Made by a program: the position numbers and the translations under genes
Notes under the pieces: model-generated
The model's database searches: none
Seen by the model: only the letters and a program-made list of their open reading frames with translations
Told to the model about the DNA's origin: nothing
Part shown: positions 1 to 64,000 of the stretch, piece after piece
Layout: every line of letters starts with the position of its first letter
How positions within the stretch are numbered: the stretch's first letter is position 1
Assembly (NCBI RefSeq): GCF_000194605.1
Contig: NC_015321.1
Span: 1,116,001 to 1,180,000 of the forward strand
Reading direction: 5' to 3'
Length of the DNA stretch: 64,000 bases
DNA from: Fluviicola taffensis DSM 16823
GTDB lineage: Bacteria; Bacteroidota; Bacteroidia; Flavobacteriales_D; Crocinitomicaceae

Positions 1-1
1 T

Positions 2-484
2 ACTGCAGGAAACACAAGTGTATTCCTTGACGGAGTAGGCATAGGAACAAACCCATCAGCTGTTTTTAACATCGTCAATCATCCAAATGCAACTCTCAGA
101 ATCGGTCAATCACCTGGTCAAAGTGATTATGGTCGTTTTAATATTGATGAGTTTTTAATTTACAATAGATATTTAACTACAACAGAAATTACTACCGTAA
201 TGAACAGCAATTCACTTGCTACAAATGTTGGAATAGAAGAGAATGATTCAAATAATTTAATTTCAACTTATCCAAATCCTACATCTGGAATTTTGAATAT
301 CGAAGTAAAAGATGCAACGAATTTAACTTATAGTCTTTACAGTTCTGACAATCGCGAGGTATTATCTGGCGAATTGAATGCTAGTCAAAACACCATTAAT
401 ATTCAAGATTTGGCTGCTGGAACATATTTCTTAAGAACAACTATCAATGGAACAGTGGTAACTAAGAAAATTTCAAAACAATAA
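2..484 (+). CDS. LamG-like T9SS-exported protein, C-terminal part (5' end outside window)
   Basis: The open frame enters from the left edge, so only the last 160 residues are visible. The first part (motifs VFLDGVGIG, LRIGQS, FNIDEFLIYNRYLT) has the pattern of the end of a concanavalin/LamG lectin-like domain. The last 75 residues form a type IX secretion sorting domain beginning YPNPTSG and ending in a short basic tail (KKISKQ). It should be exported across the outer membrane and attached to the surface or released. The C-terminal domain is closely similar to that of the next gene (638-1705), so the two are tandem paralogues. A strong terminator follows. Confidence 0.85.
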   Translation, partial: TAGNTSVFLDGVGIGTNPSAVFNIVNHPNATLRIGQSPGQSDYGRFNIDEFLIYNRYLTTTEITTVMNSNSLATNVGIEENDSNNLISTYPNPTSGILNIEVKDATNLTYSLYSSDNREVLSGELNASQNTINIQDLAAGTYFLRTTINGTVVTKKISKQ

Positions 485-498
485 TTTTGATTTCTATG

Positions 499-540
499 AA
501 AACGGCTGACTCCATTGATTTGGGTCAGCCGTTTTTTTTT
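499..540 (+). terminator. Rho-independent terminator after the LamG gene
   Basis: The stem AACGGCTGAC / GTCAGCCGTT is followed by a run of nine or more T. It ends the transcript of the partial gene at the left edge. Confidence 0.9.
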
Positions 541-552
541 GATAAAAACACC

Positions 553-619
553 ATTCACAAGTTTTGGTTACTGCTTCACAAGGTAAAATTGGAGTTGGTA
601 AAAAGAGCCTATTTCTTTG
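553..619 (+). promoter_or_regulatory. Two-half-site operator and -7 box of the LamG gene (regulon site 1)
   Basis: Half-sites ATTCACAAG (553-561) and CTTCACAAG (574-582) lie 21 bp apart. A Bacteroidota-type -7 box TTTCTTTG sits at about 612-619, 34 bp after the second ACAA core and 19 bp before the start codon. Five other promoters in the first 12.3 kb have the same layout. The geometry suits a LytTR-type regulator binding next to the -33 region; this is inferred. Confidence 0.7.
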
Positions 620-637
620 CTTCATAAAATAAAATCT

Positions 638-1705
638 ATGAAAAGAAAACTTTACTTATTGAGTGCAATTGTTTTGACAAGTGTTAGTTCAACATTTGCA
701 CAGTATCCAACAAATGGACTTATTGGTTATTATCCATTCAATGCAAATATCGAGGATGCATCGTCAAACAACATTGACATGACGAGCCCAACAGCACCTG
801 GATATTTCTCAGACAGATTCAATGCTCCAAACAGTTGTTATGAAAGCTCTTCAGGCGCAAGAATTCCTAATGTTCAAAATTCAGCAAATATTAGTTTTTC
901 TCTTTGGGTACATCCTTTAAATATTAATGATTATTACCCAGCAATTTTTTCACGCGCTCTTTATCTTTTCAATGGATCAAGTAATATTGGAAAAGTGGGG
1001 AATTATTTGTTGTATTTAGAACCTTCAACGCTTACTAATCAATTTGGCGTATGGATGGAATGTCATCAAGGAATAGGAGGTCCAAATTCAACAACTTATG
1101 AATATTTTGGATATCCTCAAGCAATTGATGTTGCAGAATGGTCACATATTGCTGTTACAATTCAAGGTACAGATGCAAAAATGTACATCAATGGTACACT
1201 GACTGCTTCAATGACTTTAGCTACCTCAATGGTTGCAGTAACTGCAAATGATCCAAACACAGGAGTTGATCAAATCAATGACTTGGTTTTAGGAAAATCA
1301 AAACAAATTGAGGTGAATTCTGGATCATACAGTGATTATCTTAATTTCTCTGGTTTCATTGACGATATCTTCATCTATGATCGCGCATTGTCTGCTGCAG
1401 AAGTAACAACATTGTATACTTTACCTCAAAACCCAACACCAGTAGGAACAGCTTCAATAAATGAGCAGACAGCTAACTTGGTTAACGTATATCCAAATCC
1501 AACAGCTGACTTTATGCAAGTTGAGTTAACAGCTGAAAACGAAAGTGCGTACAGCATTTACAGCGCAGACAATCGTGAAGTTATGAATGGAACTTTGTCA
1601 ACTGGTAATAACAGCATTGATGTTCAAACTTTGGCAGCTCGCACTTACTTTTTGAAAACAACAATCAACGGTTCTGTTGTAACAAAGAAAATCACAAAAC
1701 AATAA
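638..1705 (+). CDS. Secreted LamG-domain protein with T9SS sorting domain
   Basis: This is a surface or secreted protein of about 355 residues. The ATG at 638 is chosen over an upstream in-frame TTG at 617 because it begins a typical signal peptide (MKRKLYLLSAIVLTS...FAQ) and because the TTG lies inside the promoter box. Residues about 25-265 contain lectin/LamG-like features (GYYPFN, FSLWVHP, WSHIAVTIQG, MYINGTL, IDDIFIYDRALS). The C-terminal 75 residues are a T9SS sorting domain (YPNPTADF...KKITKQ). It is a tandem paralogue of the partial gene upstream. Ligand and role are unknown; LamG domains generally bind carbohydrate or protein. It carries regulon operator site 1. Confidence 0.85.
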   Translation: MKRKLYLLSAIVLTSVSSTFAQYPTNGLIGYYPFNANIEDASSNNIDMTSPTAPGYFSDRFNAPNSCYESSSGARIPNVQNSANISFSLWVHPLNINDYYPAIFSRALYLFNGSSNIGKVGNYLLYLEPSTLTNQFGVWMECHQGIGGPNSTTYEYFGYPQAIDVAEWSHIAVTIQGTDAKMYINGTLTASMTLATSMVAVTANDPNTGVDQINDLVLGKSKQIEVNSGSYSDYLNFSGFIDDIFIYDRALSAAEVTTLYTLPQNPTPVGTASINEQTANLVNVYPNPTADFMQVELTAENESAYSIYSADNREVMNGTLSTGNNSIDVQTLAARTYFLKTTINGSVVTKKITKQ

Positions 1706-1758
1706 GACGTTTTAACCACAAAAACACGTCGCTAAACTTTCAATAAATAGTGGTAGGT

Positions 1759-1795
1759 AAAAGCCCATTTGTCAGCAGATAAATGGGCTTTTTAA
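1759..1795 (+). terminator. Terminator after the LamG gene
   Basis: The stem AAAGCCCATTT / AAATGGGCTTT is followed by T residues. The rest of the roughly 365-bp gap up to 2072 shows no gene, only a second hairpin at 1974-2010. Confidence 0.85.
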
Positions 1796-1973
1796 TTGTT
1801 TGCCAAAACTAAAATAGTAAGCTTCAAATCAACTCCTTTTTTACAACCGAAGCAAGAATACTCTTTCAACATTTAATTGCTTCAACGTTCATTTTAAACC
1901 ATTAAAAATCGACTATCATCGTATGACTAACTAGGTTTAAAATTGTAACGACTTCATTGATTTTTAAGAGCAC

Positions 1974-2010
1974 AAAAAACGGCTATCAAAATCAATTGAT
2001 AGCCGTTTTA
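1974..2010 (-). terminator. Terminator for the two-gene operon on the minus strand
   Basis: The stem AAAACGGCTATCAA / TTGATAGCCGTTTT has A/T tracts on both sides, so it could work in both directions. It lies about 60 bp past the stop of the minus-strand gene at 2073. Confidence 0.8.
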
Positions 2011-2072
2011 TCTTTATTTACTGTTAGTTCTATGTTTCTCTGAATCTCAGTATACTATAAAAACAGATGAAT

Positions 2073-2393
2073 TTACAATTTCACTCGTGTGTTGTTATCA
2101 GAAGCAGATACTGTCATTATAACTTTACCTCCTTCTTTGTACTTAACAACAGCACCAGAATTGAACTTGTAAGATGTGATCATTTTACCACCAATTCGAC
2201 CTGTTCCTGGGTAACCAGAATTTTTATCAAATACCAAATAAATATCCTCACTTGTTGTGTTTTGGAATTCAATTTTGATATCGTCTCCTGTTGATTTTAC
2301 CGTTTTTGAACTCGCTTCATTAGAAGACATTGTAAAACTCATTGCTGTTCCTGTTGCAATGATCAATGCCATTGCGTAAACTACTTTTTTCAT
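2073..2393 (-). CDS. Small secreted protein of unknown function
   Basis: A 106-residue protein with a signal peptide (MKKVVYAMALIIATGTAMSF) and a mature part of about 80 residues. No family is recognised. The mature part (KIEFQNTTSEDIYL...) loosely resembles that of the upstream neighbour 2420-2761 (VTFQIKNDTKDTHDL...), so the two may be distant paralogues. The 26-bp gap to that gene and the terminator after this one suggest a two-gene operon driven by regulon site 2. Location is periplasmic or extracellular. Confidence 0.8.
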   Translation of the reverse strand: MKKVVYAMALIIATGTAMSFTMSSNEASSKTVKSTGDDIKIEFQNTTSEDIYLVFDKNSGYPGTGRIGGKMITSYKFNSGAVVKYKEGGKVIMTVSASDNNTRVKL

Positions 2394-2419
2394 GTGTATT
2401 AAATTTAAGGATTAAAAAA

Positions 2420-2761
2420 CTATTTAAATTCAGGTGCTTTGCTATCTCTTACGGCAATCAATTCGCTCATCAACAATGTTTTGCCTTGCATACTTGCATC
2501 AAGCGTAAACAACAATTTACTATACATGTAAACTTTTCCTTCAGTTGCGGTAATTTCATATGGATCTGAAGAACTTCCAATGTATTTGTATTCACCTCCT
2601 GCAAAATTCAAATCATGTGTATCCTTTGTATCGTTTTTGATTTGAAAGGTGACTTTCTGAGTGCTTTTATTGGTTGTTGTAGCTGTTTTCTGTTCTTGAG
2701 AAAAAGCAACACTTGATAAAGATGTAAAAGCTATTAAAATAAGATAAACTGTTTTTTTCAT
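2420..2761 (-). CDS. Small secreted protein of unknown function
   Basis: A 113-residue protein. The ATG at 2761 is preferred over longer in-frame starts because it begins a clean signal peptide (MKKTVYLILIAFTSLSSVAFSQ) and lies 23 bp after the predicted -7 box. The mature part is polar and rich in K, T and S, with no recognised domain. It is the first gene of an operon with 2073-2393, and its promoter carries the shared operator (site 2). Co-regulation with T9SS cargo suggests an envelope or secreted role, but function is unknown. Confidence 0.8.
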   Translation of the reverse strand: MKKTVYLILIAFTSLSSVAFSQEQKTATTTNKSTQKVTFQIKNDTKDTHDLNFAGGEYKYIGSSSDPYEITATEGKVYMYSKLLFTLDASMQGKTLLMSELIAVRDSKAPEFK

Positions 2762-2783
2762 AATTCTTGTATTGTTTATAAAA

Positions 2784-2850
2784 CAAGAATACTCGGAAAA
2801 AAGCATGCAATCAAAAATTACTTGTGAACTGTCAAATAAAAATTGTCAAC
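2784..2850 (-). promoter_or_regulatory. Two-half-site operator and -7 box (regulon site 2, minus strand)
   Basis: Read on the minus strand, half-sites GTTGACAAT (2850-2842) and GTTCACAAG (2829-2821) are 21 bp apart. The -7 box TATTCTTG (2791-2784) begins 34 bp after the second ACAA core. This matches the other five sites but in the opposite orientation, which argues for a functional site and not a simple duplicated stretch. Confidence 0.7.
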
Positions 2851-2986
2851 TGCATTTCTACTTGATTACACACCTCTTTACACCACATTCTTCATGAAAA
2901 AATCAACTCACAAGGTATTTCCTACTTTTCCATGGTTTAATTGTTATTCGTTGGAAATAAGTTATCTATTTGCAAAAAAAATAATC

Positions 2987-4174
2987 ATGAACACTTCTAA
3001 AACTTTTGCATTTTTTGTGTTAATTACGATTCCCTTTTTAGTTAAAAGTCAGGAATATGATCCTTTTACACCTTACTCGTTTATCAAAAACGACACGAAT
3101 AAAACCATTCTATTTTCTTGTGTGAGTTTTAAAGAAGGTAATGCTTCTGCAATTCGATATAATTTCCGTGATCCAGTGGTTATGAAACAACAGAATGTTG
3201 CAACCAGAGGTAGTTATGATCGTCAGGATGAATATCATTTATTAGGTTGGCGTTCTGAAACTGTATTTAGTTATACGAATGTAGAGTGTGATGCCAATGG
3301 CGTAGCACCAAATATAAACGTAACAGGATATAAAGACATCGACGTAAAACATTTTGATGTCCGCGACTTTTATTCCGATGATGCACATATTATTTGGCGA
3401 TGGGATCGAGATGCAACGCTTTACTACAAGTTGACATTGTACTCTTGGGTTCCTGGAGGTGATCATGTATATGAAGATGGTAAACCATACAATTCAAACG
3501 ATATGTGTCGCATTTGCAAAGCTTATAAAGAAAGAAATTCAGAAACGGGAGAAGTGGAAATGGTGACCAATGAAAGCCGGTACGAAAATGCTGATGGAAA
3601 AGTGATCTTTTATTTTGAAACCAAAGAGATGGCTGCAGAATTGATCAGTAAAATCAAGAAGTATGGTAAAGCAACTGATCCATATAAGGGAGATGTAAAC
3701 CCATTCGTTTTTACTTTAGATCATAAAACAGGAAAAACAATTACACTAAAAAAAGAAGACATTACTTTTCACAATGATACCTATACCGATTTTACTTTTG
3801 TCAATGATCAAAAACTTTGGATTGTAACCATTGACAGCACCCTTGATAGCCAAATGGAAATTAAAATCCCAAAAACAACCATTCGAAGTATTCCAATTGA
3901 GTTTATTGACAAAGGTGACTTTGAAGAGCATTATGTTACTGATAGGGGAAATATGGTGGAAATTCGCTTCATATCAACAAATGATGGGGTAGTTGACACC
4001 TATTCATTTGGTGAATTCAGACGTGGTATTTGCAGAGCCAATATTGGAAAAATAGACAAAGCAAATGGTTATTCCGGGGCAAACAGTGTGTTGTTCTACT
4101 TGAAAGATTACTCGGCAATGGAAGAACTCTTGAAAAAACTTGGGAAAACATCTATTCCAATGGAGAAATTATAA
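2987..4174 (+). CDS. Secreted protein of unknown function
   Basis: A protein of about 395 residues starting at the ATG of MNTSKTFAFFVLITIPFLVKSQ, a signal peptide. Upstream in-frame starts would add about 48 residues ahead of that signal and are rejected. The mature protein is polar and rich in aromatic and charged residues (RWDRDATLYYKL, DVKHFDVRDFYSD), with no family recognised. The last third contains two similar segments ending VIFYFETKEMAAELISKIKKYG and VLFYLKDYSAMEELLKKLG, which suggests an internally duplicated domain. Not obviously in an operon; the next gene is convergent. Confidence 0.75.
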   Translation: MNTSKTFAFFVLITIPFLVKSQEYDPFTPYSFIKNDTNKTILFSCVSFKEGNASAIRYNFRDPVVMKQQNVATRGSYDRQDEYHLLGWRSETVFSYTNVECDANGVAPNINVTGYKDIDVKHFDVRDFYSDDAHIIWRWDRDATLYYKLTLYSWVPGGDHVYEDGKPYNSNDMCRICKAYKERNSETGEVEMVTNESRYENADGKVIFYFETKEMAAELISKIKKYGKATDPYKGDVNPFVFTLDHKTGKTITLKKEDITFHNDTYTDFTFVNDQKLWIVTIDSTLDSQMEIKIPKTTIRSIPIEFIDKGDFEEHYVTDRGNMVEIRFISTNDGVVDTYSFGEFRRGICRANIGKIDKANGYSGANSVLFYLKDYSAMEELLKKLGKTSIPMEKL

Positions 4175-4189
4175 TCTAAAAACAACGAT

Positions 4190-4915
4190 TTATCGCAAGA
4201 ACAACTCCAAATCTTTTTTCTTATCCCTTGAAATAGGCAGAATTGTTTTATCCTTCATTGTTGCTTCTAATTGATTGATCTGTTGAATATGCAAGGTATT
4301 CATGATGTAAGACCGATGTGCTTTGAAGAAATGATCTTGTGAAAGCAAGGAATCATATTCTTTCAAGGGTTTGGAAACAACAATCCGCTTTCGGTTCAAC
4401 AAATGAAATTCGGTATATACATTGTCTGCTTTCAGGTATAGCACATCTTCCAACAGCACCGGATATTGACCTTCGTGATTGCGTAAGATGATTTTTTCGA
4501 TTTTTTCCACTTTGGACATTTGCTCCAACAATTCCAATTGCTCCGTAGTAACAATCCCTTTTTTCAGTACTCTCGAAACAGCTTCTACAAAGCGATCTTC
4601 CTTGAGTGGTTTTAACAAATAATCAATGGCGCATAACGAAAAGGCCTCCAAAGCAAAACCACTGTAGGCAGTTGTGAAAATGATTTCAAAATTCAATTCT
4701 TCTTTGCTCAGGTATTTTCCGATATCAATGCCCAATTCGCCGTTGAGCTGCACATCCAAAAACACAAAATCAACCGCATGCTGTTTCAAAAATGCCGCCG
4801 CATCACTTATTTTATCAAAATCCGCCAGACAAGTAAATTCCGGAAAATGCTTGTTCACATAACTTTGAACCACATTTACCGCCTGAGGTTCATCTTCAAT
4901 GATGATATATTTCAT
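4190..4915 (-). CDS. LytTR-family response regulator
   Basis: A 241-residue transcription regulator. Residues 1-120 are a receiver domain with acidic pocket E7/D8, phospho-acceptor D54 (FLDVQL), T81/T82 and K102 (LLKPL). Residues about 140-241 are a LytTR DNA-binding domain (LYLKADNVYTEF, FKAHRSYIMN, ILPISRDKKKDL). It is encoded just downstream of its likely kinase (4926-7262; 10-bp gap), forming a LytS/LytR-type two-component operon. It is one of two candidates, with the stand-alone LytTR protein at 7398, to bind the repeated operators found at six promoters around it. Confidence 0.93.
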   Translation of the reverse strand: MKYIIIEDEPQAVNVVQSYVNKHFPEFTCLADFDKISDAAAFLKQHAVDFVFLDVQLNGELGIDIGKYLSKEELNFEIIFTTAYSGFALEAFSLCAIDYLLKPLKEDRFVEAVSRVLKKGIVTTEQLELLEQMSKVEKIEKIILRNHEGQYPVLLEDVLYLKADNVYTEFHLLNRKRIVVSKPLKEYDSLLSQDHFFKAHRSYIMNTLHIQQINQLEATMKDKTILPISRDKKKDLELFLR

Positions 4916-4925
4916 AAGCTCTTCG

Positions 4926-7262
4926 TTAATAAGTATCCTGAGGAATGACTAAAATAATCAAAGTCCCCAAAGAATTTCCATGCTCGTCTTCTTTATCGAG
5001 AATTTCCTGCGTAATTGCCAGACCGTAACTTTCATTCAACAATTCAATTCGGGTCATATTTGCTTCCGTACTGAACGAACTTCCTTTACGAGGTTTCATG
5101 GAACCGATTTTACCCGCTGCTTCTCTGCCTATCCCGTCGTCTTCAATTTCGATCCGCAGGGTATTCTCTTCCGAAACAAACCGAAGCGTGATCAATCCAC
5201 CGTTTTCTTTGTTTGCCAATCCGTGTTTGACCGAATTTTCCACGATGGGCTGAACAATCATCGGGGGCAAAAACAAATCATATAACCGCAAATCCGCCGA
5301 GTATTCAATCTCATAACGGATTTTCGGCATGCGCATACATTCCAGTTTCAGGTATGATTCGAGTAATTCCAGTTCGTCGTACAATGCAATTTCGTTGGTG
5401 CGCGAGCTTTCCAAAACAGAGCGGCTCAATTCACTGAACAAACCGATTGATTCACTCGCCTTTTGCTGTTCACCTGTTAGAACATATCCTTGAATCGAAT
5501 TCAATGCATTGTAGAAAAAATGCGGGTTCATCTGACTTTTTATGGCTTTTATCTCACTCTCGGAAGCACGTTGCTTTTGTTCAAAGATCAGCTCTGCATC
5601 CGCCATTTTTTGTGCTAGAAGTTCAGTCTTTTTGCGTTGTTTGAATCGGATAAAAAGGAAAAGAGCTACTAATCCGATAAAAAGGAATCCCACCACAAAG
5701 ACCACGAGATATAAGTTCTTTCTTTCAGATTGTAAACTAACCAACTCATTTTTTTGTTTCAACAAATCGATTTGTGCCTCTCTCACCTGCTGCTGAATTT
5801 TAAAATCGGCCTTTACGACCTTGGTTTTATTTTCCAGGTTAAACACCTTGTTGGACATCCGGTGCTCCAACTGCCCCATTTCAAAAGCCAGTTTGAAATT
5901 TTTCTGGGCCTGAAATATTTTTTTCAAAGTCGTTGCGATGCTCATCACTGTTTCCGGCTGGTCTTCGATTGAACCTAGTAAAGCATAACTTTTGGTTCCA
6001 TGGAATACGGCTTGCTGCAGGTTGTTTTCGTTGAGGTAAATGGCAGCCAATTGATTGTGTGTTTCACAAATCATCTGCTCATCATCCAGTTCTTCAGACA
6101 ATACAAGGGACTCCAGGTAGTTTTTTTTGGATGCTTCCCGATACTTTTGAGCACTTTCCGGATTCGTTGATTTTTTTGCCAGGGTTGCCTGATGCAGTTG
6201 AAACATCGCATATTTGTAAAGTGCATAGGCGTGTACCTCTTTCAGCTGACTTCTTTTGGTGATATCCAGTGCTTTCAGCAAATACGCTTCGATACGGTCC
6301 AGCAATTTTGCTTTTTCGGAAGCTGTTTTGGCCCGTTCCACTTGTTTCAGGTAAACATTCGAAAGGTTGATATACGAATGCGAAATTTCTTCTTTGACAT
6401 TCATTTTCCGAGCCAAATACAAGGACTTCTTCAAGTACTCTTCCGCTTTATCCAGCTCATCGAACTTGTTGTACAAAGTCCCCAAATGCCGGTATGCTGC
6501 CAGTTCATTGTCCCGGGAATGACTTTTTTTTGAATACTTCAGCGATAACAGCCCGCATTCAATGGATTTGGAAATATTTCCATGCTCACATTCTTCTACG
6601 GCTAACAAATAATAGTCGTGGCTCAATACACCGTATCGTTTGTGTTTTTTCGCCACCGCAATGCTTTTCAACAGATAATAACGGGCTTCTTCATTCCGTT
6701 CGAACAGACCTAATGAATAACTCAGATTGGCCGTAAGCGTGGAAATCTGTTCCGGGTCATTGATTTTCTCAGCAAATTCGAGCGCTTTTTTGGCGTAATT
6801 GATTAAGCCATCATAATCCCCTATTATTTCATAATAATTAGCCAAACTACTATACAAGTACACACAAGCCTGGTTCAAGTGGTTCTTTTCGGCAATTTTT
6901 ATGGTTTTTTTCAGTAGTGGATAAGCCTTTTTAGCTTCACCCTGGCTCATGAGCAGGTAGGCCTGATTATTTTTTGCGATGCAATACGTTTCTTGGTAAA
7001 AAAAACGGCCTTTCTTTGAAAGTTGTTTGCTTTTCAGCTTCCGGGACACGATGGAGATCAATTCATCATTGAATTTCGGCCAAACCCGGTCATCCGGTTC
7101 CATCTCAATGCGCTGTTTCAACAATTCGCAACGGATAGAATCTTTTTGAAGGTGATTTTTCAGTGCCCATTCCACCTTCTGAATCGTATTTCCAGCCAAA
7201 CAGTTTGTTGCACATACATGCATGAAGAATAAGCAGATGAATAGATGAAGGGTTCTCATCAT
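4926..7262 (-). CDS. TPR-containing LytS-type sensor histidine kinase
   Basis: A protein of about 778 residues. The start at the MM pair (7262/7259) gives a signal peptide (MMRTLHLFICLFFMHVCA); a longer in-frame start is less likely. Residues about 30-490 are tetratricopeptide repeats in the periplasm, followed by a coiled coil, one membrane helix (YLVVFVVGFLFIGLVALFLF), then a His_kinase domain with the box MNPHFFYNALNSIQ and a HATPase domain with VENSVKHGL and DDGIGREA. It should phosphorylate the LytTR regulator encoded directly downstream. TPR-bearing sensors of this kind are common in Bacteroidota; the signal is unknown. The 5' end faces the divergent LytTR gene at 7398. Confidence 0.92.
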   Translation of the reverse strand: MMRTLHLFICLFFMHVCATNCLAGNTIQKVEWALKNHLQKDSIRCELLKQRIEMEPDDRVWPKFNDELISIVSRKLKSKQLSKKGRFFYQETYCIAKNNQAYLLMSQGEAKKAYPLLKKTIKIAEKNHLNQACVYLYSSLANYYEIIGDYDGLINYAKKALEFAEKINDPEQISTLTANLSYSLGLFERNEEARYYLLKSIAVAKKHKRYGVLSHDYYLLAVEECEHGNISKSIECGLLSLKYSKKSHSRDNELAAYRHLGTLYNKFDELDKAEEYLKKSLYLARKMNVKEEISHSYINLSNVYLKQVERAKTASEKAKLLDRIEAYLLKALDITKRSQLKEVHAYALYKYAMFQLHQATLAKKSTNPESAQKYREASKKNYLESLVLSEELDDEQMICETHNQLAAIYLNENNLQQAVFHGTKSYALLGSIEDQPETVMSIATTLKKIFQAQKNFKLAFEMGQLEHRMSNKVFNLENKTKVVKADFKIQQQVREAQIDLLKQKNELVSLQSERKNLYLVVFVVGFLFIGLVALFLFIRFKQRKKTELLAQKMADAELIFEQKQRASESEIKAIKSQMNPHFFYNALNSIQGYVLTGEQQKASESIGLFSELSRSVLESSRTNEIALYDELELLESYLKLECMRMPKIRYEIEYSADLRLYDLFLPPMIVQPIVENSVKHGLANKENGGLITLRFVSEENTLRIEIEDDGIGREAAGKIGSMKPRKGSSFSTEANMTRIELLNESYGLAITQEILDKEDEHGNSLGTLIILVIPQDTY

Positions 7263-7306
7263 AGGGTTAACCGGTATTTGAGTTCGACGAAGGCAAATGT
7301 AATTCA

Positions 7307-7374
7307 ATCTACAAGGCTTTTAGTGCCTTTCACAAGTTTTTTTAAAAAAGTAAGGTCGAAAACTACTTCTTTTG
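7307..7374 (+). promoter_or_regulatory. Two-half-site operator and -7 box of the stand-alone LytTR gene (regulon site 3)
   Basis: Half-sites ATCTACAAG (7307-7315) and TTTCACAAG (7328-7336) are 21 bp apart. A -7 box TTCTTTTG (7367-7374) starts 35 bp after the second ACAA core and ends 24 bp before the ATG at 7398. The site suggests that this regulator gene is a member of the regulon and possibly autoregulated. Confidence 0.65.
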
Positions 7375-7397
7375 GTTTTTCTAAACCCCAAAGTGAA

Positions 7398-7718
7398 ATG
7401 CTGTTTTTAAAAGTTGGCAGAAAATTGGTACAGGTAGATCTGGAGAATATCCGGTACATTCAATCGAGCAATATCTATTGCCTGGTGTATTTAAAAAACG
7501 GCGAGCGGTTGATCTGCACTTCCACATTGCAGGTATTGGAAGAGAAACTGAAGCTCTTCCGCTTCATTCGCATTCACCGATGCTACATTGTAAATGTAGC
7601 CGAAATCAGTGTGATCGATAAATCAAGCATGAGTATTTACCTGAACGAGCTTCCCGACCCGCTTCCAATTTCCAGAAGATACAAACCCTTTATTGCGAAG
7701 CTTGAACATGCGGTATGA
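7398..7718 (+). CDS. Stand-alone LytTR DNA-binding protein
   Basis: About 106 residues consisting almost only of a LytTR domain: FLKVGRKLVQVDLENIRYIQ, then YCLVYLKNGERLI, FIRIHRCYIVNVAEIS and LPISRRYKPF. No receiver, membrane helix or other sensor part is visible. An open frame continues upstream to 7245, but that would overlap the divergent kinase start and run through the predicted promoter, so the ATG at 7398 is chosen. It lies divergently to the LytTR two-component operon. The operator upstream of it matches those of the secreted-protein genes, so it is a plausible small regulator or modulator of that set. Confidence 0.8.
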   Translation: MLFLKVGRKLVQVDLENIRYIQSSNIYCLVYLKNGERLICTSTLQVLEEKLKLFRFIRIHRCYIVNVAEISVIDKSSMSIYLNELPDPLPISRRYKPFIAKLEHAV

Positions 7719-7854
7719 TCGCCGGGCATCTTTCCGGTATCTTTGATCTGGTCAACAATTTCGCTTAATAATTCAGCACTGTCAATGGACTTCGGTGAAG
7801 ACCTTGTGCTTTTCTTTCTTCAATTTCTTGGATATAATCTTGCTAGGTTTTCAT
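7719..7854 (-). pseudogene. Fragment of the start of an aconitase B (acnB)-like gene, copy 1
   Basis: Read on the minus strand from the ATG at 7854, the sequence gives MKT-stop-QDYIQEIEERKAQGLH, then after a one-base frameshift IDSAELLSEIVDQIKDTGKMPGD. This is the N-terminus typical of Bacteroidota AcnB (EIEERKxQGLHPKPIDxAELLSEI). It has a stop at codon 4, a frameshift and no continuation: it ends against the stop codon of the LytTR gene at 7718. A second fragment is at 14103-14153. Identification is from remembered family sequence, not a search. Confidence 0.65.
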
Positions 7855-8010
7855 AAAAGAAGACTTGCTTTTTGAAAGTTGTTGTTTTTCGATTTGTTCG
7901 ACGCGCGAATAATTAGTCAAAAGCAATGGAATGTGAAACAGAAAGTTTGCTAAGAAAGTATAGCCACAACAATTCAGATTGGTTCTAAATTAAAGAATCG
8001 CAAGAAACTA
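7855..8010. repeat. Diverged repeat, copy 1 (DNA upstream of the acnB fragment)
   Basis: About 150 bp upstream of the acnB fragment match 14154-14310. Shared blocks include CAAAAGCAATGGAAT, AAAGTTTGCTAAGAAAGTAT and TTCAGATTGGTTCTAAATT. Both copies lie between an acnB start fragment and a plus-strand secreted-protein gene, so one segment (acnB start plus intergenic DNA) has been copied. The rest of the gap up to 8160 shows nothing further. Confidence 0.75.
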
Positions 8011-8159
8011 GTTTCTTTTCAAATACTTCATCTAATTTTTAAAAAGCCATTTTTCTTATTCGTAAATCAAAAGCCATTTTTCAACCGCAAATTAAGGTCA
8101 TTTCATAAATCCAATCTGAATAATTTAGCACCTTCAATCATCTTTACCATCAAAAAAAC

Positions 8160-8666
8160 ATGAAATACTTTACACTATTTTTTTTCAGCGCTTTTAGTCT
8201 CTTTGTTCTTGGACAAAACACTATTTCATTCCGAGATGGAAAAAGCTATACGATCAAAGGCACAAAATTAGGAACGAACTTCATTTATGACTTTAATGAC
8301 CCGTCCATCAAAGAAAAATTAGTCGAATACTACTGGTCCGAAGAAAACGGTGAAGTAACAATTACAGAATATTCGACTTGGTTGAAAGCTGAAATTGCTG
8401 GGAGAATGGATGAGTTGAAGGTATACACCTTTAAAGTAGAAAATCTGGAAAGTAATCCAGAAATGATTGAAGAGACTGACGAATACGGACGCTTCTTAAT
8501 CCATTCACTGAATTTCACCATGAAAGATGAGTTCCCGCTTTCCTGTTCCGTTTACTCTATTTGGAAATCGGAACCAAACGCAACTAAAACACTAAAATAT
8601 TATTCCGTCTACTGCATAGAGAACTCATTTTTCTCCGACCTAATAGCGAAAACACGAGTGGAATAG
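8160..8666 (+). CDS. Secreted protein of unknown function
   Basis: A 168-residue protein with a signal peptide (MKYFTLFFFSAFSLFVLG) and a polar mature domain (IKEKLVEYYWSEENGEV..., FPLSCSVYSIWKSE). Two cysteines near the C-terminus could form a disulphide. No family is recognised. Its upstream DNA is shared with that of the unrelated-looking secreted protein at 14386. No regulon operator is seen upstream. Confidence 0.7.
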   Translation: MKYFTLFFFSAFSLFVLGQNTISFRDGKSYTIKGTKLGTNFIYDFNDPSIKEKLVEYYWSEENGEVTITEYSTWLKAEIAGRMDELKVYTFKVENLESNPEMIEETDEYGRFLIHSLNFTMKDEFPLSCSVYSIWKSEPNATKTLKYYSVYCIENSFFSDLIAKTRVE

Positions 8667-8854
8667 CAACACCTTCAGAAAGCCAGATTCTATTTTCATG
8701 GAAGGATAAAGCAGGAAAATCATTCGCACAATCGGTGACATTTGTTCAGAAGTAAACTTCTACTGGAAATTATAACACTTGTTTTGTGTCGTCACCACAA
8801 AAATCTTTTGCAGGAAGAAATGTTCTTGATTGGTCAACCAATGGATAACACAAG

Positions 8855-9066
8855 TTGGTAGCTAAAAACTTGACGTATTTTGAAAACTCCTTGCAAGGCG
8901 CTGAAAATTTTGTGTGGGTACATTACGCTCCTTTAGTGTCAACATGGATGAGGTTTCGGCTTACATCAAATCAGATGGAGCCAATCTAGAATTGCGTTCT
9001 GGGAAAGTCATTCCCGTTTCAAGAGAACGCAAACAAGCCGTTTTAAAGTATTTGAATTTGGAGTAA
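8855..9066 (+). pseudogene. Remnant of a LytTR-domain regulator gene
   Basis: One frame gives LVAKNLTYFENSLQGAENFVWVH. After a frameshift near 8938 another frame gives VNMDEVSAYIKSDGANLEL, then GKVIPVSRERKQAVLKYL and a stop at 9064. This is the C-terminal half of a LytTR domain (compare FVRVHRSYLVNMDEV and IPVSRERK in the family). No intact start or receiver domain is visible in 8667-8854, which holds no other gene. The remnant lies immediately upstream of regulon site 4. Confidence 0.75.
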
Positions 9067-9073
9067 ACGGTTG

Positions 9074-9140
9074 TTTACAAAGTCAGCTTTGAAGTCCACA
9101 AAGTCATAATTCCCTTGTAATATTGGGTCACTTATTTTTG
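9074..9140 (+). promoter_or_regulatory. Two-half-site operator and -7 box (regulon site 4)
   Basis: Half-sites TTTACAAAG (9074-9082) and TCCACAAAG (9095-9103) are 21 bp apart. A perfect -7 box TATTTTTG (9133-9140) starts 35 bp after the second ACAA core and ends 16 bp before the ATG at 9156. Confidence 0.75.
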
Positions 9141-9155
9141 ATTAAAATAAAATCT

Positions 9156-10373
9156 ATGAAAAAGATAAGTTTAGCACTCATTGGCTTGTTCCAAACATTC
9201 TTGCTATTGGCAACCGAACCCTACAATTACAACCAGAATTACAATTTCAACAAATACATCAAAGAAGGAAAGTGGATTAGCTATGCAGATGATTATGATA
9301 AATATGAAGTGAATCTGACAAAAGAAAATACGGGAAAAACCGATTTTGAAGGAAACGAAATTTTCAAATGGCACTTTAAGTGTGATAAATATGAAGCTTA
9401 TTTAGTACCAGATAATGAATTCTATCCCTTATTTTACCGCTTATTAGTGAAAAATGATGAAAAGAAAGGATATGACTCTCAAGACACTGATCGGTCTGGA
9501 ATGCGGGACATTGGTTTTATAGTTTTGAATGAAAATCACATTGCTTGTGTGAGAATAGTTGATGATGCAAGATCTTTAGAGAATGATCCCTCGATTCACC
9601 AACGAATTGGAGTAACTGTTTCAAATTATGATAATTTGTATCATCGAATGGAACCTAAAACTACAGCTTCACTTTATTCATTCTATCGAGGTAAAGCTAC
9701 AGGCTCACCTTATAGAGATTGGGCAGCTTTTATGCTAGCTGAAGACATGAAAGAATTTTATAGTACTGATGCCCATCAAGGAAAGCCAATGACCCAATGG
9801 AAAGGAATTCCAAAATATTATGACTATTTATTGAAGTACCAAGAGCAACAATTGGAGTTAGCAAAAACAAAAAAAATAAGTGGTTTGCTGAATGAATTTG
9901 CAGATGGGGAGTACAAATTGTATACAGATGGAGCTTCTTTCGGAAAGATTGATTACGGAAAAATCAACATTAAATTCGAAAAAACTAATGGGAAAGTAAC
10001 CGGTTTCACAGTCCAGAATTGCTTCACCGACGGCTTGTTTTATGACAAGGAAAAATTTTTTGTGAAGCATACAGTAGCTGCAAATGGAGAAGTGAAATAC
10101 GATGGGGGTAAATTTTACATCCTCCCTTTTGATGGGCGCTTGCTGATATACTATTACTTGGATGGAGTGTCGGGTATCTCGGCAGTTATTTCTCCAAATC
10201 AACACGATCAATTTGCTGAATTTTTAAGCAAAGGTGATGCTTGGAGTGTAAAAGAAACCGATCATGCATACTTCTGTGCCACCGAAATGGAAATGGAGTA
10301 CAATAAAAAACTCGATAAATGGATGTTTGCCAATTATATTCAACAATACCAAAAAGTAATTTTAGGGAAATAA
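9156..10373 (+). CDS. Secreted protein of unknown function
   Basis: A 405-residue protein starting at the ATG that begins a signal peptide (MKKISLALIGLFQTFLLLATEP). The leader AAAATCTATGAAA is the same as that of the LamG gene at 638. Residues about 20-240 are a polar domain with repeated YN pairs near the start (YNYNQNYNFNKY). Residues 245-405 form a second region (EYKLYTDGASFGKIDYG..., YYYLDGVSGISAVIS). No family is recognised. It carries regulon site 4 and is followed by a strong terminator. Confidence 0.75.
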   Translation: MKKISLALIGLFQTFLLLATEPYNYNQNYNFNKYIKEGKWISYADDYDKYEVNLTKENTGKTDFEGNEIFKWHFKCDKYEAYLVPDNEFYPLFYRLLVKNDEKKGYDSQDTDRSGMRDIGFIVLNENHIACVRIVDDARSLENDPSIHQRIGVTVSNYDNLYHRMEPKTTASLYSFYRGKATGSPYRDWAAFMLAEDMKEFYSTDAHQGKPMTQWKGIPKYYDYLLKYQEQQLELAKTKKISGLLNEFADGEYKLYTDGASFGKIDYGKINIKFEKTNGKVTGFTVQNCFTDGLFYDKEKFFVKHTVAANGEVKYDGGKFYILPFDGRLLIYYYLDGVSGISAVISPNQHDQFAEFLSKGDAWSVKETDHAYFCATEMEMEYNKKLDKWMFANYIQQYQKVILGK

Positions 10374-10390
10374 CTAGTTAAAGAAAAGAA

Positions 10391-10418
10391 AAGGGCGCGA
10401 CAAATCGCGCCCTTTTTT
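10391..10418 (+). terminator. Terminator after the 9156 gene
   Basis: The GC-rich stem AAGGGCGCGA / TCGCGCCCTT has a four-base loop and is followed by T residues. Confidence 0.95.
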
Positions 10419-10435
10419 ATGCCCTCTTTTTCCCA

Positions 10436-10502
10436 TTTACAAAGTCAGATATGTTGTTTACAAAGGCAATTGATATTCACCAATCTGCTTGGCTTAGCTT
10501 TG
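10436..10502 (+). promoter_or_regulatory. Two-half-site operator and -7 box (regulon site 5)
   Basis: Half-sites TTTACAAAG (10436-10444) and TTTACAAAG (10457-10465) are identical and 21 bp apart. A perfect -7 box TAGCTTTG (10495-10502) starts 35 bp after the second ACAA core and ends 16 bp before the ATG at 10518. Confidence 0.8.
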
Positions 10503-10517
10503 AAAGAAAATTTACCT

Positions 10518-12110
10518 ATGATGAATAAACAATTACTTTTTACAGCACTTTTAAGCTGTTTGTTTCTGTCAACAAAAAGTTTGGCATCAACCTATGTTAT
10601 CACACACAGTATAAATCAAGGAACGATTGCATATGCTGCAGGAGATGTGATCGAATTTTACACAAGTATTCCTGGTGAATACAATGTAAACACAAGTGCT
10701 GGTTCGGTAATCGGATTCACTAGTTTTTCAAATAATAATGAATTAGCTGCTACGTATGTATTAACCGGTACAGAAACCATGGCCAGCATTACATTGCGCA
10801 CCCCCACTTTTTTACCCCCTCCATCTCAACCGTATACCTTTTCTCCTACGATAGTGAATTTGGCAGGCTGTAATATTACTATTCCTGATGTTAATTTTAA
10901 AAATTATTTGGTCAACAATGCACAAATTAATCTGAATAGTGATGCGGAAATTCAATGCAACGAAGCAAGTTCGTTTACCGGTGCAATTGATTGTTCTAGC
11001 ATGAACATCACTGATTTAACAGGGGTAGAAGCATTTACTAATTTAACTTGGTTGAACTGTTATTCCAATCAATTGACACAATTAGATCTAAGCAATAATC
11101 TAGCACTTTACTACTTAATTTGTTCCTCTAATCAGCTGACTTCACTGAACCTTGGATCCAATACGCTTTATACTACAATTGCTTGTGGCAGCAATCAGTT
11201 AACATCTTTGGATATCAGTAATTGTGATGGTTTAAATGCGTTGGTTTGTGAGGGAAATCAGATTTCTGCACTTGATTTATCTGGCAAAACTGCATTGACT
11301 AATTTACAATGCGGAACAAACAATTTGACCAGCTTAGATGTATCTGCTTGTTTAGGCTTGGTGACACTTACCTGTTACGAAAACAACCTTACTGCACTTG
11401 ATGTTAGTCAAAACACCTCATTGAATGATCTGCGTTGTGCGGCCAATCCAATCACTAGTTTAGATGTGTCTATGTTGACCAATCTCAGCTATTTGTACTG
11501 TGGCGATAATGGACTAACTAATCTGGATGTTTCCAACAATACAGATTTACTGCGCATGGACGTTTCTTCCAATCCAATGACAACGATTGATTTGAGTGCA
11601 AATACAAATTTGATTTCATTTGGCGCTGTTTATTCTTCCATTTTGGATTTAGATTTAACTCAAAACACCGCTTTGCAAGAAGTTTCGATTCATCATGGAG
11701 TATATGAAAGTGTGAATATTCAAAACGGCAATAACCAAGCTATAACTTATGTCGCTTTTATGAATAACCCGAATCTTTCTTGTATTCAAGTGGATGATGT
11801 CGCATACAGTGTTTTGAACTGGTCAAGTCAATCGGATGTATCGACCAGTTTCAGTCTCAATTGTGCGAGTACGAATGAAATTAATGAAATTTCTACTGAA
11901 ACAATAAAAGTGTACCCAAATCCAACTAAAGGAACAAGCACCATTATGGTTGCAAAACCAACACAGATTCATGTCACAACTGTAGATGGCACAGAACTAA
12001 TAACCACTATAGTTGAGAACGAGAAAGCATTAGATCTTTCAGCTTTTTCAGCAGGAATTTATTTCATTCACACAACAGAAGGGCAAACGATGAAACTGAT
12101 AAAAGAATAG
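10518..12110 (+). CDS. Secreted leucine-rich-repeat protein with T9SS sorting domain
   Basis: About 530 residues. The start is at the MM pair beginning a signal peptide (MMNKQLLFTALLSCLFL). Residues about 25-110 are a short N-terminal domain, then NITIPDVNFKNYLVNN, the usual entry to this repeat class. About twelve 21-residue repeats of the form LxxLxCxxNxLTxLDLSxN follow (for example NCYSNQLTQLDLSNN). The protein ends in a T9SS sorting domain (VYPNPTKG...LIKE). Such repeats make a curved beta-solenoid used for binding at the cell surface. It carries regulon site 5 and has its own terminator. Confidence 0.9.
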   Translation: MMNKQLLFTALLSCLFLSTKSLASTYVITHSINQGTIAYAAGDVIEFYTSIPGEYNVNTSAGSVIGFTSFSNNNELAATYVLTGTETMASITLRTPTFLPPPSQPYTFSPTIVNLAGCNITIPDVNFKNYLVNNAQINLNSDAEIQCNEASSFTGAIDCSSMNITDLTGVEAFTNLTWLNCYSNQLTQLDLSNNLALYYLICSSNQLTSLNLGSNTLYTTIACGSNQLTSLDISNCDGLNALVCEGNQISALDLSGKTALTNLQCGTNNLTSLDVSACLGLVTLTCYENNLTALDVSQNTSLNDLRCAANPITSLDVSMLTNLSYLYCGDNGLTNLDVSNNTDLLRMDVSSNPMTTIDLSANTNLISFGAVYSSILDLDLTQNTALQEVSIHHGVYESVNIQNGNNQAITYVAFMNNPNLSCIQVDDVAYSVLNWSSQSDVSTSFSLNCASTNEINEISTETIKVYPNPTKGTSTIMVAKPTQIHVTTVDGTELITTIVENEKALDLSAFSAGIYFIHTTEGQTMKLIKE

Positions 12111-12158
12111 TGATTTTTCATAGGTGATGGAATTGCAGTTGTGTGATTCTATTTTTTG

Positions 12159-12187
12159 AAGAGGACTCCAAGAAGTCCTCTTTTTTG
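12159..12187 (+). terminator. Terminator after the LRR gene
   Basis: The stem AAGAGGACT / AGTCCTCTT is followed by six T residues and lies immediately before regulon site 6. Confidence 0.9.
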
Positions 12188-12190
12188 TTG

Positions 12191-12256
12191 TTTACAAAGT
12201 CAGATTTGTTGTTTGTAAAGACATTTCCATTGTTCATGAAAGATGCCTTTAATTTG
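12191..12256 (+). promoter_or_regulatory. Two-half-site operator and -7 box (regulon site 6)
   Basis: Half-sites TTTACAAAG (12191-12199) and TTTGTAAAG (12212-12220) are 21 bp apart. The -7 box TTAATTTG (12249-12256) starts 34 bp after the second core and ends 22 bp before the ATG at 12278. The flanks (TTGTTTACAAAGTCAGAT...) are nearly identical to site 5. Confidence 0.75.
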
Positions 12257-12277
12257 AATGAAAATTAAAAAACACTT

Positions 12278-13576
12278 ATGAAAAAACACGTATTCAAGAT
12301 AATGGGCATGCTTGTTTGCCTTTTTGTTGCAAATGAAGTGGTTGCACAAACCAACTGTCTCGTTGACAGTACTTATAGATACAATGCTTCCAATCAGGTA
12401 ATTACTAAAAATCTCTACACTTATGATAACAATGGTTGGCAAACAGAACAGTTAATCAAAGATTCTGTAAATGGTGTATGGAAAAACACCATGCGCTATA
12501 ATTACAGTTACACGACAGCTGGGTTGATATCTGAAAATGTCGTGCAATCGTGGGTGAACAATGCCTGGAGAAATGCTTCAAAACAAGCATTCACTTACAA
12601 CGCAAATGAAGATGTACTCACCGAACGAAATTATTATTGGGACACACTCACTTCGACTTGGATTGGAAACGGTTTTCAGCAAAATTACACTTACAATGCA
12701 AACAATAAACGCATTCTACAGTTGCAAGCTTATTTGTCGAATGGAGTACCAACTGATAGCTCTCGCACAACTTCTACATACGATGCGAACAACAATGAAA
12801 TCATCAATTTAAGAGAAGGTTGGACCGCTTCAAATCCTGTTTGGCGAAATATTCAGAAGTTCATCAATAAGTATACAAGCAATAACGAAATAGATTCTAC
12901 TTTTAATTTGATTTGGAACAGCACCAACTTAGTTTTTGATACGAGTTATTTGTCCACGTATACTTACGATGCTCAAGGAAATCAACTTTTGTGTCTCGTG
13001 CAACAGCGCAATGGAGCGGTTTGGATGAACAATGGTAAATATACTTATACCTACAATGCAAACGATAACTTAACTGCATCCAGTTATTTTTATTGGGATA
13101 ATTTTTCCAATTCATGGCTTGAGACCAGTCAGAGCCAAAACACTTACAATGGATCACAGGTTACCTATTCATTATCATTGAGTTTTAATTCTTTGGCTGG
13201 AACCTTAATCAATTCGTATCAAACTAATTATTACTACGATGCGAACGATAACTTGGATTATTTCTTATCAGAAAGTTGGAATGCGAATACCTCGTCGTGG
13301 CAATTTGATTACAAATTGCGCTATTTCTACGATTGTACACCTTTAGCAATTGATGAGCTTTCAGCAATGGAGATGCGTTGTTATCCAAATCCAGTAAACG
13401 ATATGCTAACGGTTGAATTAGTAACTGCTAGTCCAATTGAAATTGTTTCCATTACCGGGGCGAAAATGGGTAACTATGCAGCTCAACAGACACATCAAGT
13501 GGATGTTTCTAGTTTTCCAGCTGGAATTTACTTTGTGAAAACACCAAATTCAGTTCAGAAAATCATCAAAAAATAA
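12278..13576 (+). CDS. Secreted tandem-repeat protein with T9SS sorting domain
   Basis: A 432-residue protein with a signal peptide (MKKHVFKIMGMLVCLFVANEVVAQ). Residues about 30-355 are made of some nine imperfect repeats of about 35-40 residues with YTYNAN(D/N)- and W(N/D)x-(S/T)-type cores, recalling YD/Rhs-like beta repeats. The C-terminus is a T9SS sorting domain (CYPNPVND...KIIKK). It is probably displayed or released at the surface; binding partner unknown. It carries regulon site 6. The next ORF begins directly after the stop, but a terminator hairpin (13598-13620) separates them. Confidence 0.85.
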   Translation: MKKHVFKIMGMLVCLFVANEVVAQTNCLVDSTYRYNASNQVITKNLYTYDNNGWQTEQLIKDSVNGVWKNTMRYNYSYTTAGLISENVVQSWVNNAWRNASKQAFTYNANEDVLTERNYYWDTLTSTWIGNGFQQNYTYNANNKRILQLQAYLSNGVPTDSSRTTSTYDANNNEIINLREGWTASNPVWRNIQKFINKYTSNNEIDSTFNLIWNSTNLVFDTSYLSTYTYDAQGNQLLCLVQQRNGAVWMNNGKYTYTYNANDNLTASSYFYWDNFSNSWLETSQSQNTYNGSQVTYSLSLSFNSLAGTLINSYQTNYYYDANDNLDYFLSESWNANTSSWQFDYKLRYFYDCTPLAIDELSAMEMRCYPNPVNDMLTVELVTASPIEIVSITGAKMGNYAAQQTHQVDVSSFPAGIYFVKTPNSVQKIIKK

Positions 13577-13867
13577 GTGACCTTATACACTTACAGAACC
13601 ACCTCAAGGGGTGGTTTTTGTGTTTCTAGTTCTACCAAAAACGCTTATATTAGCTTCATAAAACCAGAACGAAAAGACATCAAGCCAGGCATGTTGGTGG
13701 CGTTTATTCAAAAGCACCATAAACACTCAGGCGAAATCACCGAAGGCATTGTCAAAAGTATTCTCACCAGTGCGCCAGTACACCCGCACGGCATCAAAAT
13801 CATGACTGACGAGAATAAAGTGGGCAGAGTGGTGGAGATATTGGAGGATTTGGAGGATTTGGATTGA
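13577..13867 (+). CDS. YwbE-family protein, start uncertain
   Basis: The conserved part runs from about 13662: RKDIKPGMLV, then TEGIVKSILTSAPVHPHGIKI and NKVGRVVEI, matching the short YwbE/DUF2196 family, whose function is unknown. Family members are about 65-70 residues and begin just before the DI(R/K)PG motif. Here no ATG is found at that place; the nearest in-frame ATG (13690) is after it and the frame runs back to a GTG at 13577 through a terminator hairpin. Either a non-standard start is used or the 5' end was lost when the upstream gene arrived. The tail LEDLEDLD comes from a short GGAGGATTT repeat. Confidence 0.6.
   Translation: MTLYTYRTTSRGGFCVSSSTKNAYISFIKPERKDIKPGMLVAFIQKHHKHSGEITEGIVKSILTSAPVHPHGIKIMTDENKVGRVVEILEDLEDLD
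13598..13620 (+). terminator. Terminator after the tandem-repeat gene
   Basis: The stem AACCACC / GGTGGTT is followed by TTTTT. It lies inside the N-terminal extension of the following open frame, which argues against that extension being translated. Confidence 0.75.
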
Positions 13868-13953
13868 GAATTACAGTTTAACACCCCCTTTTTTCGTTTC
13901 AGATCAAAATCTAAAGCAGGAAAAAGGAAACTTAAAAAAGTACCCCTAAAAAA

Positions 13954-14101
13954 ATGAAACTTATTTTATTGCTATTCCCTCTGTTTTTAATTGGACTCTA
14001 TGCCGAAAGTCAAGCATCCAAAGAAGAGCGTCTGCATTATTACTTGGGAAAATAAGACAATAAAGACCTCTACATCAAATCGATGCTCAGTCAAAGAAGT
14101 C
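13954..14101 (+). pseudogene. 5' fragment of a paralogue of the 14386 gene
   Basis: From the ATG at 13954 the frame gives MKLILLLFPLFLIGLYAESQ, ASKEERLHYYLGK, a stop, then DNKDLYIKSMLSQRS. This parallels residues 1-50 of the intact gene at 14386 (SKEERPYYYLGKHDNKDLYIKSM). Similarity ends abruptly at about 14101, where the acnB start fragment begins. It is a truncated duplicate with a premature stop. Confidence 0.85.
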
Positions 14102-14102
14102 C

Positions 14103-14153
14103 CTGAAGTTTGCGTTCTTCAATTTCTTGGATGTATTCTTGATAGGTATTCAT
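14103..14153 (-). pseudogene. Fragment of the start of an acnB-like gene, copy 2
   Basis: Read on the minus strand from the ATG at 14153, the frame gives MNTYQEYIQEIEERKLQ, the N-terminus of Bacteroidota-type aconitase B, and is cut off after about 17 codons at the junction with the preceding fragment. Unlike copy 1 it has no internal stop. It lies divergently to the secreted-protein gene at 14386. Confidence 0.6.
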
Positions 14154-14310
14154 AAACGGAAATCTAGCTTTTTAACAAATTGTTTGATGCGCGAATTTAG
14201 CCAAAAGCAATGGAATTTGAAACACAAAGTTTGCTAAGAAAGTATAGTTGCAGATTATTCAGATTGGTTCTAAATTGTGAAGAGATTCAATGATTCGAAG
14301 AAATTGGATT
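14154..14310. repeat. Diverged repeat, copy 2 (DNA upstream of the acnB fragment)
   Basis: This is the second copy of the segment at 7855-8010, also located between an acnB start fragment and a plus-strand secreted-protein gene. It probably represents the original intergenic region between acnB and that gene. Confidence 0.75.
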
Positions 14311-14385
14311 GAAACTGTATTTAATCACAAAACAAGGTCTTCCAATTTTACCTAAATTTGGAGATTCACCGATAATTAATCATCA

Positions 14386-15759
14386 ATGAAAGCTGTAGTA
14401 TTTATTTGTTTTTTGTTTTCATTTGGATTCCTAGCCGAAAGTCAAACATCCAAAGAAGAGCGTCCTTATTATTACTTGGGAAAACACGACAATAAAGACC
14501 TTTACATCAAATCGATGTTCAGTCAAAGAAGTAACCAAGTTACACTCTATGAACTGACCGATACAGAAATCATTGAATCTGAAAAAATAGTCATCCAAAA
14601 CGCCATTATCCATCAACTCTACTGCTACAACGAGGCGTTTTATGCAATCACCTCCTCTGTAGAATGCGACAAATTCTACATGACCACATTCGATAAATTC
14701 CTAAAAGAAAAAGAATCCATCGAAATTCTAACCCTGACAAATAGCCAAATCAGAGGATTGAAAAGCGGTGATTATTCCTTGAAATTCTATCATAAAAAGG
14801 ACCGAGCTGCAATCCTTCTGATTGAACACGACATTGTTGCCTGCTCGATTAATTTCTCTTCTCAAAAATCATCCACGTTTACTATTCAGGGTGGAATCAA
14901 CTTCAATTATGTTTCCGATGTCTACCTCGAAGATGGTTTGGATTTATTCCTATCAAGACGCGATGAGCTTTTTCATTTTAAGAATGGAGTATTGAGTGAA
15001 CCCCGATTAGACCAAGTACTTCTTCACGGAAAAATCGATGAATGGGTATTCTTGGAAAATGAATCAGAACCCTACTTATTCTCCATGCTGAACAAAGGAG
15101 GACTAAATGGATTCGCTTATTGCACTTTAGAAAACGCAAATTCAGGATCTTTTCAGTTAAAAGAATGTGTTTTGAATAGGCAAAAAACCAATTCAAAAAA
15201 AGATATTTCCGCCAACTACAATTCATTCGTAAAAGCCGAAATCGTTGACAACAAAATCATTTGCACCATGCAAAGAATCGAACAGGCAATTAATGAAAGT
15301 ATTCTTATATCATGTATTGATATCGATAAACGCGAAAATCTTTGGAATTTTGCAGTTCTTAGTATTCATGATGCTCCTTATATCTGGAAGGAAAACGAAA
15401 ACAGTTCAAACCGAGCATCATTTTCTTTTATAAAAAACGATAAACTGATTTTCTTCTTCAATGCCGCTGTCAAAAAACTGGATCCGGAAAATTTCTTCGA
15501 AACAGACAAGCGTGTCATTACTTATGATATTTCCATTCAAACTACCATCATCAAATCTGAGATCGATATCAATACCGGAGAAAACACCACCAAACCTATC
15601 CACGCAGATTATACATCAGAAAGTTTTAAGATTTTTAATGCTTCCTATCACATAAACAAGAAGGGAGAACTATACTTCATCACCTACAAAGAGTTCACCA
15701 ACAAACCGTATTATGAAATGTTGAAACCCGAGAAGAAAGTGGAGGTAATTCAATTATAG
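14386..15759 (+). CDS. Secreted protein of unknown function, possibly a beta-propeller
   Basis: A 457-residue protein with a signal peptide (MKAVVFICFLFSFGFLAESQ). The body shows repeated beta-strand-rich segments separated by loops (YCYNEAFYAITSS, YLEDGLDLFLSRRDELFHF, YHINKKGELYFITY), suggesting a propeller; no family is recognised. A truncated duplicate of its first 50 codons lies 430 bp upstream. No regulon operator is seen. The next gene is the rpsF operon, separated by about 170 bp. Confidence 0.75.
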   Translation: MKAVVFICFLFSFGFLAESQTSKEERPYYYLGKHDNKDLYIKSMFSQRSNQVTLYELTDTEIIESEKIVIQNAIIHQLYCYNEAFYAITSSVECDKFYMTTFDKFLKEKESIEILTLTNSQIRGLKSGDYSLKFYHKKDRAAILLIEHDIVACSINFSSQKSSTFTIQGGINFNYVSDVYLEDGLDLFLSRRDELFHFKNGVLSEPRLDQVLLHGKIDEWVFLENESEPYLFSMLNKGGLNGFAYCTLENANSGSFQLKECVLNRQKTNSKKDISANYNSFVKAEIVDNKIICTMQRIEQAINESILISCIDIDKRENLWNFAVLSIHDAPYIWKENENSSNRASFSFIKNDKLIFFFNAAVKKLDPENFFETDKRVITYDISIQTTIIKSEIDINTGENTTKPIHADYTSESFKIFNASYHINKKGELYFITYKEFTNKPYYEMLKPEKKVEVIQL

Positions 15760-15868
15760 AGAATTCAGACTCTTACCCAGATCGAAAAACGAACCTAACA
15801 ATTTGAAGTTTAACCAGCTCTGAATTGAAAAACTATGTTCTGATTGAATGACTTTAAGATTTATTTCC

Positions 15869-15876
15869 TACCTTTG
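15869..15876 (+). promoter_or_regulatory. -7 box of the rpsF-rpsR-rplI operon
   Basis: A perfect TACCTTTG box lies 58 bp upstream of the rpsF start, with a possible TTG -33 element at 15844-15846. The roughly 50-nt leader could hold the usual ribosomal-protein autoregulation site; a short inverted repeat (CACTTAG-type, 15885-15905) is present. Confidence 0.6.
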
Positions 15877-15933
15877 CACCCCGCTTAGTGTTTCTAAGTG
15901 GTATTTTAGTATTAACAACAAATAAGTTTATTT

Positions 15934-16281
15934 ATGAATTCTTACGAAACTGTTTTCATTCTTACTCCCGTTTTGTCTGAAGATCAGGCAAAGGAAGCAG
16001 TGCAAAAGTACGAAAGCGAATTGGCTGCCATGGGTGGTAAATTAACGCATTCTGAGAGCTGGGGCCTAAAAAAATTGGCTTACCCAATCCAAAAGAAATC
16101 AACTGGTTTCTATTTCTTATTTCAATTTGATGGCGAAGGTTCTGTAATCGCTGACCTAGAATTGATTATGAAACGTGACGAGCGCATCATGCGTTTCTTG
16201 ACTGTGAAAATGGACAAGGATCATTTTGCATACGCTGAAAAACGTCGCAAAAAAATGAGCGGAGCTCCAGTTGAAGCTTAA
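15934..16281 (+). CDS. rpsF: 30S ribosomal protein S6
   Basis: A 115-residue protein beginning MNSYETVFILTPVLSEDQ, with the core WGLKKLAYPIQKKSTGFYF and RDERIMRFLTVKMDK typical of S6. It binds the central domain of 16S rRNA together with S18. First gene of the rpsF-rpsR-rplI operon (gaps 25 and 31 bp), the standard Bacteroidota arrangement. Confidence 0.97.
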   Translation: MNSYETVFILTPVLSEDQAKEAVQKYESELAAMGGKLTHSESWGLKKLAYPIQKKSTGFYFLFQFDGEGSVIADLELIMKRDERIMRFLTVKMDKDHFAYAEKRRKKMSGAPVEA

Positions 16282-16306
16282 TTATTTACCATAAAAATTT
16301 AAGAAC

Positions 16307-16570
16307 ATGTCACAAAACGATATTCGCTATTTGACTCCGATTAACATCGAGATTAAAAAAGATAAATATTGCCGTTTCAAAAAAAGCGGAATTAAATTCA
16401 TCGATTTCAAAGACGCTACTTTCTTGTTGCGTTTGGTAAATGAGCAAGGTAAAATTTTACCTCGTCGTATTACTGGAACTTCTGCAAAATACCAGAAGAG
16501 AGTTAATAAAGCTATTAAACGTGCTCGTCACTTGGCTATCTTGCCATACGTTGGCGATATGTTGAAATAG
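16307..16570 (+). CDS. rpsR: 30S ribosomal protein S18
   Basis: An 87-residue protein with the S18 core ([49 protein letters not shown]). It forms a heterodimer with S6 on the 30S platform. Middle gene of the operon. Confidence 0.97.
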
Positions 16571-16601
16571 TCATCCAAATTAATTTAAAAGACAAGAAAT
16601 C

Positions 16602-17048
16602 ATGGAAGTAATTCTTAAGAAAAACATCGATAAATTAGGTTACAAGGATGATGTTGTAACTGTTAAGCCAGGATATGGTCGTAACTTCTTGATTCCTCAA
16701 GGGTACGCTAATTTGGCTACACCTTCTGCGAAAAAAGCGCACGAAGATATGATGAAACAACGTTCTCATAAAGAATCAAAAATCGTTGCAGAGGCAGAAG
16801 CAATCGCTGCTAAATTGGTTGATGTTACTGTTAAAATCAGCACAAAAGTTGGTGAAAACGGTAAAATCTTCGGATCTGTAAACACTGTTCAATTGTCTGA
16901 GGCATTGAAAGCAGCAGGATTCGATATCGATCGTAAATCATTGAAAATTAAAGACGAACCAATCAAAGAAGTTGGAACGTTCGAAGCTGAGGCTAACCTT
17001 CATAAAGGGGTTAAACCAGTATTCAAATTTGAAGTTGTAGGAGAATAA
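16602..17048 (+). CDS. rplI: 50S ribosomal protein L9
   Basis: A 148-residue protein of the usual length. The N-terminal domain is MEVILKKNIDKLGYKDDVVTVKPGYGRNFLIPQGYA, followed by the long connecting helix and a C-terminal domain (KVGENGKIFGSVNTVQLSEALK). Last gene of the operon, followed by a terminator. Confidence 0.97.
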   Translation: MEVILKKNIDKLGYKDDVVTVKPGYGRNFLIPQGYANLATPSAKKAHEDMMKQRSHKESKIVAEAEAIAAKLVDVTVKISTKVGENGKIFGSVNTVQLSEALKAAGFDIDRKSLKIKDEPIKEVGTFEAEANLHKGVKPVFKFEVVGE

Positions 17049-17069
17049 TTTTTCCGATACTCATATTGA

Positions 17070-17119
17070 AATCCCGTCCCAAAGCAGATGTAATCATCGC
17101 TTCAGGACGGGATTTTTTT
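17070..17119 (+). terminator. Terminator of the rpsF operon
   Basis: The stem AATCCCGTCC / GGACGGGATT is followed by seven T residues. Confidence 0.9.
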
Positions 17120-17255
17120 GTTTTAATAAATCCGAACTCTTTGCGACCTCTGCTTCTTCGCGGTAAAAAAATGAAACTGTGATTTATCTAACCGCAAAGG
17201 ATAACAACCAACCCAATCTTTTCGCATCTTTGTTAGACACATCAAAGCAAAAATC

Positions 17256-17726
17256 ATGGCAATAGCAGTAGGAGATAAATGTCCAACATTCACATTAAAA
17301 GATCAAAACAATACAGATTTCGATATTCATACAGTGCTTGGGAAAAAAGTATTGGTTGTTTATTTCTACCCAAAAGACGATACACCTGGTTGCACGGCCG
17401 AAGCTTGTTCTTTCAGAGACAGTTACGAAGATTTCAAAGATTTAGGTTGTGAAGTCATTGGAATCTCTAGTGATTCACCTAAAAAACATGCGGAATTTGC
17501 AGCAAAACACCGTTTGAGTTTCACTTTACTAGCTGATCCGAGTAAAACCGTTCGCAAACTTTTTGGTGTTCCTGGAAACCTCTTCGGGTTGATTCCCGGA
17601 CGAGTAACCTACATCATCGACAAAGAAGGGATTGTGCGCCACGTTTACAACTCTTTGACCAATGCAGCAACTCACATTACAGAATCTATCAATGCTGTAA
17701 AAGCAATTACCAGCGAAAAGGTTTAA
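17256..17726 (+). CDS. bcp: Thioredoxin-dependent thiol peroxidase (BCP/PrxQ)
   Basis: A 156-residue peroxiredoxin reducing H2O2 and organic peroxides with thioredoxin. The peroxidatic cysteine is C46 in TPGCT. C51 (CTAEAC) is at the i+5 spacing of an atypical 2-Cys PrxQ. Other family motifs are VVYFYPKDDTPGC, RDSYEDF, VIGISSDSPKKHAEF and TYIIDKEGIV. A box CATCTTTG about 22 bp upstream may be its promoter. Monocistronic; the next gene is convergent. Confidence 0.95.
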   Translation: MAIAVGDKCPTFTLKDQNNTDFDIHTVLGKKVLVVYFYPKDDTPGCTAEACSFRDSYEDFKDLGCEVIGISSDSPKKHAEFAAKHRLSFTLLADPSKTVRKLFGVPGNLFGLIPGRVTYIIDKEGIVRHVYNSLTNAATHITESINAVKAITSEKV

Positions 17727-17825
17727 TTCGGATATTCTTATTTTAAAAACCCAAGTTAGCACGAGCTAGAAACTTGTGCTAACAACAAGGGAATCTATAA
17801 AGAAGACCTGATTAAGTATTTTTCG

Positions 17826-18254
17826 TCAATCTTCTTGCATTTCAAGCCTATACCGTATTGCCGCCTCAAGAATATCACCATTTATATCTTTTAATGTTTT
17901 GAAATTTATGCAATAGCCCGTTACTTTCGCCTTGCCTATTTTTTCTCCATACGTTTGGGCTAAGTACCCCTTGTCTTTTAGACCGAGAATATAGACAGAA
18001 ACCCCTGTTTTTGTTGCACTCAAACCAATTCGATAAAACTCTCGGCTTGTTCCATCAGCATATTTGATCATGTAAAGTCCGTATCCGATATTGGGATTCG
18101 CAACAATTTTACCAGCGTCGTTTTTACCATCTGTGAACCAGAGTTTACAATCGGGCGCCACTTGAAGTGTAATTCGGTGTAACTCTCGCATCTCACTGCG
18201 TTTTGGCTCCAATTGATTGGAAATATACTCTTCGATTTGTTCGTGAACAGTCAT
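17826..18254 (-). CDS. DUF1801 (YdhG-like) protein
   Basis: A 142-residue cytoplasmic protein. The N-terminal helix pattern EQIEEYISNQLEPKRSEMRELHRITLQVAPDCKLWF, followed by a central sheet (GLYMIKYADGTSREFYRIGLSA) and SVYILGL, matches the DUF1801/YdhG-like fold. Function of the family is not established. No operon partner is evident. Confidence 0.75.
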   Translation of the reverse strand: MTVHEQIEEYISNQLEPKRSEMRELHRITLQVAPDCKLWFTDGKNDAGKIVANPNIGYGLYMIKYADGTSREFYRIGLSATKTGVSVYILGLKDKGYLAQTYGEKIGKAKVTGYCINFKTLKDINGDILEAAIRYRLEMQED

Positions 18255-18364
18255 CTAAATGAAGGATTACTTTAGCGTACATTGATTCAATAATACACAA
18301 TAATCCTGAAAAAGAACGAGAACGAGTACTTCATCTTCTCGGGTATCCTGAACACCAATGAAAT

Positions 18365-19051
18365 CTAGTAGGAAATCGTAATCAATTCTCCTTGCTTATC
18401 CAATAATTTTATTTTCGGATTATCAGATGTTATTTTATCCCTTGGACCAATGTGATAAATAGCAAATAGCTTACTGACATCTTGCAATTTGATTCCTTTT
18501 TCGCCAGCATCCCTGATAAGCCAAGCAGGAACAAATGCCCAATCAAAATCCTTTAAGGGTGCCAAAATCTCTGAATTTTCGGTATCCCCTGAAATAAAGA
18601 TTTTCTTGCCGTGCCAAGTAATTACATACGAGTAATGATTGAATGAAAAGCGATGCTTTGTATGAATTGTTTCAATGGTGAAATCGGTCAATTGAGTGTT
18701 GAGCTTCTTTAGACTTTCCGCATTCTTTGGAGTGAAGATTTGACCATCTAACTTTTTCGACAATTTTCTGACCAATCGTCCCGAGAAATGATCTGAATGC
18801 CTATGCGTATAAATAAAAACAGGGTGATTCTTTACACTATCTAGCTCTGCTAAATTGTATTCCATGTAGTGGTGCGCACCTGATTTATAGGGAAAATCCA
18901 AGTAGATGTTCGAAGTTCCATCTGTCATATAAAGACCGCAGTTTCCAATAAATCGAACGGTTATCGCATTGGTTTGACTATACCCAAAATTGAAAAATAA
19001 AATGAGCGCGAAATTCAGCAGAATGAATTTCAATTTGTTGTTGCCGTGCAT
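18365..19051 (-). CDS. Exported metallo-beta-lactamase-fold hydrolase
   Basis: A 228-residue protein with a signal peptide (residues 1-28, ending FGYSQ). It has the MBL-fold metal-binding motif THRHSDHFSG, a following histidine region (HTKHRFSF) and ISGDTE, where the aspartate normally bridges two zinc ions. The strand arrangement recalls UlaG/YtnP-like hydrolases. Substrate unknown; the signal peptide points to the periplasm. Read away from its neighbours with a clear gap on each side. Confidence 0.85.
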   Translation of the reverse strand: MHGNNKLKFILLNFALILFFNFGYSQTNAITVRFIGNCGLYMTDGTSNIYLDFPYKSGAHHYMEYNLAELDSVKNHPVFIYTHRHSDHFSGRLVRKLSKKLDGQIFTPKNAESLKKLNTQLTDFTIETIHTKHRFSFNHYSYVITWHGKKIFISGDTENSEILAPLKDFDWAFVPAWLIRDAGEKGIKLQDVSKLFAIYHIGPRDKITSDNPKIKLLDKQGELITISY

Positions 19052-19178
19052 GTTTTGATTCGTTTAAATGAGCGTTCAAAGAAAAGGTTAAATCGCTTGC
19101 TATTTCAGTAAAAGTGATGAAATGCCTCTTTTTTTTGACCACTAGATAAGATGAATGTCTTTTCGTTGCATTCCACAA

Positions 19179-19976
19179 TTAAACCATCCGATTTTTTATC
19201 TGCTTATAATACGTTTTAGATAACGGAATTTCCTTTTCACCCTGAACAAAAGCAATTTTTGCGCTTTGTGAATTCCCAATTATTTCTTTCACGGTAATCA
19301 GATTGACCAGATAAGAGCGGTGGCATTTTTCCAAAGAAGGAATTTGCTGAGAGACATTGGAAAGTGTTTGACGAAATGTTTTGGAGACTACTTTGTTACT
19401 CTCATCCACAAAACAGATCTCCACGTAATTTTCGAAAGCTTTAACGAATAATAAATTCTTCTTTTCGAGGGTTAGAATTTCATGTTTATTCTCTCCTATT
19501 AAACGAATGGAATTACTAGCAAGGGGTAAGATTAGTTCTCCAAATTGCTGTCTCAAATAAAGCATTACAGGAGCTATAACAGGAATCATCAGTAATACGA
19601 TTGTGCCTAAATAGCGCAAATGAGATCCCAAAGAATAGCTTTGCTGATTAATCAACAATCCATTGTACAGATAAATCATACTCCCAGAAAACAAAAAAAA
19701 CAAAATAGTTGAAATGATTTCATGGGAAACCCGCCAAACTTTTCGAACTCGGAAATACCACAAATTCTCAAGACTACTGTAAATAACAAAAGCACTAAAA
19801 ATCAGAATTCCAAAAATGGAAAGAACCAATAATTTATGATCCGAATGGAATTGATCGGTATCAAAAGGTTCCAAAAAAATAATGATGAAGGACAAAAAAA
19901 CACCCAACATCAAACCAACCAATACTTTTCTCTTTACAGATGCTATAAAACGGATTTGCCTGTTTAAAAAAGTCAC
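19179..19976 (-). CDS. Membrane-bound LytTR transcription regulator
   Basis: A 265-residue protein. Residues about 15-160 contain four membrane helices (VLVGLMLGVFLSFIIIF, LLVLSIFGILIFSAFVIYSS, IISTILFFLFSGSMIYL, IVLLMIPVIAPVMLYL). Residues about 175-265 are a LytTR domain (LTLEKKNLLFVKAFENYVEI, EKCHRSYLVNL, IPLSKTYYKQIK). There is no receiver, so it probably senses a membrane or extracellular signal directly. Bacteroidota encode many such proteins; target unknown. Confidence 0.9.
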   Translation of the reverse strand: MTFLNRQIRFIASVKRKVLVGLMLGVFLSFIIIFLEPFDTDQFHSDHKLLVLSIFGILIFSAFVIYSSLENLWYFRVRKVWRVSHEIISTILFFLFSGSMIYLYNGLLINQQSYSLGSHLRYLGTIVLLMIPVIAPVMLYLRQQFGELILPLASNSIRLIGENKHEILTLEKKNLLFVKAFENYVEICFVDESNKVVSKTFRQTLSNVSQQIPSLEKCHRSYLVNLITVKEIIGNSQSAKIAFVQGEKEIPLSKTYYKQIKNRMV

Positions 19977-20027
19977 TTTATTGGATATATTTAAGATGCA
20001 ATATTACGGGTAATTTTTAAGGTTGGC

Positions 20028-20243
20028 TCATCGTTTGCGGACAAAAGCAATCGTAAACCCTATAAAAGATTCAACTAAAAACAAGGTTCCAATAATAAGG
20101 GAACTTAGATCATGTCGAAAACAGAAATAGGATAAAACCGTTGCATCTAATGAAAGAATAATCACTACTATTTTGTATGCTATATTTCGAAATTTAAGCC
20201 CCAATAAAAACAACAACCATGATTGCAAAAGCGGTAACTGCAA
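20028..20243 (-). CDS. Possible small membrane protein
   Basis: A 71-residue open frame with two to three predicted membrane segments (LLQSWLLFLLGL, YKIVVIILSLDATVL, LIIGTLFLVESFIGFTIAFV) and a basic end (VRKR). The only start is TTG and no family is recognised, so coding is uncertain. It lies 52 bp upstream of the membrane LytTR gene. Confidence 0.35.
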   Translation of the reverse strand: MQLPLLQSWLLFLLGLKFRNIAYKIVVIILSLDATVLSYFCFRHDLSSLIIGTLFLVESFIGFTIAFVRKR

Positions 20244-20309
20244 AATAGAAATCTAAATCATTGAGACTATTAAAATTCAGTTAGTTGATTTAATGTTGTT
20301 TGAGATTAG

Positions 20310-20442
20310 AACGTTCCCACGCTTGGAGAAGGAGCCGAGTTTCACCGTGAATGATTTTGCGAACGATAAATCCAAGTTTCACGATTTAATGTTCTTCGTA
20401 ATGATGAATTACGGCTTTTTCTCTAAGCGTGTGTTAGCGGTT
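20310..20442 (-). repeat. attC-like imperfect inverted repeat after the nuclease gene
   Basis: Arms 20316-20337 and 20412-20433 can pair over 22 positions with about five mismatches (shared core ACGCTT). The structure ends in GTTAGCGG next to the 3' end of the PD-(D/E)XK gene. A large imperfect hairpin bounded by AAC/GTT resembles integron recombination sites. No other feature is visible in 20244-20450. Confidence 0.45.
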
Positions 20443-20450
20443 CGTGTTTT

Positions 20451-21704
20451 TTAAATTATAAATCTTAAGAATTCAATGATTTCTGGAACTAATTTATTTG
20501 AAATCATCATATTTCTGTGATTCTCCCTTATCAAGTCAAATGTCCCTTTTAGTGTGAAATTAGGAAAGTAAATATTTTCATCATCAACCAAATTGAAATA
20601 TTTCGAATAATTTTCTTGCTCAAAAAAGTTAAAAAAACCTGGATTTTGATTCAAATAAGTTGTTAAATTAAGATTATGTTCGGGTGATAATGATTTTTTG
20701 TCAAATCCCCAATAGAGCCAGTCATCTCCTGTTCCATTCCAAATAAAGAATTGAATATTAGAAGAATTATAAAATTTAATCCCGTAATCATTGGATGTTT
20801 TATATGAACTTTTGTAAACTTCATAGTGTGTTGTACTTGTAATATTAGCTTCTGTCGGTTTTGAAGATATCGTGAAGCCGACCTTCTCAAGTTCTGAACA
20901 TAACTCATTCCAAAAATCCGAAGTAGTGTGCCACTTTATGTGTTTGAAATTTTCTATTAGAAGCCTTGTACTTGACATGGTCTCGTCGCTGCTTGAGATT
21001 AAATTTCTTATCTCGATTCTTTCTTGAATGTTTGTGTTATCGTTAGTCATTTGCTTTATTAAGTTGATATATTGTATTATACTTTCTCTTAAAAATGGTT
21101 GAGTTATACATTCGTGTAAACAAAGTGTTAGCCAATTCTGAATTTCGTGTTCATAATCAATAGTTTTCCCATTCATATTCTCCAAACTATCATATTTACC
21201 TAAGCTTTCTGAAGTTGGTAAATGTCCATCAACTGTTAAATAGTAAACATAAATCCGCTCTTTTGGAATGCTCTCTAATTCATGTATTAATTCATAATAC
21301 CCTTCTAGTTGCCCTCTATCTTCATGATTTGAATCTCCAGCTCCAATCTTATTTTCGATTATTATAGCTTGTTTTGAAATCCTATTTATTATTAAAATAT
21401 CAATTTCATTAAACTCAGATTTATTAAATTCTGTAGGATACACTTTGATATTCTCGGTTTCAAAATTGTCTATTGATAATGTTTTCAGAAATAACTTTAA
21501 AAACATGTCCTTTTTGTTATGCTTACTTTCTGGGGATAACAAAACTGAAAGGAAACGAGAATGCAATCTTACTTCATCATTTTCTTTGTGTAAGGCAGAA
21601 AATATATTGAATTCTTCTTTGTCTTTTTCAAGCAATCTGTACTTATAATCTATGACAGATAATTTGTTTAAAAAATTAAGTACTACTTCATTGTATTGGT
21701 TCAT
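20451..21704 (-). CDS. PD-(D/E)XK nuclease-family protein
   Basis: About 417 residues; the start at MNQYNEVVLNFLNK is preferred over a longer in-frame one. The N-terminal part has a PD-(D/E)XK core: FLSVLLSP, then SEFNEIDILIIN (acidic residue), AIIIENKIGAGDSNHEDRGQLEGYY (ExK and a conserved Q), as in the PDDEXK_4 group of uncharacterised nuclease-like proteins often found near defence genes. The remaining 200 residues are unassigned. It is an orphan gene, lower in G+C than its neighbours, flanked by GTTAGCGGT on its 3' side and ACCGCTAAC on its 5' side, the same pair as around 33099-34079. Confidence 0.8.
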   Translation of the reverse strand: MNQYNEVVLNFLNKLSVIDYKYRLLEKDKEEFNIFSALHKENDEVRLHSRFLSVLLSPESKHNKKDMFLKLFLKTLSIDNFETENIKVYPTEFNKSEFNEIDILIINRISKQAIIIENKIGAGDSNHEDRGQLEGYYELIHELESIPKERIYVYYLTVDGHLPTSESLGKYDSLENMNGKTIDYEHEIQNWLTLCLHECITQPFLRESIIQYINLIKQMTNDNTNIQERIEIRNLISSSDETMSSTRLLIENFKHIKWHTTSDFWNELCSELEKVGFTISSKPTEANITSTTHYEVYKSSYKTSNDYGIKFYNSSNIQFFIWNGTGDDWLYWGFDKKSLSPEHNLNLTTYLNQNPGFFNFFEQENYSKYFNLVDDENIYFPNFTLKGTFDLIRENHRNMMISNKLVPEIIEFLRFII

Positions 21705-21735
21705 TATTTCTATTTTTAAGTGGTTACGCAACATG

Positions 21736-21844
21736 ACCGCTAACTCGTTTATTTGTGCAACTCCAACTACTTACAACTGTTTATGATCGATTTTCACTCT
21801 GAATTTCAATGATTTTCGCGAATAGTATTTATTACGTTAGCGGC
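21736..21844. repeat. Cassette-boundary-like repeat R1
   Basis: A 109-bp segment bounded by CCGCTAAC and GTTAGCGG. The interior (GCAACTCCAACTACTTACAAC, GATTTTCAC, CTGAATTTCA, GCGAATAGT) is shared with R2 (34106-34217) and R3 (35287-35387). It lies just upstream of the start of the nuclease gene. Confidence 0.7.
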
Positions 21845-21859
21845 TCAATAATACAAAAC

Positions 21860-22316
21860 AACTTTGAAAAGACGTGCCTGTAAATATTCCCAGCTCCATC
21901 TTTTTTGTTGTTCAGCATTGTGAAGTTTGATTTCTTGAATGCTGTTAATGAACTTCATCTTTTAATGAATCCCTCCTTGTTATATTTTATCTTTCCATAT
22001 GCTTGATCAGCAACATAAATAGTATCGTCTTTTATTTCATATAGAATAACGAAATGGTTTTTTTGCCCGTAAGCAATACATTGTAAAGGTCCTCATTTTT
22101 CAATTTAAAAAAATCAACTTTCACTCCCAGGGTCTAAAAACCAATTTTTTCTGACACCGAAGCAATATCCGCAAGACTACTTCCTACGCGGTTTGTTTCA
22201 GATAGTTTTTGAATCTTTTCAAGAGAAATAGATCGATCATACAATTTTGAAATCATGTGAAGACATGATGATCCACAATTCATTTGATCGGGTTGATGAT
22301 AAAAAGTAAAACGCAT
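21860..22316 (-). pseudogene. Decayed C39-peptidase ABC exporter of the RiPP locus
   Basis: Read on the minus strand from the ATG at 22316: a C39 peptidase start (HQPDQMNCGSSCLHMISKLY, catalytic Cys, SLADIASVSEKIGF), an in-frame stop, then TLGVKVDFFKLKNEDLYNVLLTG, a frameshift in an A7 run near 22065, and NHFVILYEIKDDTIYVADQAYG (catalytic His and Asp). After another stop (21957) comes SIQEIKLHNAEQQKRW and EYLQARLFKV, a piece from the membrane domain of such exporters. The middle and the ATPase are missing. It abuts the SPASM gene and is the former leader-cleaving exporter of this operon. Confidence 0.8.
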
Positions 22317-23384
22317 TTAATTACTATTATCTAATTGATAAAACTTAATCGCCTTTTCTTTTAATGTATTTGTGCTCCAATCTGCCCATTCTGTCGTTAC
22401 TGGATTATACCCACATTTCAAAGGTTTACTATAGATGTCGGCTGGATTATCAACATAAGCCCTACAGTCAGTACATACCATTCGATATTCACATGAATCA
22501 CATTCTTGTATTTCTGTTTTCTTAATTTTTGTAACTGGATTATTGAGCACAAGATCTATTACATCCAATAAATTTGTTGTGGGTACAGTTCCATATGAAG
22601 TTTCCATTGAAGGGCAATTTTTAATTGCTCCAGTTCTGTCAATACTGACTTTTCTATTCAAACAATTGTTAAAATCGATTGATTCTGTAAATAGCTTTAT
22701 GTTTGAACTAAAATGATTTTCAGTAATTAATCCACATGATTTCTCATTCGTTATTTCCCTTTTCATATATGATAATAAAAATGGAACATCGTCAACAATT
22801 CTATCATCCTCTGCATTGAACAATGTAAACGAATTAATTTGGCTATATGAAGCATAAATTGTCTTTAAATCATCGATTGACAAATTGCCAGGATGCGTCA
22901 AAACAATATCAATAGAATTGACTGAAGAACCCTTAACAGAAATTAATTGGTCTATAATTGACTCTTTATTAACCTGCTGAAAATATCTGATTTGGATATG
23001 TGGACAAAGCAAATGGTCTAAGGCGTCAATAATGTGTTCTATTTTGTGAGTAGAACATGTATCAAAATCAATGATTGCATTTGTCACCTTACTGGGGTGA
23101 TACCAATCCATAGATAGTTTAGGGAAAACGTTCGGATTTTTAGTATAAAAACCTAGCTTCTTATTAGAAAAATGATCCAAAAATTGCTCTAATCCATCGT
23201 CACTATCTGAGAATTTTTTTTTCATTTCAATAATCGGAATGCGTTTATCTATTGACTCAATTAACGGTTGTAAATCGTGGGGAAACCAATGAATTTCGCC
23301 ATACTGTGTATCACAAATTGTGATGCCATTCCGTCCATAAACAGGCATACATGACGCAAAAAAAACAAAATAATCTTCTGTCAT
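22317..23384 (-). CDS. SPASM-domain peptide maturase, grasp-with-spasm system (GwsS-like)
   Basis: A 355-residue protein. The C-terminal part has the SPASM cysteine pattern (NCPSM..., CDSCEYRMVCTDCRAYV, CGYNP). The N-terminal two-thirds has a barrel-like arrangement (IDFDTCSTHKIEHIIDAL, SIDIVLTHPG) but no visible CX3CX2C radical-SAM motif, as expected for the grasp-with-spasm partner of the ATP-grasp enzyme. It should act with 23591-24553 on the precursor encoded at 25491-25721. It lies 15 bp after the small 63-aa gene, in the same operon; the decayed exporter follows with no gap. Confidence 0.85.
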   Translation of the reverse strand: MTEDYFVFFASCMPVYGRNGITICDTQYGEIHWFPHDLQPLIESIDKRIPIIEMKKKFSDSDDGLEQFLDHFSNKKLGFYTKNPNVFPKLSMDWYHPSKVTNAIIDFDTCSTHKIEHIIDALDHLLCPHIQIRYFQQVNKESIIDQLISVKGSSVNSIDIVLTHPGNLSIDDLKTIYASYSQINSFTLFNAEDDRIVDDVPFLLSYMKREITNEKSCGLITENHFSSNIKLFTESIDFNNCLNRKVSIDRTGAIKNCPSMETSYGTVPTTNLLDVIDLVLNNPVTKIKKTEIQECDSCEYRMVCTDCRAYVDNPADIYSKPLKCGYNPVTTEWADWSTNTLKEKAIKFYQLDNSN

Positions 23385-23399
23385 TGTGTTTGTGGCGTT

Positions 23400-23591
23400 T
23401 TATAATTTCGAGATTGGTTTATAAGACTGAACAAGTCGAACAGCTTTCGAATCATATTTTTCTACTTCAAACAATTTTTTAAATGTAGAATAATTTGGCA
23501 GAGTATTTTTGGTCTGCTTCATTTTTTTTAAAGTCAATGGAGCATCTTCGCAAGCATTCAAAGCTTCTATTAAGTCTTTACTTTTCTTCAT
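23400..23591 (-). CDS. Small protein of the grasp-with-spasm operon
   Basis: A 63-residue basic protein (MKKSKDLIEALNACEDAPL..., FEVEKYDSKAVRLVQSYKP). Its start overlaps the stop of the ATP-grasp gene (TAATG), implying translational coupling and supporting that it is real. No family is recognised. It has no GG-type leader or Thr/Asp-rich core like the precursor at 25491, so it is more likely an accessory or precursor-binding protein; this is inference. Confidence 0.7.
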   Translation of the reverse strand: MKKSKDLIEALNACEDAPLTLKKMKQTKNTLPNYSTFKKLFEVEKYDSKAVRLVQSYKPISKL

Positions 23592-24553
23592 TAATTCATA
23601 AAATATTCAACTATTTTCTTTTCAAGATAATAGTTGCATGGTCCTGATACCATACCAAATTGACCAACTGGATTAACTTCCAGAAATACAAGTTCATCTT
23701 CATCAGATAAGATAAAATCCAAAGAACCACTATTGAGTTCCAAATCGTTCATTAATTTAATGATTTTTGATTTCAGATTATCGTCAATATAATAGGGTAC
23801 TGTTCTATTAGGCCTGTCACTCAAGTATCTTCTAAAATCTAAAGATGTCTGTTGTGCTTCTTGGGAAAAAATTGCCATTGGATAAATCTTTTCATCCAAA
23901 TAAAACACTCTTAATTCAAGTTGTTTATTTATCTGTTCTTGCAACAATGTTGGAAATATCGCCTCCACATTGGGGACTTCATTGGGATCAACAAGTTCTG
24001 TATACTGCAAATAATTGACATCTTCCGTTGATATTTTAGTCATATTATAAATTGGCTTAGTAATGTATGTTTTACCAGAAGCCAATATTTCTGCAAAGCG
24101 TTTTGAATTAGTAACGTAATGAGTTGATGGAATTTTGATTCCGTGTTCTTTCGCTAATAGGAGCGCCTTCGTTTTATCCATTACGGCAGAATTCAAGTTG
24201 TTTATTCCTTTGATTTTTTTTAACAGATGAAAAAATCCACTATTAAAATAACGTAGCTCCTGAACAACAAATTCAAAAAATTCTGGTGTTAAGTCTTTAA
24301 ACTTCCATTTTTCTATTTCTAATGGAGACGATCTTCGATACCAATAACCAATAAGATCATCACTTGAAATTGATTCATTTTTGTAATCAATTTTAAACGA
24401 ATTTTGGTCTTGGTCAATAGTTACAGATGTAATAAATAAATCCAACTCTGAAGAGTCAATTATTATTGGTTTAATATTGAAAGAGTAACACCAATCAAGA
24501 ACACGATGAGTTGACCAATCATGATCAACAGAAAAAACCAAAAGTACTTTCAT
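23591..24553 (-). CDS. ATP-grasp peptide maturase, grasp-with-spasm system (GwsG-like)
   Basis: A 320-residue MvdC/MvdD-type ATP-grasp ligase. The N-terminal domain is MKVLLVFSVDHDWSTHRVLDW with IGYWYRR. The central ATP-binding region has MDKTKALLLAKEHGIKIPST and TYITKPIYN. The catalytic part has LELRVFYLDE, DFRRY and GSLDFILSDEDELVFLEVNP, with metal-binding D/E/N residues. Members form ester or amide bonds between acidic and Thr/Ser/Lys side chains of a precursor (graspetides). It follows 24557-25429 with a 3-bp gap and is coupled to the small gene downstream. Confidence 0.88.
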   Translation of the reverse strand: MKVLLVFSVDHDWSTHRVLDWCYSFNIKPIIIDSSELDLFITSVTIDQDQNSFKIDYKNESISSDDLIGYWYRRSSPLEIEKWKFKDLTPEFFEFVVQELRYFNSGFFHLLKKIKGINNLNSAVMDKTKALLLAKEHGIKIPSTHYVTNSKRFAEILASGKTYITKPIYNMTKISTEDVNYLQYTELVDPNEVPNVEAIFPTLLQEQINKQLELRVFYLDEKIYPMAIFSQEAQQTSLDFRRYLSDRPNRTVPYYIDDNLKSKIIKLMNDLELNSGSLDFILSDEDELVFLEVNPVGQFGMVSGPCNYYLEKKIVEYFMN

Positions 24554-24556
24554 AAT

Positions 24557-25429
24557 TCAAATTGTACCTAATCCATATTTAATTCTATTTCTATTGACCT
24601 TCCGAGTTGACTGTAATTTTCCATCAATTACTTGTTTTCCATTTTCATCAATTTTTACAGATTCACCGAAACGAAGTTTCTTTCCTACTCCCGCTCTGTA
24701 CCTGTCAACAATTTGAACAAAATATATATGTGGAAACAATCCTTTTTTTGTCAATTTATCTAACATTTTGATGTACTTCAATTTAGTTGAATTGTTGTCA
24801 TAATGCTGTAAAATAAGATAGATTATTCTCGTTTGTTTAGTGTTCAATTCATTCAATCCAGGTATATAACCTAAAGAGTCTATTAAACGATCAAAACATC
24901 TATGATTTTGTTTATCAATAGGACGCTGTAACTGGAATATGCTATCTACTTTTTGTTTAAATTGCTCTGGAGTAATTTTTTCTTTACCCATTTCCTCGTA
25001 GAAATGTGATATTTTGCTTCGATGCATAATCTCGTTCTTATATAATGCATCCATCTCATCTTTCAAAAAGACACTATCCGAAGGTCTACTAAGACTTAAC
25101 TTATTCGAAATAATGTCTTTCCATCCTGAAACAACAGTGAAATTATTTAACATCACTTTTTTAATCTGCACACTATCAGATAAATCCAATCGATTAAGTG
25201 TTGACATAAATGTTATGCTATCACCAATCATATTTGCAAAAAACAGCACCTTAATCCTGTAAAAGTTCTTATTTATAGCTTTTTTTTCAATTCTTTCAAG
25301 AGCTTCAATCGCCTCAGGAAATTGCTTCTTGTTAATGAATTCAGTATACTTTTTATAGGTTGTATTCAAGTTCTGAGAAAACATTTGAAAAGAAATAAAT
25401 AAAACAAGTAGTGCAAATAAGCGCGACAT
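24557..25429 (-). CDS. Secreted DUF6624-like protein in the grasp-with-spasm operon
   Basis: A 290-residue protein with a signal peptide (MSRLFALLVLFISFQMFSQ) and a helical N-terminal part (YTEFINKKQFPEAIEALERI). The C-terminal segment FPHIYFVQIVDRYRAGVGKKLRFG resembles the DUF6624 signature seen beside graspetide and other peptide loci in Bacteroidota; the function is not known. It lies between the precursor and the ATP-grasp gene, 3 bp before the latter, so it belongs to the operon. Possible roles are precursor processing or immunity; none can be shown from sequence. Confidence 0.7.
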   Translation of the reverse strand: MSRLFALLVLFISFQMFSQNLNTTYKKYTEFINKKQFPEAIEALERIEKKAINKNFYRIKVLFFANMIGDSITFMSTLNRLDLSDSVQIKKVMLNNFTVVSGWKDIISNKLSLSRPSDSVFLKDEMDALYKNEIMHRSKISHFYEEMGKEKITPEQFKQKVDSIFQLQRPIDKQNHRCFDRLIDSLGYIPGLNELNTKQTRIIYLILQHYDNNSTKLKYIKMLDKLTKKGLFPHIYFVQIVDRYRAGVGKKLRFGESVKIDENGKQVIDGKLQSTRKVNRNRIKYGLGTI

Positions 25430-25456
25430 AAGAATAAGAATAAAAATTCAAAATAA

Positions 25457-25484
25457 TCCAGTAACAAAATACTTCATTACTGGA
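25457..25484 (-). terminator. Weak terminator/attenuator between precursor and maturase genes
   Basis: The stem TCCAGTAA / TTACTGGA with a 12-base loop is followed on the minus strand by a T-rich stretch. It lies 7 bp after the precursor stop, so it may let the precursor transcript accumulate above the maturation genes. Confidence 0.5.
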
Positions 25485-25490
25485 ATTAAT

Positions 25491-25721
25491 TTAAGCGAGA
25501 GTTAATTTTTTCATCGCAATTACACCGTCACATGTGTCTGAATCCTTTCGACATTCAGTGGCAGTTTCAACCCAAGACTCAGGATCGGCAGCTGTATCTG
25601 CCTCATACGTTGTACATCCAGTTGCACCAGTTTCACCACCAGATGCACGACCTGCAAAAATTGAATTAGTAGAAATCACCTTTTCTTCAAAAGATGAAAA
25701 CACATCACTTAATTTTTTCAT
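25491..25721 (-). CDS. Graspetide-type precursor peptide (grasp-with-spasm)
   Basis: A 76-residue peptide. The leader (residues 1-29, MKKLSDVFSSFEEKVIS...RASGG) has the hydrophobic/acidic pattern and double-glycine site of C39-cleaved RiPP leaders. The core (30-76) is rich in Thr, Ser, Asp and Glu with three cysteines at 36, 57 and 64 (TGCTTYEADTAADP, TATECRKDSDTCDG). Thr/Ser with Asp/Glu are the expected ester-forming residues for the ATP-grasp enzyme; the Cys residues could be further modification or disulphide sites. First gene of the operon that continues to 22134. The exporter that would cut after GG is broken. Confidence 0.85.
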   Translation of the reverse strand: MKKLSDVFSSFEEKVISTNSIFAGRASGGETGATGCTTYEADTAADPESWVETATECRKDSDTCDGVIAMKKLTLA

Positions 25722-26268
25722 AATAAAAAATTACATAAAAAGACCTACTCTATAAGGTTTTCGGCATCCCCTTTTCAGAAATTCGACTTAAAAACAAGAT
25801 GTCCATGATTGAATTTTAGGTAATCTGTGTTTACTAAGGTTTGATTTATAGAATGTAATATAGAAAAAATATTCTATTTGAAAAATTTTCTAATTAAATA
25901 TTCCAAAGCAAGCTTTCCTGAAGACTCTCTCCATAATTTTCAGGGTTTCACCTTCCAATGGTTTAACATGACCAAAAACCACAGAATCAATAATTACTGG
26001 CCAGTTGCAATTGGTTCTGTTCTTCGAACAACACTCAGATGTCTAGTCCTAAATAACCGATACAGGTTTTAGACTAATCCCTCACTCTCAAAACTAGCGT
26101 TGAAGCTATTAGGAGTATTTTGTAGTAAAGAGGATAGAAGAAAATCAACCATGCAAATCATATAATAGACTGTGTTGACCTTTGTAGAAACAAGACAGTA
26201 TTATATGATTACATTTAAACTTTAAAATACTCTGTTACAGGAAATTTATTTAGGCAATTTTTACTATT

Positions 26269-27183
26269 ATGGATCAGATTTACAAGAATTTTTACCAGCA
26301 TTTTTACTTAAAAACAGGAGGATTCATACCCACAAAGCCATTAAATCAAAATCTATTTCCTGGAGATTATTTCCAAATTAATAATGGAGAAATAGTACTA
26401 CTGGGAAATTTATACCGCAAAGAAATCATTGATCCAAAAGAGGTGAAATTGAGCACAGCCATCATTCTAAATGCCACAAGCTGGAATTTCAGTGATGGTA
26501 TCTCGAAACCTTATTCGGGAAGAGCTACTGGACAAGGTGCTATGGATGGACAGTTTGAATTCAGCAAACAGATACTGAAGTTTTCGAATAAAGGGAGTTT
26601 CTGCTTTCGTGCTAAAGAACCTGTATCTATAAAGATGAGTAACTGGAATGATATACAACAACAATTAATCATAAAACTCACCCATTCTTTGTTTTCATTC
26701 AGAGAACTTTATGTAGTAACCGAAAGTGCCGCAGCTACAAGCACTACATTAGCCATTGCTGGCGAATCGGATGCTGAACTGGAATTGGCAACTGATCAGG
26801 AAAACTTTGGGCTTGTAGATATTTTTGGGGATCCAACTACCAAAACAATACAATCTAAAGATATAGAATACTATCATTGTGAAACCAAAAGAAAGTCTGC
26901 CTATTTCAAGGCCAAAAAACTAATGGTTCAAGAAGAAAAACTATCCGATTTTATAAGCAATTTCATGGTTAATTCATCAAATCCTAGCGAATGGGCCGAT
27001 CAATTTTTCAATACTACCTTTCATCATGAGGTCAATTACAGCTCATCAATTGACAGCAGAAAAGCTCAGAGTGTTTTTTTAGATATGCTGCACTCCAAAG
27101 AATTGAATTCAAACACGGCATTGTTGTATTATAAATGGGCAGACGCCAACTTAGACGATGTGGAGAAATTATTTGGAAATTAA
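26269..27183 (+). CDS. Protein of unknown function
   Basis: A 304-residue soluble protein with no signal peptide. The beginning (GGFIPTKPLNQNLFPGDYFQINNGEIVLLGNLY) is a short strand, a gap, then a GD-(F/V)-type strand and LGN; a low-complexity turn follows (SAAATSTTLAIAGESDAELEL), then FKAKKLMVQEEKLSDF. This order of elements loosely recalls bacterial gasdermins, but no protease partner is adjacent and the resemblance is weak. It is divergent from the RiPP operon; a single-gene unit. The 547-bp gap before it (25722-26268) holds only low-quality frames and no feature I can support. Confidence 0.6.
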   Translation: MDQIYKNFYQHFYLKTGGFIPTKPLNQNLFPGDYFQINNGEIVLLGNLYRKEIIDPKEVKLSTAIILNATSWNFSDGISKPYSGRATGQGAMDGQFEFSKQILKFSNKGSFCFRAKEPVSIKMSNWNDIQQQLIIKLTHSLFSFRELYVVTESAAATSTTLAIAGESDAELELATDQENFGLVDIFGDPTTKTIQSKDIEYYHCETKRKSAYFKAKKLMVQEEKLSDFISNFMVNSSNPSEWADQFFNTTFHHEVNYSSSIDSRKAQSVFLDMLHSKELNSNTALLYYKWADANLDDVEKLFGN

Positions 27184-27309
27184 TCCATGATTTTAGCTAG
27201 GTGAAGTTTACTTGAGTAATATTATTACTTATGTTGAAGATAGGAATGTTATATTTTCAACTCGTTCACCCGTAAAAGCACATTGGAGCCAAATTAATTC
27301 TTCTATATG

Positions 27310-27345
27310 AATCATTTTGTGCCCCCTACCGGAACAAAAGTCGAA
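27310..27345. repeat. Short dispersed repeat, tRNA-T-arm-like
   Basis: CTACCGGAACAAAAG followed by TCGAACACC recurs at 35718-35742 (CTACCGCAACAAAAGTCG...). The reverse strand reads GGTGTTCGAC..., like part of a tRNA T-arm. Probably a remnant or copied tRNA-end segment; not a complete tRNA. Confidence 0.4.
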
Positions 27346-27372
27346 CACCTTGGAGGAGGAATAATCAGCATG

Positions 27373-28128
27373 TTATTTGTCCATCCAAGCTTTAAATTTT
27401 GTGGCACCTTCCCTACTAACAAAAACAGTAGTATCAAATTCGGGAATCAGCCGCAATTTTAATTTCCCTTTGAACCAAAAAGTAATTTTAGATATGGCAT
27501 GTATGCTAACAATTAGTTGACGATTGACTCTATAGAATTGAATGGGGTCTAATAAATGAATGAGCTCATCTAACGTGAATTTCACAGCGTAGCGATCGCC
27601 ATTTTTTAATACGATGTACGTATCGTTATCCTTAAAGAAATAGGAGATGTTTGCGGTTGGGACGATTACTAATTCATCTGCTTTGTTGACCAAAAATCGC
27701 TCTTTATAGGATGGATTGATTGAAACGAACTTTAAATCTTGAAGTAAGTTATTGTACGATATGGAAGAACGATTTATATGCGACTTGTACTTCGTAATTG
27801 ATTTTTCGATACTGCTCTTTGAAATGGGCTTTAGAATGTAATCGATACTGTTTAATTCGAACGCTTTGATTGCGTATTCATCGAAAGCAGTTGTAAATAC
27901 AATGGGTGATGTTACTTCTACAGATTCAAAGATTTTAAAGCTCAAATCATCACTCAATTGAATGTCTAAAAAGATGAGATCAGGAAAATCATTTGTTTCG
28001 AACCAATGGATGGATTGCTCCACACTCTGCAACCAGAATACGATGTTAATCGACGGATCAATTTCCAATAATATGCGCTTCAAGTTTTCAAAAGCGCTTT
28101 CTTCATCTTCTATGATTAATACATTCAT
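27373..28128 (-). CDS. LytTR-family response regulator
   Basis: A 251-residue protein. Residues 1-120 are a receiver (E7/D8, phospho-acceptor D55 in FLDIQL, TTAF, ILKPI). Residues about 150-251 are a LytTR domain (VPTANISYFFKDNDTYIVL, FYRVNRQLIVSI, VFVSREGATKFK). Its start overlaps the end of the kinase gene 28125-29156 by 4 bp (ATGA), so the pair is translationally coupled. The target is unknown. Together with the CPBP protease upstream it forms a likely three-gene minus-strand cluster. Confidence 0.93.
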   Translation of the reverse strand: MNVLIIEDEESAFENLKRILLEIDPSINIVFWLQSVEQSIHWFETNDFPDLIFLDIQLSDDLSFKIFESVEVTSPIVFTTAFDEYAIKAFELNSIDYILKPISKSSIEKSITKYKSHINRSSISYNNLLQDLKFVSINPSYKERFLVNKADELVIVPTANISYFFKDNDTYIVLKNGDRYAVKFTLDELIHLLDPIQFYRVNRQLIVSIHAISKITFWFKGKLKLRLIPEFDTTVFVSREGATKFKAWMDK

Positions 28129-29156
28129 CCTATTAATTTCAGTAAAGGTAGTTTAACCGAAAACAAGTTACTGTCTTCGCGGATTTCGATGGTTTTGTTT
28201 GTAAGAAATGTGTATTGTTCGGTTAATAGCTGAAGTCCTTTTTTTGTAGAATCTACGTGGTTTTTTCGGTTGATGGTATTCTCAACAAACAATAATCCTT
28301 CCTGTTGTTTAATCGTAAAGTGCATCGGACATTCGGCATCAATCCGATTGTGTTTGACAACATTCTCTAACAATAAATGCAGGGAAATGGGCGGAATGAC
28401 ATAATCGTAATCGTTGACTTCTATGGAGTAATTGAAGTTTTTACCGAAGCGTTTTTTGAGCAAATGGGTGTAGCTTTCGGCAAATTGCACCTCTTCAATC
28501 AACGGAACAACATCCGTTTCAGCTGTTTTTAAAATGTAGCGGTACATGTCTGACATTTCTTTTAAAAATTCATTTGCAATCACTGGATCCTGTCGGATTA
28601 GTCCGGACAATGTATTCAGATTATTGAATAGAAAATGCGGATTGAGTTGACTTTTTAATGCTCTGTTCTGAAGCTCCAATTCGTTTCGTTTCAATCGTTC
28701 ATTTTCTTCGTTTTCAAGCCGCCATCGTTTGAAAAATTGGAGACTGAACAAAAAGCTCATAACCATAATTCCTTTTAATAGACTATCAAGCAAGGTAACT
28801 GTAATCAACACCCAATTGAACAATGAAAATTCCGGATACCTGATTGTAACGTAGATAGTTCTTATGGTCAAGAAGATACATTCGCTTAATAGGACAATTG
28901 CGATCACACCAAAAATAAACAATCGAAGATTCATCTTCCAGCCTCTTTTTAGCAACTTATTGAGTACAAATTGAGAAAGCCACCAAACAACCCCCAATTG
29001 AAATGAAATGACGACTACCCCGAACCAATCGAAACCATAAGCGGCATCGCTCGTCATCGAAAACAAGAATAATGTAGTGTAGTACAATAACCCAATTAAT
29101 GGAATAAATACCCATGGGTAAATGCGAAAGCTGTTATTTTTGATTGCGTTTGTCAT
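28125..29156 (-). CDS. LytS-type membrane sensor histidine kinase
   Basis: A 343-residue protein. Four membrane helices occupy residues about 15-140 (VFIPLIGLLYYTTLFLF; FGVVVISFQLGVVWWL; LFIFGVIAIVLLSECIF; LLKGIMVMSFLFSL). A His_kinase domain follows with the phosphorylation box LNPHFLFNNLNTLSGLI and an N box HLLLENVVKHN. The usual DxGxG motif is absent (VENTINRKNH); this is common in short LytS-type kinases. It should signal to the overlapping LytTR regulator. Confidence 0.92.
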   Translation of the reverse strand: MTNAIKNNSFRIYPWVFIPLIGLLYYTTLFLFSMTSDAAYGFDWFGVVVISFQLGVVWWLSQFVLNKLLKRGWKMNLRLFIFGVIAIVLLSECIFLTIRTIYVTIRYPEFSLFNWVLITVTLLDSLLKGIMVMSFLFSLQFFKRWRLENEENERLKRNELELQNRALKSQLNPHFLFNNLNTLSGLIRQDPVIANEFLKEMSDMYRYILKTAETDVVPLIEEVQFAESYTHLLKKRFGKNFNYSIEVNDYDYVIPPISLHLLLENVVKHNRIDAECPMHFTIKQQEGLLFVENTINRKNHVDSTKKGLQLLTEQYTFLTNKTIEIREDSNLFSVKLPLLKLIG

Positions 29157-29198
29157 TGAATTAGCGATAAGTAAAGATAGATTTTGTTTCTTTCCTAC

Positions 29199-30077
29199 TT
29201 ACAGATTTTTTTTGAAAAGACCTTTTTTATGGGCAACTCTCACAAGCAAGAATACACCTATTCCAATGAGTGGACCTGTAGTGTAAAAAATCCATGTTGG
29301 GATATCCTGAATTTCAATTCGGACCAATGCTCCCAATTTCCAATTGTCTACATTTCCACCAAAGGAAAAACCAAACCAATTCATGCCGGTATGAACTCCA
29401 ATAACCAACCAAATGGAACCGGAATAATAGTAAATCCCTGACAAGGCGTAGGAGGTTATAAACAAGCTTATCGCATAAGAGATGTCGAAATCGCGAACAA
29501 CAAAATGACCCAACGTAAAAAGAACTCCCATTAGTGTGAAAATGATGTGGGGATTTAGGTGTTTCCGAAGTGCTTCAATAGGATAAGCCCGACAGCCCAA
29601 TTCCTCAATGAGCGAGTTCCAGATTAACATCCCAAAAAAGAAATAGATGTAATAGCCAATATACACAGGTATGGAACTGTTGCTGGGGATTACAGATACG
29701 AATTTGACCTCACTGGCACTCATTCCCAGCACCAAGTATTCCAATCCAACCATCAACACGCCTACCAGAAAACCAATGAAGAAAAGGGTTAAAATTTTGG
29801 TTCTGAAGCCGAGATCAGCGAGTGTTCTTTTGTGCAGATATTTCTGTGCCAACCAAATGATTCCAATGGAACTCGCACCAAAAAGAAAGAAGAAAAAGAC
29901 GTTGCCAAAATCAACCTTCATTCGAACACCGTTGTTATTCATCAGATCTACTCCAAACAGTAGGGCGAGCTGAACGATAGGAATCAGTATCGCTAGTGAA
30001 GCCAAAACAACCAGGAATACGGTTATTAATTTAACGGTTAGTTTTTCTTCGTAAAGGGTTCTAAATTTCTCTAGCAT
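29199..30077 (-). CDS. CPBP-family intramembrane protease
   Basis: A 292-residue membrane protein with about eight helices. The three ABI/CPBP active-site motifs are present: EELGCR (EExxxR), FTLGHF (FxxxH) and HTGMNWF (HxxxN). CPBP glutamic proteases cleave membrane substrates; in bacteria some protect against self-made peptide bacteriocins. It lies 42 bp upstream of the LytS-type kinase gene on the same strand, so co-transcription is possible. Confidence 0.9.
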   Translation of the reverse strand: MLEKFRTLYEEKLTVKLITVFLVVLASLAILIPIVQLALLFGVDLMNNNGVRMKVDFGNVFFFFLFGASSIGIIWLAQKYLHKRTLADLGFRTKILTLFFIGFLVGVLMVGLEYLVLGMSASEVKFVSVIPSNSSIPVYIGYYIYFFFGMLIWNSLIEELGCRAYPIEALRKHLNPHIIFTLMGVLFTLGHFVVRDFDISYAISLFITSYALSGIYYYSGSIWLVIGVHTGMNWFGFSFGGNVDNWKLGALVRIEIQDIPTWIFYTTGPLIGIGVFLLVRVAHKKGLFKKNL

Positions 30078-30370
30078 AGTGTTGAATTTGATCCAACAAT
30101 TCTAAAGCAATCTTCCGGTTTGACAGAGCTAAAAGCAGCTTAAGCCGCAAGATTTTAGGTTGAAGCAGGATTAAATGGCGGTGAAAGAAGAGTCAGCCAA
30201 GGCTGACGAAGACTGAGGCCTCGTCTCACAAGACGAAAAGGCCGAGGGAGAGATCAGAGCTTGTGAAGACTGAGGCTCTGTCTCACCTTGATCCGAAGTG
30301 ATTGAAGAATGAAATCTAGTTTGGATCAGACAGAAAAGCCGAATGAGTGTAAACTGAGAGCGAGTGTCAG

Positions 30371-30436
30371 AGTGAGTATTGAGGGCAAAAAGAAAAAGCG
30401 AACTACTCCCGTAATTCGCTTTTTCTTTTTGTGAAC
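30371..30436. repeat. Dispersed terminator-containing repeat, copy 1
   Basis: AGTGAGTATTGAGGG followed by a 16-bp stem hairpin (30387-30430; AAAGAAAAAGCGAA / TTCGCTTTTTCTTT) and GTGAACC. An almost identical copy is at 35651-35716 and a relative ends the tRNA-Arg gene. The hairpin can terminate from both sides. The DNA from 30078 to 30370 has two related stretches 60 bp apart (GAAGACTGAGGC...GTCTCAC at 30208 and 30268) and no gene. Confidence 0.8.
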
Positions 30437-30445
30437 CAGCATTTT

Positions 30446-31159
30446 TCAGATATATGTTTTATTCTTAAGCGGACTGTTGTCGTTATTCAATAAGTCATTT
30501 GCAATTTGCACCATCCCACTGTTATTTGCACCACCCCAAAGTGCTCTTCCAACAATATAGCTCGTGGTGTATTCTTGCCAGGTACTGCAATATTTTTTTA
30601 AATCCGTATAAGACTTTGCCAGATATTCTTTGAGTTCATTTTCTGAAAGATATCCCAATTCATAACAGCAACGCGCTAAAAAAACACTTCTCCCATAGTT
30701 CCAGCCGCTATCTTTTGTCTTTTTTATTTGGGAGAAGGTTGTGATGATTTTTTGTTCAATTAGTTCCGGAATAATATTATTTAGCTTTCTGAACAGGTCT
30801 AAATAATACTCAAACACTCCTTCTTCATCGGGTAAGTTTGATTTTAAAATGGCAACATAATTTTCTTTATCTTCAAATGCTTTGTAAACGATATCCATAT
30901 TTTCATCTTCATTTCTATTATGCAGACTTTGAAGAATTTCAATCGCTTGATCTTGATCAGATATTTCCCAGTAGGTTTCAACTAATTTAAGAATATCCGA
31001 TTTGTTTAAACCAGTTTCATAGGAATTCAAGTATGCCGATTGTTGTTCGGCATACATTGACCCAACGAGTAAATGGTCTAATAAATATCCATTTAACGCA
31101 TTTTTCTCGTTTAACCGGATGCTTTTAAATGCACTTAAAAATTTTGAAAAAAATCCCAT
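30446..31159 (-). CDS. DUF1266-domain protein
   Basis: A 237-residue soluble protein. The C-terminal half has the DUF1266 signature: GWNYGRSVFLARCCYELGYLSE, ELKEYLAKSY, then WQEYTTSYIVGRALWGG. The N-terminal part is helical. Family function is unknown; members often occur with secretion or contact-dependent loci. It is the last gene of a three-gene minus-strand operon (32350, 31865, 31159; gaps 26 and 7 bp). Confidence 0.8.
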   Translation of the reverse strand: MGFFSKFLSAFKSIRLNEKNALNGYLLDHLLVGSMYAEQQSAYLNSYETGLNKSDILKLVETYWEISDQDQAIEILQSLHNRNEDENMDIVYKAFEDKENYVAILKSNLPDEEGVFEYYLDLFRKLNNIIPELIEQKIITTFSQIKKTKDSGWNYGRSVFLARCCYELGYLSENELKEYLAKSYTDLKKYCSTWQEYTTSYIVGRALWGGANNSGMVQIANDLLNNDNSPLKNKTYI

Positions 31160-31166
31160 AATCAGT

Positions 31167-31865
31167 TTATGCTATTACCAGTTTAGGGAATTTGTTTTGT
31201 AAAATGCCTACAAATCTCTCTCCGACTACCTGGTATTTTGCTCTGGATTCTAATTGCTTTTTCAAATTTAACAGATCAGCCGGATCAGTTATATAATTCA
31301 GCCTGTCGTGAATTTCAAGTGATAATGGGCTACCGTCTATATTAAAAGTGATAATATGTGTTTTTGGCAAATATTCTTCCGAAGATTTTGAGTAAGCACC
31401 CAGTTGCGATTTCAGGATACCGCCGTATTGAAGTTTGGCATCTTCTATTCTGAAATTATCAAAAACAATGTGTTCGTCTAATTCACCAACAGCATCAGTA
31501 ATGAAAAAATGCAAATCGTTTCCACTCAAAACCCAAAAACAATCCGTTTCTACTTTTTTAAGTTTTACACCAATCGCAGATAAGGCTACGTTCTTTAGAC
31601 CATCCGTTACAAGTTCCTGTACTTTATTACCCGTAGACTGAGGCACAGACGCAGAAGTAAATGCATCAATAGATTTACCTTGCATCCATTGTTTTATTTT
31701 TGAAAAATCCTGAGTTAATAGTTCCTGTTTGTATTGGTCATATTTAGTTCGCTCAAAATCTAAATCAATTTCTGATTTTGCTGTCTTGTGTTTTTTATTC
31801 ATGTAAACCATGAAAAATACACCTGCAATTACTAGTACGACTGGAATTAAAAATAATGGATTCAT
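31167..31865 (-). CDS. Membrane-anchored protein of unknown function
   Basis: A 232-residue protein with one N-terminal membrane helix (LFLIPVVLVIAGVFFMVYM) and a basic stop-transfer (NKKHK), so the rest is probably cytoplasmic. The body has a helical part (DYQYKQELL-like, SKIKQWMQGKS) and a beta part (CFWVLSGNDLHFFITDA, IITFNIDG). No family is recognised. Middle gene of the DUF1266 operon. Confidence 0.75.
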   Translation of the reverse strand: MNPLFLIPVVLVIAGVFFMVYMNKKHKTAKSEIDLDFERTKYDQYKQELLTQDFSKIKQWMQGKSIDAFTSASVPQSTGNKVQELVTDGLKNVALSAIGVKLKKVETDCFWVLSGNDLHFFITDAVGELDEHIVFDNFRIEDAKLQYGGILKSQLGAYSKSSEEYLPKTHIITFNIDGSPLSLEIHDRLNYITDPADLLNLKKQLESRAKYQVVGERFVGILQNKFPKLVIA

Positions 31866-31891
31866 AAGTGTGTGTTTTTATTAATTTGTTT

Positions 31892-32350
31892 TTAAATGTT
31901 TGTTGGTTTTACGTTTTTAGGTTTGGCTTTTGAAAAAATGCCATAAATGATTAGCCCAATAATCAACAATAAAATGAGCTTTCCACCATATCTTGCATAA
32001 AACCCAAGTTTTACAAGACTTTCTTTGTTTAATTTGTTATCACTGATTAGTTGGTCAAGCTGGTCATCTGTTAGTTCGTAATATTTGTCACTTTCTTTTT
32101 GTGCCAATACTAATTTGGGTTCTTGAGTAATCCAGGCAGGAAATATCCAGGCAATATTATATTCCTGGTGGATTCTGGCTAAATCCAAATATTCTTTGGA
32201 GCCTTCTTCTACAAGATACTTTTCGGTATCAGGTAAATCTGCTACAATTTCGATTACATCCACTTTACCAAATGGAATTTTTGCTTTTGCTGAAGCACTA
32301 TTCGCTGTGAAAATTGAGACAGCTGATAGCAAGAGAATTCTTTTTATCAT
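31892..32350 (-). CDS. Exported protein with C-terminal membrane helix
   Basis: A 152-residue protein with a signal peptide (MIKRILLLSAVSIFTANSASA) and a membrane segment near the end (LILLLIIGLIIYGIFS) before a basic tail. The part between (VDVIEIVADLPDTEKYLVEEG..., ELTDDQLDQLI) would face the periplasm. No family is recognised. First gene of the DUF1266 operon. Confidence 0.75.
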   Translation of the reverse strand: MIKRILLLSAVSIFTANSASAKAKIPFGKVDVIEIVADLPDTEKYLVEEGSKEYLDLARIHQEYNIAWIFPAWITQEPKLVLAQKESDKYYELTDDQLDQLISDNKLNKESLVKLGFYARYGGKLILLLIIGLIIYGIFSKAKPKNVKPTNI

Positions 32351-32909
32351 TTTTTACGGTTTAAGTTTTTCTTTCTGATTTTATTTCTGTTAGGTCAATA
32401 AGGTGCTTCTGTGGGTAATTCCACCAATGATAAAGTAACTAGTTGCTGTTATTAAGAAATTACAGATTAATTGTTCGGGTGTTTTAAGGTGCTTTTCGTA
32501 TTTAATTGGGTGTATCTCATTTTGTGAATAGTCTGGTATTTGAAATCATTCTTTAGCATCCCTATCGCTTGGTAAAAGCCTACAGAGATCAGAACGAAAT
32601 TATAAAAAACTGTGCTCCGGATGACTTTATTATCCCAAATATTTTTTCGAGAACTAGTTGTCCCAGATCTGTCTCGGATGCCATTTTGGTTTTATGTATC
32701 ATCTTCAGGCTTTTGCATTTGATTACTATTAATTATCCTGTATTTTTAATCGCTAAAAAAAATCCATTTTTTATTGGTGGATTTGTAAAACATCACTAAA
32801 ACCAGTGTTTCCGTGATTTGCAGAAGTTGGGATTAGGTAAGCCCGAACTGCCAGTTTTTATTGGTGTTTCGAACCTCATATTTATTTAACATATCAAGCA
32901 AATATAACC

Positions 32910-32933
32910 ATTTAATTGATATATCAATTAAAT
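32910..32933. promoter_or_regulatory. 24-bp perfect palindrome in a gene-free stretch
   Basis: ATTTAATTGATA / TATCAATTAAAT forms a perfect palindrome, and a half-copy (ATATCAAGCAAATAT) lies just upstream. It could be a dimeric repressor operator or a chance AT-rich palindrome. A TAAATTTG box follows at 32965. The 32351-33098 region has no gene I can support. Confidence 0.4.
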
Positions 32934-33009
32934 ATAAAAAATAAGATCGGTTGGTGTTAAAAAGTAAATTTGTATCGGGTAGAAATTGTTGCTAAAAATT
33001 ACAAACAAC

Positions 33010-33095
33010 ATTTTGGGGCTTTGCGAAGACGTGAATTAGAAGCACAAATGTTCGGTTTAGCACTGAACCCGCTTTTTTGCCCCCTGTTAGCGGTT
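33010..33095 (-). repeat. attC-like inverted repeat after the BtrH-like gene
   Basis: GGGGCTTTGCG (33015-33025) can pair with CGCTTTTTTGCCCC (33070-33083) with a bulge. The structure is bounded by CAAC (33005) and GTTAGCGG (33086-33093) directly next to the 3' end of the gene. Same layout as 20310-20442. Confidence 0.4.
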
Positions 33096-33098
33096 CCG

Positions 33099-34079
33099 CT
33101 ATATTGTCGCCAATATTTCCATTGTCTTTTTTTCTTTGTCTGATATTGTTTTTAAAATGTCTGATGCTTGTTGAATATATTTAAAGTCTTTTGTTTTACT
33201 CACTTCCTCAAATAATTGTGAAACCGAAGTCCAAAGTTCTGCAATTTCTACAAATGCTTCGTGTCCTGTTCTTAGTTTGTCAAGTTTCAGTAAGTCATAA
33301 CTCTCTTTTAAAAAATCTCGGTACAAATTTCTAAATAATGCTCCACCTGTTCCTGCTTTTTCCATAAGCATTGCAGATGTTTTAAAATCATTTTCAATAT
33401 CTTTACTTGTCTTAAACCATTTGATTATTTCTGTGCTTGCTTTCAAAATTCCTTTATAACCAATATTTGTAATTGGAGGGTTTATATGTTCGGTAGCATT
33501 ATTTCTAATTGCAGTAATTATTGCAGACTTTAAGTAAAATGTTTTGTCTGTATTACACAAAGTGTAATACAAATTTTTAGATGACATTGGACCTTTTTCT
33601 GCTCTTGCTAACGCTAAACTTTTCAAAGTTGTTTTAACCTCTCCACCTTGCTGTTTTGTATCCACCAAAAAAGCGTTTTCATTGTCATAACCATAAATTG
33701 CAGTATAATGTCCTGCAAAATGAAATGGTCGGGAAAAATATTGCAAATGGAAACAGTCTAATTTTAAACCAACTACTTGTCCATTGTCAATAAGTTCTTT
33801 AACGTTGTCCCAAGCCTTTTGAGTTGATGCTGTTTCTTTAACTGTTAATTCGAGGTTTAGATTTCTTGCAATATTTTCAGTTAAAACGTCAGGTTTTACT
33901 CGTCCACCAATGAAAGGAAAATTCATTGATTTCATATTCCAAAAGATAAATCCAAGTCCTTCGCCTAAACCAAATAACATTGGTTCGGAAAGTTCAATAT
34001 CAAGTTGACGTAATAAAGTTCCTGTCGCTGTTGTTTCGCAATGTTGTCCGTCAAACGGTTTTATTTTTTCTATTTTCAT
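33099..34079 (-). CDS. BtrH N-terminal-domain / DUF4872 protein
   Basis: A 326-residue soluble protein. The N-terminal half matches the BtrH_N papain-like fold: FDGQHCETTATGTLL (Cys), LFGLGEGLGFIFW, then GHYTAIYGYDNENAFLVDT (His and Asp). The second half is helical (DUF4872-like; SSKNLYYTL, RNLYRDFLKESYDLLK). BtrH itself transfers an acyl group in butirosin biosynthesis, but most homologues are uncharacterised. It is an orphan gene with no pathway partner nearby, flanked by GTTAGCGGT and ACCGCTAAC exactly like the nuclease gene at 20451, so it appears to be a transferred single-gene unit. Confidence 0.82.
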   Translation of the reverse strand: MKIEKIKPFDGQHCETTATGTLLRQLDIELSEPMLFGLGEGLGFIFWNMKSMNFPFIGGRVKPDVLTENIARNLNLELTVKETASTQKAWDNVKELIDNGQVVGLKLDCFHLQYFSRPFHFAGHYTAIYGYDNENAFLVDTKQQGGEVKTTLKSLALARAEKGPMSSKNLYYTLCNTDKTFYLKSAIITAIRNNATEHINPPITNIGYKGILKASTEIIKWFKTSKDIENDFKTSAMLMEKAGTGGALFRNLYRDFLKESYDLLKLDKLRTGHEAFVEIAELWTSVSQLFEEVSKTKDFKYIQQASDILKTISDKEKKTMEILATI

Positions 34080-34105
34080 TGTCTGCCGGTATGTTGTTTT
34101 AGCTG

Positions 34106-34217
34106 ACCGCTAACTTGTATATATGCAACGTTAACTATTCACAACTGATTAAAATCGAATTTCACACTGATTTTCAAGAATTTTACGAATTCCATTTTGC
34201 GAATAGCTATCGTTAGG
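34106..34217. repeat. Cassette-boundary-like repeat R2
   Basis: A 112-bp relative of R1, from ACCGCTAAC to GTTAGG, upstream of the BtrH-like gene. Shared interior words: TATATGCAAC, TTCACACTGA and GCGAATAG. The following 34222-34345 (CAATAATTCTGAAAA, CCTGAAAGCCAATAGG, ATTCGAACC) is shared with 35395-35520 and 37815-37955. Confidence 0.7.
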
Positions 34218-34566
34218 TTATTACCCCAATACTAAACAATAATTCTGAAAAACAGCAAAAGTGTTTTAAAATTCCCAGTAAGAAATTTTGCCTGAAAGCC
34301 AATAGGATTCGAACCACTTTGAATGTTTGGAAAATGGAATGAAATACAAAAAAAGCCTTAATCAAGGTTACAGAGATAGCATAATTATTTATGACGGTTT
34401 GCCACTGGGAAAGGTAGTGACTGTTATAGGCGCCTCTTTTAAAGAGCAGGAACATATCCTGGAATTTTCCTCTCTTGCAATGATTTTTTAGTTCAGTCTA
34501 CTTTATGGATACTCTCTTTTTTACAAATAGATTGAACTAAATTAGGACCTAAATGTAGGTGTTTTC

Positions 34567-35151
34567 ATGATAAATAAATCAAATCTAATTCTTCTAGTTT
34601 TAATGCTAGGGGCGAGTTTCGGGTATACTCAAATAGCATCTACAGAATCTTTAGATTCCACAATGATTAAAATTGATAATGATTTACACGGTCGATTTAC
34701 CTATACATCAATTAAGACAGTTTATATTTCAGATTCTATAATTAGAGATTTTTTCTTCAGAAATTCTGAATTGTATCTTGAGCTTTCAAAAAGAGAAAAG
34801 AAAATAGATCTGCCACGAATTTCTATAAGTACTTTAGACACAATGGTCGTTATGATGTGCTATAATTATTCCAATTTCATCAGGGAGGAGGTAGGAAGTT
34901 ATCATTTTATCAATGAAGAGTTAGTGAAAGCACAGCACCAAAGAAGTGAATTGAATACTCCCAGAGCAATGAGTGACTGCATCGGATGGGCGATCTCAAG
35001 TTCCGTAACTTATTATAAGAACAACACTTTTTATAAAACAGTGAATACTACTTCTGATCGCTGTGGATCACCTGTTTTCTTTATTGAAAACGGTCTTATG
35101 GCAGAATTAATTAGACTTTTGCCAAAGTTTAAGCTATTCGTAATCAAATAA
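34567..35151 (+). CDS. Secreted protein of unknown function
   Basis: A 194-residue protein with a signal peptide (MINKSNLILLVLMLGASFGYTQ). The mature part (SIKTVYISDSIIRDFFFRNSELYLELS, SYHFINEELVKAQHQR) contains three cysteines and no recognised domain. It is a single-gene unit between repeats R2 and R3. Coding is supported by the signal peptide and even codon use, but no homologue is known to me. Confidence 0.65.
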   Translation: MINKSNLILLVLMLGASFGYTQIASTESLDSTMIKIDNDLHGRFTYTSIKTVYISDSIIRDFFFRNSELYLELSKREKKIDLPRISISTLDTMVVMMCYNYSNFIREEVGSYHFINEELVKAQHQRSELNTPRAMSDCIGWAISSSVTYYKNNTFYKTVNTTSDRCGSPVFFIENGLMAELIRLLPKFKLFVIK

Positions 35152-35286
35152 TCATTAATAAAGGGAGCAAACACTAAAAAAGACAATTCACTCATTTTAA
35201 TAAGATATATTCCTGCTATTTAACCTTGTTTGGGTGCTAACTATTATGGACATATCTCGAAAATAGCGAACACAAACTTTCATTAC

Positions 35287-35387
35287 CTATAACTTGCATA
35301 TATGCGTAACCCCAACTACTTGTAACCAGTTAAAATCAGATTTTACACTGAATTTCAGATGTTTTTGAGAATAGTCTTTGTTACCCT
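35287..35387. repeat. Cassette-boundary-like repeat R3
   Basis: A relative of R1/R2 with outer words CTATAAC and GTTACCC, and shared interior GCATATATGCGTAACCCC, AACTACTTGTAACCAG and CTGAATTTCAG. It is followed by the second shared segment (35395-35520). The 600-bp gap 35152-35752 is filled by these repeats and the terminator repeat at 35651. Confidence 0.65.
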
Positions 35388-35650
35388 AATAAGACACAAT
35401 ATCTCTAAAAATCAATTCACTGTTAAAAAATTACTGGAAAGAAATTTTACCTGAAAGCCAATAGGATTCGAACCGCATTAAATTGTTGAAAAACTGAATA
35501 AAATCAATGGTTTCGGGAGATATTGCTTGCCACCCTCCTTAATCCTTCCTCGGAGGGAGGAGACAGATTGAAGCTTCGAACACAGATACCGCTCTCAAAA
35601 CTCACACTCGTCCCTGAAAGAAAAAAGTACAAACTAAGTGTGAGCGGGAG

Positions 35651-35716
35651 AGTGAGTATTGAGGGCAAAAAGAAAAAGCGAACTACTACCGTAATTCGCT
35701 TTTTCTTTTTGTGAAC
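35651..35716. repeat. Dispersed terminator-containing repeat, copy 2
   Basis: Nearly identical to 30371-30436 (one base differs in the hairpin loop). The hairpin is at 35667-35710. It can end the minus-strand transcript of the reverse-transcriptase operon. Confidence 0.8.
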
Positions 35717-35752
35717 CTACCGCAACAAAAGTCGAACACCCTAGATGAGTAA

Positions 35753-36193
35753 TTAGTACTTTATTCCATTCATTCCACCATATTTTTCAGTGATCACAGA
35801 AATTTCTTCTAAAGCTCTATTTACAAATGATTGATCAGAATTGAACTCGAAGATTAATTCATTGGAAAATTCATTCTGCTCTGAGAATACTCCTTTAATT
35901 CTTACATGTCCCAACTTATCATAGCTCATTGTGAATTCCAAATTTCCTTCATAAGAAATAAAGGTCACTACTCCGTGAATATTCTCATTTGCAATTTTCA
36001 ATCTTTGAGCAAATTCATAGAGCTCTCCGGTTGAAGTATAGAATCTTTCAATTACTCTGAAATTGCGTGATTTGATTTCAAGAGTCACTTGGGAATCATA
36101 TCCACCCCAATGACATGTTTCATTTGGAAATCCAAAGACCTCGTTATATGTAAACTTTATGTAATCTGCTTCTCCTTGTATTGTGAAAGTCAT
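35753..36193 (-). CDS. WapI/DUF6228-like small protein beside the reverse transcriptase
   Basis: A 146-residue soluble protein. The pattern NETCHWGGYDSQV..., YEFAQRLKIANENIHG, SYEGNLEFTMSYDKLGHVRIKG and FEFNSDQSFVNRALEE matches immunity-like proteins of the WapI/DUF6228 group; function is not established. It begins 17 bp after the stop of the reverse-transcriptase gene, so the two form an operon and may work together. An alternative is an unrelated passenger gene. Confidence 0.7.
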   Translation of the reverse strand: MTFTIQGEADYIKFTYNEVFGFPNETCHWGGYDSQVTLEIKSRNFRVIERFYTSTGELYEFAQRLKIANENIHGVVTFISYEGNLEFTMSYDKLGHVRIKGVFSEQNEFSNELIFEFNSDQSFVNRALEEISVITEKYGGMNGIKY

Positions 36194-36209
36194 ATTTCCG
36201 AGTATTTAA

Positions 36210-37760
36210 TTATTCGTCAATTTCATTTTTAAATATTGCTAAGTGCTCTAAAAGATTAATATTGCTTCCAGGCTTCTTGATTGTGTCAAATAGTTTTATA
36301 TCAGTTGGGATTGGTTTAAAAAACTCTAGACTATTACGTTGTAAACTTTTTAGTAATTGTGAATTGATCTTTTTTGGGAAAGGAATTGTGGTTAAATTCA
36401 ATGACTTTAAAAAATAAATCAACCATAATAAATCGTATTGATTATCATCGATGCTTTTAAGTTTTTCGGTTAGCAATTTTTCGATTGTTAAACTTATTTT
36501 AGAGTTAATTCTTACCTTACCTTTATTCTGTTCAATAATCTTTTCAATAATCCCAAGAATCTGTGGAAATGATTTATTTCTTCGTTCTTTTAACATTAAT
36601 AAGAGACTGATTGCTTTTAGCAAATCTTTATCCTTAAAATTAAATTTGAGTTCACGCTTTTTCGTGTATAATTCAGATAAGAAACGGTCAACGACACCTG
36701 TGCCTTCATATTTTTTATCAACCTTTAGAGTTCCGCGAAATGAACTTTCAAAACGTTTATAACCAATTTTCTTTTTGTATCTCAATGAATATGTTTGATA
36801 TTCTGCTGTCCATTCTCTAAACAATCCTTCCGGCAGCTCCTGTACTTGTGACTTACTCTCATTAAGTGTCAGATTGAAAAAGGACATCTGTTTCTGCAAA
36901 GTTTTTATAATCAAGTTTGCATCTTGCTTAGATTGACATAAAAACCGATAATCATCCTTGAATCGAACACCTATAAAATCTATTCCTTTTTCGGTTAATA
37001 TTTTTGAACATTCTGTATCAACAGCACTTAAAATAATTTCTGCAATTAAATCCGAAATAGCAGGTCCAATTGCAATTCCATTTGTGCATCCATCATTTGA
37101 ATATTGGAAAAGCTTATCTAGTATTAAACCAACATAATCATTGAAATTACTCCTGTTCCCTTTTTTTCTAATAACTTCTTTTGTGTGAATTGCCCAAGCG
37201 ATGCTGTGGGTGTAAATTGAAGGATAAAAATTCTTAATGTCTGATTTTAATACGTACTTATAATTATATGCTTCGGAAACGAGGTCATTTTCTCCCATTT
37301 CTAAAAATTCATAGATCATTCTACCAGCTCTTAAGTTTCCTAATTCACCTTCATTTTTAGATGTTATTGGAATCGGAAAGCTATATGAGTGTATTTTATT
37401 ATTAGTCTTAAATAAGGATTTTAAAATTGTTTCCCAATTATCAATAAGATACCAGACAATATCATGGTATATTTTTGGAGCGATTATTCCAAAAGTTCTA
37501 TCCGTCAGGGTTGTTTTTGGGAAAGAAATATTTAATAAGTCTTCTTTTTCAGGTTCAAATTTTGGCTGTCCAGGTATGGTGTTATCAACTGCGAAATAAG
37601 GAGACGTTTTCAAGTCAAATTTCTTTACTCTAAAACACGGAGGAATAATATATTGTTCTGGATAATAACCTTCTTCCAAAAGCCATTTTGCAATTTTATC
37701 TTTAGGTATTTTCTTTAGGAGTCTTTTGGTTTCGGCTGTATGCTCTTTTGGTAAACTCAT
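36210..37760 (-). CDS. Defence-type (Abi/UG group) reverse transcriptase
   Basis: A 516-residue protein. RT palm features are in residues about 95-310: an IPITSKNEGELGNLRAGR entry, YVLKSDIKNFYPSIYTHSI (motif A, catalytic Asp), NGIAIGPAISDLIAEIIL (motif B), VRFKDDYRFL (motif C; KDD instead of the usual YADD) and LNESKSQVQEL. The C-terminal 200 residues are helical with no maturase, endonuclease or integrase domain. This is the plan of Abi/DRT unknown-group RTs that act against phage, not of group II introns or retrons; no ncRNA is identified. The exact subtype cannot be fixed from sequence memory. Operon with 35753-36193. Confidence 0.85.
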   Translation of the reverse strand: MSLPKEHTAETKRLLKKIPKDKIAKWLLEEGYYPEQYIIPPCFRVKKFDLKTSPYFAVDNTIPGQPKFEPEKEDLLNISFPKTTLTDRTFGIIAPKIYHDIVWYLIDNWETILKSLFKTNNKIHSYSFPIPITSKNEGELGNLRAGRMIYEFLEMGENDLVSEAYNYKYVLKSDIKNFYPSIYTHSIAWAIHTKEVIRKKGNRSNFNDYVGLILDKLFQYSNDGCTNGIAIGPAISDLIAEIILSAVDTECSKILTEKGIDFIGVRFKDDYRFLCQSKQDANLIIKTLQKQMSFFNLTLNESKSQVQELPEGLFREWTAEYQTYSLRYKKKIGYKRFESSFRGTLKVDKKYEGTGVVDRFLSELYTKKRELKFNFKDKDLLKAISLLLMLKERRNKSFPQILGIIEKIIEQNKGKVRINSKISLTIEKLLTEKLKSIDDNQYDLLWLIYFLKSLNLTTIPFPKKINSQLLKSLQRNSLEFFKPIPTDIKLFDTIKKPGSNINLLEHLAIFKNEIDE

Positions 37761-37801
37761 TGGTAATTTCCTTATTTTAATGGTTTCGGCTCAATGGAAC
37801 T

Positions 37802-37955
37802 CTGCGAATAGTAATTATTTCAATACTACACAATAATTCTGAAAATCAACAAAGTGTTTTAAAATTTCCATAAAGAAATCTCACCTGAAAGCCATTAGAA
37901 TTCGAACCGCTTTGAATGTTTGGAAAACAGAATAAAATCAATGGTTTCGGGAGAT
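37802..37955. repeat. Partial cassette-boundary repeat R4 and shared segment
   Basis: It begins with the right end of the R repeats (GCGAATAGT) and continues with CAATAATTCTGAAAA, CCTGAAAGCCATTAG, ATTCGAACCGC and ATCAATGGTTTCGGG, as at 34222 and 35395. It lies directly upstream of the reverse-transcriptase gene. The rest of the gap to the tRNA terminator has no gene. Confidence 0.65.
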
Positions 37956-38153
37956 TGGGCTTATCCTCCCCCTTTATCTCACTCTTTTCGCACTACCGTT
38001 TGTCACAGCTCGTCTTCAAGCATTTCATGCTTTCTCCTCCTCCAAAAGGGGGAAACTCAATTCAGTCTTCGAACACGTATTCCGCTCTCATTCTCAATTC
38101 TCACACTGAAAGAAAAAGACTCTGGAGTGAGTGTGAGAGCGAGAAAAGAGTGT

Positions 38154-38202
38154 AAAAAGAAAAAGACCATTTAACTTTCGTTAAACAGTCTTTTTCTTTT
38201 TG
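38154..38202 (-). terminator. Terminator of tRNA-Arg
   Basis: The stem AAAAAGAAAAAGAC / GTCTTTTTCTTTTT encloses a second small stem (TTTAAC / GTTAAA). It directly follows the tRNA 3' end on the minus strand and is related to the dispersed hairpins at 30387 and 35667. Confidence 0.85.
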
Positions 38203-38276
38203 TGACCCCGGAGAGATTCTAACTCCCGACCGCTGGAGCCGAAATCCAGTGCTCTATACAGCTGAGCTACGGAGCC
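38203..38276 (-). tRNA. tRNA-Arg (anticodon TCG)
   Basis: 74 nt on the minus strand fold into a complete cloverleaf: acceptor GGCTCCG / CGGGGTC (with G-T pairs), D-stem GCTC/GAGC, anticodon stem CTGGA/TCCAG with loop TTTCGGC (anticodon TCG), T-stem GGGAG/CTCTC. The T-loop is TTAGAAT where TTCGAAT is expected (C56 to A), and the D-loop has GT where GG is expected (G19 to U). The two changes together would give a U19-A56 pair. No CCA is encoded. Confidence 0.93.
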
Positions 38277-38443
38277 GTTTGCTCATTTAAGCTGGACAAA
38301 GTTAATTTTTATTTTCTAATATGAATGTCGATCAATCTCTTCCAACTCCTATTTTTACACTGTGTTACCCTTTTTCACTTTGTACTGAACCGATATTGTT
38401 ACTTATCAGTCGGTTCCCATAATTCGATCTTGTTCTATTCTTA

Positions 38444-39739
38444 TTAAAAATCAAATAATTCTTTGGCTTCATTCAAAAGACTTTCCCCTTCTTCTCCAGC
38501 TTTTTTGGTTGCTTCTTTCAGAGTTTCTCCGTTCTTGAAACTGTCAATCTGACCCACTGCATTTTCAAGAACTTCTGTTTTCTCAGCAATTTTGGATGCA
38601 TTCGGAACTTTGCTGTTCTTCAATATTTTTTTCGTATTTACATCCTTCAATCGGTTGTATGTGAAGGAACTTGCGATTCTCAGCATGAATACTTTGTCGT
38701 AGACTTCCTTCAAAGCAGTTTCCGAATCCTCTTTTTTCAGGTATTCGATGCATTCATCAATCAGCGCTTTGTCATCATCGGTAAGCAGTTTGCTTTTCTT
38801 CAGTTTATGGAGAGAGATAATTGCTTTGTCTGTATTTCCTTTTTCGAGTTGTACATACACATCGATTGTCCAAACCAATTCGTTATCGATCTTTAGTGTT
38901 TTGCAATCTTTCAATACTTGCTCAAAATCTTCCAGAGCACGCTCGTGGTCTATGTCGCGTTCCATCATCAGTCGATCCATTCCGCGGTAAACATGGTTCA
39001 TTGCACGATACCCTACATAAGACTGTTTTTTATCGAAGGTCCCAATCTGCATGGAATTCATCGTATACCTCAAATCGATATCGGTGTTCTTTTTGAGCCA
39101 TTCCAGGTTATTCGTGTATTCATTTTCCGACAAATAATACAAGCCTTTTTGCATGAATACGAAACCTCTGAGAAAACGCAGGTTGCTTTTCAATTCAGAA
39201 TCCGGGAGCAATTCGATATCTGTTTCCGCGCATTCGTAAAGTGCTATTTCACTTCCCAAACTGCTGCTCGCCATTGCAAGAACGGTCAAAAAAGCATGTT
39301 CTCTTGCTTCCTGCTCTGCTTTGTCTTTGCCTTTGAAATAGTTAGCACTTTTCGTTCCGTCCCAGAACTTTCTGAACGCATCCAAGATCACTGGAAACTC
39401 GTCTTCGTCTGTTTGCGTCACAAACTCATCCATTTGATCGTAAATCTGATACATCGCCCAATAATCTTTTACCGATAAATCATCCGCATGATTCAGTTTC
39501 ATCATCTTTTGCACCAGTTTATCGGAATCTTTTTTAAATACTTTGAATTTGGGAGATTTAGTGCCTTCCGAAGCGTAGCCTCGAATCATCAGTTTCACAA
39601 ACTTATAGGGAACGACTTTTCCTGAAATTAAGTTCTCGTTTAAAGCTACGCGATCCAATTCCAACAATTCTTCGTCTGTTTTTTCAGAGGAACAAGCCGT
39701 TAAAAGGAATACAAGTGATAAGTACAGTAGTTTTTTCAT
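38444..39739 (-). CDS. Lipoprotein with helical repeats
   Basis: A 431-residue lipoprotein: signal with lipobox LVFLLTACSS, then a long all-helical body with TPR-like stretches (SNLRFLRGFVFMQKGLYYLSENEY, ERALEDFEQVLKDCKTL, NTDKAIISLHKLKKSKLL) and a charged C-terminus. It should sit on a membrane facing the periplasm. Specific role unknown. Single gene with a tRNA on one side and 39776-40159 on the other. Confidence 0.8.
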   Translation of the reverse strand: MKKLLYLSLVFLLTACSSEKTDEELLELDRVALNENLISGKVVPYKFVKLMIRGYASEGTKSPKFKVFKKDSDKLVQKMMKLNHADDLSVKDYWAMYQIYDQMDEFVTQTDEDEFPVILDAFRKFWDGTKSANYFKGKDKAEQEAREHAFLTVLAMASSSLGSEIALYECAETDIELLPDSELKSNLRFLRGFVFMQKGLYYLSENEYTNNLEWLKKNTDIDLRYTMNSMQIGTFDKKQSYVGYRAMNHVYRGMDRLMMERDIDHERALEDFEQVLKDCKTLKIDNELVWTIDVYVQLEKGNTDKAIISLHKLKKSKLLTDDDKALIDECIEYLKKEDSETALKEVYDKVFMLRIASSFTYNRLKDVNTKKILKNSKVPNASKIAEKTEVLENAVGQIDSFKNGETLKEATKKAGEEGESLLNEAKELFDF

Positions 39740-39775
39740 GGATTTGATAATTCGATAATAATAAGCGATTGATCA

Positions 39776-40159
39776 TTAAATCTCTACCAACTCAATGGGC
39801 AATCCATCTGGATCGGCGAAGAAGGTGAAGCGTTTGCCTGTAAAGTCATCGATTCGGATAGGTTCGCACGAAACGTTTTTTTGAGCCAATTCTGCCATGG
39901 AATTTTCGATGTCTGCTACTGAAAACGCTAAATGACGCAGACCACTAGCTTCTGGTCTTGAAATGCGATTGGGCGGGTTTGGAAAAGAAAACAATTCGAC
40001 CAAGTAAACACCATTTAGAAGAAGATCTAACTTATAGGAGTCGCGTTCTGATCGGTAATTTTCTGCTAAAATCTCAAAACCAAGGATTTGAGTGTAGAAA
40101 TGTTTCGACTTTTCGTAATCCGAACAGATGATAGCTATATGATGAATGGATTTTAGCAT
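39776..40159 (-). CDS. VOC/glyoxalase-family protein
   Basis: A 127-residue protein of the vicinal oxygen chelate fold (SMU1112c/YaeR type): IHHIAIICSDYEKSKHFYTQILGF, then LRHLAFSVADIENSM and FFADPDGLPIELVEI. Metal ligands are the two histidines (HHIA, LRHLAF) and glutamates in YLVELF and IELVEI. Likely a metal-dependent small-molecule enzyme such as a lyase or isomerase; substrate unknown. It starts 5 bp after the epimerase stop, so the two are in one operon. Confidence 0.88.
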   Translation of the reverse strand: MLKSIHHIAIICSDYEKSKHFYTQILGFEILAENYRSERDSYKLDLLLNGVYLVELFSFPNPPNRISRPEASGLRHLAFSVADIENSMAELAQKNVSCEPIRIDDFTGKRFTFFADPDGLPIELVEI

Positions 40160-40164
40160 GTTCT

Positions 40165-41130
40165 CTAAACATACTTTGTTCCAACCAAGTAATTCTTCAC
40201 ATAATCTTCCACGCCTTCTTCTAAAGTGTGGAATGGAATATCATACCCTTGATCTATCAGCTTCTGCATATTCGCTTCTGTGAAATACTGATATTTGTCG
40301 CGGATATCTGCTGGCGTATCGATGAATGAAATTTGAGGTTCTTTCCCCAATGCCTTGAAAGTGTTTGTTGCCAAATCCAAGAAAGTGCGCGCTTTTCCAG
40401 AACCCAAGTTGTAAATTCCAGATTTTGCAGTTCCTTTCATTAAAAATTCGATGACTGAAACCAAATCTTTCACATAAACAAAATCGCGCATTTGACCTCC
40501 ATCTGTATAATTGGGATTGTGTGAGCGGAATAATTTCATGGATCCGTGTTCTTTCACCTGATTGAACGTATGGAAAATCACCGAAGCCATGCGCGCTTTG
40601 TGGTATTCATTCGGACCGTACACATTGAAGAACTTCAGTCCGTACCAATGTGGTGGGGTTTCTGTTTGCTCCAAAGCCCACATATCAAACCATTGTTTCG
40701 ACCATCCGTAAGGATTCAAAGGTTGCAAGTCTGGCATCGTTGCTTCGTTGTCATCATAACCCAATTCACCCAAACCATAAGTAGCTGCAGAACTTGCATA
40801 CACCAACGGAATTTGAAACTTCACACAGTGATTCCAAACCATTTTCGAATAGTTCACATTCAACTCATCGAAGATTGATTTGTCAAATTCTGTGGTATCG
40901 GTTCTAGCGCCAATGTGCAAAACACAAGTTACTTCATCGCCAAATTCGCTCATCCATTGGTTGAAGTCATTACGCTGAATCATCGCAGCAAAGAGCTTTC
41001 CTTCTAAATTGGAACCTTTTTCGGTTTTGGAAAAATCATCCACCAAAATTAAGTTGTTGATTCCTTTGCTATTTAAAGTTCCAACGATACAACTTCCAAT
41101 AAAACCTGCTGCTCCTGTAATGACAATCAT
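40165..41130 (-). CDS. hldD: ADP-L-glycero-D-manno-heptose-6-epimerase
   Basis: A 321-residue extended SDR: the NAD(P) motif GAAGFIGS at residues 6-13, GARTDTTEFD, YASSAATYG, catalytic YGWSK and the HldD-typical KFFNVYGPNEYHKARMASV and DFVYVKDL. It converts ADP-D-glycero- to ADP-L-glycero-D-manno-heptose for the lipopolysaccharide inner core. Length fits the family. In an operon with the VOC gene downstream. Confidence 0.9.
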   Translation of the reverse strand: MIVITGAAGFIGSCIVGTLNSKGINNLILVDDFSKTEKGSNLEGKLFAAMIQRNDFNQWMSEFGDEVTCVLHIGARTDTTEFDKSIFDELNVNYSKMVWNHCVKFQIPLVYASSAATYGLGELGYDDNEATMPDLQPLNPYGWSKQWFDMWALEQTETPPHWYGLKFFNVYGPNEYHKARMASVIFHTFNQVKEHGSMKLFRSHNPNYTDGGQMRDFVYVKDLVSVIEFLMKGTAKSGIYNLGSGKARTFLDLATNTFKALGKEPQISFIDTPADIRDKYQYFTEANMQKLIDQGYDIPFHTLEEGVEDYVKNYLVGTKYV

Positions 41131-41181
41131 GAATGCTAATTTTGATTACAAATTTACGAAAGTAAAATCACATTAGCTTCT

Positions 41182-41682
41182 TCATTTTTTCCGTTTAAAG
41201 AACCACCTTTCAATTAATCGAACTTGTCCTGAAGGGAATAATTCAACATTTAATATTTCCATTTTGCGATTGTTTAATTTTTCAAGTGTGAATAAACCCA
41301 TTGTATTTGTAAAACCAGTACTCGCATCGTAATTTCCAAAACCAAATTGTTCCCCATCAACACTCATCCACCAACGATTTGCTGAGAATAACGTTTGTTG
41401 AAAGTACGAATTCACCTCGCTTTGAAGAGCTGTTGTGTATTGTAGCTGGAAAACATCGATGTATTGAAAATCATCTTCGTGAAACAGAAACAATGTTCCC
41501 AAATCACTCCACTCATTAGTATTCGCCAAACTTCCCAGGGTATCATAATTCTCTTGAACTACTTTTTCAATAGTCCACGAACCAGCAGCACGTGTCATTA
41601 CTTTTTTAGGTTCATCTTTAAAACAACCCGTTAATTGGAATACTAAAACTCCCAATAAGATAAGTACTTTAATCTTTCTCAT
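41182..41682 (-). CDS. Lipoprotein of unknown function
   Basis: A protein of about 166 residues. The ATG at 41682 is used; the open frame continues to a TTG at 41691. Lipobox LVFQLTGCFKD. The body has an AAGSWTIEKVV start and beta-strand pattern (TLFLFHEDDFQYIDVF, GLFTLEKLNNRKMEILNVEL), as in lipocalin-like Bacteroidota lipoproteins; the family is not certain. It overlaps the end of the barrel gene upstream by 14 bp, so the three genes 43212-41182 form an operon. Confidence 0.8.
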   Translation of the reverse strand: MRKIKVLILLGVLVFQLTGCFKDEPKKVMTRAAGSWTIEKVVQENYDTLGSLANTNEWSDLGTLFLFHEDDFQYIDVFQLQYTTALQSEVNSYFQQTLFSANRWWMSVDGEQFGFGNYDASTGFTNTMGLFTLEKLNNRKMEILNVELFPSGQVRLIERWFFKRKK

Positions 41683-42436
41683 TTGAACCAAATGTTAACT
41701 GTAATCCGAAAACTCCTCTTGAAATCCGATAAACTTCTTGTAATCCATCCGTCGTTGCTGCAATTTGATCTTGAGTAGCAGTTGACTGAAAATATTTCGA
41801 ATCTGTTGCGCTGTTGGACTCCGTGAATTCTCCTCCTAAATATTCTGATTTATTAATCATAAAACTCATATCTAAAAAGATACCTATCATTTTTGTGAAC
41901 CGATATTCTAATCGACCCCCTACTAAACTTACCAAGCGCCAACTCGTATAAACTCCATTCAAATCCCTTTCTCCACCATAGCTTTTGGTCTTTCCATAAG
42001 AATAAAACGTATTCAGATTCAGACTATTGATACTCATGGTTATATAAGGAATAAACGCAAATTTTTCTTTACCAATTCGTCCTCCAATCTGAAGATCGAA
42101 ATAGCTATTTTTAAATTGGAATGAGCGACTTTGATCATAAGCGTAAATTGCCTTGGATTGAAAACCCGTAATTTTCCCCAGATTTATTCCTGTAACAAAC
42201 CACTTCAAACGGAAAATTCCTCCAAAATGATATCCCATACCAAATTGATTAAATTTTACAGGCTTAATCATAGAACTACCGCTGTTTTGAACATTGTAAC
42301 TTTCCAGATACGTATTAAACCCTGGAAAATTTAACCGAGAAGCACTTACTCCTGCTTGAAGCTGAAATTCAAATTGTCCAAAGCTGAAATTGCTGCAAGA
42401 AATCAACACAATTGTGAGTATGATAAGGGGTTTCAT
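41669..42436 (-). CDS. Outer-membrane beta-barrel protein
   Basis: A 255-residue protein with a signal peptide (MKPLIILTIVLISCSNFSFG) and alternating aromatic/polar beta-strands (FGMGYHFGGIFRLKWFVTGIN, FIPYITMSINSLNL, GRLEYRFTKMIGIFLDMSFMI), ending GVFGLQLTFG. Typical of small porin-like barrels of Bacteroidota. It overlaps the upstream barrel gene by 4 bp. Role unknown. Confidence 0.8.
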   Translation of the reverse strand: MKPLIILTIVLISCSNFSFGQFEFQLQAGVSASRLNFPGFNTYLESYNVQNSGSSMIKPVKFNQFGMGYHFGGIFRLKWFVTGINLGKITGFQSKAIYAYDQSRSFQFKNSYFDLQIGGRIGKEKFAFIPYITMSINSLNLNTFYSYGKTKSYGGERDLNGVYTSWRLVSLVGGRLEYRFTKMIGIFLDMSFMINKSEYLGGEFTESNSATDSKYFQSTATQDQIAATTDGLQEVYRISRGVFGLQLTFGSNEKD

Positions 42437-43212
42437 TTGCTAATTTTTGGTTTAATAATCAGACCGCATTGGATGTAATTCAGGTTAAAAATCCATTCGG
42501 TATAGAGCACACCAAGATCCACCTCGGATAATTTATTGATTGCGAAACCAATTTCTGGTCGCAAAGAGATTTGGAGTTTATCGTATTGAATAACTGTAAA
42601 ATCGATTCCAATTCCGTTGACAATATTGAGCTCCTTAGAACCAGGTTTGTAACTGCTAGAAAGAAAATTAAGTCGGTAACCCATCGTTTCACGCTTAAAA
42701 ACTTCACTTTGCGGAGAGTTAGCGCTGAATTTAATACGGTACCGTGTAAATCCAACGTCGTAGAAAAAGCCAATCCGTTTAAAAGGAGTATAGGTGAAAT
42801 TGTAGTGAATTCCTCCAAATTTTGATTTTAGCTTAAACGTTTCTTCGAAATTTTTGGTAGTATTTGTTCTTTTTCCCGTTCCGCTATTGGTTCTACCCTC
42901 AAAATAAAGGCTGTGCTTCGTTTTCTCAGATGCCTCGTATTCTAAACCAATTACAAGTCCTCTATTTAGTTGATTCCAGCGAAGTTCTTTCGTCACATTG
43001 TAAACATCCGTTGAACCGCTAAAATTGGGTGTATTGGAACTGGGATCATACGAATAGTCATAACCCAAATTAAACTTTGTGGCCAAAATTGCTTGCTGAC
43101 TCTCGAGGTAATTGTACCTCCCACCAACAACACCAAGTAGCAAACGAACTTGTGAAGTTCCCTTTAAGGAAAGGAAACAAAGAAAAGCGATAAATACTGT
43201 CTTTTTTATCAT
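42433..43212 (-). CDS. Outer-membrane beta-barrel protein
   Basis: About 259 residues from the ATG at 43212, which begins a signal peptide (MIKKTVFIAFLCFLSLKGTSQ). The body is a series of amphipathic strands (LVIGLEYEASEKTKHSLYFEG, GGIHYNFTYTPFKRIGFFYDVGF) and the end is NYIQCGLIIKPKISK. A paralogue-like partner of the next gene. First gene of the three-gene operon. Confidence 0.78.
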   Translation of the reverse strand: MIKKTVFIAFLCFLSLKGTSQVRLLLGVVGGRYNYLESQQAILATKFNLGYDYSYDPSSNTPNFSGSTDVYNVTKELRWNQLNRGLVIGLEYEASEKTKHSLYFEGRTNSGTGKRTNTTKNFEETFKLKSKFGGIHYNFTYTPFKRIGFFYDVGFTRYRIKFSANSPQSEVFKRETMGYRLNFLSSSYKPGSKELNIVNGIGIDFTVIQYDKLQISLRPEIGFAINKLSEVDLGVLYTEWIFNLNYIQCGLIIKPKISK

Positions 43213-43372
43213 CGTTGCAAAGTTGGGCAAGACTTGGCTTACAATCAATACAGCATATGCCGTACTTTTCCGTTTATTTTCAGTTAGAGAATGGGCTAAT
43301 TAGTTCCAGTCAAAACTTGCACTTTTTTAACAAGCTTCCTGTTCTAAAAAGGACATTCTCAGCAAAAATTAG

Positions 43373-43380
43373 TAACTTTG
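43373..43380 (+). promoter_or_regulatory. -7 box of the tetrahydropterin synthase gene
   Basis: A perfect TAACTTTG lies 17 bp upstream of the TTG chosen as start at 43398. Its position supports that start over longer open frames. Confidence 0.65.
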
Positions 43381-43397
43381 CATCCAATATTTTACGT

Positions 43398-43829
43398 TTG
43401 GAAACAGTATACATTACCCGAAGAGAACATTTTAACGCAGCCCATAAATTGTGGCGTGAAGAATGGTCTGATGAAAAAAATGAAGAAGTTTTTGGTAAGT
43501 GCAGCAATAAAAACTGGCATGGACACAACTTTGAATTATTCGTCACGGTAAAAGGAGAACCAAATCCGGAAACGGGTTTTGTTATCAACTTGAAAGACTT
43601 GAGTGTGATCATCAAAGAATTGGTCATCGAAGAAGTAGATCACAAAAATTTGAACCTAGATGTTCCGTTTCTAAAAGGGAAACTGGCTTCTACTGAAAAT
43701 TTAGCCATTGAAATTTGGAAAATTATCGATGCTCCCATTCAAGAAGCTGGTGGTCAATTGTGTAAAATCAAGTTGGTAGAAACTGAAAACAATTACGTCG
43801 AATATTTTGGTGGAAAAGAACCGTTTTAA
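43398..43829 (+). CDS. 6-pyruvoyl-tetrahydropterin synthase/QueD-family protein
   Basis: About 143 residues. The family's N-terminus (VYITRREHFNAAHKL) begins right after the TTG at 43398, and no ATG is available there. Zinc-binding histidines are in HFNAAH and HGHNF, the active-site cysteine in FGKCSNKNWHGH, with DPETGF-type motif PETGFVINLKDL and VDHKNLNLD. It makes 6-carboxy- or 6-pyruvoyl-tetrahydropterin from dihydroneopterin triphosphate, the product of FolE encoded next (43996), so the two act in sequence (queuosine or pterin synthesis). Confidence 0.9.
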   Translation: METVYITRREHFNAAHKLWREEWSDEKNEEVFGKCSNKNWHGHNFELFVTVKGEPNPETGFVINLKDLSVIIKELVIEEVDHKNLNLDVPFLKGKLASTENLAIEIWKIIDAPIQEAGGQLCKIKLVETENNYVEYFGGKEPF

Positions 43830-43900
43830 AACAAGTTCAAAAGATTCAAATCTTCTTCGCTCTAAGAGCTTTGAAGGTTCAAAGAGTTTAAAAGATTCAA

Positions 43901-43975
43901 TTTGAACATTTGAACATTTGAACATTTGAACATTTGAACATTTGAACATTTGAACATTTGAACATTTGAACATTT
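43901..43975. repeat. Tandem 8-bp repeat upstream of folE
   Basis: About nine perfect copies of ATTTGAAC run head to tail and end 20 bp before the folE start, where a promoter or leader is expected. Degenerate related words (TTCAAAAGATTCAA) precede it. Copy number could change by slippage. Confidence 0.95.
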
Positions 43976-43995
43976 AGCAAAAAATACATACTATC

Positions 43996-44586
43996 ATGAG
44001 CGATTTTCATTACAACGACGACACAACGGAAAACATTTCAACTATTTACAAATCGATTCTTTCTCAAATTGGCGAAAATCCAGAGCGTGAAGGCTTACTA
44101 AAAACTCCCGAACGCGTAGCAAAAGCATTGCAATTTTTAACGCAAGGATACGACATTAAACCAGCTGACATTTTAAAAAGCGCTTTGTTTCACGAAGAAT
44201 ATTCGGAAATGGTGATTGTGAAAGACATTGAAGTTTATTCAATGTGTGAGCATCACATGCTTCCTTTTTTTGGAAAAGCACACATTGCCTATATTCCAAA
44301 CGGAACAATCGTTGGATTGAGCAAAATTCCACGAGTAGTGGATGCTTTTAGCAGAAGATTACAAGTTCAGGAGCGTTTGACGATTGAAATTCGCGATTGC
44401 ATCCAAGAAACATTGAAACCAAAAGGTGTTGCAGTTGTTTTGGAATGTCAGCACATGTGTATGCAAATGCGCGGCGTACAGAAACAAAATTCGGTAACGA
44501 CTTCCAGTGCATTTACTGGCTTATTTTTAAGCAACGATTCAACTAGAAAAGAGTTTATTAATTTAGTACAAGCAAAATTGCATTAA
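43996..44586 (+). CDS. folE: GTP cyclohydrolase I
   Basis: A 196-residue enzyme converting GTP to dihydroneopterin triphosphate. Family motifs: [17 protein letters not shown], the zinc site [21 protein letters not shown] (Cys and His), [23 protein letters not shown], and the second zinc cysteine in [12 protein letters not shown]. Length is normal for the type IA enzyme. It lies downstream of the tetrahydropterin synthase gene and behind an 8-bp tandem repeat. Confidence 0.97.
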
Positions 44587-44614
44587 ACCAAAACAACTAA
44601 CACCCCTAAATTAC

Positions 44615-46282
44615 ATGATTAGAAACACCACTTTTTTAATCCTTTCGTTTTTCTTTTTTTTGTGCACTCAGATTGTATTGGGAGCAGAAAAGCTCACTTT
44701 TTCTTTGGAGAAAATAGTCATACATGTTAATTCTATTGATTCTTATCACACGACCAATTATTTTGAAGGAGCAAATGAAACAGATTCGGAACAGCGCTTT
44801 TACTTTTCGATTGTTGAAACAGAAACGCTTTTATCTAAACAAGGTTCTTTCACAGTAAATGGAAAAACAAAACGGGTTAATTTCGAGTCAAATCTAACCA
44901 TTTCTACCATCAGTTGGGGAAATGTATTCAATGGAGTTAGAACTTACAGTTTCTTGGTGCCGCCCAATTCCTTGTTTAAATTTGAATACCAAACGGCCGC
45001 TACTGAAACAATTTTCTTATCTGCAATCAACAAAAGCGGAGACAATGATGCTACTGATTTTTTCTATGACATTACCCTTCCAGAGAATCTTGAAGTCTCA
45101 TTAAGACATAGAACCGATAAAAAAACAGGGCATTTTGTAATCACCAATCAAGATTTTCAAACAGACGAAGAACGAATCTATTTTCTCGTTCATCCAAAAG
45201 GAATGGAGCCCAATACGTATTTCACTAATTGGTTCATAAGGAAAACAGAAAATCACGAAGGAGTTGATCCTAGCTTGCTTCCTGAAAAATTAAGGATACT
45301 TGGAGCAAAAGGAAAATCCAAAGAATTGGCACAAGCTTGTTTCGAATATGTTCAAACGACCATTCAGTATTTGGATATTGAAAACGGATTGAACGCATTT
45401 ATTCCAAGACAAGCCAATCAAACTATCAAAAACAAATACGGCGATTGTAAGGACATGGCAATGCTTTTGAATCAGTTGCTTCATCATTTTGGTTTTGAAT
45501 CCTACTTGAGTATTTCAAAAACATCCATCAAAAAAGACACCTACGATTTTCCATCAATCGCCATGGCAAATCACATGATTGTTTCCTTAATACTCGATAA
45601 TCAAATCTATTTCCTCGATTGTACTGAACAAGAATGTTTGTTCGGAGACCCGAGCACTCAAATCATTGGTACAGAAGCATTCTTAATCGACAAAAAACAA
45701 GATCCTTATCAAAAAGTACCTGAAACCTTGCTTTTTCAACCCAAATTATCCTTGGATTACCAGTTTTTTATGAATGAAAACAATCAACCTGCTTATCGTT
45801 TGAAAATAACTTTTGAAGAAAAATTTGCCTTGCTTTTCCGACACATGAATCAATACAATTCAACGGATGAGAAAACGAAAAAGATTATTGAGTACTTGAT
45901 TCCCTGCGCTCATAAAATTGATAGTGCTTTTACATCCAATCATGAAGCATCCATTTACATTTCCTGCAATCTTCCAGCATCTTATTACAATGTGGTGAAT
46001 AACCAACAGTACATCGACTTAAAATTCATGCCTGAAATTAGCAAGCTAATGACAATTGCATACAACAATGACAGCGCTCTTTTTGCAGCAGATTTTAGTT
46101 TCTCATTTGACCACTTGAAGTTCAAATCGGGCTTTGAAACCACTAAAAACATTGATTTTCAAATAAATAATACTCAAAGCAAATTCGACTTGCATTTGAC
46201 GAAAGAAAACTCTGGAAGTAAAGGAATTCTTGTAAACTACTGGAAAACATATATTTTAAAACCAGCAACTTATCTACCATGA
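44615..46282 (+). CDS. Exported transglutaminase-like protein
   Basis: A 555-residue protein with a signal peptide (MIRNTTFLILSFFFFLCTQIVLG). Residues about 25-215 are a beta-rich domain (DUF3857-like position). A transglutaminase/protease core follows: NKYGDCKDMAMLLNQLLHHFGF (Cys), ANHMIVSLILDNQIYFLDCTEQE (His and Asp). The remainder is beta-rich. These proteins act in the periplasm and are usually paired; it overlaps the next transglutaminase-type gene by 4 bp (ATGA). Substrate unknown. Confidence 0.85.
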   Translation: MIRNTTFLILSFFFFLCTQIVLGAEKLTFSLEKIVIHVNSIDSYHTTNYFEGANETDSEQRFYFSIVETETLLSKQGSFTVNGKTKRVNFESNLTISTISWGNVFNGVRTYSFLVPPNSLFKFEYQTAATETIFLSAINKSGDNDATDFFYDITLPENLEVSLRHRTDKKTGHFVITNQDFQTDEERIYFLVHPKGMEPNTYFTNWFIRKTENHEGVDPSLLPEKLRILGAKGKSKELAQACFEYVQTTIQYLDIENGLNAFIPRQANQTIKNKYGDCKDMAMLLNQLLHHFGFESYLSISKTSIKKDTYDFPSIAMANHMIVSLILDNQIYFLDCTEQECLFGDPSTQIIGTEAFLIDKKQDPYQKVPETLLFQPKLSLDYQFFMNENNQPAYRLKITFEEKFALLFRHMNQYNSTDEKTKKIIEYLIPCAHKIDSAFTSNHEASIYISCNLPASYYNVVNNQQYIDLKFMPEISKLMTIAYNNDSALFAADFSFSFDHLKFKSGFETTKNIDFQINNTQSKFDLHLTKENSGSKGILVNYWKTYILKPATYLP

Positions 46283-48183
46283 AACGAATAACCATTTTAA
46301 CCCTCCTATTTTTAACAGCTTTTATCTTTAGTTCCTTTGCAGGAGACAAATACATTTGGCCTGAATTCACTCCAACAGAAATTCCAGATTCCGTCAAAAA
46401 AGAAGATGCGATTTATCTTGAAAATAGAATCACGGTTGATTTCATGCTCGATTATGAAACCTCAATCGTTTATTTCAAACGCATTAAAATCCTTTCCAAA
46501 AAAGGAGTCGAAAACTTCATCAATCACGATTTATTCCAATTTAAAAGCGGATACATCAGTTTGAAAAAAGCCAGAATTATCAAACCCGACAATTCGTTTA
46601 AAGAACTTGGGGGTGAAAATATTATTGAAACCTTTATCGACAACAAGAATAAATATAACTCAAGCTATTTAAAACGCATTCAATTCATCTTTGCGAATTT
46701 GGAGGTTGGAGATATCATTGATGTGGTTTATCAAATTGACTATAAATCCTACACACTCTCAAATTGTATCTATCTGGAAGATGATTTAATTTCTCTGAAC
46801 TCGCGTTTGTCGTTGAGAAATTTCAGCAAGTTTGAATTAACCGTTTACCCTTCGAAAAACCTCACTGATTTCGTGACCCAAAACTCAGGAAGTTCACCAA
46901 TTTTCTATTGGAATATCAAAGGAGTTGGAAAAAGATCCATCAATGAATTTGCGGCGCATCGTCAAAATGATTCAAAAGTTTCATATACACTTTGGTATCC
47001 TCAAACTGATTTATCTTACGAATTGATCTACTCGAATGACTATGACAGTTATCACGTTAACACGGGATTCAAAAACTTTACTGAAATTCTAAAGCGAGAT
47101 GGAGTATATCAATCGGATTTGAGTCCCTTTGAGAACATCAATGTCATTATTCGTTATTTTGAAAAGGATTTCACATGGAATACAGACGAAAAAATGCCTG
47201 CGAGTATTAAAACGTCTGATTGTTATAACAAAGAAATAATCGATGACGTCATTTTCTATCGTCTGATGCAGCAATATTTGGATGAAAATGAGTTAAAATA
47301 TCACATTGGATTTACACGAGATATAAATGATGGTGTTTTTGAACATGGATTTGTCGCCTTGTATCAGCTGGACTATCGCTATCTGATTATCGAAAAGGGA
47401 GAAGGCGATGAACATTTCCTGTTCTCCCCAACTAGTAAAAGCAGATTCTATTATTTGGATGAAATTCCAGCAGCATGCGAAGGAAATCAATCAATCCTAT
47501 TCACTGGAAATCGAGATAAGGTTTCTACCAGTTCTGTTTTATTGCCGCAAAGTGACTTTAACAGTAACAAACATACAGCAACCATTGTTTTGAAAACAGG
47601 ACATCTTTCGGATACAAGCATCAGGATAAACAGAAGAGATTCATTTACTGGTCAACATTCTGTGTTATTCCGAAATCCTTCTACAGCAAGATTTTTTAAA
47701 AACATGAAGGTCTCCGACACCATTTTAGCACCTCACGAATTGAAGTATGTATATCCTTATCCCATTAATTTTAAGCAGGAAGACACAATCTACACCTGTT
47801 TCTCGAATTTTGATGAGAATCTATATGCATTTAATGCTGAAAAATTAATTCCAAGCTTCATCTTCTTTGCCGATGAGACCAAAGAACCAGTTGCAGATTA
47901 TAGCATCATTCCTTTTGGGAAACAACAAAAATATTCCATCTACATTGAATCACCAAACGCACTAAAAATTGCAGATAAAGTAACCTCTTTGGTGAAATCC
48001 AATTCAGCAGGTTCCGTGAAGACAGAAATTATTCAAACAGATCCAAACAAGATAAAAATAAACTACGAAATCAAATTGGAAAAACGAATTCTTTCGAATG
48101 TTACCGAAAGCAATGAATACTTGGAATTAGTTCAAGAATGGGCAAACATCGTTACCAAAAAGTGGATTATTCAAGAAGGATAA
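46279..48183 (+). CDS. Exported DUF3857-domain protein
   Basis: A 634-residue protein with a signal peptide (MKRITILTLLFLTAFIFSSFAG). Residues about 40-210 match DUF3857 (YLENRITVDFMLDYETSIVYFKRIKILSKKG, ARIIKPDNSFKEL, FANLEVGDIIDVVYQI). The centre lies where a transglutaminase domain would be (FEKDFTWNTDEKMPASIKT), but I do not see a clear catalytic Cys-His-Asp set, so it may be a pseudoenzyme partner of the overlapping upstream protein. The last part is beta-rich. Operon with 44615. Confidence 0.82.
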   Translation: MKRITILTLLFLTAFIFSSFAGDKYIWPEFTPTEIPDSVKKEDAIYLENRITVDFMLDYETSIVYFKRIKILSKKGVENFINHDLFQFKSGYISLKKARIIKPDNSFKELGGENIIETFIDNKNKYNSSYLKRIQFIFANLEVGDIIDVVYQIDYKSYTLSNCIYLEDDLISLNSRLSLRNFSKFELTVYPSKNLTDFVTQNSGSSPIFYWNIKGVGKRSINEFAAHRQNDSKVSYTLWYPQTDLSYELIYSNDYDSYHVNTGFKNFTEILKRDGVYQSDLSPFENINVIIRYFEKDFTWNTDEKMPASIKTSDCYNKEIIDDVIFYRLMQQYLDENELKYHIGFTRDINDGVFEHGFVALYQLDYRYLIIEKGEGDEHFLFSPTSKSRFYYLDEIPAACEGNQSILFTGNRDKVSTSSVLLPQSDFNSNKHTATIVLKTGHLSDTSIRINRRDSFTGQHSVLFRNPSTARFFKNMKVSDTILAPHELKYVYPYPINFKQEDTIYTCFSNFDENLYAFNAEKLIPSFIFFADETKEPVADYSIIPFGKQQKYSIYIESPNALKIADKVTSLVKSNSAGSVKTEIIQTDPNKIKINYEIKLEKRILSNVTESNEYLELVQEWANIVTKKWIIQEG

Positions 48184-48317
48184 AAACAAAAGATCTTAAG
48201 ACGTTATTTACTCCTAGTAATCCAATGCATCGTACTAATATCCTAAATTCTTATTACCAATAAACAATCCCTTAGCTAAAACATTTTATTAAATTTAAGC
48301 TTTCAAAAATCAAAATT

Positions 48318-49046
48318 ATGAGTGAAATAATTGACAATTACAGCTTCGATACCGCTGCAAAACAAGCCGCTGCAAGACAATTCTTTGGAAAAGTATATGG
48401 GTTCATGTTCTTTGCATTGATTGTTTCAGGAGCAATTGCATACCAATACGGAACAACTGAATTCTTCTTGAAATACTTCATCACCCCAACTCCACAAGGA
48501 GGAAAACTTTCAATCTTGTATTATGTCGTGATTTTTTCACCTATTGGGATTGCTTTGTTATTCCAAACAATGATTAATCGACTCTCATTCCCGCTATTAT
48601 TTGGACTTTTCTCCATTTACAGCATCTTAATTGGATTTGCAATTTCTAGTATTTTCCTTCGTTATTCTATGGGTTCAATCGTAACTACTTTTGGCGTCAC
48701 AGCTGGAACCTTTGGGGTAATGGCAATCATGGGATATGTCACCAAAGCAGATTTAACCAAAATGGGATCCATTTTATACATGGCATTCATTGGAATCTTC
48801 ATTGCTTCAATCGTTAATTTTTTCTTAGATAGTAGCGGTTTAGGTTACTTAATTTCAATCTTAGGAGTAATCGTATTTACTGGATTAACTGCTTACCACA
48901 TGCAGCAATTGAAAAAATTTGCGCATGATTCTGAAATGTCAGCAGACGACAAAAACAAAATGGCGCTTTTGGGTGGGTTCACCTTATATGTTTTATTCAT
49001 CAATTTGTTCCTTTCATTGCTTCGTTTATTTGGAGGAAGAGACTAA
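48318..49046 (+). CDS. Bax inhibitor-1/YccA-family membrane protein
   Basis: A 242-residue protein with seven membrane helices and the BI-1 family features: N-terminal FFGKVYGFMFFALIVSGAIA, FGVTAGTFGVMAIMGYVTKADL, GLTAYHMQQLKKFA with a semi-buried acidic residue, and LLGGFTLYVLFINLFLSLLRLFGGRD. Family members are pH-sensitive calcium leak channels or interact with FtsH. Followed by a terminator. Confidence 0.92.
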   Translation: MSEIIDNYSFDTAAKQAAARQFFGKVYGFMFFALIVSGAIAYQYGTTEFFLKYFITPTPQGGKLSILYYVVIFSPIGIALLFQTMINRLSFPLLFGLFSIYSILIGFAISSIFLRYSMGSIVTTFGVTAGTFGVMAIMGYVTKADLTKMGSILYMAFIGIFIASIVNFFLDSSGLGYLISILGVIVFTGLTAYHMQQLKKFAHDSEMSADDKNKMALLGGFTLYVLFINLFLSLLRLFGGRD

Positions 49047-49071
49047 TATTTCACATAACATTCTTTAACTT

Positions 49072-49106
49072 AAAACGTGCTAAAATTGAAGTTTAGCGCG
49101 TTTTTT
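49072..49106 (+). terminator. Terminator after the BI-1 gene
   Basis: The stem AAACGTGCTAAA / TTTAGCGCGTTT (one G-T pair) is followed by T residues. Confidence 0.85.
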
Positions 49107-49138
49107 TGTGCGTAACTTTAAGGTAAAATTTACAAACA

Positions 49139-49849
49139 ATGATTTCTTTTGGCCCGGCAATGCTCATCGGTTTAGTCTTTATGGGAATTGGACTATTGGT
49201 GAGCTGGCGATTAAAAAACAAATTTCAGGAATTCAGTAAAATTCCCTCTCAAAGTCGATTAAGTGGACGTGAAATTGCAGAACGCATGCTTCGCGATCAC
49301 GGCATTTTTGATGTCCGTGTAACGTGTATTCCTGGACAATTAACCGATCACTACAATCCAGCAGACAAAACGGTAAATCTTTCGGAAGAAGTGTACCATG
49401 GAACAAATGCAGCTTCCTCTGCAATTGCAGCACACGAATGCGGACATGCAGTCCAACATTCCAAATCTTATGCACCTCTTCGATGGCGCTCAAAATTAGT
49501 TCCGCTTCAACATGCTTCTGGTTTATTCTTGAATATTCTCATGATGGCAACCTTTATTGGTGGAGCCGTATTGTTTGAATCGTTTCCGATCAAATGGGTG
49601 CTTTGGGCAATCGTTATCGCCTATGGTTCCATTGCACTTTTCAGTATTGTCACTTTACCGGTGGAGTTTGACGCATCCAAACGTGCTTTGCTGTGGATTG
49701 AAAAATCTGGAACGGCTACAAAAGTGGAATATGAACGATCGAAAAAAGCATTAAATCTGGCAGCCACAACATACGTGGTAGCAGCATTGGGGGCAATTGT
49801 AACGATGATTTACTACATTTTGCGCTTAATTGGAATAAACGATGATTAA
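49139..49849 (+). CDS. YugP-type zinc metallopeptidase
   Basis: A 236-residue membrane protein. The N-terminal helix (MLIGLVFMGIGLLVSWRL), a soluble part with SGREIAERMLRDHGI, the metal site AAHECGHAVQH (HExxH-type) followed by RSKLVPLQ, and two or three further helices. It belongs to PF04298 (neutral zinc metallopeptidase); the physiological substrate is unknown. Monocistronic. Confidence 0.92.
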   Translation: MISFGPAMLIGLVFMGIGLLVSWRLKNKFQEFSKIPSQSRLSGREIAERMLRDHGIFDVRVTCIPGQLTDHYNPADKTVNLSEEVYHGTNAASSAIAAHECGHAVQHSKSYAPLRWRSKLVPLQHASGLFLNILMMATFIGGAVLFESFPIKWVLWAIVIAYGSIALFSIVTLPVEFDASKRALLWIEKSGTATKVEYERSKKALNLAATTYVVAALGAIVTMIYYILRLIGINDD

Positions 49850-49876
49850 TTTCTTTTCATTTTTCAAACAAAACCT

Positions 49877-49884
49877 TACATTTG
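49877..49884 (+). promoter_or_regulatory. -7 box of the His-rich small gene
   Basis: A perfect TACATTTG lies 16 bp upstream of the ATG at 49901. Confidence 0.6.
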
Positions 49885-49900
49885 AGAAAAATTTCAAGTT

Positions 49901-50041
49901 ATGTCAGAGCATCATTCAGAACATCACACAGATCATCACGAAAAGAATGACACTTTCTTTGAAAGTTCTACAGTAGGAATTGGATTCGTGTACACGATCA
50001 TCCTTTTAGCGATTATCGGGTCGATTTACGCATTCGCATAG
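49901..50041 (+). CDS. His-rich small membrane protein
   Basis: A 46-residue protein: a His/Asp/Glu-rich N-terminus (MSEHHSEHHTDHHEKNDTFF) with seven histidines, then one membrane helix (VGIGFVYTIILLAIIGSIYAF). It has its own -7 box and terminator, which supports that it is a real gene in spite of its size. The His pairs could bind divalent metals. Family not recognised. Confidence 0.75.
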   Translation: MSEHHSEHHTDHHEKNDTFFESSTVGIGFVYTIILLAIIGSIYAFA

Positions 50042-50044
50042 TAT

Positions 50045-50072
50045 AAGGAGGAAAGTAAATCCTCCTTTTTTG
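50045..50072 (+). terminator. Terminator after the His-rich small gene
   Basis: The stem AAGGAGGA / TCCTCCTT is followed by T residues. Confidence 0.85.
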
Positions 50073-50090
50073 TTTCACTGAATTCGTCCT

Positions 50091-51623
50091 ATGCCATTCA
50101 ATTCAATTTTTGCTTGGGTCATCAAAAAGCGCTTGCATCAGATTGAGCTTTTCCGGAAATACCCAGAAAATGTTCAACATGAGCTTTTCGAAAAATTGAT
50201 TGAGAATGGAAGTCAAAGTGAATTTGGCAGAAAATACAACTTCTCACAAATTACTTCTTACGAAGACTTTTCCAAATCAGTCCCATTAAACAATTACGAC
50301 ACTCTCAAACCGTGGGTTGAGCGCTTGATGCAGGGCGAACAAAACATGCTGTGGTCGCACGACACAAAATGGTTTGCAAAAAGCTCTGGAACGACTTCAG
50401 ATCGAAGTAAATTTATTCCAGTTACCAAAGAATCGTTAGAGGATTGTCATTATAAAGGCGGAAAAGATCTCCTTGCTCTTTATTACGAAAACTTTCCAAA
50501 TCGGAAATTATACAAAGGGAAACACCTCATTATTGGAGGAAGTGCTCAAATATTGCCCGTCTCGCACGATATGTATCAAGGCGATTTATCAGCGATTATT
50601 GTCAAAAACTTGCCTTGGTGGGCCGAAATGAGACGAACTCCTTCCAAGGAAATTGCGCTGATGACGGAATGGGAGGAAAAAATTGAAAAAATGGCCCGTT
50701 CAACCATCGAGGAAGATGTGTACATCATTGCTGGCGTTCCAAGTTGGACATTGGTATTGGCTCGAAAAATTTTAGAAATAACAGGAAAGAAAAACCTGCG
50801 CGAGGTTTGGCCCAACCTGGAGCTATTTATGCACGGAGGAGTAAGCTTTGAACCTTACAGAGAAGCTTTCAGAGAATTGATTCCATTTGATGACATGCAC
50901 TATGTGGAAACATACAATGCTTCAGAAGGGTTTTTCGGAATTCAAGATGTGGACGGATCCAATGAATTGCTCTTGATGTTGGATTATGGAATTTTCTACG
51001 AATTCATTCCTATGGATCGTTTTGAAGATACCGATTCAAAAACCGTTCTTAAACTTGATCAAGTTGAACTAGATACCGAATATGCACTTGTCATTTCCAC
51101 CAATGCTGGACTTTGGAGATACATCATGGGAGATACCATTCGATTTACTTCTAAAACACCTTATCGGTTTAGATTGACAGGGAGAACAAAACACTTCATC
51201 AATGCTTTTGGAGAAGAGGTAATTGTAAACAATACAGATTTTGCCATCAAAGAAGCATGTTCAAAAACCAATGCAATTATCCGCGAATACACAGTTGCTC
51301 CAATATACATGGATGGGAAAACCCAGGGAAAACACGAATGGTTGATTGAATTTGATCGCGAACCAAATGACTTGAATCGCTTCATGTACTTATTGGATGA
51401 GTCATTGAGAGCAATCAATTCCGACTATGACGCCAAGAGAACAAAAAATCTGGCACTTGGAAAACCCGTCTTACATGTTTTATCTTCAGGTAGTTTTGAA
51501 GCTTGGTTGCAAAAAAAAGGTAAATTAGGAGGACAACACAAAGTTCCTCGCTTAATGAATTCCCGAGAAATAGTGGAACAAATCTTGCAAGAGACCTCAT
51601 ACAAAACAGTCCAATATGTTTAA
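50091..51623 (+). CDS. GH3-family acyl-adenylating protein
   Basis: A 510-residue GH3 auxin-responsive-promoter family protein of the ANL adenylating superfamily. Visible motifs: the P-loop-like KSSGTTSDRSKFIPVT, ETYNASEGFFGIQ, GLWRYIMGDTIRFTSKTPYRFRLTGR and HEWLIEFD. In plants GH3 enzymes join amino acids to carboxylic acid hormones; bacterial substrates are unknown. Its end overlaps 51616-52428 by 8 bp, so the two are co-transcribed. Confidence 0.92.
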   Translation: MPFNSIFAWVIKKRLHQIELFRKYPENVQHELFEKLIENGSQSEFGRKYNFSQITSYEDFSKSVPLNNYDTLKPWVERLMQGEQNMLWSHDTKWFAKSSGTTSDRSKFIPVTKESLEDCHYKGGKDLLALYYENFPNRKLYKGKHLIIGGSAQILPVSHDMYQGDLSAIIVKNLPWWAEMRRTPSKEIALMTEWEEKIEKMARSTIEEDVYIIAGVPSWTLVLARKILEITGKKNLREVWPNLELFMHGGVSFEPYREAFRELIPFDDMHYVETYNASEGFFGIQDVDGSNELLLMLDYGIFYEFIPMDRFEDTDSKTVLKLDQVELDTEYALVISTNAGLWRYIMGDTIRFTSKTPYRFRLTGRTKHFINAFGEEVIVNNTDFAIKEACSKTNAIIREYTVAPIYMDGKTQGKHEWLIEFDREPNDLNRFMYLLDESLRAINSDYDAKRTKNLALGKPVLHVLSSGSFEAWLQKKGKLGGQHKVPRLMNSREIVEQILQETSYKTVQYV

Positions 51624-52428
51624 GATCGGAGCGTTGCTTTTATTCTTTTCTCTTTCAAGCGCGATCTATTCTCAGCAGAAATGGAAGGAGTTATGGAGTC
51701 TCGACATTGATTCAACCGCAATTTGGGATATTGACCCCATGCACCAAAGCATTATTTACCAAAATCAAAATGTTCAAAAGCGTGATGCGAAAGGTCAACT
51801 AATGCTCCAAGAAAGCATTAAATCGCTTGGAAATATTCAAAAAATAGACGCTCAAAACCCACTTAAAATCGCCTTGTTTTCAGAAGATCAACAGAGCATT
51901 TGTTTTTTGGACAATGCCCTTGCTCTGCAAACAACCTGTCTTTATTTGAGTGATTTGAACATCAGTTTGGCAGCTAGTATGAGTGCATCTATTCAAACAG
52001 ATCGCATTTGGGTTTACGACGAACCGAACTCCAAAATTGATTTGATTACGTTGAGAAACGGTCAAAACCAGCAAGTTCAAAACGTAAAAGGTCTCTTAAA
52101 CTTACATTCGATTGTGAACATGCAGGAAATTGATAATCGCTTGTATTTGTTTGATGAACAAAATCAAGTTGCGTGGTTTGACCAATTTGGAAACTTCATC
52201 GATGTTGCAACGCTCACCCCCAACAAACCTATCTACCCCATTCAAGATTATTTTCTAATTGCAGAAGGGAAAAACATTCAAACCGTGGATCTCAATTCCG
52301 AATTCGTTGCGTTTTTCTTTGAAGGAGATGCCATTCTTGATTCATCCGTTCGAAAGATGGAAGTTTCTGGAGATCGCTTGTATGTGCAGACACAAAAAAG
52401 ACTGTATTGTTTTAGAGTGATTCAATAG
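51616..52428 (+). CDS. Exported beta-propeller-like protein
   Basis: A 270-residue protein with a signal peptide (MFKIGALLLFFSLSSAIYSQ). The body has regularly spaced strands with W/D/Y ends (IWDIDPMHQSIIYQNQN, RIWVYDEPNSKIDLI, RLYLFDEQNQVAWFDQFGNF, RLYVQTQKRLYCFRV), suggesting a six-bladed propeller. No exact family. Coupled to the GH3 gene. Confidence 0.78.
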   Translation: MFKIGALLLFFSLSSAIYSQQKWKELWSLDIDSTAIWDIDPMHQSIIYQNQNVQKRDAKGQLMLQESIKSLGNIQKIDAQNPLKIALFSEDQQSICFLDNALALQTTCLYLSDLNISLAASMSASIQTDRIWVYDEPNSKIDLITLRNGQNQQVQNVKGLLNLHSIVNMQEIDNRLYLFDEQNQVAWFDQFGNFIDVATLTPNKPIYPIQDYFLIAEGKNIQTVDLNSEFVAFFFEGDAILDSSVRKMEVSGDRLYVQTQKRLYCFRVIQ

Positions 52429-52429
52429 T

Positions 52430-52575
52430 TCAATTCCCGATAGCTATCGGGATCAATAGTTCAATAGTTCAATAGTTCAATTCCCGATAGCTATCGGGAT
52501 CAATAGTTCAAATACAATTCAAATTAAACTTATTGAACACTTTGAACTTTTTGAACTTTTTGAACTTTTTGTAAC
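52430..52575. repeat. Repeat-rich intergenic stretch with two identical 16-bp palindromes
   Basis: CCCGATAGCTATCGGG occurs at 52436-52451 and 52483-52498, each followed by ATCAATAGTTCAA. Between and after them are tandem AATAGTTC units (8 bp) and then TTTTTGAACT units (9-10 bp). The palindrome is a common Bacteroidota intergenic repeat and could act as a transcript end for the GH3 operon. The rest of the gap to 52707 holds nothing else. Confidence 0.9.
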
Positions 52576-52707
52576 CCTTTCAATAGCTGATTTCAGTCAT
52601 TCACCAAGTCAATAAGGGTAAACACACAGCGGGAATATTTTTTTGAACAAAGAGCCATTTATGTAGGTAGATTTTGTAATTTAGTCTCCCCGAAAAACTC
52701 ATAAATT

Positions 52708-53322
52708 ATGCATATTGCAGTAGCAGGAAATATTGGATCTGGAAAGACAACGCTTACAAAAATGTTGGCAAAACATTATAATTGGGAGACTCATTATGAG
52801 GACGTTGAACACAATCCATATCTAAATGACTTCTACGAAGACATGCAACGTTGGTCTTTTAATCTACAGATTTACTATTTGAACTCTCGTTTCACTCAGA
52901 TTCAAGAAATAAAGAATAGTACTACTCATGTAATTCAAGACAGAACGATTTATGAAGATGCATTCATTTTCGCGCCAAACTTACATTCCATGGGTTTGAT
53001 GACAACGCGCGATTTTGAGAATTACTTCTCCTTGTTCAACTTAATGGACTCATTCGTCTCGGCGCCAGATTTATTGATTTATTTAAGAGCATCTGTTCCT
53101 ACTTTGGTGAATCAAATTCAACAACGCGGAAGAGAATACGAAGAAAGTATCCGTTTGGACTATTTAAAGCGCTTAAATGAGCGTTATGAAGCTTGGATTT
53201 CTACTTACGACAATGGTAAATTGTTAATCATCGACGTAGACAATAACTCATTCCCAGATAATCAAGAAGATTTAGGAAAGATTATTCAATCGATTGATGC
53301 AGAAATTAACGGTTTATTCTAA
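52708..53322 (+). CDS. Deoxynucleoside kinase
   Basis: A 204-residue deoxynucleoside kinase of the dCK/dGK family. P-loop GNIGSGKT at residues 7-14, EDVEHNPYLNDFYEDMQRWSFNLQIYYL (substrate site), QDRTIYEDAFIFA (DR motif) and a lid region IQQRGREYEESI. It phosphorylates deoxynucleosides for the salvage pathway. Its final 20 codons and the following DNA are part of a 101-bp duplication (53259-53359 and 54223-54323). Confidence 0.93.
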   Translation: MHIAVAGNIGSGKTTLTKMLAKHYNWETHYEDVEHNPYLNDFYEDMQRWSFNLQIYYLNSRFTQIQEIKNSTTHVIQDRTIYEDAFIFAPNLHSMGLMTTRDFENYFSLFNLMDSFVSAPDLLIYLRASVPTLVNQIQQRGREYEESIRLDYLKRLNERYEAWISTYDNGKLLIIDVDNNSFPDNQEDLGKIIQSIDAEINGLF

Positions 53323-53359
53323 GAATAAATCTTCCGTTCCTTCAGCTTCCGAAAAATCT
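53259..53359. repeat. 101-bp direct repeat, left copy
   Basis: The left copy covers the end of the deoxynucleoside kinase gene and the DNA beyond its stop. It differs from the right copy (54223-54323) by one base. The segment between them carries a toxin-antitoxin pair. Confidence 0.97.
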
Positions 53360-53361
53360 AG

Positions 53362-53970
53362 TTATTTAGAAATCACAATTAGATCAAAATATAATAATCT
53401 AGTTGCTAATTCTGCTGTTTCAAAGAGACCTGTTACTTCTTTTTCTTGTTGCTCAGAACTAAACATTTCAGTGAAACCATTTCTTTTATAATATTTTAAT
53501 GGAGCAATCTCATTATATGAATCTACAACAACAAATCTACATCCAGTTTTGTTAGAGCCATCAACAAACCAAGATTTGATAAAGTCCATTAATTGATCAC
53601 CAATAGATTTATCTTCAGAAGGAATTTTCCTGAATTCTTTATTAACACCTAAGCGTCCTATCATAACTGCAGGATAGCTTTTCATTTGTTTTTGTCTTGG
53701 AATACTTGTGATTACCTTTTTCTTTCTAGCATTTGGAAGTATAAATGTTTTAATGCTATCATTAGCAACTGTGAAAGCTGCTACTACAACACTCTCATCT
53801 TCGTCTAGTGTAAAACAATAACTTTTTCCTAATAATTCAGAAGTATAATTTAGAACATCATTTGTAAAGAAATCATTTAAATCAGCATTGCCACAATCGA
53901 ATGCTTGACAATTATCTAGAACCTCTTTATTATAAACTCGAAGCGTACATTTATCTTCTAAAAATGCCAA
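53362..53970 (-). CDS. GNAT-family acetyltransferase, probable toxin
   Basis: A 202-residue protein starting at TTG (53970), the only start near the family N-terminus. GNAT features: FDCGNADLNDFF near the start (as in GNAT toxins TacT/AtaT-like), YPAVMIGRLGVNKEFRK (acetyl-CoA pyrophosphate loop region), DQLMDFIKSWF and FVVVDSYNEIAPLKYYKRNGF. It starts 10 bp after the stop of a 51-residue basic protein, as in GNAT-type toxin-antitoxin operons, where the enzyme acetylates aminoacyl-tRNA. Sits inside the inserted segment. Antitoxin assignment is by arrangement. Confidence 0.82.
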   Translation of the reverse strand: MAFLEDKCTLRVYNKEVLDNCQAFDCGNADLNDFFTNDVLNYTSELLGKSYCFTLDEDESVVVAAFTVANDSIKTFILPNARKKKVITSIPRQKQMKSYPAVMIGRLGVNKEFRKIPSEDKSIGDQLMDFIKSWFVDGSNKTGCRFVVVDSYNEIAPLKYYKRNGFTEMFSSEQQEKEVTGLFETAELATRLLYFDLIVISK

Positions 53971-53980
53971 TTATCAAAAC

Positions 53981-54136
53981 TTAAAATTGTGCTTTAGCAA
54001 GAATTTTGCTAGAGGCCGCGATTTCCTTGGTGAATTTAATTGTTGCTTTTTTTGCAACAGAGGCTTTAGCATTTCTGTTAAAAGAAACAGCAGCTTTATC
54101 CTTAAGGATTGGAACGCTTTTAATTGCAATAGCCAT
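53981..54136 (-). CDS. Small basic protein, probable antitoxin of the GNAT toxin
   Basis: A 51-residue protein (MAIAIKSVPILKDKAAVSF, NRNAKASVAKKATIKF, TKEIAASSKILAKAQF). It is lysine-rich with the pattern seen in small proteins encoded just upstream of GNAT toxins in Bacteroidota. It lies 10 bp upstream of the GNAT gene on the same strand. The function is inferred. Confidence 0.72.
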   Translation of the reverse strand: MAIAIKSVPILKDKAAVSFNRNAKASVAKKATIKFTKEIAASSKILAKAQF

Positions 54137-54222
54137 TATCTTTTTTATTGAATATAAAACAAATTTATGAGATTTTAATTATCTGTCCTAATATTTCGAT
54201 TTCCGGTATTCATAATTACTGT

Positions 54223-54323
54223 TAATCAAGAAGATTTAGGAAAGATTATTCAATCGATTGATGTAGAAATTAACGGTTTATTCTAAGAATAAATCTTCCG
54301 TTCCTTCAGCTTCCGAAAAATCT
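54223..54323. repeat. 101-bp direct repeat, right copy
   Basis: The right copy covers the 3' end of the HEAT-repeat gene (54278-54856) and a second copy of the end of the deoxynucleoside kinase reading frame. One base differs from 53259-53359 (GATGC/GATGT). Confidence 0.97.
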
Positions 54324-54856
54324 TTTAAAAGCAGCGCTAAATCTGTCAGAATTGCATCTTTTTGCTGGTCTTCTCCTTGGTTTTGTCCAAAATATTCTGT
54401 GAGCAATAATTGAGACTCTAAGATTGCCGATTCTGGTGCCATCATTTCAAAATTCTCAATCACAGTGATTGCTTCCAGTGCATCCAAAAAATCTCCTTCA
54501 ATTCCAAACAACACGAAATCTGCCAAATAATCGGAAAAATCTAGTTTCGAATTCCAAAAAGTAGCCAGTAATTTTCGTTGTAAATTGCTATTCGTTGGAT
54601 TCTTAAATGCTTCCATCAAAGGTTCAATAGCAGAAGTATCTTTCAAACTTTGAAATAAATCAAAAACTAACGCTTCATTTTCTTTCGAAAGTCCATTTCT
54701 CCAAGTTTCAATAATTGGATCAATTACGGATGCATGACCATGAACTGAAAAGGCTTTTAGAGCACCTGCAATCTTCACTTCCTCCTTGCTTTGCAAATCA
54801 GTAATTAACTTTCCAACCTTTAATTTATCTTGCTTATTCAAATTACTATTCGCCAC
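54278..54856 (-). CDS. HEAT-repeat-like protein
   Basis: A 192-residue soluble all-helical protein with two or three HEAT-like pairs (KIAGALKAFSVHGHASVIDPIIETW, TSAIEPLMEAFKNPTNSNLQRKLLATFW) and an acidic C-terminus (EDFSEAEGTEDLFLE). Such repeats mediate protein contact; partner unknown. Its 3' end is in the 101-bp duplication. Divergent from 54906. Confidence 0.8.
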   Translation of the reverse strand: MANSNLNKQDKLKVGKLITDLQSKEEVKIAGALKAFSVHGHASVIDPIIETWRNGLSKENEALVFDLFQSLKDTSAIEPLMEAFKNPTNSNLQRKLLATFWNSKLDFSDYLADFVLFGIEGDFLDALEAITVIENFEMMAPESAILESQLLLTEYFGQNQGEDQQKDAILTDLALLLKDFSEAEGTEDLFLE

Positions 54857-54890
54857 CTGATTATTTTTTCACAAAAGTACAAAATACCAC

Positions 54891-54898
54891 TATCTTTG
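54891..54898 (+). promoter_or_regulatory. -7 box with almost no leader
   Basis: A perfect TATCTTTG box ends only 7 bp before the ATG at 54906. Transcripts would start at or next to the start codon. Confidence 0.55.
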
Positions 54899-54905
54899 GG
54901 TCATT

Positions 54906-55763
54906 ATGAATTGGAAGAAATCCATTATTTTTTCGGGAGTTTTGATTTTAGCGAATTCTTGTATGGTTGAAGAGGCAAAACCCATCAGCCATGAGAAACT
55001 AATTGTTTACACGGATAATTATTGTCCCAAAGACAGTATTATTATTCAAGAATTTGAACAATTGAAACATATTTCTGTTCAAGTTATCTTTCAATCGAAG
55101 AATGAAATTGCACAACGAATTAAAAAGGACAAATTCAATACTGGAATTGATGTCTTACTACTTTCATCAGATAGTTTGAGAGAAGATTTATACAACAAAA
55201 GCTTATTTACTGCAATACAAGACCGTTCGATTTTCAAGAATATCAATCGTCAATTTCACAACAATCATGGCTATTGGATTCCTTTTAGTCACAATCCACT
55301 AATAATGGTCACTCCAAGGGACTCCGCATCCAAATGTGAGCCAATGAACTGGAGCAAATTTAAAAACGATAGTATTAAACCCAAATTATCTATTACGTCC
55401 AACCTAAGTTCTTATTTATTGAAATTAAATAAAACTGAAAAATTTGCGCTTGTAGAAAGTTCTAAATTCCCAACCAATAAGAATTACAGTATTTATCCAC
55501 TTGATGAGTTCGTAGAAATTTCTGATAAAGACATGCGCTTTTCGCAAAAAAAATGCTTTTATTACTTAGTCGAAAAACAGCGTTATCTCACAAATTTCAC
55601 CAGTATTAGTTTGTACAAATACAGCCGAAATAAGATCTTATCTGAGCAATTCATCCGTTTTTTCTGTCGCTATCAATACCAAGCGGCATCGAATAGAAAC
55701 CAACTTTCAACTTATAATACCATTCAATCCAATTACTTAATTCGGGAGCTTGAAATTCAGTAA
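54906..55763 (+). CDS. Lipoprotein resembling ABC substrate-binding proteins
   Basis: A 285-residue lipoprotein (lipobox LILANSCMVEE). The mature part begins KLIVYTDNYCPKDSIIIQEFEQ and contains IDVLLLSSDS, WIPFSHNPLIMVTPRDS and GFxLV-type segments, the order seen in iron(III)- or extracellular solute-binding proteins. No permease or ATPase lies nearby. Ligand unknown; the assignment is by fold pattern only. Confidence 0.7.
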   Translation: MNWKKSIIFSGVLILANSCMVEEAKPISHEKLIVYTDNYCPKDSIIIQEFEQLKHISVQVIFQSKNEIAQRIKKDKFNTGIDVLLLSSDSLREDLYNKSLFTAIQDRSIFKNINRQFHNNHGYWIPFSHNPLIMVTPRDSASKCEPMNWSKFKNDSIKPKLSITSNLSSYLLKLNKTEKFALVESSKFPTNKNYSIYPLDEFVEISDKDMRFSQKKCFYYLVEKQRYLTNFTSISLYKYSRNKILSEQFIRFFCRYQYQAASNRNQLSTYNTIQSNYLIRELEIQ

Positions 55764-55854
55764 AATCATTTAAGTAGCTTAAAATTAATTTGTTAAAAAT
55801 TAAATAATAAAGTAAATTTACCTTACTTTTAGTCAAACTTCTTACACTACTACT

Positions 55855-56334
55855 ATGAGTTCAACCGTGCTTACCAATACGGATCGAATACTGCTAAACC
55901 CAGATAATCGCAAACAAACGTTTGGATTACTGATTGTTTTCTATGTGTTAATCAGCGTCTTATTCGTCGCTTTATCGATTCAATTAACCAATCACATTTA
56001 TTTCCCCCTAGGAACAGCATTTGGTTTAGCAATCATTTTTACCATTTGGGTGAAAATAATACGAGTTACTTTAGCAACGGGATACATCAAAAGCGATGTT
56101 GTTATCCTAAAGCTATTATCCGAAAAAGCATTTGTATTGGAATTTATCTGTATCAAAAAAGCCCGATCACTATCTGTTCTTGGCTTATCCGTTACATTTC
56201 TTAAATTCAAATTTGATGGGGTTGAGTACCATACCATTTTGTGCGGAAAACCGATGCAGGGTGGAACTATTGAAACTGTTCTTAAAGCTCACAAAAGAGC
56301 CCATAAAGAACAATTAAAGAAAAACAAGCCATAA
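55855..56334 (+). CDS. Membrane protein of unknown function
   Basis: A 159-residue protein with two membrane helices (LLIVFYVLISVLFVALSI; IYFPLGTAFGLAIIFTIWV) and a basic C-terminal part (ARSLSVLGLSVTFLKFKF, KAHKRAHKEQLKKNKP). It resembles PH-like two-helix bacterial membrane proteins but no family is certain. Its stop overlaps the 3' end of the RNase P RNA gene on the other strand. Confidence 0.72.
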   Translation: MSSTVLTNTDRILLNPDNRKQTFGLLIVFYVLISVLFVALSIQLTNHIYFPLGTAFGLAIIFTIWVKIIRVTLATGYIKSDVVILKLLSEKAFVLEFICIKKARSLSVLGLSVTFLKFKFDGVEYHTILCGKPMQGGTIETVLKAHKRAHKEQLKKNKP

Positions 56335-56737
56335 GCCGGGTTCTGTACATTCCAAAGAATAAACTTCAGAACTGACTGTCATTTATCTAGCACTGACGTC
56401 ACCATCAGCATCTATCGATCTACCCTCCAAGCATCCCGACAGAATCGTCGGGAAGAGAACGAGCAGCTCTACTCGCTTGGTTTACATGATCTTTCAGCCC
56501 GTGAGGTTTACCTAGCTTCCGAATGTCGCCACCGGAACGGTGAGCTCTTACCTCCCCTTTTCACTATCACCTTCCGAAACTCCGAAGAGTGAAGGAAGGC
56601 TACCTATTTTCTGCTGCACTTTCTGTACCCATCTAATTACTCAGATGAATCCTTCCTGTTAGGAAGCACGGTTACTCTATGCTGCCCGGACTTTCCTCCC
56701 TCCATCAAAAGACGAACGGCGACAGTCGGCTTGCTTC
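56332..56737 (-). ncRNA. rnpB: RNase P RNA (class A)
   Basis: Read on the minus strand, it begins GAAGCAAGCCGACTG, then GAGGAAAGTCCGGGC (P4/CR-I), GAGGTAAGAGCTCACCG, and ends with ACAGAACCCGGCTTAT, all conserved elements of bacterial RNase P RNA. A stem region contains CCCGAC/GTCGGG. It is preceded by a TACCTTTG -7 box. The 3' end overlaps the stop of the convergent gene 55855-56334. Confidence 0.95.
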
Positions 56738-56740
56738 ATA

Positions 56741-56748
56741 CAAAGGTA
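56741..56748 (-). promoter_or_regulatory. -7 box of rnpB
   Basis: On the minus strand TACCTTTG (56748-56741) ends 4 bp before the mature 5' end of the RNA and lies directly after the stop codon (56752) of the upstream gene. Confidence 0.7.
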
Positions 56749-56751
56749 AGT

Positions 56752-57828
56752 TTATTTTAGGAACTTAGAAGAAGTATATCCATCTGCAAACAAAACAACT
56801 AACGAATAGTTGCCCGTTGCAAGCTCGGAAACGTCAATCGTTTGATGGATACTCGTTGCAGGTATTTTGTTCCAAATGCGGCCAGAGGCATCAATAATGA
56901 TATAACTGACTGGCATTTTAGCTACTGAAACATGGAGCTCATTCACAACTGGATTTGGATAAACGGAAACCGTTGCTTCACTCTCTTTCAAGCCCAATCC
57001 ATTAAAATTATCTCGGTATTCAATGGCAGTTACTGTTTCATTTCCAGCCAGTTCATTGGTACGAATTTTCATCACCGCTTCTTTATCTGATGTTGATCTC
57101 CATTCATACTCATGAGTTTTAGGAATTGGAATTGGAACCCAAAAACTAAATCCTTGCACGGTCATATAAATCGAATCTAACTCATCAATTACATGGTGGA
57201 TTCTCAAAGCATCAAACTGACCAAATGGTGTTTTCACTGTTCCCCATCCATCTACATTGCTCACACGATGGCGGTACTGTCTCCATTTCGCATCGTATAT
57301 TGGATTTAAATCCAACTTGGTAAATCCCCTAGATTCATAACTATCACCATAAGTCATTGGAAGTACATATCGTGTTTCAATTGTATCAGAACGGAAGCCT
57401 AATCCTTGTCCACTTATTACTAATTCATATCCAACGGATGTAACCGCAGTTGCTGTTTTGCGTGTAAATCCATTCATCTCTTCAATCGAAATCGGCAAAA
57501 ACGTAGAAACTTGATCAATGGGTAAATCTGTTGATGAATTGTAATAGGTAGCTCTATAATTGATTGATGCTAAACTCCCGAACAAAAACGTAGACAAGCC
57601 AGACAATTGACTAGGAGAAATTGTAACCAAATTGCGTTGATCTTGTGGAACCATCGTGGAGAAATCCCACGTATAATTTGCACCAGTTGTTGAATAATCA
57701 ATTGTAGGATCTGTTAACGTACTGAAAACGTATGTTTCACTTGGACCTGGAAAATTTTGATCTGTTAAAGTTATTTGCCCAAAAGTCATGGGACTAATAG
57801 CTAGTAAAGGGAGTAGCAAATGTTTCAT
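56752..57828 (-). CDS. T9SS-exported protein of unknown function
   Basis: A 358-residue protein with a signal peptide (MKHLLLPLLAISPMTFGQ). Residues about 20-270 form a beta-rich domain (NYTWDFSTMVPQDQR, RIHHVIDELDSIYM). The C-terminus is a T9SS sorting domain (VYPNPVVN...SSKFLK). It lies 84 bp after the sigma/barrel operon, same strand. No ligand or enzyme motif is visible and it does not carry the LytTR-type operator. Confidence 0.82.
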   Translation of the reverse strand: MKHLLLPLLAISPMTFGQITLTDQNFPGPSETYVFSTLTDPTIDYSTTGANYTWDFSTMVPQDQRNLVTISPSQLSGLSTFLFGSLASINYRATYYNSSTDLPIDQVSTFLPISIEEMNGFTRKTATAVTSVGYELVISGQGLGFRSDTIETRYVLPMTYGDSYESRGFTKLDLNPIYDAKWRQYRHRVSNVDGWGTVKTPFGQFDALRIHHVIDELDSIYMTVQGFSFWVPIPIPKTHEYEWRSTSDKEAVMKIRTNELAGNETVTAIEYRDNFNGLGLKESEATVSVYPNPVVNELHVSVAKMPVSYIIIDASGRIWNKIPATSIHQTIDVSELATGNYSLVVLFADGYTSSKFLK

Positions 57829-57912
57829 TCTAAAGTAGTTTCAACAAATATATGAATACTTATCGAACACTTCTACACTCGAATTTCTCAATTACTGTAA
57901 GAATGAAAAAAC

Positions 57913-59109
57913 TTACTTCCCAAATGTTTTTCTCAGAACAATTTGTCCATTCAATGGAAATCCAGCAGCTTTTCCTAAGTAATAATCGGTGTGAAAGGGT
58001 CTTAAAACATCTGCATTTATTTTTGCTCCAATACTGTAAGTTGGGGCAAAACGGTAATAATATTGGAAACCAAATTCCATACTCATGGTACTAGAATGTT
58101 GAACTTTCCCCGTATAGCTAGCAGTTCTTGTTACAACCTGATTTTCTGTTATCTGTTCTTTCCCGTGCATAAACAACTGAATCCCAGGAATAACACCAAA
58201 AGCAATTTCTGAACGACCAAATTGGTAACCAAATTTAATTGGTAGATCAATCGAATACAATTGTTTTACAGAAACACTTCTTACTATTCCGGGAGAGAAA
58301 TTAGTCTCTTGATAGTTCAAACCTCCAAATCCTTCCATACGAGCCTGCAAACCAAAAGTGATAGATGTTTGATCCATTTTCACGGAATAACCTGCGCCTA
58401 AAACTGCGCCTGCAACCAAGTTTCTTTTTGTGTCATTAGACAAATAAGGCGATTGACCTAAGGTTGGCCCCAATTCCACATACCAATTATTTAGACTTGG
58501 CAACTCTTTTTTCAATCTTTCTTCTGGAATAACGATACCATCTGTATTGCCCTTAAGTTCAATGAAATCCAACTTTGAAAAGCTTAAATCTTCCAAATTG
58601 GAAACTTGCTCTTTTAGTTGAATCGAATCTGTAGCTAAACCTTCAGTATTTGAATCTGGAGAATCTGTTTTCACTAGTTCATCTTGAAGAGCCAGGTTGG
58701 TTTCTTTTTTCAGATTTGGCGCAACTTGAATCTTTTGAACTTTGGTTTTAATGGTCGTTATCGTTTCTTCTTTCACTGTATTTTCAACTACGGAAACGAG
58801 TTGCTGTTGTTCTTTAATTCTAGTGTCCGCATTTTTATTCGAAACAGAATCATTCGTTGATTGATGAGCAAGTTCTGTGATAACTGAATGATTGGAAGGA
58901 TAGTAAATCAAAAACAAACCTAATGCAAGAGTTGCAGCAAGGGAAATCCACGGCAATAAAATTCGCTTTTTAGTTTCTGTCGGCAACATTGCTTCCATTT
59001 CAGACCAAAACTCAGGAACGAAAAGAGGCTCAGAACCTTCAACAGCGTGCGCATCGCGGAACAATTGATCCAGCTCGTCGTCGCTAATATGTCTTTTTGC
59101 ATCTTTCAT
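57913..59109 (-). CDS. Membrane protein with cytoplasmic N-terminus and C-terminal barrel, probable sigma partner
   Basis: A 398-residue protein. Residues 1-50 are a short helical region (ISDDELDQLFRDAHAV, FWSEMEAML) like the sigma-binding part of anti-sigma factors. One membrane helix follows (LLPWISLAATLALGLFLIYY), a polar linker of about 120 residues, then a beta-barrel-type domain (WYVELGPTLGQSPYL, FGLQARMEGFGG, FGFQYYYRFAPTYSIG) ending LRKTFGK. It overlaps the ECF sigma gene by 4 bp (ATGA), so regulator and partner are coupled. Confidence 0.82.
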   Translation of the reverse strand: MKDAKRHISDDELDQLFRDAHAVEGSEPLFVPEFWSEMEAMLPTETKKRILLPWISLAATLALGLFLIYYPSNHSVITELAHQSTNDSVSNKNADTRIKEQQQLVSVVENTVKEETITTIKTKVQKIQVAPNLKKETNLALQDELVKTDSPDSNTEGLATDSIQLKEQVSNLEDLSFSKLDFIELKGNTDGIVIPEERLKKELPSLNNWYVELGPTLGQSPYLSNDTKRNLVAGAVLGAGYSVKMDQTSITFGLQARMEGFGGLNYQETNFSPGIVRSVSVKQLYSIDLPIKFGYQFGRSEIAFGVIPGIQLFMHGKEQITENQVVTRTASYTGKVQHSSTMSMEFGFQYYYRFAPTYSIGAKINADVLRPFHTDYYLGKAAGFPLNGQIVLRKTFGK

Positions 59110-59681
59110 ACTACAAAGCGTTTTTCGTGTCTATTCTCCATCAAATCAATACGCTCTCTGAGTAATTTGCGAGCAGTTGAAAGATGCCATTTGGAAGTTC
59201 CTTCGGTAATTTCTAATAAATCTCCAATTTCTTTATGGTTGTACCCGTCAATCACATACAACGTAAAAACATGAGCTGAAATGGGTGGAATTGTCTTCAA
59301 TAAATCTAGGATTTCTTGATAACTCAGTTCCATTGCACCTAAATTTTCTACTTTTTCAGCAGCATTCGCCAATTCACCTTCTGTTTCTCTAGCTACAATT
59401 GTTTGATTGTGATTCTTGTTTTTTCGATATTCATCAATCAAGGTATTTACTATAATTCGTTTTGCCCAAGCGGGGAAATTTAATTCATCTAAATCAACAT
59501 TTTTCAATCCCGTAACAATCTTCAAAAACCCATTATTCAATGCAAATCGCGCATCTTCATGATTGGTGTAATAGCGTAAACACAGACGAATAAACTGCCT
59601 ATAACAATACTCATAAAGCGCTTTTTGCGAGCGTCTATCATTTTCAGCCGACCCTACTAATATCTGTTTGGTTACTTGCAT
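59106..59681 (-). CDS. ECF-type RNA polymerase sigma factor
   Basis: A 191-residue sigma factor. Region 2 is in FIRLCLRYYTNHEDARFALNNGFLKI and WAKRIIVNTLIDEYRK. Region 4 is IPPISAHVFTLYVIDGYNHKEIGDLLEITEGTSKWHLSTARKLL. Length and linker are typical of group ECF sigmas of Bacteroidota. It probably responds to the envelope through the overlapping membrane protein. Target promoters are not known. Confidence 0.92.
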   Translation of the reverse strand: MQVTKQILVGSAENDRRSQKALYEYCYRQFIRLCLRYYTNHEDARFALNNGFLKIVTGLKNVDLDELNFPAWAKRIIVNTLIDEYRKNKNHNQTIVARETEGELANAAEKVENLGAMELSYQEILDLLKTIPPISAHVFTLYVIDGYNHKEIGDLLEITEGTSKWHLSTARKLLRERIDLMENRHEKRFVV

Positions 59682-59787
59682 TTCCCGGGTTCAAAATTGT
59701 TCATTCACAAGGCGAAATATTAAAAATTCGAACTTGTTATTTAGGTATAACGTCTTATCTTTACAATTGGTTGGAAATTACTCAAAA

Positions 59788-60291
59788 ATGTTGACACTAA
59801 ATTTGATAAGACACGCAAAAACGAATCAAGTCTCCCCTACTGGTGAAGATTATGACCGTGCGCTACTTGATAAAGGAGTGTCTCAAGCCAATGTTTTGGG
59901 AAATTACATTCAAACACATCATATTTCTTTGGGGAAGGTCATTTGTTCAAGTGCCGTGCGAACCCAACAAACCCGATCCATTATCTGTCAACACCTCTCG
60001 GAGCAGTGTGATTTTGCTTTTTCACGAAAATTATACCTCTGCTCTCATTCAGAAATTCTAAGTGTGATTGAGCAAGTTGGAAAAGACGAAAAAACAGTCA
60101 CAATTGTTGGTCATAATGAAGGTATTTCAGATTTAGCAAGTCATTTATCTGGAGAATTCGTTCACTTGCGGACTTCGGAAATGATTTCGTTCACTTTTCC
60201 ATTTGATTCTTGGGAATATTTAATTGGCGGAACTGGCGTGATTACTTTTCAGTATCGCCCTGCGGTTTTTCTTCCTCTTCCAATTTCGTAG
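59788..60291 (+). CDS. SixA-like phosphohistidine phosphatase
   Basis: A 167-residue histidine phosphatase. Catalytic RHAKT near the start, CSSAVRTQQT (Arg) and VGHNEGISDLA (second His). SixA removes phosphate from histidine phosphotransfer proteins. The ATG at 59788 matches the family start; a longer frame is ignored. The 3' end overlaps the convergent rhomboid gene by 50 bp. Confidence 0.9.
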   Translation: MLTLNLIRHAKTNQVSPTGEDYDRALLDKGVSQANVLGNYIQTHHISLGKVICSSAVRTQQTRSIICQHLSEQCDFAFSRKLYLCSHSEILSVIEQVGKDEKTVTIVGHNEGISDLASHLSGEFVHLRTSEMISFTFPFDSWEYLIGGTGVITFQYRPAVFLPLPIS

Positions 60292-61075
60292 TTGGATTGA
60301 TGTGATAAATGACCTGAAACGGTACTCCTGGATTTAATTCTTGCTGTTCTCGAATCATCTGCTCAAATAAGATTCGTTGCTCCATTTCTTCTTGATTTCG
60401 TTTCCAAATACCTTCCAAATCTGGAGGTTCTATTCCCATTTCACGTTCAATTTCGTATTGAAATTTTGGACTTACAGGTCCTTTTTTACGGTAAAAGATT
60501 GCCAATAAAACTCCCACAGTAAATCCTCCGAAATGTCCCTCCCAAGAAATCGATGGCTCCATTGGAAAAATTCCCCAAATCATACTTCCGTAGAGAAAGA
60601 TAATTGCCAAAGAAATTCCTTGAAGGGCTTTCACTCTTCTAAAAAAACCTGAAATAAATAGAAAACCAAAAAGCGCATAAATAACACCACTCATTCCAAT
60701 ATGATAAGCGCCATTATCTTGGGCTACCCACCAAACAATGAATCCAGTTCCGAACCAGGAAATCAGAAATACTTTTAGAGCAATTTCACGGTAATAATAA
60801 ATGACTGCAGCTAAAAGCAAGTAAGTTGGTAATGAATTATTGAGAATGTGTTTTACACTCGAAGGATCATGTAATAATGGCATGAAAAACAATCCCTTCC
60901 AACTGCTCCATTGCCTTGGACGAATTCCCCACTCAATCAAACTCGATCCACCAGAAGTAGTTTCAAGTAACCAGATTACCCAGCAAAGGAGTAACAAAAG
61001 CAAAGGATAAATCAATGCTTCAGCCGCACTTCCATCAGAAGCAATACTTCTTCTTATTTTAGTTTGTGTTCTCAC
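60242..61075 (-). CDS. Rhomboid-family intramembrane serine protease
   Basis: A 277-residue protein with about six membrane helices. Catalytic serine in HIGMSGVIYALFG (GxSG) and histidine in WEGHFGGFTVG, as in rhomboids, with VKHILNNSLPTYLL (HxxxN). A cytoplasmic C-terminal tail of about 75 residues (GIEPPDLEGIWKRNQEEMEQRI) is longer than usual. Substrate unknown. The 3' end overlaps SixA. Confidence 0.93.
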   Translation of the reverse strand: MRTQTKIRRSIASDGSAAEALIYPLLLLLLCWVIWLLETTSGGSSLIEWGIRPRQWSSWKGLFFMPLLHDPSSVKHILNNSLPTYLLLAAVIYYYREIALKVFLISWFGTGFIVWWVAQDNGAYHIGMSGVIYALFGFLFISGFFRRVKALQGISLAIIFLYGSMIWGIFPMEPSISWEGHFGGFTVGVLLAIFYRKKGPVSPKFQYEIEREMGIEPPDLEGIWKRNQEEMEQRILFEQMIREQQELNPGVPFQVIYHINPTTKLEEEEKPQGDTEK

Positions 61076-61232
61076 GGATGGCGCTCGTCAAAAAGCAAAC
61101 CGAAATTTAAACCCTGACAGATTGGCATTTAGCTGAATTTATAATTGTAAGAAATGGTTCAAGAATTTAAAAGTTCAACATTCGCAATTCGTGTCCGGAT
61201 GGTTATCGGGACGTAATTCGTAACTTCGAAGG

Positions 61233-62693
61233 ATGAAGTTAAAAAACAGCTTACCACTACTTATTTGTTTGAGCTTATTGCCTTTTGTCTCCTCTGGACA
61301 GGACAATCACTATTGGAACGATCAATTTGGAATTAAGGCTACTGCTTTGGGCGGAGCGGCTGTTGGGGGCTTAAATGATTACTCCATGGTTTATTACAAT
61401 GCGGCAGCGATGACATTGGTAGAAAAAAGAGCATTGTCCTTTTCCATGAATGCCTATCAGATTCGGAAATTCAAGCAGCAAAACTCACTAGGTCCTGCCC
61501 AAGATCTTCAAAGCACTGAATTTTCTGTGGTCCCCAATATGGTAGCAGGCATTACATCGCTAAAAAAGTTTAAGAAAGTGCGAGTTGGCTATATGCTCTT
61601 ATCCAAAAATGTACACAACAGCAAGTTAAACTCCCTTCATTCAGGAAGATACGATGTAATTGATCTTCCTGGAGAAGAAAACTATGTTTCCAGGTATGCC
61701 CAAGAAATACGCAACATTGAATATTCTGTTGGATTTGGAATTTCCTATAATGCAACACCTCATTTATCCGTCGGATTAACACATATGGGAATTTTTAAAG
61801 GTGTCAGGTATTACAATGATTACTCGATTACGGTACTTCCTCAAGACACTTCTTCCTCTCAAGACACCCGCCTTTCATCCAATATCACCTTTAATTATTG
61901 GGATGTAAAGGCCATGTTTAAGCCATCCATATTGATTCATTATCCCAAGTTCCGAATAGGTTTTACGGCAACACTCCCTATATTTAATATTCTTGGAAGA
62001 GGAACTTTTCTTCGGGAATTTTCCACACTCAATCTCGATGGAGAGGGACTTCTTCCTTTCGATATTTCAATTGCATCAAAAGCAACAAAAACCAAGGTTC
62101 AACACAAAAATCCAGCTTCGTTCAGTTTAGGGTTAAGTGCACAAATAAGTGATAAGGTATGGGCGCATCTTACTGCTGAAACATTCCTTAAACAAAACTA
62201 TTATTTGGTTCACAATGATCCGACCATGGCTCAACATTATCCTGAATTCATCAGTGATTCGGTGATTGTTGAACTATTTGGCGGGCAAAAATTTCTTTCT
62301 TATGGTGAAGGAGCTAGATCAGTAACAAATATCGGATTAGGTATTGAGGTTGAATTATCAGAAAGGGCTGGAATTCAATTCGGCGGACATACTGATTTCA
62401 ATTACAACAAGTATCCGATTTACACATTTACAAGGCAGACCATTCAATCATCTCAATACAACCGCTTGGTGTTTGCTTTAGGTGGAAACTTAGACTTAAA
62501 GGGTGGAAAACGTGCTTCTATGGTTTTCGAATTCGGATTTGCGCTTCCAAAAACAACGAATTACACAATTGATTTTACGACTCCCAATGTGGCAAGAAAT
62601 GGATTAACAGGTGATTCTGCTCCAGGTGTGAGAACCCAAGCATATTCGTACCGTGTGATGATTGAATTGACTTTGGGGAAACTATTGAAGTAA
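61233..62693 (+). CDS. FadL/PorV-like outer-membrane protein
   Basis: A 486-residue protein with a signal peptide (MKLKNSLPLLICLSLLPFVSSG) and a barrel body. The opening GIKATALGGAAVGGLNDYSMVYYNAAAMTLV is the GxAxAxxxDxxxxxxNPA-type entry of FadL/OmpP1/PorV barrels. The protein ends in strands to ELTLGKLLK. It may carry hydrophobic molecules or act with T9SS; no specific evidence. A -7 box-like TAACTTCG (61221-61228) lies only 4 bp before the ATG. Tandem paralogue of 62783. Confidence 0.85.
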   Translation: MKLKNSLPLLICLSLLPFVSSGQDNHYWNDQFGIKATALGGAAVGGLNDYSMVYYNAAAMTLVEKRALSFSMNAYQIRKFKQQNSLGPAQDLQSTEFSVVPNMVAGITSLKKFKKVRVGYMLLSKNVHNSKLNSLHSGRYDVIDLPGEENYVSRYAQEIRNIEYSVGFGISYNATPHLSVGLTHMGIFKGVRYYNDYSITVLPQDTSSSQDTRLSSNITFNYWDVKAMFKPSILIHYPKFRIGFTATLPIFNILGRGTFLREFSTLNLDGEGLLPFDISIASKATKTKVQHKNPASFSLGLSAQISDKVWAHLTAETFLKQNYYLVHNDPTMAQHYPEFISDSVIVELFGGQKFLSYGEGARSVTNIGLGIEVELSERAGIQFGGHTDFNYNKYPIYTFTRQTIQSSQYNRLVFALGGNLDLKGGKRASMVFEFGFALPKTTNYTIDFTTPNVARNGLTGDSAPGVRTQAYSYRVMIELTLGKLLK

Positions 62694-62782
62694 TTGTAAG
62701 CTATTAGAATACGAGTTACGAATGATTCAAAAATGTTTAAATTACTTAAAACTCAATCATTCCTAATTTGTATTTTAGACGC

Positions 62783-64000
62783 ATGAAAGCAAAAAACGCC
62801 TTAACACTTCTGTTTGTGAGCTTCTTAAGCCTCTATTCCAATGGCCAAGATTACCATTACTGGACCGATCAATTTGGAATTAAAGCAACTGCATTAGGAG
62901 GAGCTGCTATATCTGGTTTAGACGATCATTCAATGGTTTATTACAATGCGGCGGCTATGACCTTGGTAAAAAATCCCAGCCTTTCTTTTTCAATCAATGC
63001 CTATCAGTACCGTACCTTCAAACAGAAAGACGCGCTTGGCCCCAATCAGAACCTAGAGAGCTCAGACTTCTCGACCATTCCAAATATGATGACAGGAATT
63101 TTCACTCCCAAAAAATTTCCCAAATGGCATCTAGGTTATAGTGTTCTCTCCAAAAATGGATTCAACAATAAATTAGATTTGTTTCATTCTGGTAGATACG
63201 ATGTAATTGATCTTCCCGGAGAAGAGAACTTTGTTTCTTCCTTTGCACAAGAGATACACAATGGAGAATACTGGGCTGGAATTGGAATTTCCTACGATGC
63301 AACACCTCATTTGTCTTTTGGATTAACGCATATGGGAGTTTACAAAAGCACGAAATATTACAACAACTACTCCATCTCAGTACTTCCAGCAGACACCTCA
63401 TCTTCGGAAGTAACCCAATTTAACTCAACCATCTCCTTTAATTACTGGAATGTAAAGGCCATTTTCAAGCCTTCTATATTGCTTCATTACCCGAAATTTC
63501 GGGTTGGATTTGTAGCGACTCTTCCTTCCTTAAATATTCTTGGAAAAGGGAATTTTTTCAGGGAAATATCTACTCTAAATATGGATGATGTCCTTCCTTT
63601 TGATTTAACCGTTACTTCAAGAGCCACTAAAAGCAAAGTCAAACATCGAAATCCAACTTCTTTTAGTCTTGGAGTAAGCGCTCAACTTGGACAAAAATTA
63701 TGGGTTCACCTTACTGCGGAAACCTTTTTGAAACAGTCTTATTATTTGATTCATAAAGACCCAACCAATGCCCAACATTACCCAGACTTCATCAATGATT
63801 CATTGATTACAGTCATTTTTGGAAATCAGAAGTTCCTTTCCTACGGAGAAGAATACAAAGCTGTAACAAACTTTGGATTAGGCATCGACATTCAAGCTAC
63901 AGAACAACTAGGAATTCAGCTTGGGGGACGAACCGATTTCAACTACAACACCTTTTCGAACTATGAATTTGCAAGACAAATTATCCAAATAACCTCATAC
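62783..64000 (+). CDS. FadL/PorV-like outer-membrane protein, paralogue (3' end outside window)
   Basis: The open frame from the ATG at 62783 runs to the window edge without a stop (about 406 residues). The signal peptide is MKAKNALTLLFVSFLSLYSNG. It is a close tandem paralogue of 61233-62693 (shared GIKATALGGAAISGLDDHSMVYYNAA, SGRYDVIDLPGEENFVS, ATPHLSFGLTHMG, AETFLKQSYYLIH). The copies probably arose by duplication of one gene. No terminator is seen between them. Confidence 0.88.
   Translation, partial: MKAKNALTLLFVSFLSLYSNGQDYHYWTDQFGIKATALGGAAISGLDDHSMVYYNAAAMTLVKNPSLSFSINAYQYRTFKQKDALGPNQNLESSDFSTIPNMMTGIFTPKKFPKWHLGYSVLSKNGFNNKLDLFHSGRYDVIDLPGEENFVSSFAQEIHNGEYWAGIGISYDATPHLSFGLTHMGVYKSTKYYNNYSISVLPADTSSSEVTQFNSTISFNYWNVKAIFKPSILLHYPKFRVGFVATLPSLNILGKGNFFREISTLNMDDVLPFDLTVTSRATKSKVKHRNPTSFSLGVSAQLGQKLWVHLTAETFLKQSYYLIHKDPTNAQHYPDFINDSLITVIFGNQKFLSYGEEYKAVTNFGLGIDIQATEQLGIQLGGRTDFNYNTFSNYEFARQIIQITSY

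Follow-up and report, generated by a model that had tools for sequence, protein, structure and literature searches.

In the freshwater bacterium Fluviicola taffensis DSM 16823 (genome G000), two paralogous LytTR response regulators, each with a local regulon, probably control a set of activator-dependent Bacteroidota promoters; binding, activation and a signal acting through them are predicted from the sequence of a stretch of 64,000 nucleotides, called the window here, and of related genomes. All six promoters that a sequence-only reading of the window had named are present where it placed them, each with two TTYACAA-like half-sites with cores exactly 21 bp apart, and its distances to the -7 box (34, 34, 35, 35, 35 and 34 bp) become 37, 37, 38, 38, 38 and 37 bp when counted from the start of the second core, which is another zero point. 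The box does stand at a fixed distance, but its form is TNNYTTTG-like instead of TANNTTTG-like: TA are the first letters in three of the six window boxes, and the box of promoter 2850 has CTTG.

ACAA is followed by G or T in the promoters at 553, 2850 and 7308 (class A, TTCACAAG-type half-sites) and by A in those at 9074, 10436 and 12191 (class B, TTTACAAAG-type half-sites). In class A, the direct repeat TTCACAAGT-N12-TTCACAAGG (554-581, plus strand) with box TTTCTTTG (612-619) precedes the gene of a LamG/T9SS protein (638-1705), TTGACAATT-N12-TTCACAAGT (2822-2849, minus strand) with box TATTCTTG (2784-2791) precedes a small protein, secreted by eye (2420-2761), and then 2073-2393, and TCTACAAGG-N12-TTCACAAGT (7308-7335, plus strand) with box TTCTTTTG (7367-7374) precedes a solo LytTR domain protein (7398-7718, plus strand). 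The class B repeats, all on the plus strand, are TTTACAAAG-N12-TCCACAAAG (9074-9101; box TATTTTTG, 9133-9140), TTTACAAAG-N12-TTTACAAAG (10436-10463; box TAGCTTTG, 10495-10502) and TTTACAAAG-N12-TTTGTAAAG (12191-12218; box TTAATTTG, 12249-12256); their targets are a protein without Pfam match that is secreted by eye (9156-10373), a T9SS protein with LRR-like repeats (10518-12110) and another T9SS protein (12278-13576). The earlier proposal that the targets are secreted or T9SS-exported thus agrees with the LamG/T9SS, T9SS and secreted-by-eye products downstream.

The six promoters are real, but they are not the complete set: 16 kb upstream contain six more of the same layout, at C1:1099955+, 1100765+, 1107849-, 1107949+, 1111462+ and 1115395+ (C1:1116554 is window position 554), and the whole block of 12 promoters in 28 kb extends upstream of the window. 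The sites at C1:1115395 and C1:1116554 are near-identical tandem copies, and the 12 sites are not all independent. The box fits TNNNTTTG exactly in nine of the 12 and is one letter off in 2850, 1100765 and 1107849. As described in PMC4847170, LytTR sites have repeats of 9-11 nt and spacers of 11-13 nt; all 12 promoters have 9 nt and 12 nt. Streptococcus mutans LytTR sites are placed 4-11 bp upstream of -35 in PMC6193735, and the sites here have a position that fits just upstream of a -35-like element, with only T-rich sequence and no clear element at -33. By anatomy, then, these are the LytTR-type direct repeats just upstream of promoters that had been proposed, and their geometry appears to match published LytTR sites: a known kind of layout, with two flavours side by side.

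Sites of this kind greatly exceed chance expectation, and they do so specifically at a spacing of 21 bp. Pairs with at most two mismatches and TNNNTTTG at 37/38 occur five times in window positions 1-12400 (mean 0.003, maximum 1, in 300 dinucleotide shuffles) and nine times in the 44-kb block (mean 0.08, maximum 1, in 100 shuffles), and a count of this composite over selected loci from five genomes gives 21 at 21 bp versus 19 in total over the 21 other spacings between 12 and 33 bp. A genome-wide regulon was rejected: over the whole genome, one-mismatch pairs at 21 bp number 69 versus 54 for the reversed pattern, no clear excess, and the suggested genome-wide enrichment at promoters was not borne out. 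The genome has nine exact pairs, four of them within the block. Of the remaining five, those at 3128245 and 4062546 are not followed at 36-39 by any box that comes within one letter, the one at 4315165 has no exact box, the one at 902508 no box at 37/38 by eye, and the one at 2019067 adjoins RR-B without a box. Many targets, T9SS-exported, lie near kinase and regulator genes, which suggests that the regulons are local; if this is right, LytTR regulons can be local and a genome-wide count can miss them.

The window encodes a response regulator with a receiver (PF00072) and a LytTR domain (PF04397), RR-A (4190-4915, minus strand), and HK-A, a TPR sensor with a His_kinase domain (PF06580) and a HATPase_c match just below cut-off (4926 to about 7262-7307, minus strand). 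With a second kinase, HK-B (L055:6067-8973), that also has PF06580, these have the domains of LytS/LytTR two-component systems. LytTR response regulators matching RR-A at E<=1e-30 are present in 42 of 59 genomes searched, including its own. Three models were used: R1, whose training set is this genome's 12 sites from both classes, R2 for class B and R3 for class A; whole-genome searches scored at most 150 candidates per genome, and the R3 search over 399 genomes 11 per genome with stricter filters.

Conservation in relatives, a check proposed with the first reading, was confirmed. Trained on this genome only, R1 recovers class A sites in Fluviicola sp. SJ411 (G005), in another genus (RR 66%) and in MAGs (RR 69% and 55%), where pairs also lie near RR-A; L134 and L135, the same LytTR locus in two MAGs, are counted once. 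Among the best 150 or fewer candidates per genome, R1 gives strong matches in two of the 14 genomes of the genus (G000, the training set, 12 at E<=1.5e-6; G005, seven at E<=8.9e-5), with a best E of at least 0.001 in the other 12. Of the congeners, G005 alone carries HK-A at more than 60% together with RR-A (92%) and the solo LytTR (50%). Over 28 family genomes the top three R1 matches, again among the best 150 or fewer candidates per genome, are all in G259, one of four of the 399 genomes of the order with RR-A at E<=1e-50. A Fisher test of RR-A against R3 matches is biased, because R3 contains sites of tested genomes, and assumes that both 399-genome draws are identical; R1 on other genomes and R2 on G008 are cleaner tests. 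The co-occurrence of class A sites with RR-A supports the 4190-4915 protein, already named as a candidate, as one cognate factor and predicted binder.

Single matches near 1e-4 prove little and the model E-values are rough, as stray R1 matches show: 4.7e-4 inside a transporter-like gene of L139 (by chance), 1.3e-4 in G085, where there is no pair, and 1.8e-4 in G017, where an exact pair stands without a TTTG box, both genomes lacking RR-A, and 1.3e-4 in G399:C49 (poor pair, no box). R3 also gives a match at 4.0e-5 in G257, which lacks RR-A at E<=1e-50; the matched class A pair has one mismatch and is not followed by a box. No site can be recognised at the RR-A operon itself, L134:7054- adjoins RR-A yet has A after the second ACAA and no box, and among the promoters of G005, L130:3503 and that of the solo LytTR are degenerate.

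The solo LytTR protein, also named earlier as a candidate binder, could be imagined as the main class A binder in an autoregulatory loop, as it consists of a LytTR domain alone and its gene follows a class A site, the same layout precedes the solo LytTR of G259 (L171:5472) and autoactivating LytTR regulators are described in PMC6193735. This is quite improbable, however: close relatives occur only in G005 (50%) and G259 (38%), matches in G399, G400 and G401 reach 27-39% and lie nearly all in open frames of more than 200 aa (G399, 73% complete, has one short frame of 122 aa, 29%), and G399 and G400 have RR-A and class A sites. Class A sites also occur in genomes that yielded no close relative of the solo LytTR, which makes it more probable that this protein is a target than that it is the main regulator.

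The single six-promoter regulon first proposed is not upheld, as the two classes each go with a different response regulator. In 28 of 34 site rows, which we grouped by nearest regulator, all 18 class A sites have G after the second ACAA and all ten class B sites have A. Six rows were left out: L134:7054- (by RR-A, G then A; if put back, G in 18/19), the degenerate L130:3503, L048:12405, which no gene follows, L133:14351 (out of register), L129:5451, whose 79 bases are identical to those of window 12191, and L047:10117 (another LytTR regulator). All four class B sites found in G008 have A. In L055, L184, L131 and L129, all class B loci, R3 has no match at E<=0.1, and among the matches listed it finds only the nine class A sites in this genome; R2 has no match at the class A sites of L171, L172, L173 and L134. 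Models built for each class keep the two groups of sites apart.

RR-B (C1:2015318-2016067) adjoins a propeller-type kinase, and class B sites, some imperfect in half-sites or box, lie beside it at C1:2012.8-2019.1 kb. Among 13 congeners only G005 and G008 have RR-B, and only these have class B sites among the best 150 or fewer candidates per genome; with the same scope, R2 matches at E<=1e-3 are confined to three of the 14 genomes, the three with RR-B (G000, G005 and G008, the last outside R2 training). It is unlikely that RR-A serves all six window promoters and that the A and B forms are variants of a single site which it tolerates, even though the classes share spacing and box distance, R1, with training sites from the two, scores sites of either, and RR-A is no more than 8 kb from the class B promoters: class B sites stand beside RR-B and in G008, whose best RR-A match is about 33%, R2 reports no class B site in the loci covered from G259, G399 and G400, and R3 none of the class B sites. 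Window positions 8840-10373 are a diverged duplicate of the C1:2.013-2.016 Mb locus and include an RR-B remnant (8837-9065, plus strand; C-terminal residues 175-249, with internal stop and frame change).

Between G000 and G005, five orthologous promoters (target orthology by BLASTN for part of G005, otherwise by eye) have half-sites identical at 71 of 80 positions, versus 65 of 146 from the second half-site to the box, a stretch scored by the better of two justifications; box letters agree at 25 of 25, partly by construction, as boxes were chosen to fit. Orthologous sites are L047:4090 for promoter 2850 (known before R1 was built), L131:938- for 9074 and L129:7207- for 10436. That half-sites are kept while flanks diverge between species, and that unlike genes share sites (LytTR protein, small proteins, LamG, propeller and LRR-like T9SS proteins), makes it hardly credible that the sites are functionless leftovers of gene duplication, a reading to which the copies at 554 and C1:1115395 and the 8840-10373 duplicate would lend themselves.

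In the two-regulator model, each regulator would sit as a dimer on a direct repeat of 9-bp half-sites whose 21-bp spacing, two turns of the helix, puts them on one DNA face, and recruit or position RNA polymerase at the TNNYTTTG-like -7 box 37-38 bp downstream; as no strong -33 element is visible, the regulator may stand in for it. RR-A, paired with HK-A, would drive the class A promoters, three in the window and six upstream, and RR-B the class B promoters, three beside its own genes and three in the window, the latter in trans since the local RR-B copy is a remnant. More tentatively, at a little short of even confidence, the base after ACAA (G versus A) may mainly separate the two regulons, the window class B promoters may have been orphaned by RR-B decay and may now be served by the intact copy at a distance of almost 0.9 Mb, and kinase, regulator, sites and T9SS cargo genes may have been duplicated, lost and exchanged as modules between Fluviicola species. 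Repression instead of activation is very unlikely: the sites are close to the promoter and direction of control is not readable from sequence, but they lie upstream of the -33 position and not over the box, a clear -33 element is absent, and the HdrR repeats and AgrA P2/P3 repeats lie upstream of the promoter and activate (PMC6193735, PMC4227749). PMC4227749 also describes repression by AgrA, at bsaA, where its site lies downstream of the promoter. Activation by RR-A and RR-B is the reading we prefer.

The regulators share the LytTR domain, by profile match, with AgrA (3bs1) of Staphylococcus aureus and with ComE. The AgrA/ComE half-site is other than the half-sites here, and the sensors here differ in carrying TPR or propeller domains. 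AgrA is described as a dimer on direct repeats upstream of P2 and P3, like the layout here (PMC4227749). YpdA/YpdB of Escherichia coli is likewise a LytS/LytTR two-component system, its yhjX promoter has a direct repeat of 21 bp start to start, as here, and its very small regulon is a further likeness (PMC4847170); its half-site is GGCATTTCAT versus TTCACAAG or TTTACAAAG, and here many neighbouring genes and Bacteroidota -7 promoters are involved. In HdrRM/BrsRM of S. mutans, repeats mostly 12 bp apart just upstream of the promoter and positive control are alike (PMC6193735), but the LytTR regulator is paired with a membrane protein, while here the two-component response regulator is the likely main factor. 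Such a LytTR Regulatory System (LRS) has a LytTR regulator in an operon with a membrane inhibitor; between 7718 and 8160 there is no plus-strand ORF of at least 80 aa.

Among the papers listed by searches of an open-access library, judged by title and start of abstract, we found none about a LytTR binding site in Bacteroidota. If true, our reading would provide a concrete site and promoter position and two ready paralog pairs for asking how LytTR proteins choose sequence. It would also give a handle on LytTR action at TTTG-type promoters and link LytTR systems to T9SS cargo.

All six promoters that the sequence-only reading had picked out in the window (553, 2850, 7308, 9074, 10436 and 12191) have two TTYACAA-like half-sites with cores exactly 21 bp apart, and its box distances were right apart from their zero point: the box lies 37 or 38 bp from the start of the second core. 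The box is of the TTTG type, except at 2850 (CTTG). Window 1-12400 contains five composites, each a pair with up to two mismatches together with TNNNTTTG; 300 dinucleotide shuffles of the same stretch give 0.003 on average. Six additional promoters of the same layout are present in the 30 kb upstream of the window, bringing the total to 12 in C1:1099955-1128218 of the single 4,633,577-base contig, on which the window spans C1:1116001-1180000. Within the window, the unit ending at 4174, the operon of the TPR kinase HK-A and its response regulator RR-A (4190-4915), and 8160-8666 have no site recognisable at two mismatches.

A Pfam scan covered 11 of the 12 first genes behind these promoters, one of them only in part. 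Five have a type IX secretion (T9SS) tail, accompanied by LamG, LamG and Ig-like, beta-propeller, DUF3836 or sub-threshold LRR matches; one is the bare LytTR-domain gene at 7398-7718 (solo LytTR) and four have no match. In the gene behind 1115395, of which 173 residues were read, a LamG-like match is below the cut-off. For the gene behind 1100765, the orthologue in Fluviicola sp. SJ411 carries a T9SS tail, and its LamG match falls slightly below the cut-off. The window encodes two further LytTR proteins (19179-19976 and 27373-29156, both minus strand): one lacks a receiver domain and by eye has N-terminal hydrophobic segments, and the other is a response regulator adjoining a His_kinase protein. 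It also encodes a UG14/DRT reverse transcriptase, a type linked to defence (36210-37760, minus strand; PADLOC RT_UG14, E=4e-218), and a member of the PD-(D/E)XK nuclease family that fits the candidate defence model PDC-S26 (20451-21734, minus strand).

The check across the whole genome that the sequence-only reading proposed gave no clear enrichment: one-mismatch pairs at 21 bp number 69, and the reversed pattern yields 54. Over all spacers of 5-35 there are 76 exact pairs, nine of them at 21 bp. R1, a model built from the 12 sites, finds all of them at E<=1.5e-6, but these are its own training set and the informative result is the absence of others: no further match in the genome is below 0.008. 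The site set is not genome-wide.

At five promoters orthologous between F. taffensis and Fluviicola sp. SJ411, the half-sites agree at 71/80 positions, the intervening 13 bases at 48/65, the 20 bases upstream at 51/100 and the interval between second half-site and box at 65/146; a sixth pair, identical in 79/79 bases, was excluded from these counts. Window 10228-13847 is 91% identical in nucleotides to Fluviicola sp. SJ411 (L129) across 3.6 kb, with an identical 12191 promoter, while the RR-A/HK-A stretches are at 77-81%; this difference suggests a possible recent exchange. SJ411 also has three consecutive half-sites, by eye at 21 bp steps (L048:12337-12440), with no start of an ORF of at least 100 aa downstream.

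In the proposed comparison with related genomes, R1 sites recur in SJ411 and in G259, which belongs to another genus. Among 14 genus genomes, strong R1 matches outside F. taffensis occur only in SJ411 (seven at E<=8.9e-5, one of which equals a training site); in the remaining 12 no match is better than 0.001. HK-A is found at E<=1e-40 in 8 of 59 genomes, its own included, and at >60% identity only in F. taffensis and SJ411; RR-A has a 92% match only in SJ411, the next best being 38%. Across 399 genomes of the order, RR-A matches at E<=1e-50 in four: F. taffensis, SJ411, G399 (69%) and G259 (66%). The top three R1 matches in 28 family genomes are all from G259 (5.0e-7, 1.5e-6, 6.9e-6), which has a fourth at 1.4e-4; its sites, each with the 21 bp and 37 bp distances and one with a box off by one letter, are upstream of three T9SS-tail genes and one solo LytTR gene. 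In the same search, G399 has a site with an exact box (E=0.0012) upstream of a T9SS-tail gene, one gene from RR-A. A MAG with a 55% RR-A has a perfect pair plus box upstream of a small gene (E=1.3e-7) and a second pair, without box, beside the kinase (E=5.4e-5), in a search of 194,501 bases that gave a chance match of 4.7e-4 within a transporter-like gene. One LytTR locus (L134 and L135) is shared by two MAGs (SZAS-39, SZAS-21), possibly a binning artefact.

At 9074, 10436 and 12191 (class B), ACAA is followed by A, and GTCAG then follows the first half-site core; 553, 2850 and 7308 (class A) have G/T after ACAA. Directly before 9074 is a remnant of RR-B, a second LytTR response regulator (8837-9065; 75 C-terminal codons, disrupted by a stop and a frame change), whose last 46 residues are 96% identical to the intact RR-B of SJ411 and 85% to that of F. 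taffensis. The latter (C1:2015318-2016067) adjoins a propeller kinase and class B pairs at C1:2012865, 2014251 and 2015309 (all minus strand), each with at least one half-site mismatch and with boxes at 37-38, exact in one of three. R2, trained on eight class B sites of F. taffensis and SJ411, matches at E<=1e-3 in three of 14 genus genomes, these two and the congener G008 (next best genome 0.0058), and RR-B at E<=1e-60 is found in the same three. In G008, which was outside the training, R2 matches (6.1e-9, 5.5e-4, 0.003, 0.017) lie within 7 kb around RR-B, and by eye two of three forward sites are upstream of genes resembling those of F. taffensis. A reversed-orientation class B pair precedes the RR-B kinase in all three species (L055:9068+, L131:4715+, L184:6074-).

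R3, the pooled class A model, lists the nine class A sites and nothing else in F. taffensis and recovers no class B site at E<=0.1 in L055, L184, L131 and L129. R2 recovers no class A site in the G259, G399 and 55% MAG loci, where its sole match (0.0034) lacks a proper pair. Class A and class B are separate site classes, each model missing the sites of the other. R3 matches at E<=3e-4 in five of 399 genomes, four of which (F. taffensis, SJ411, G399, G259) belong to its training set; the fifth is G257, which belongs to the family but has no close RR-A, and whose class A pair (L198, G257:C34) has one mismatch.

Among titles and abstract openings from an open-access library, none concerned a LytTR binding site in Bacteroidetes. 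Published LytTR sites consist of a repeat of 9-11 nt occurring twice, in direct or inverse orientation, with 11-13 nt between the copies (PMC4847170), and the repeats of LRS operons are mostly separated by 12, a few bp upstream of the -35 (PMC6193735). The sites described here have 9 nt repeats and a 12 nt spacer, within the published ranges, and the second repeat stops about where an upstream promoter element would start. The solved AgrA and ComE proteins are matched by the LytTR profile. Because of this geometry, promoter position and profile match, the sites are likely to act by activation: a phosphorylated regulator dimer would activate the promoters.
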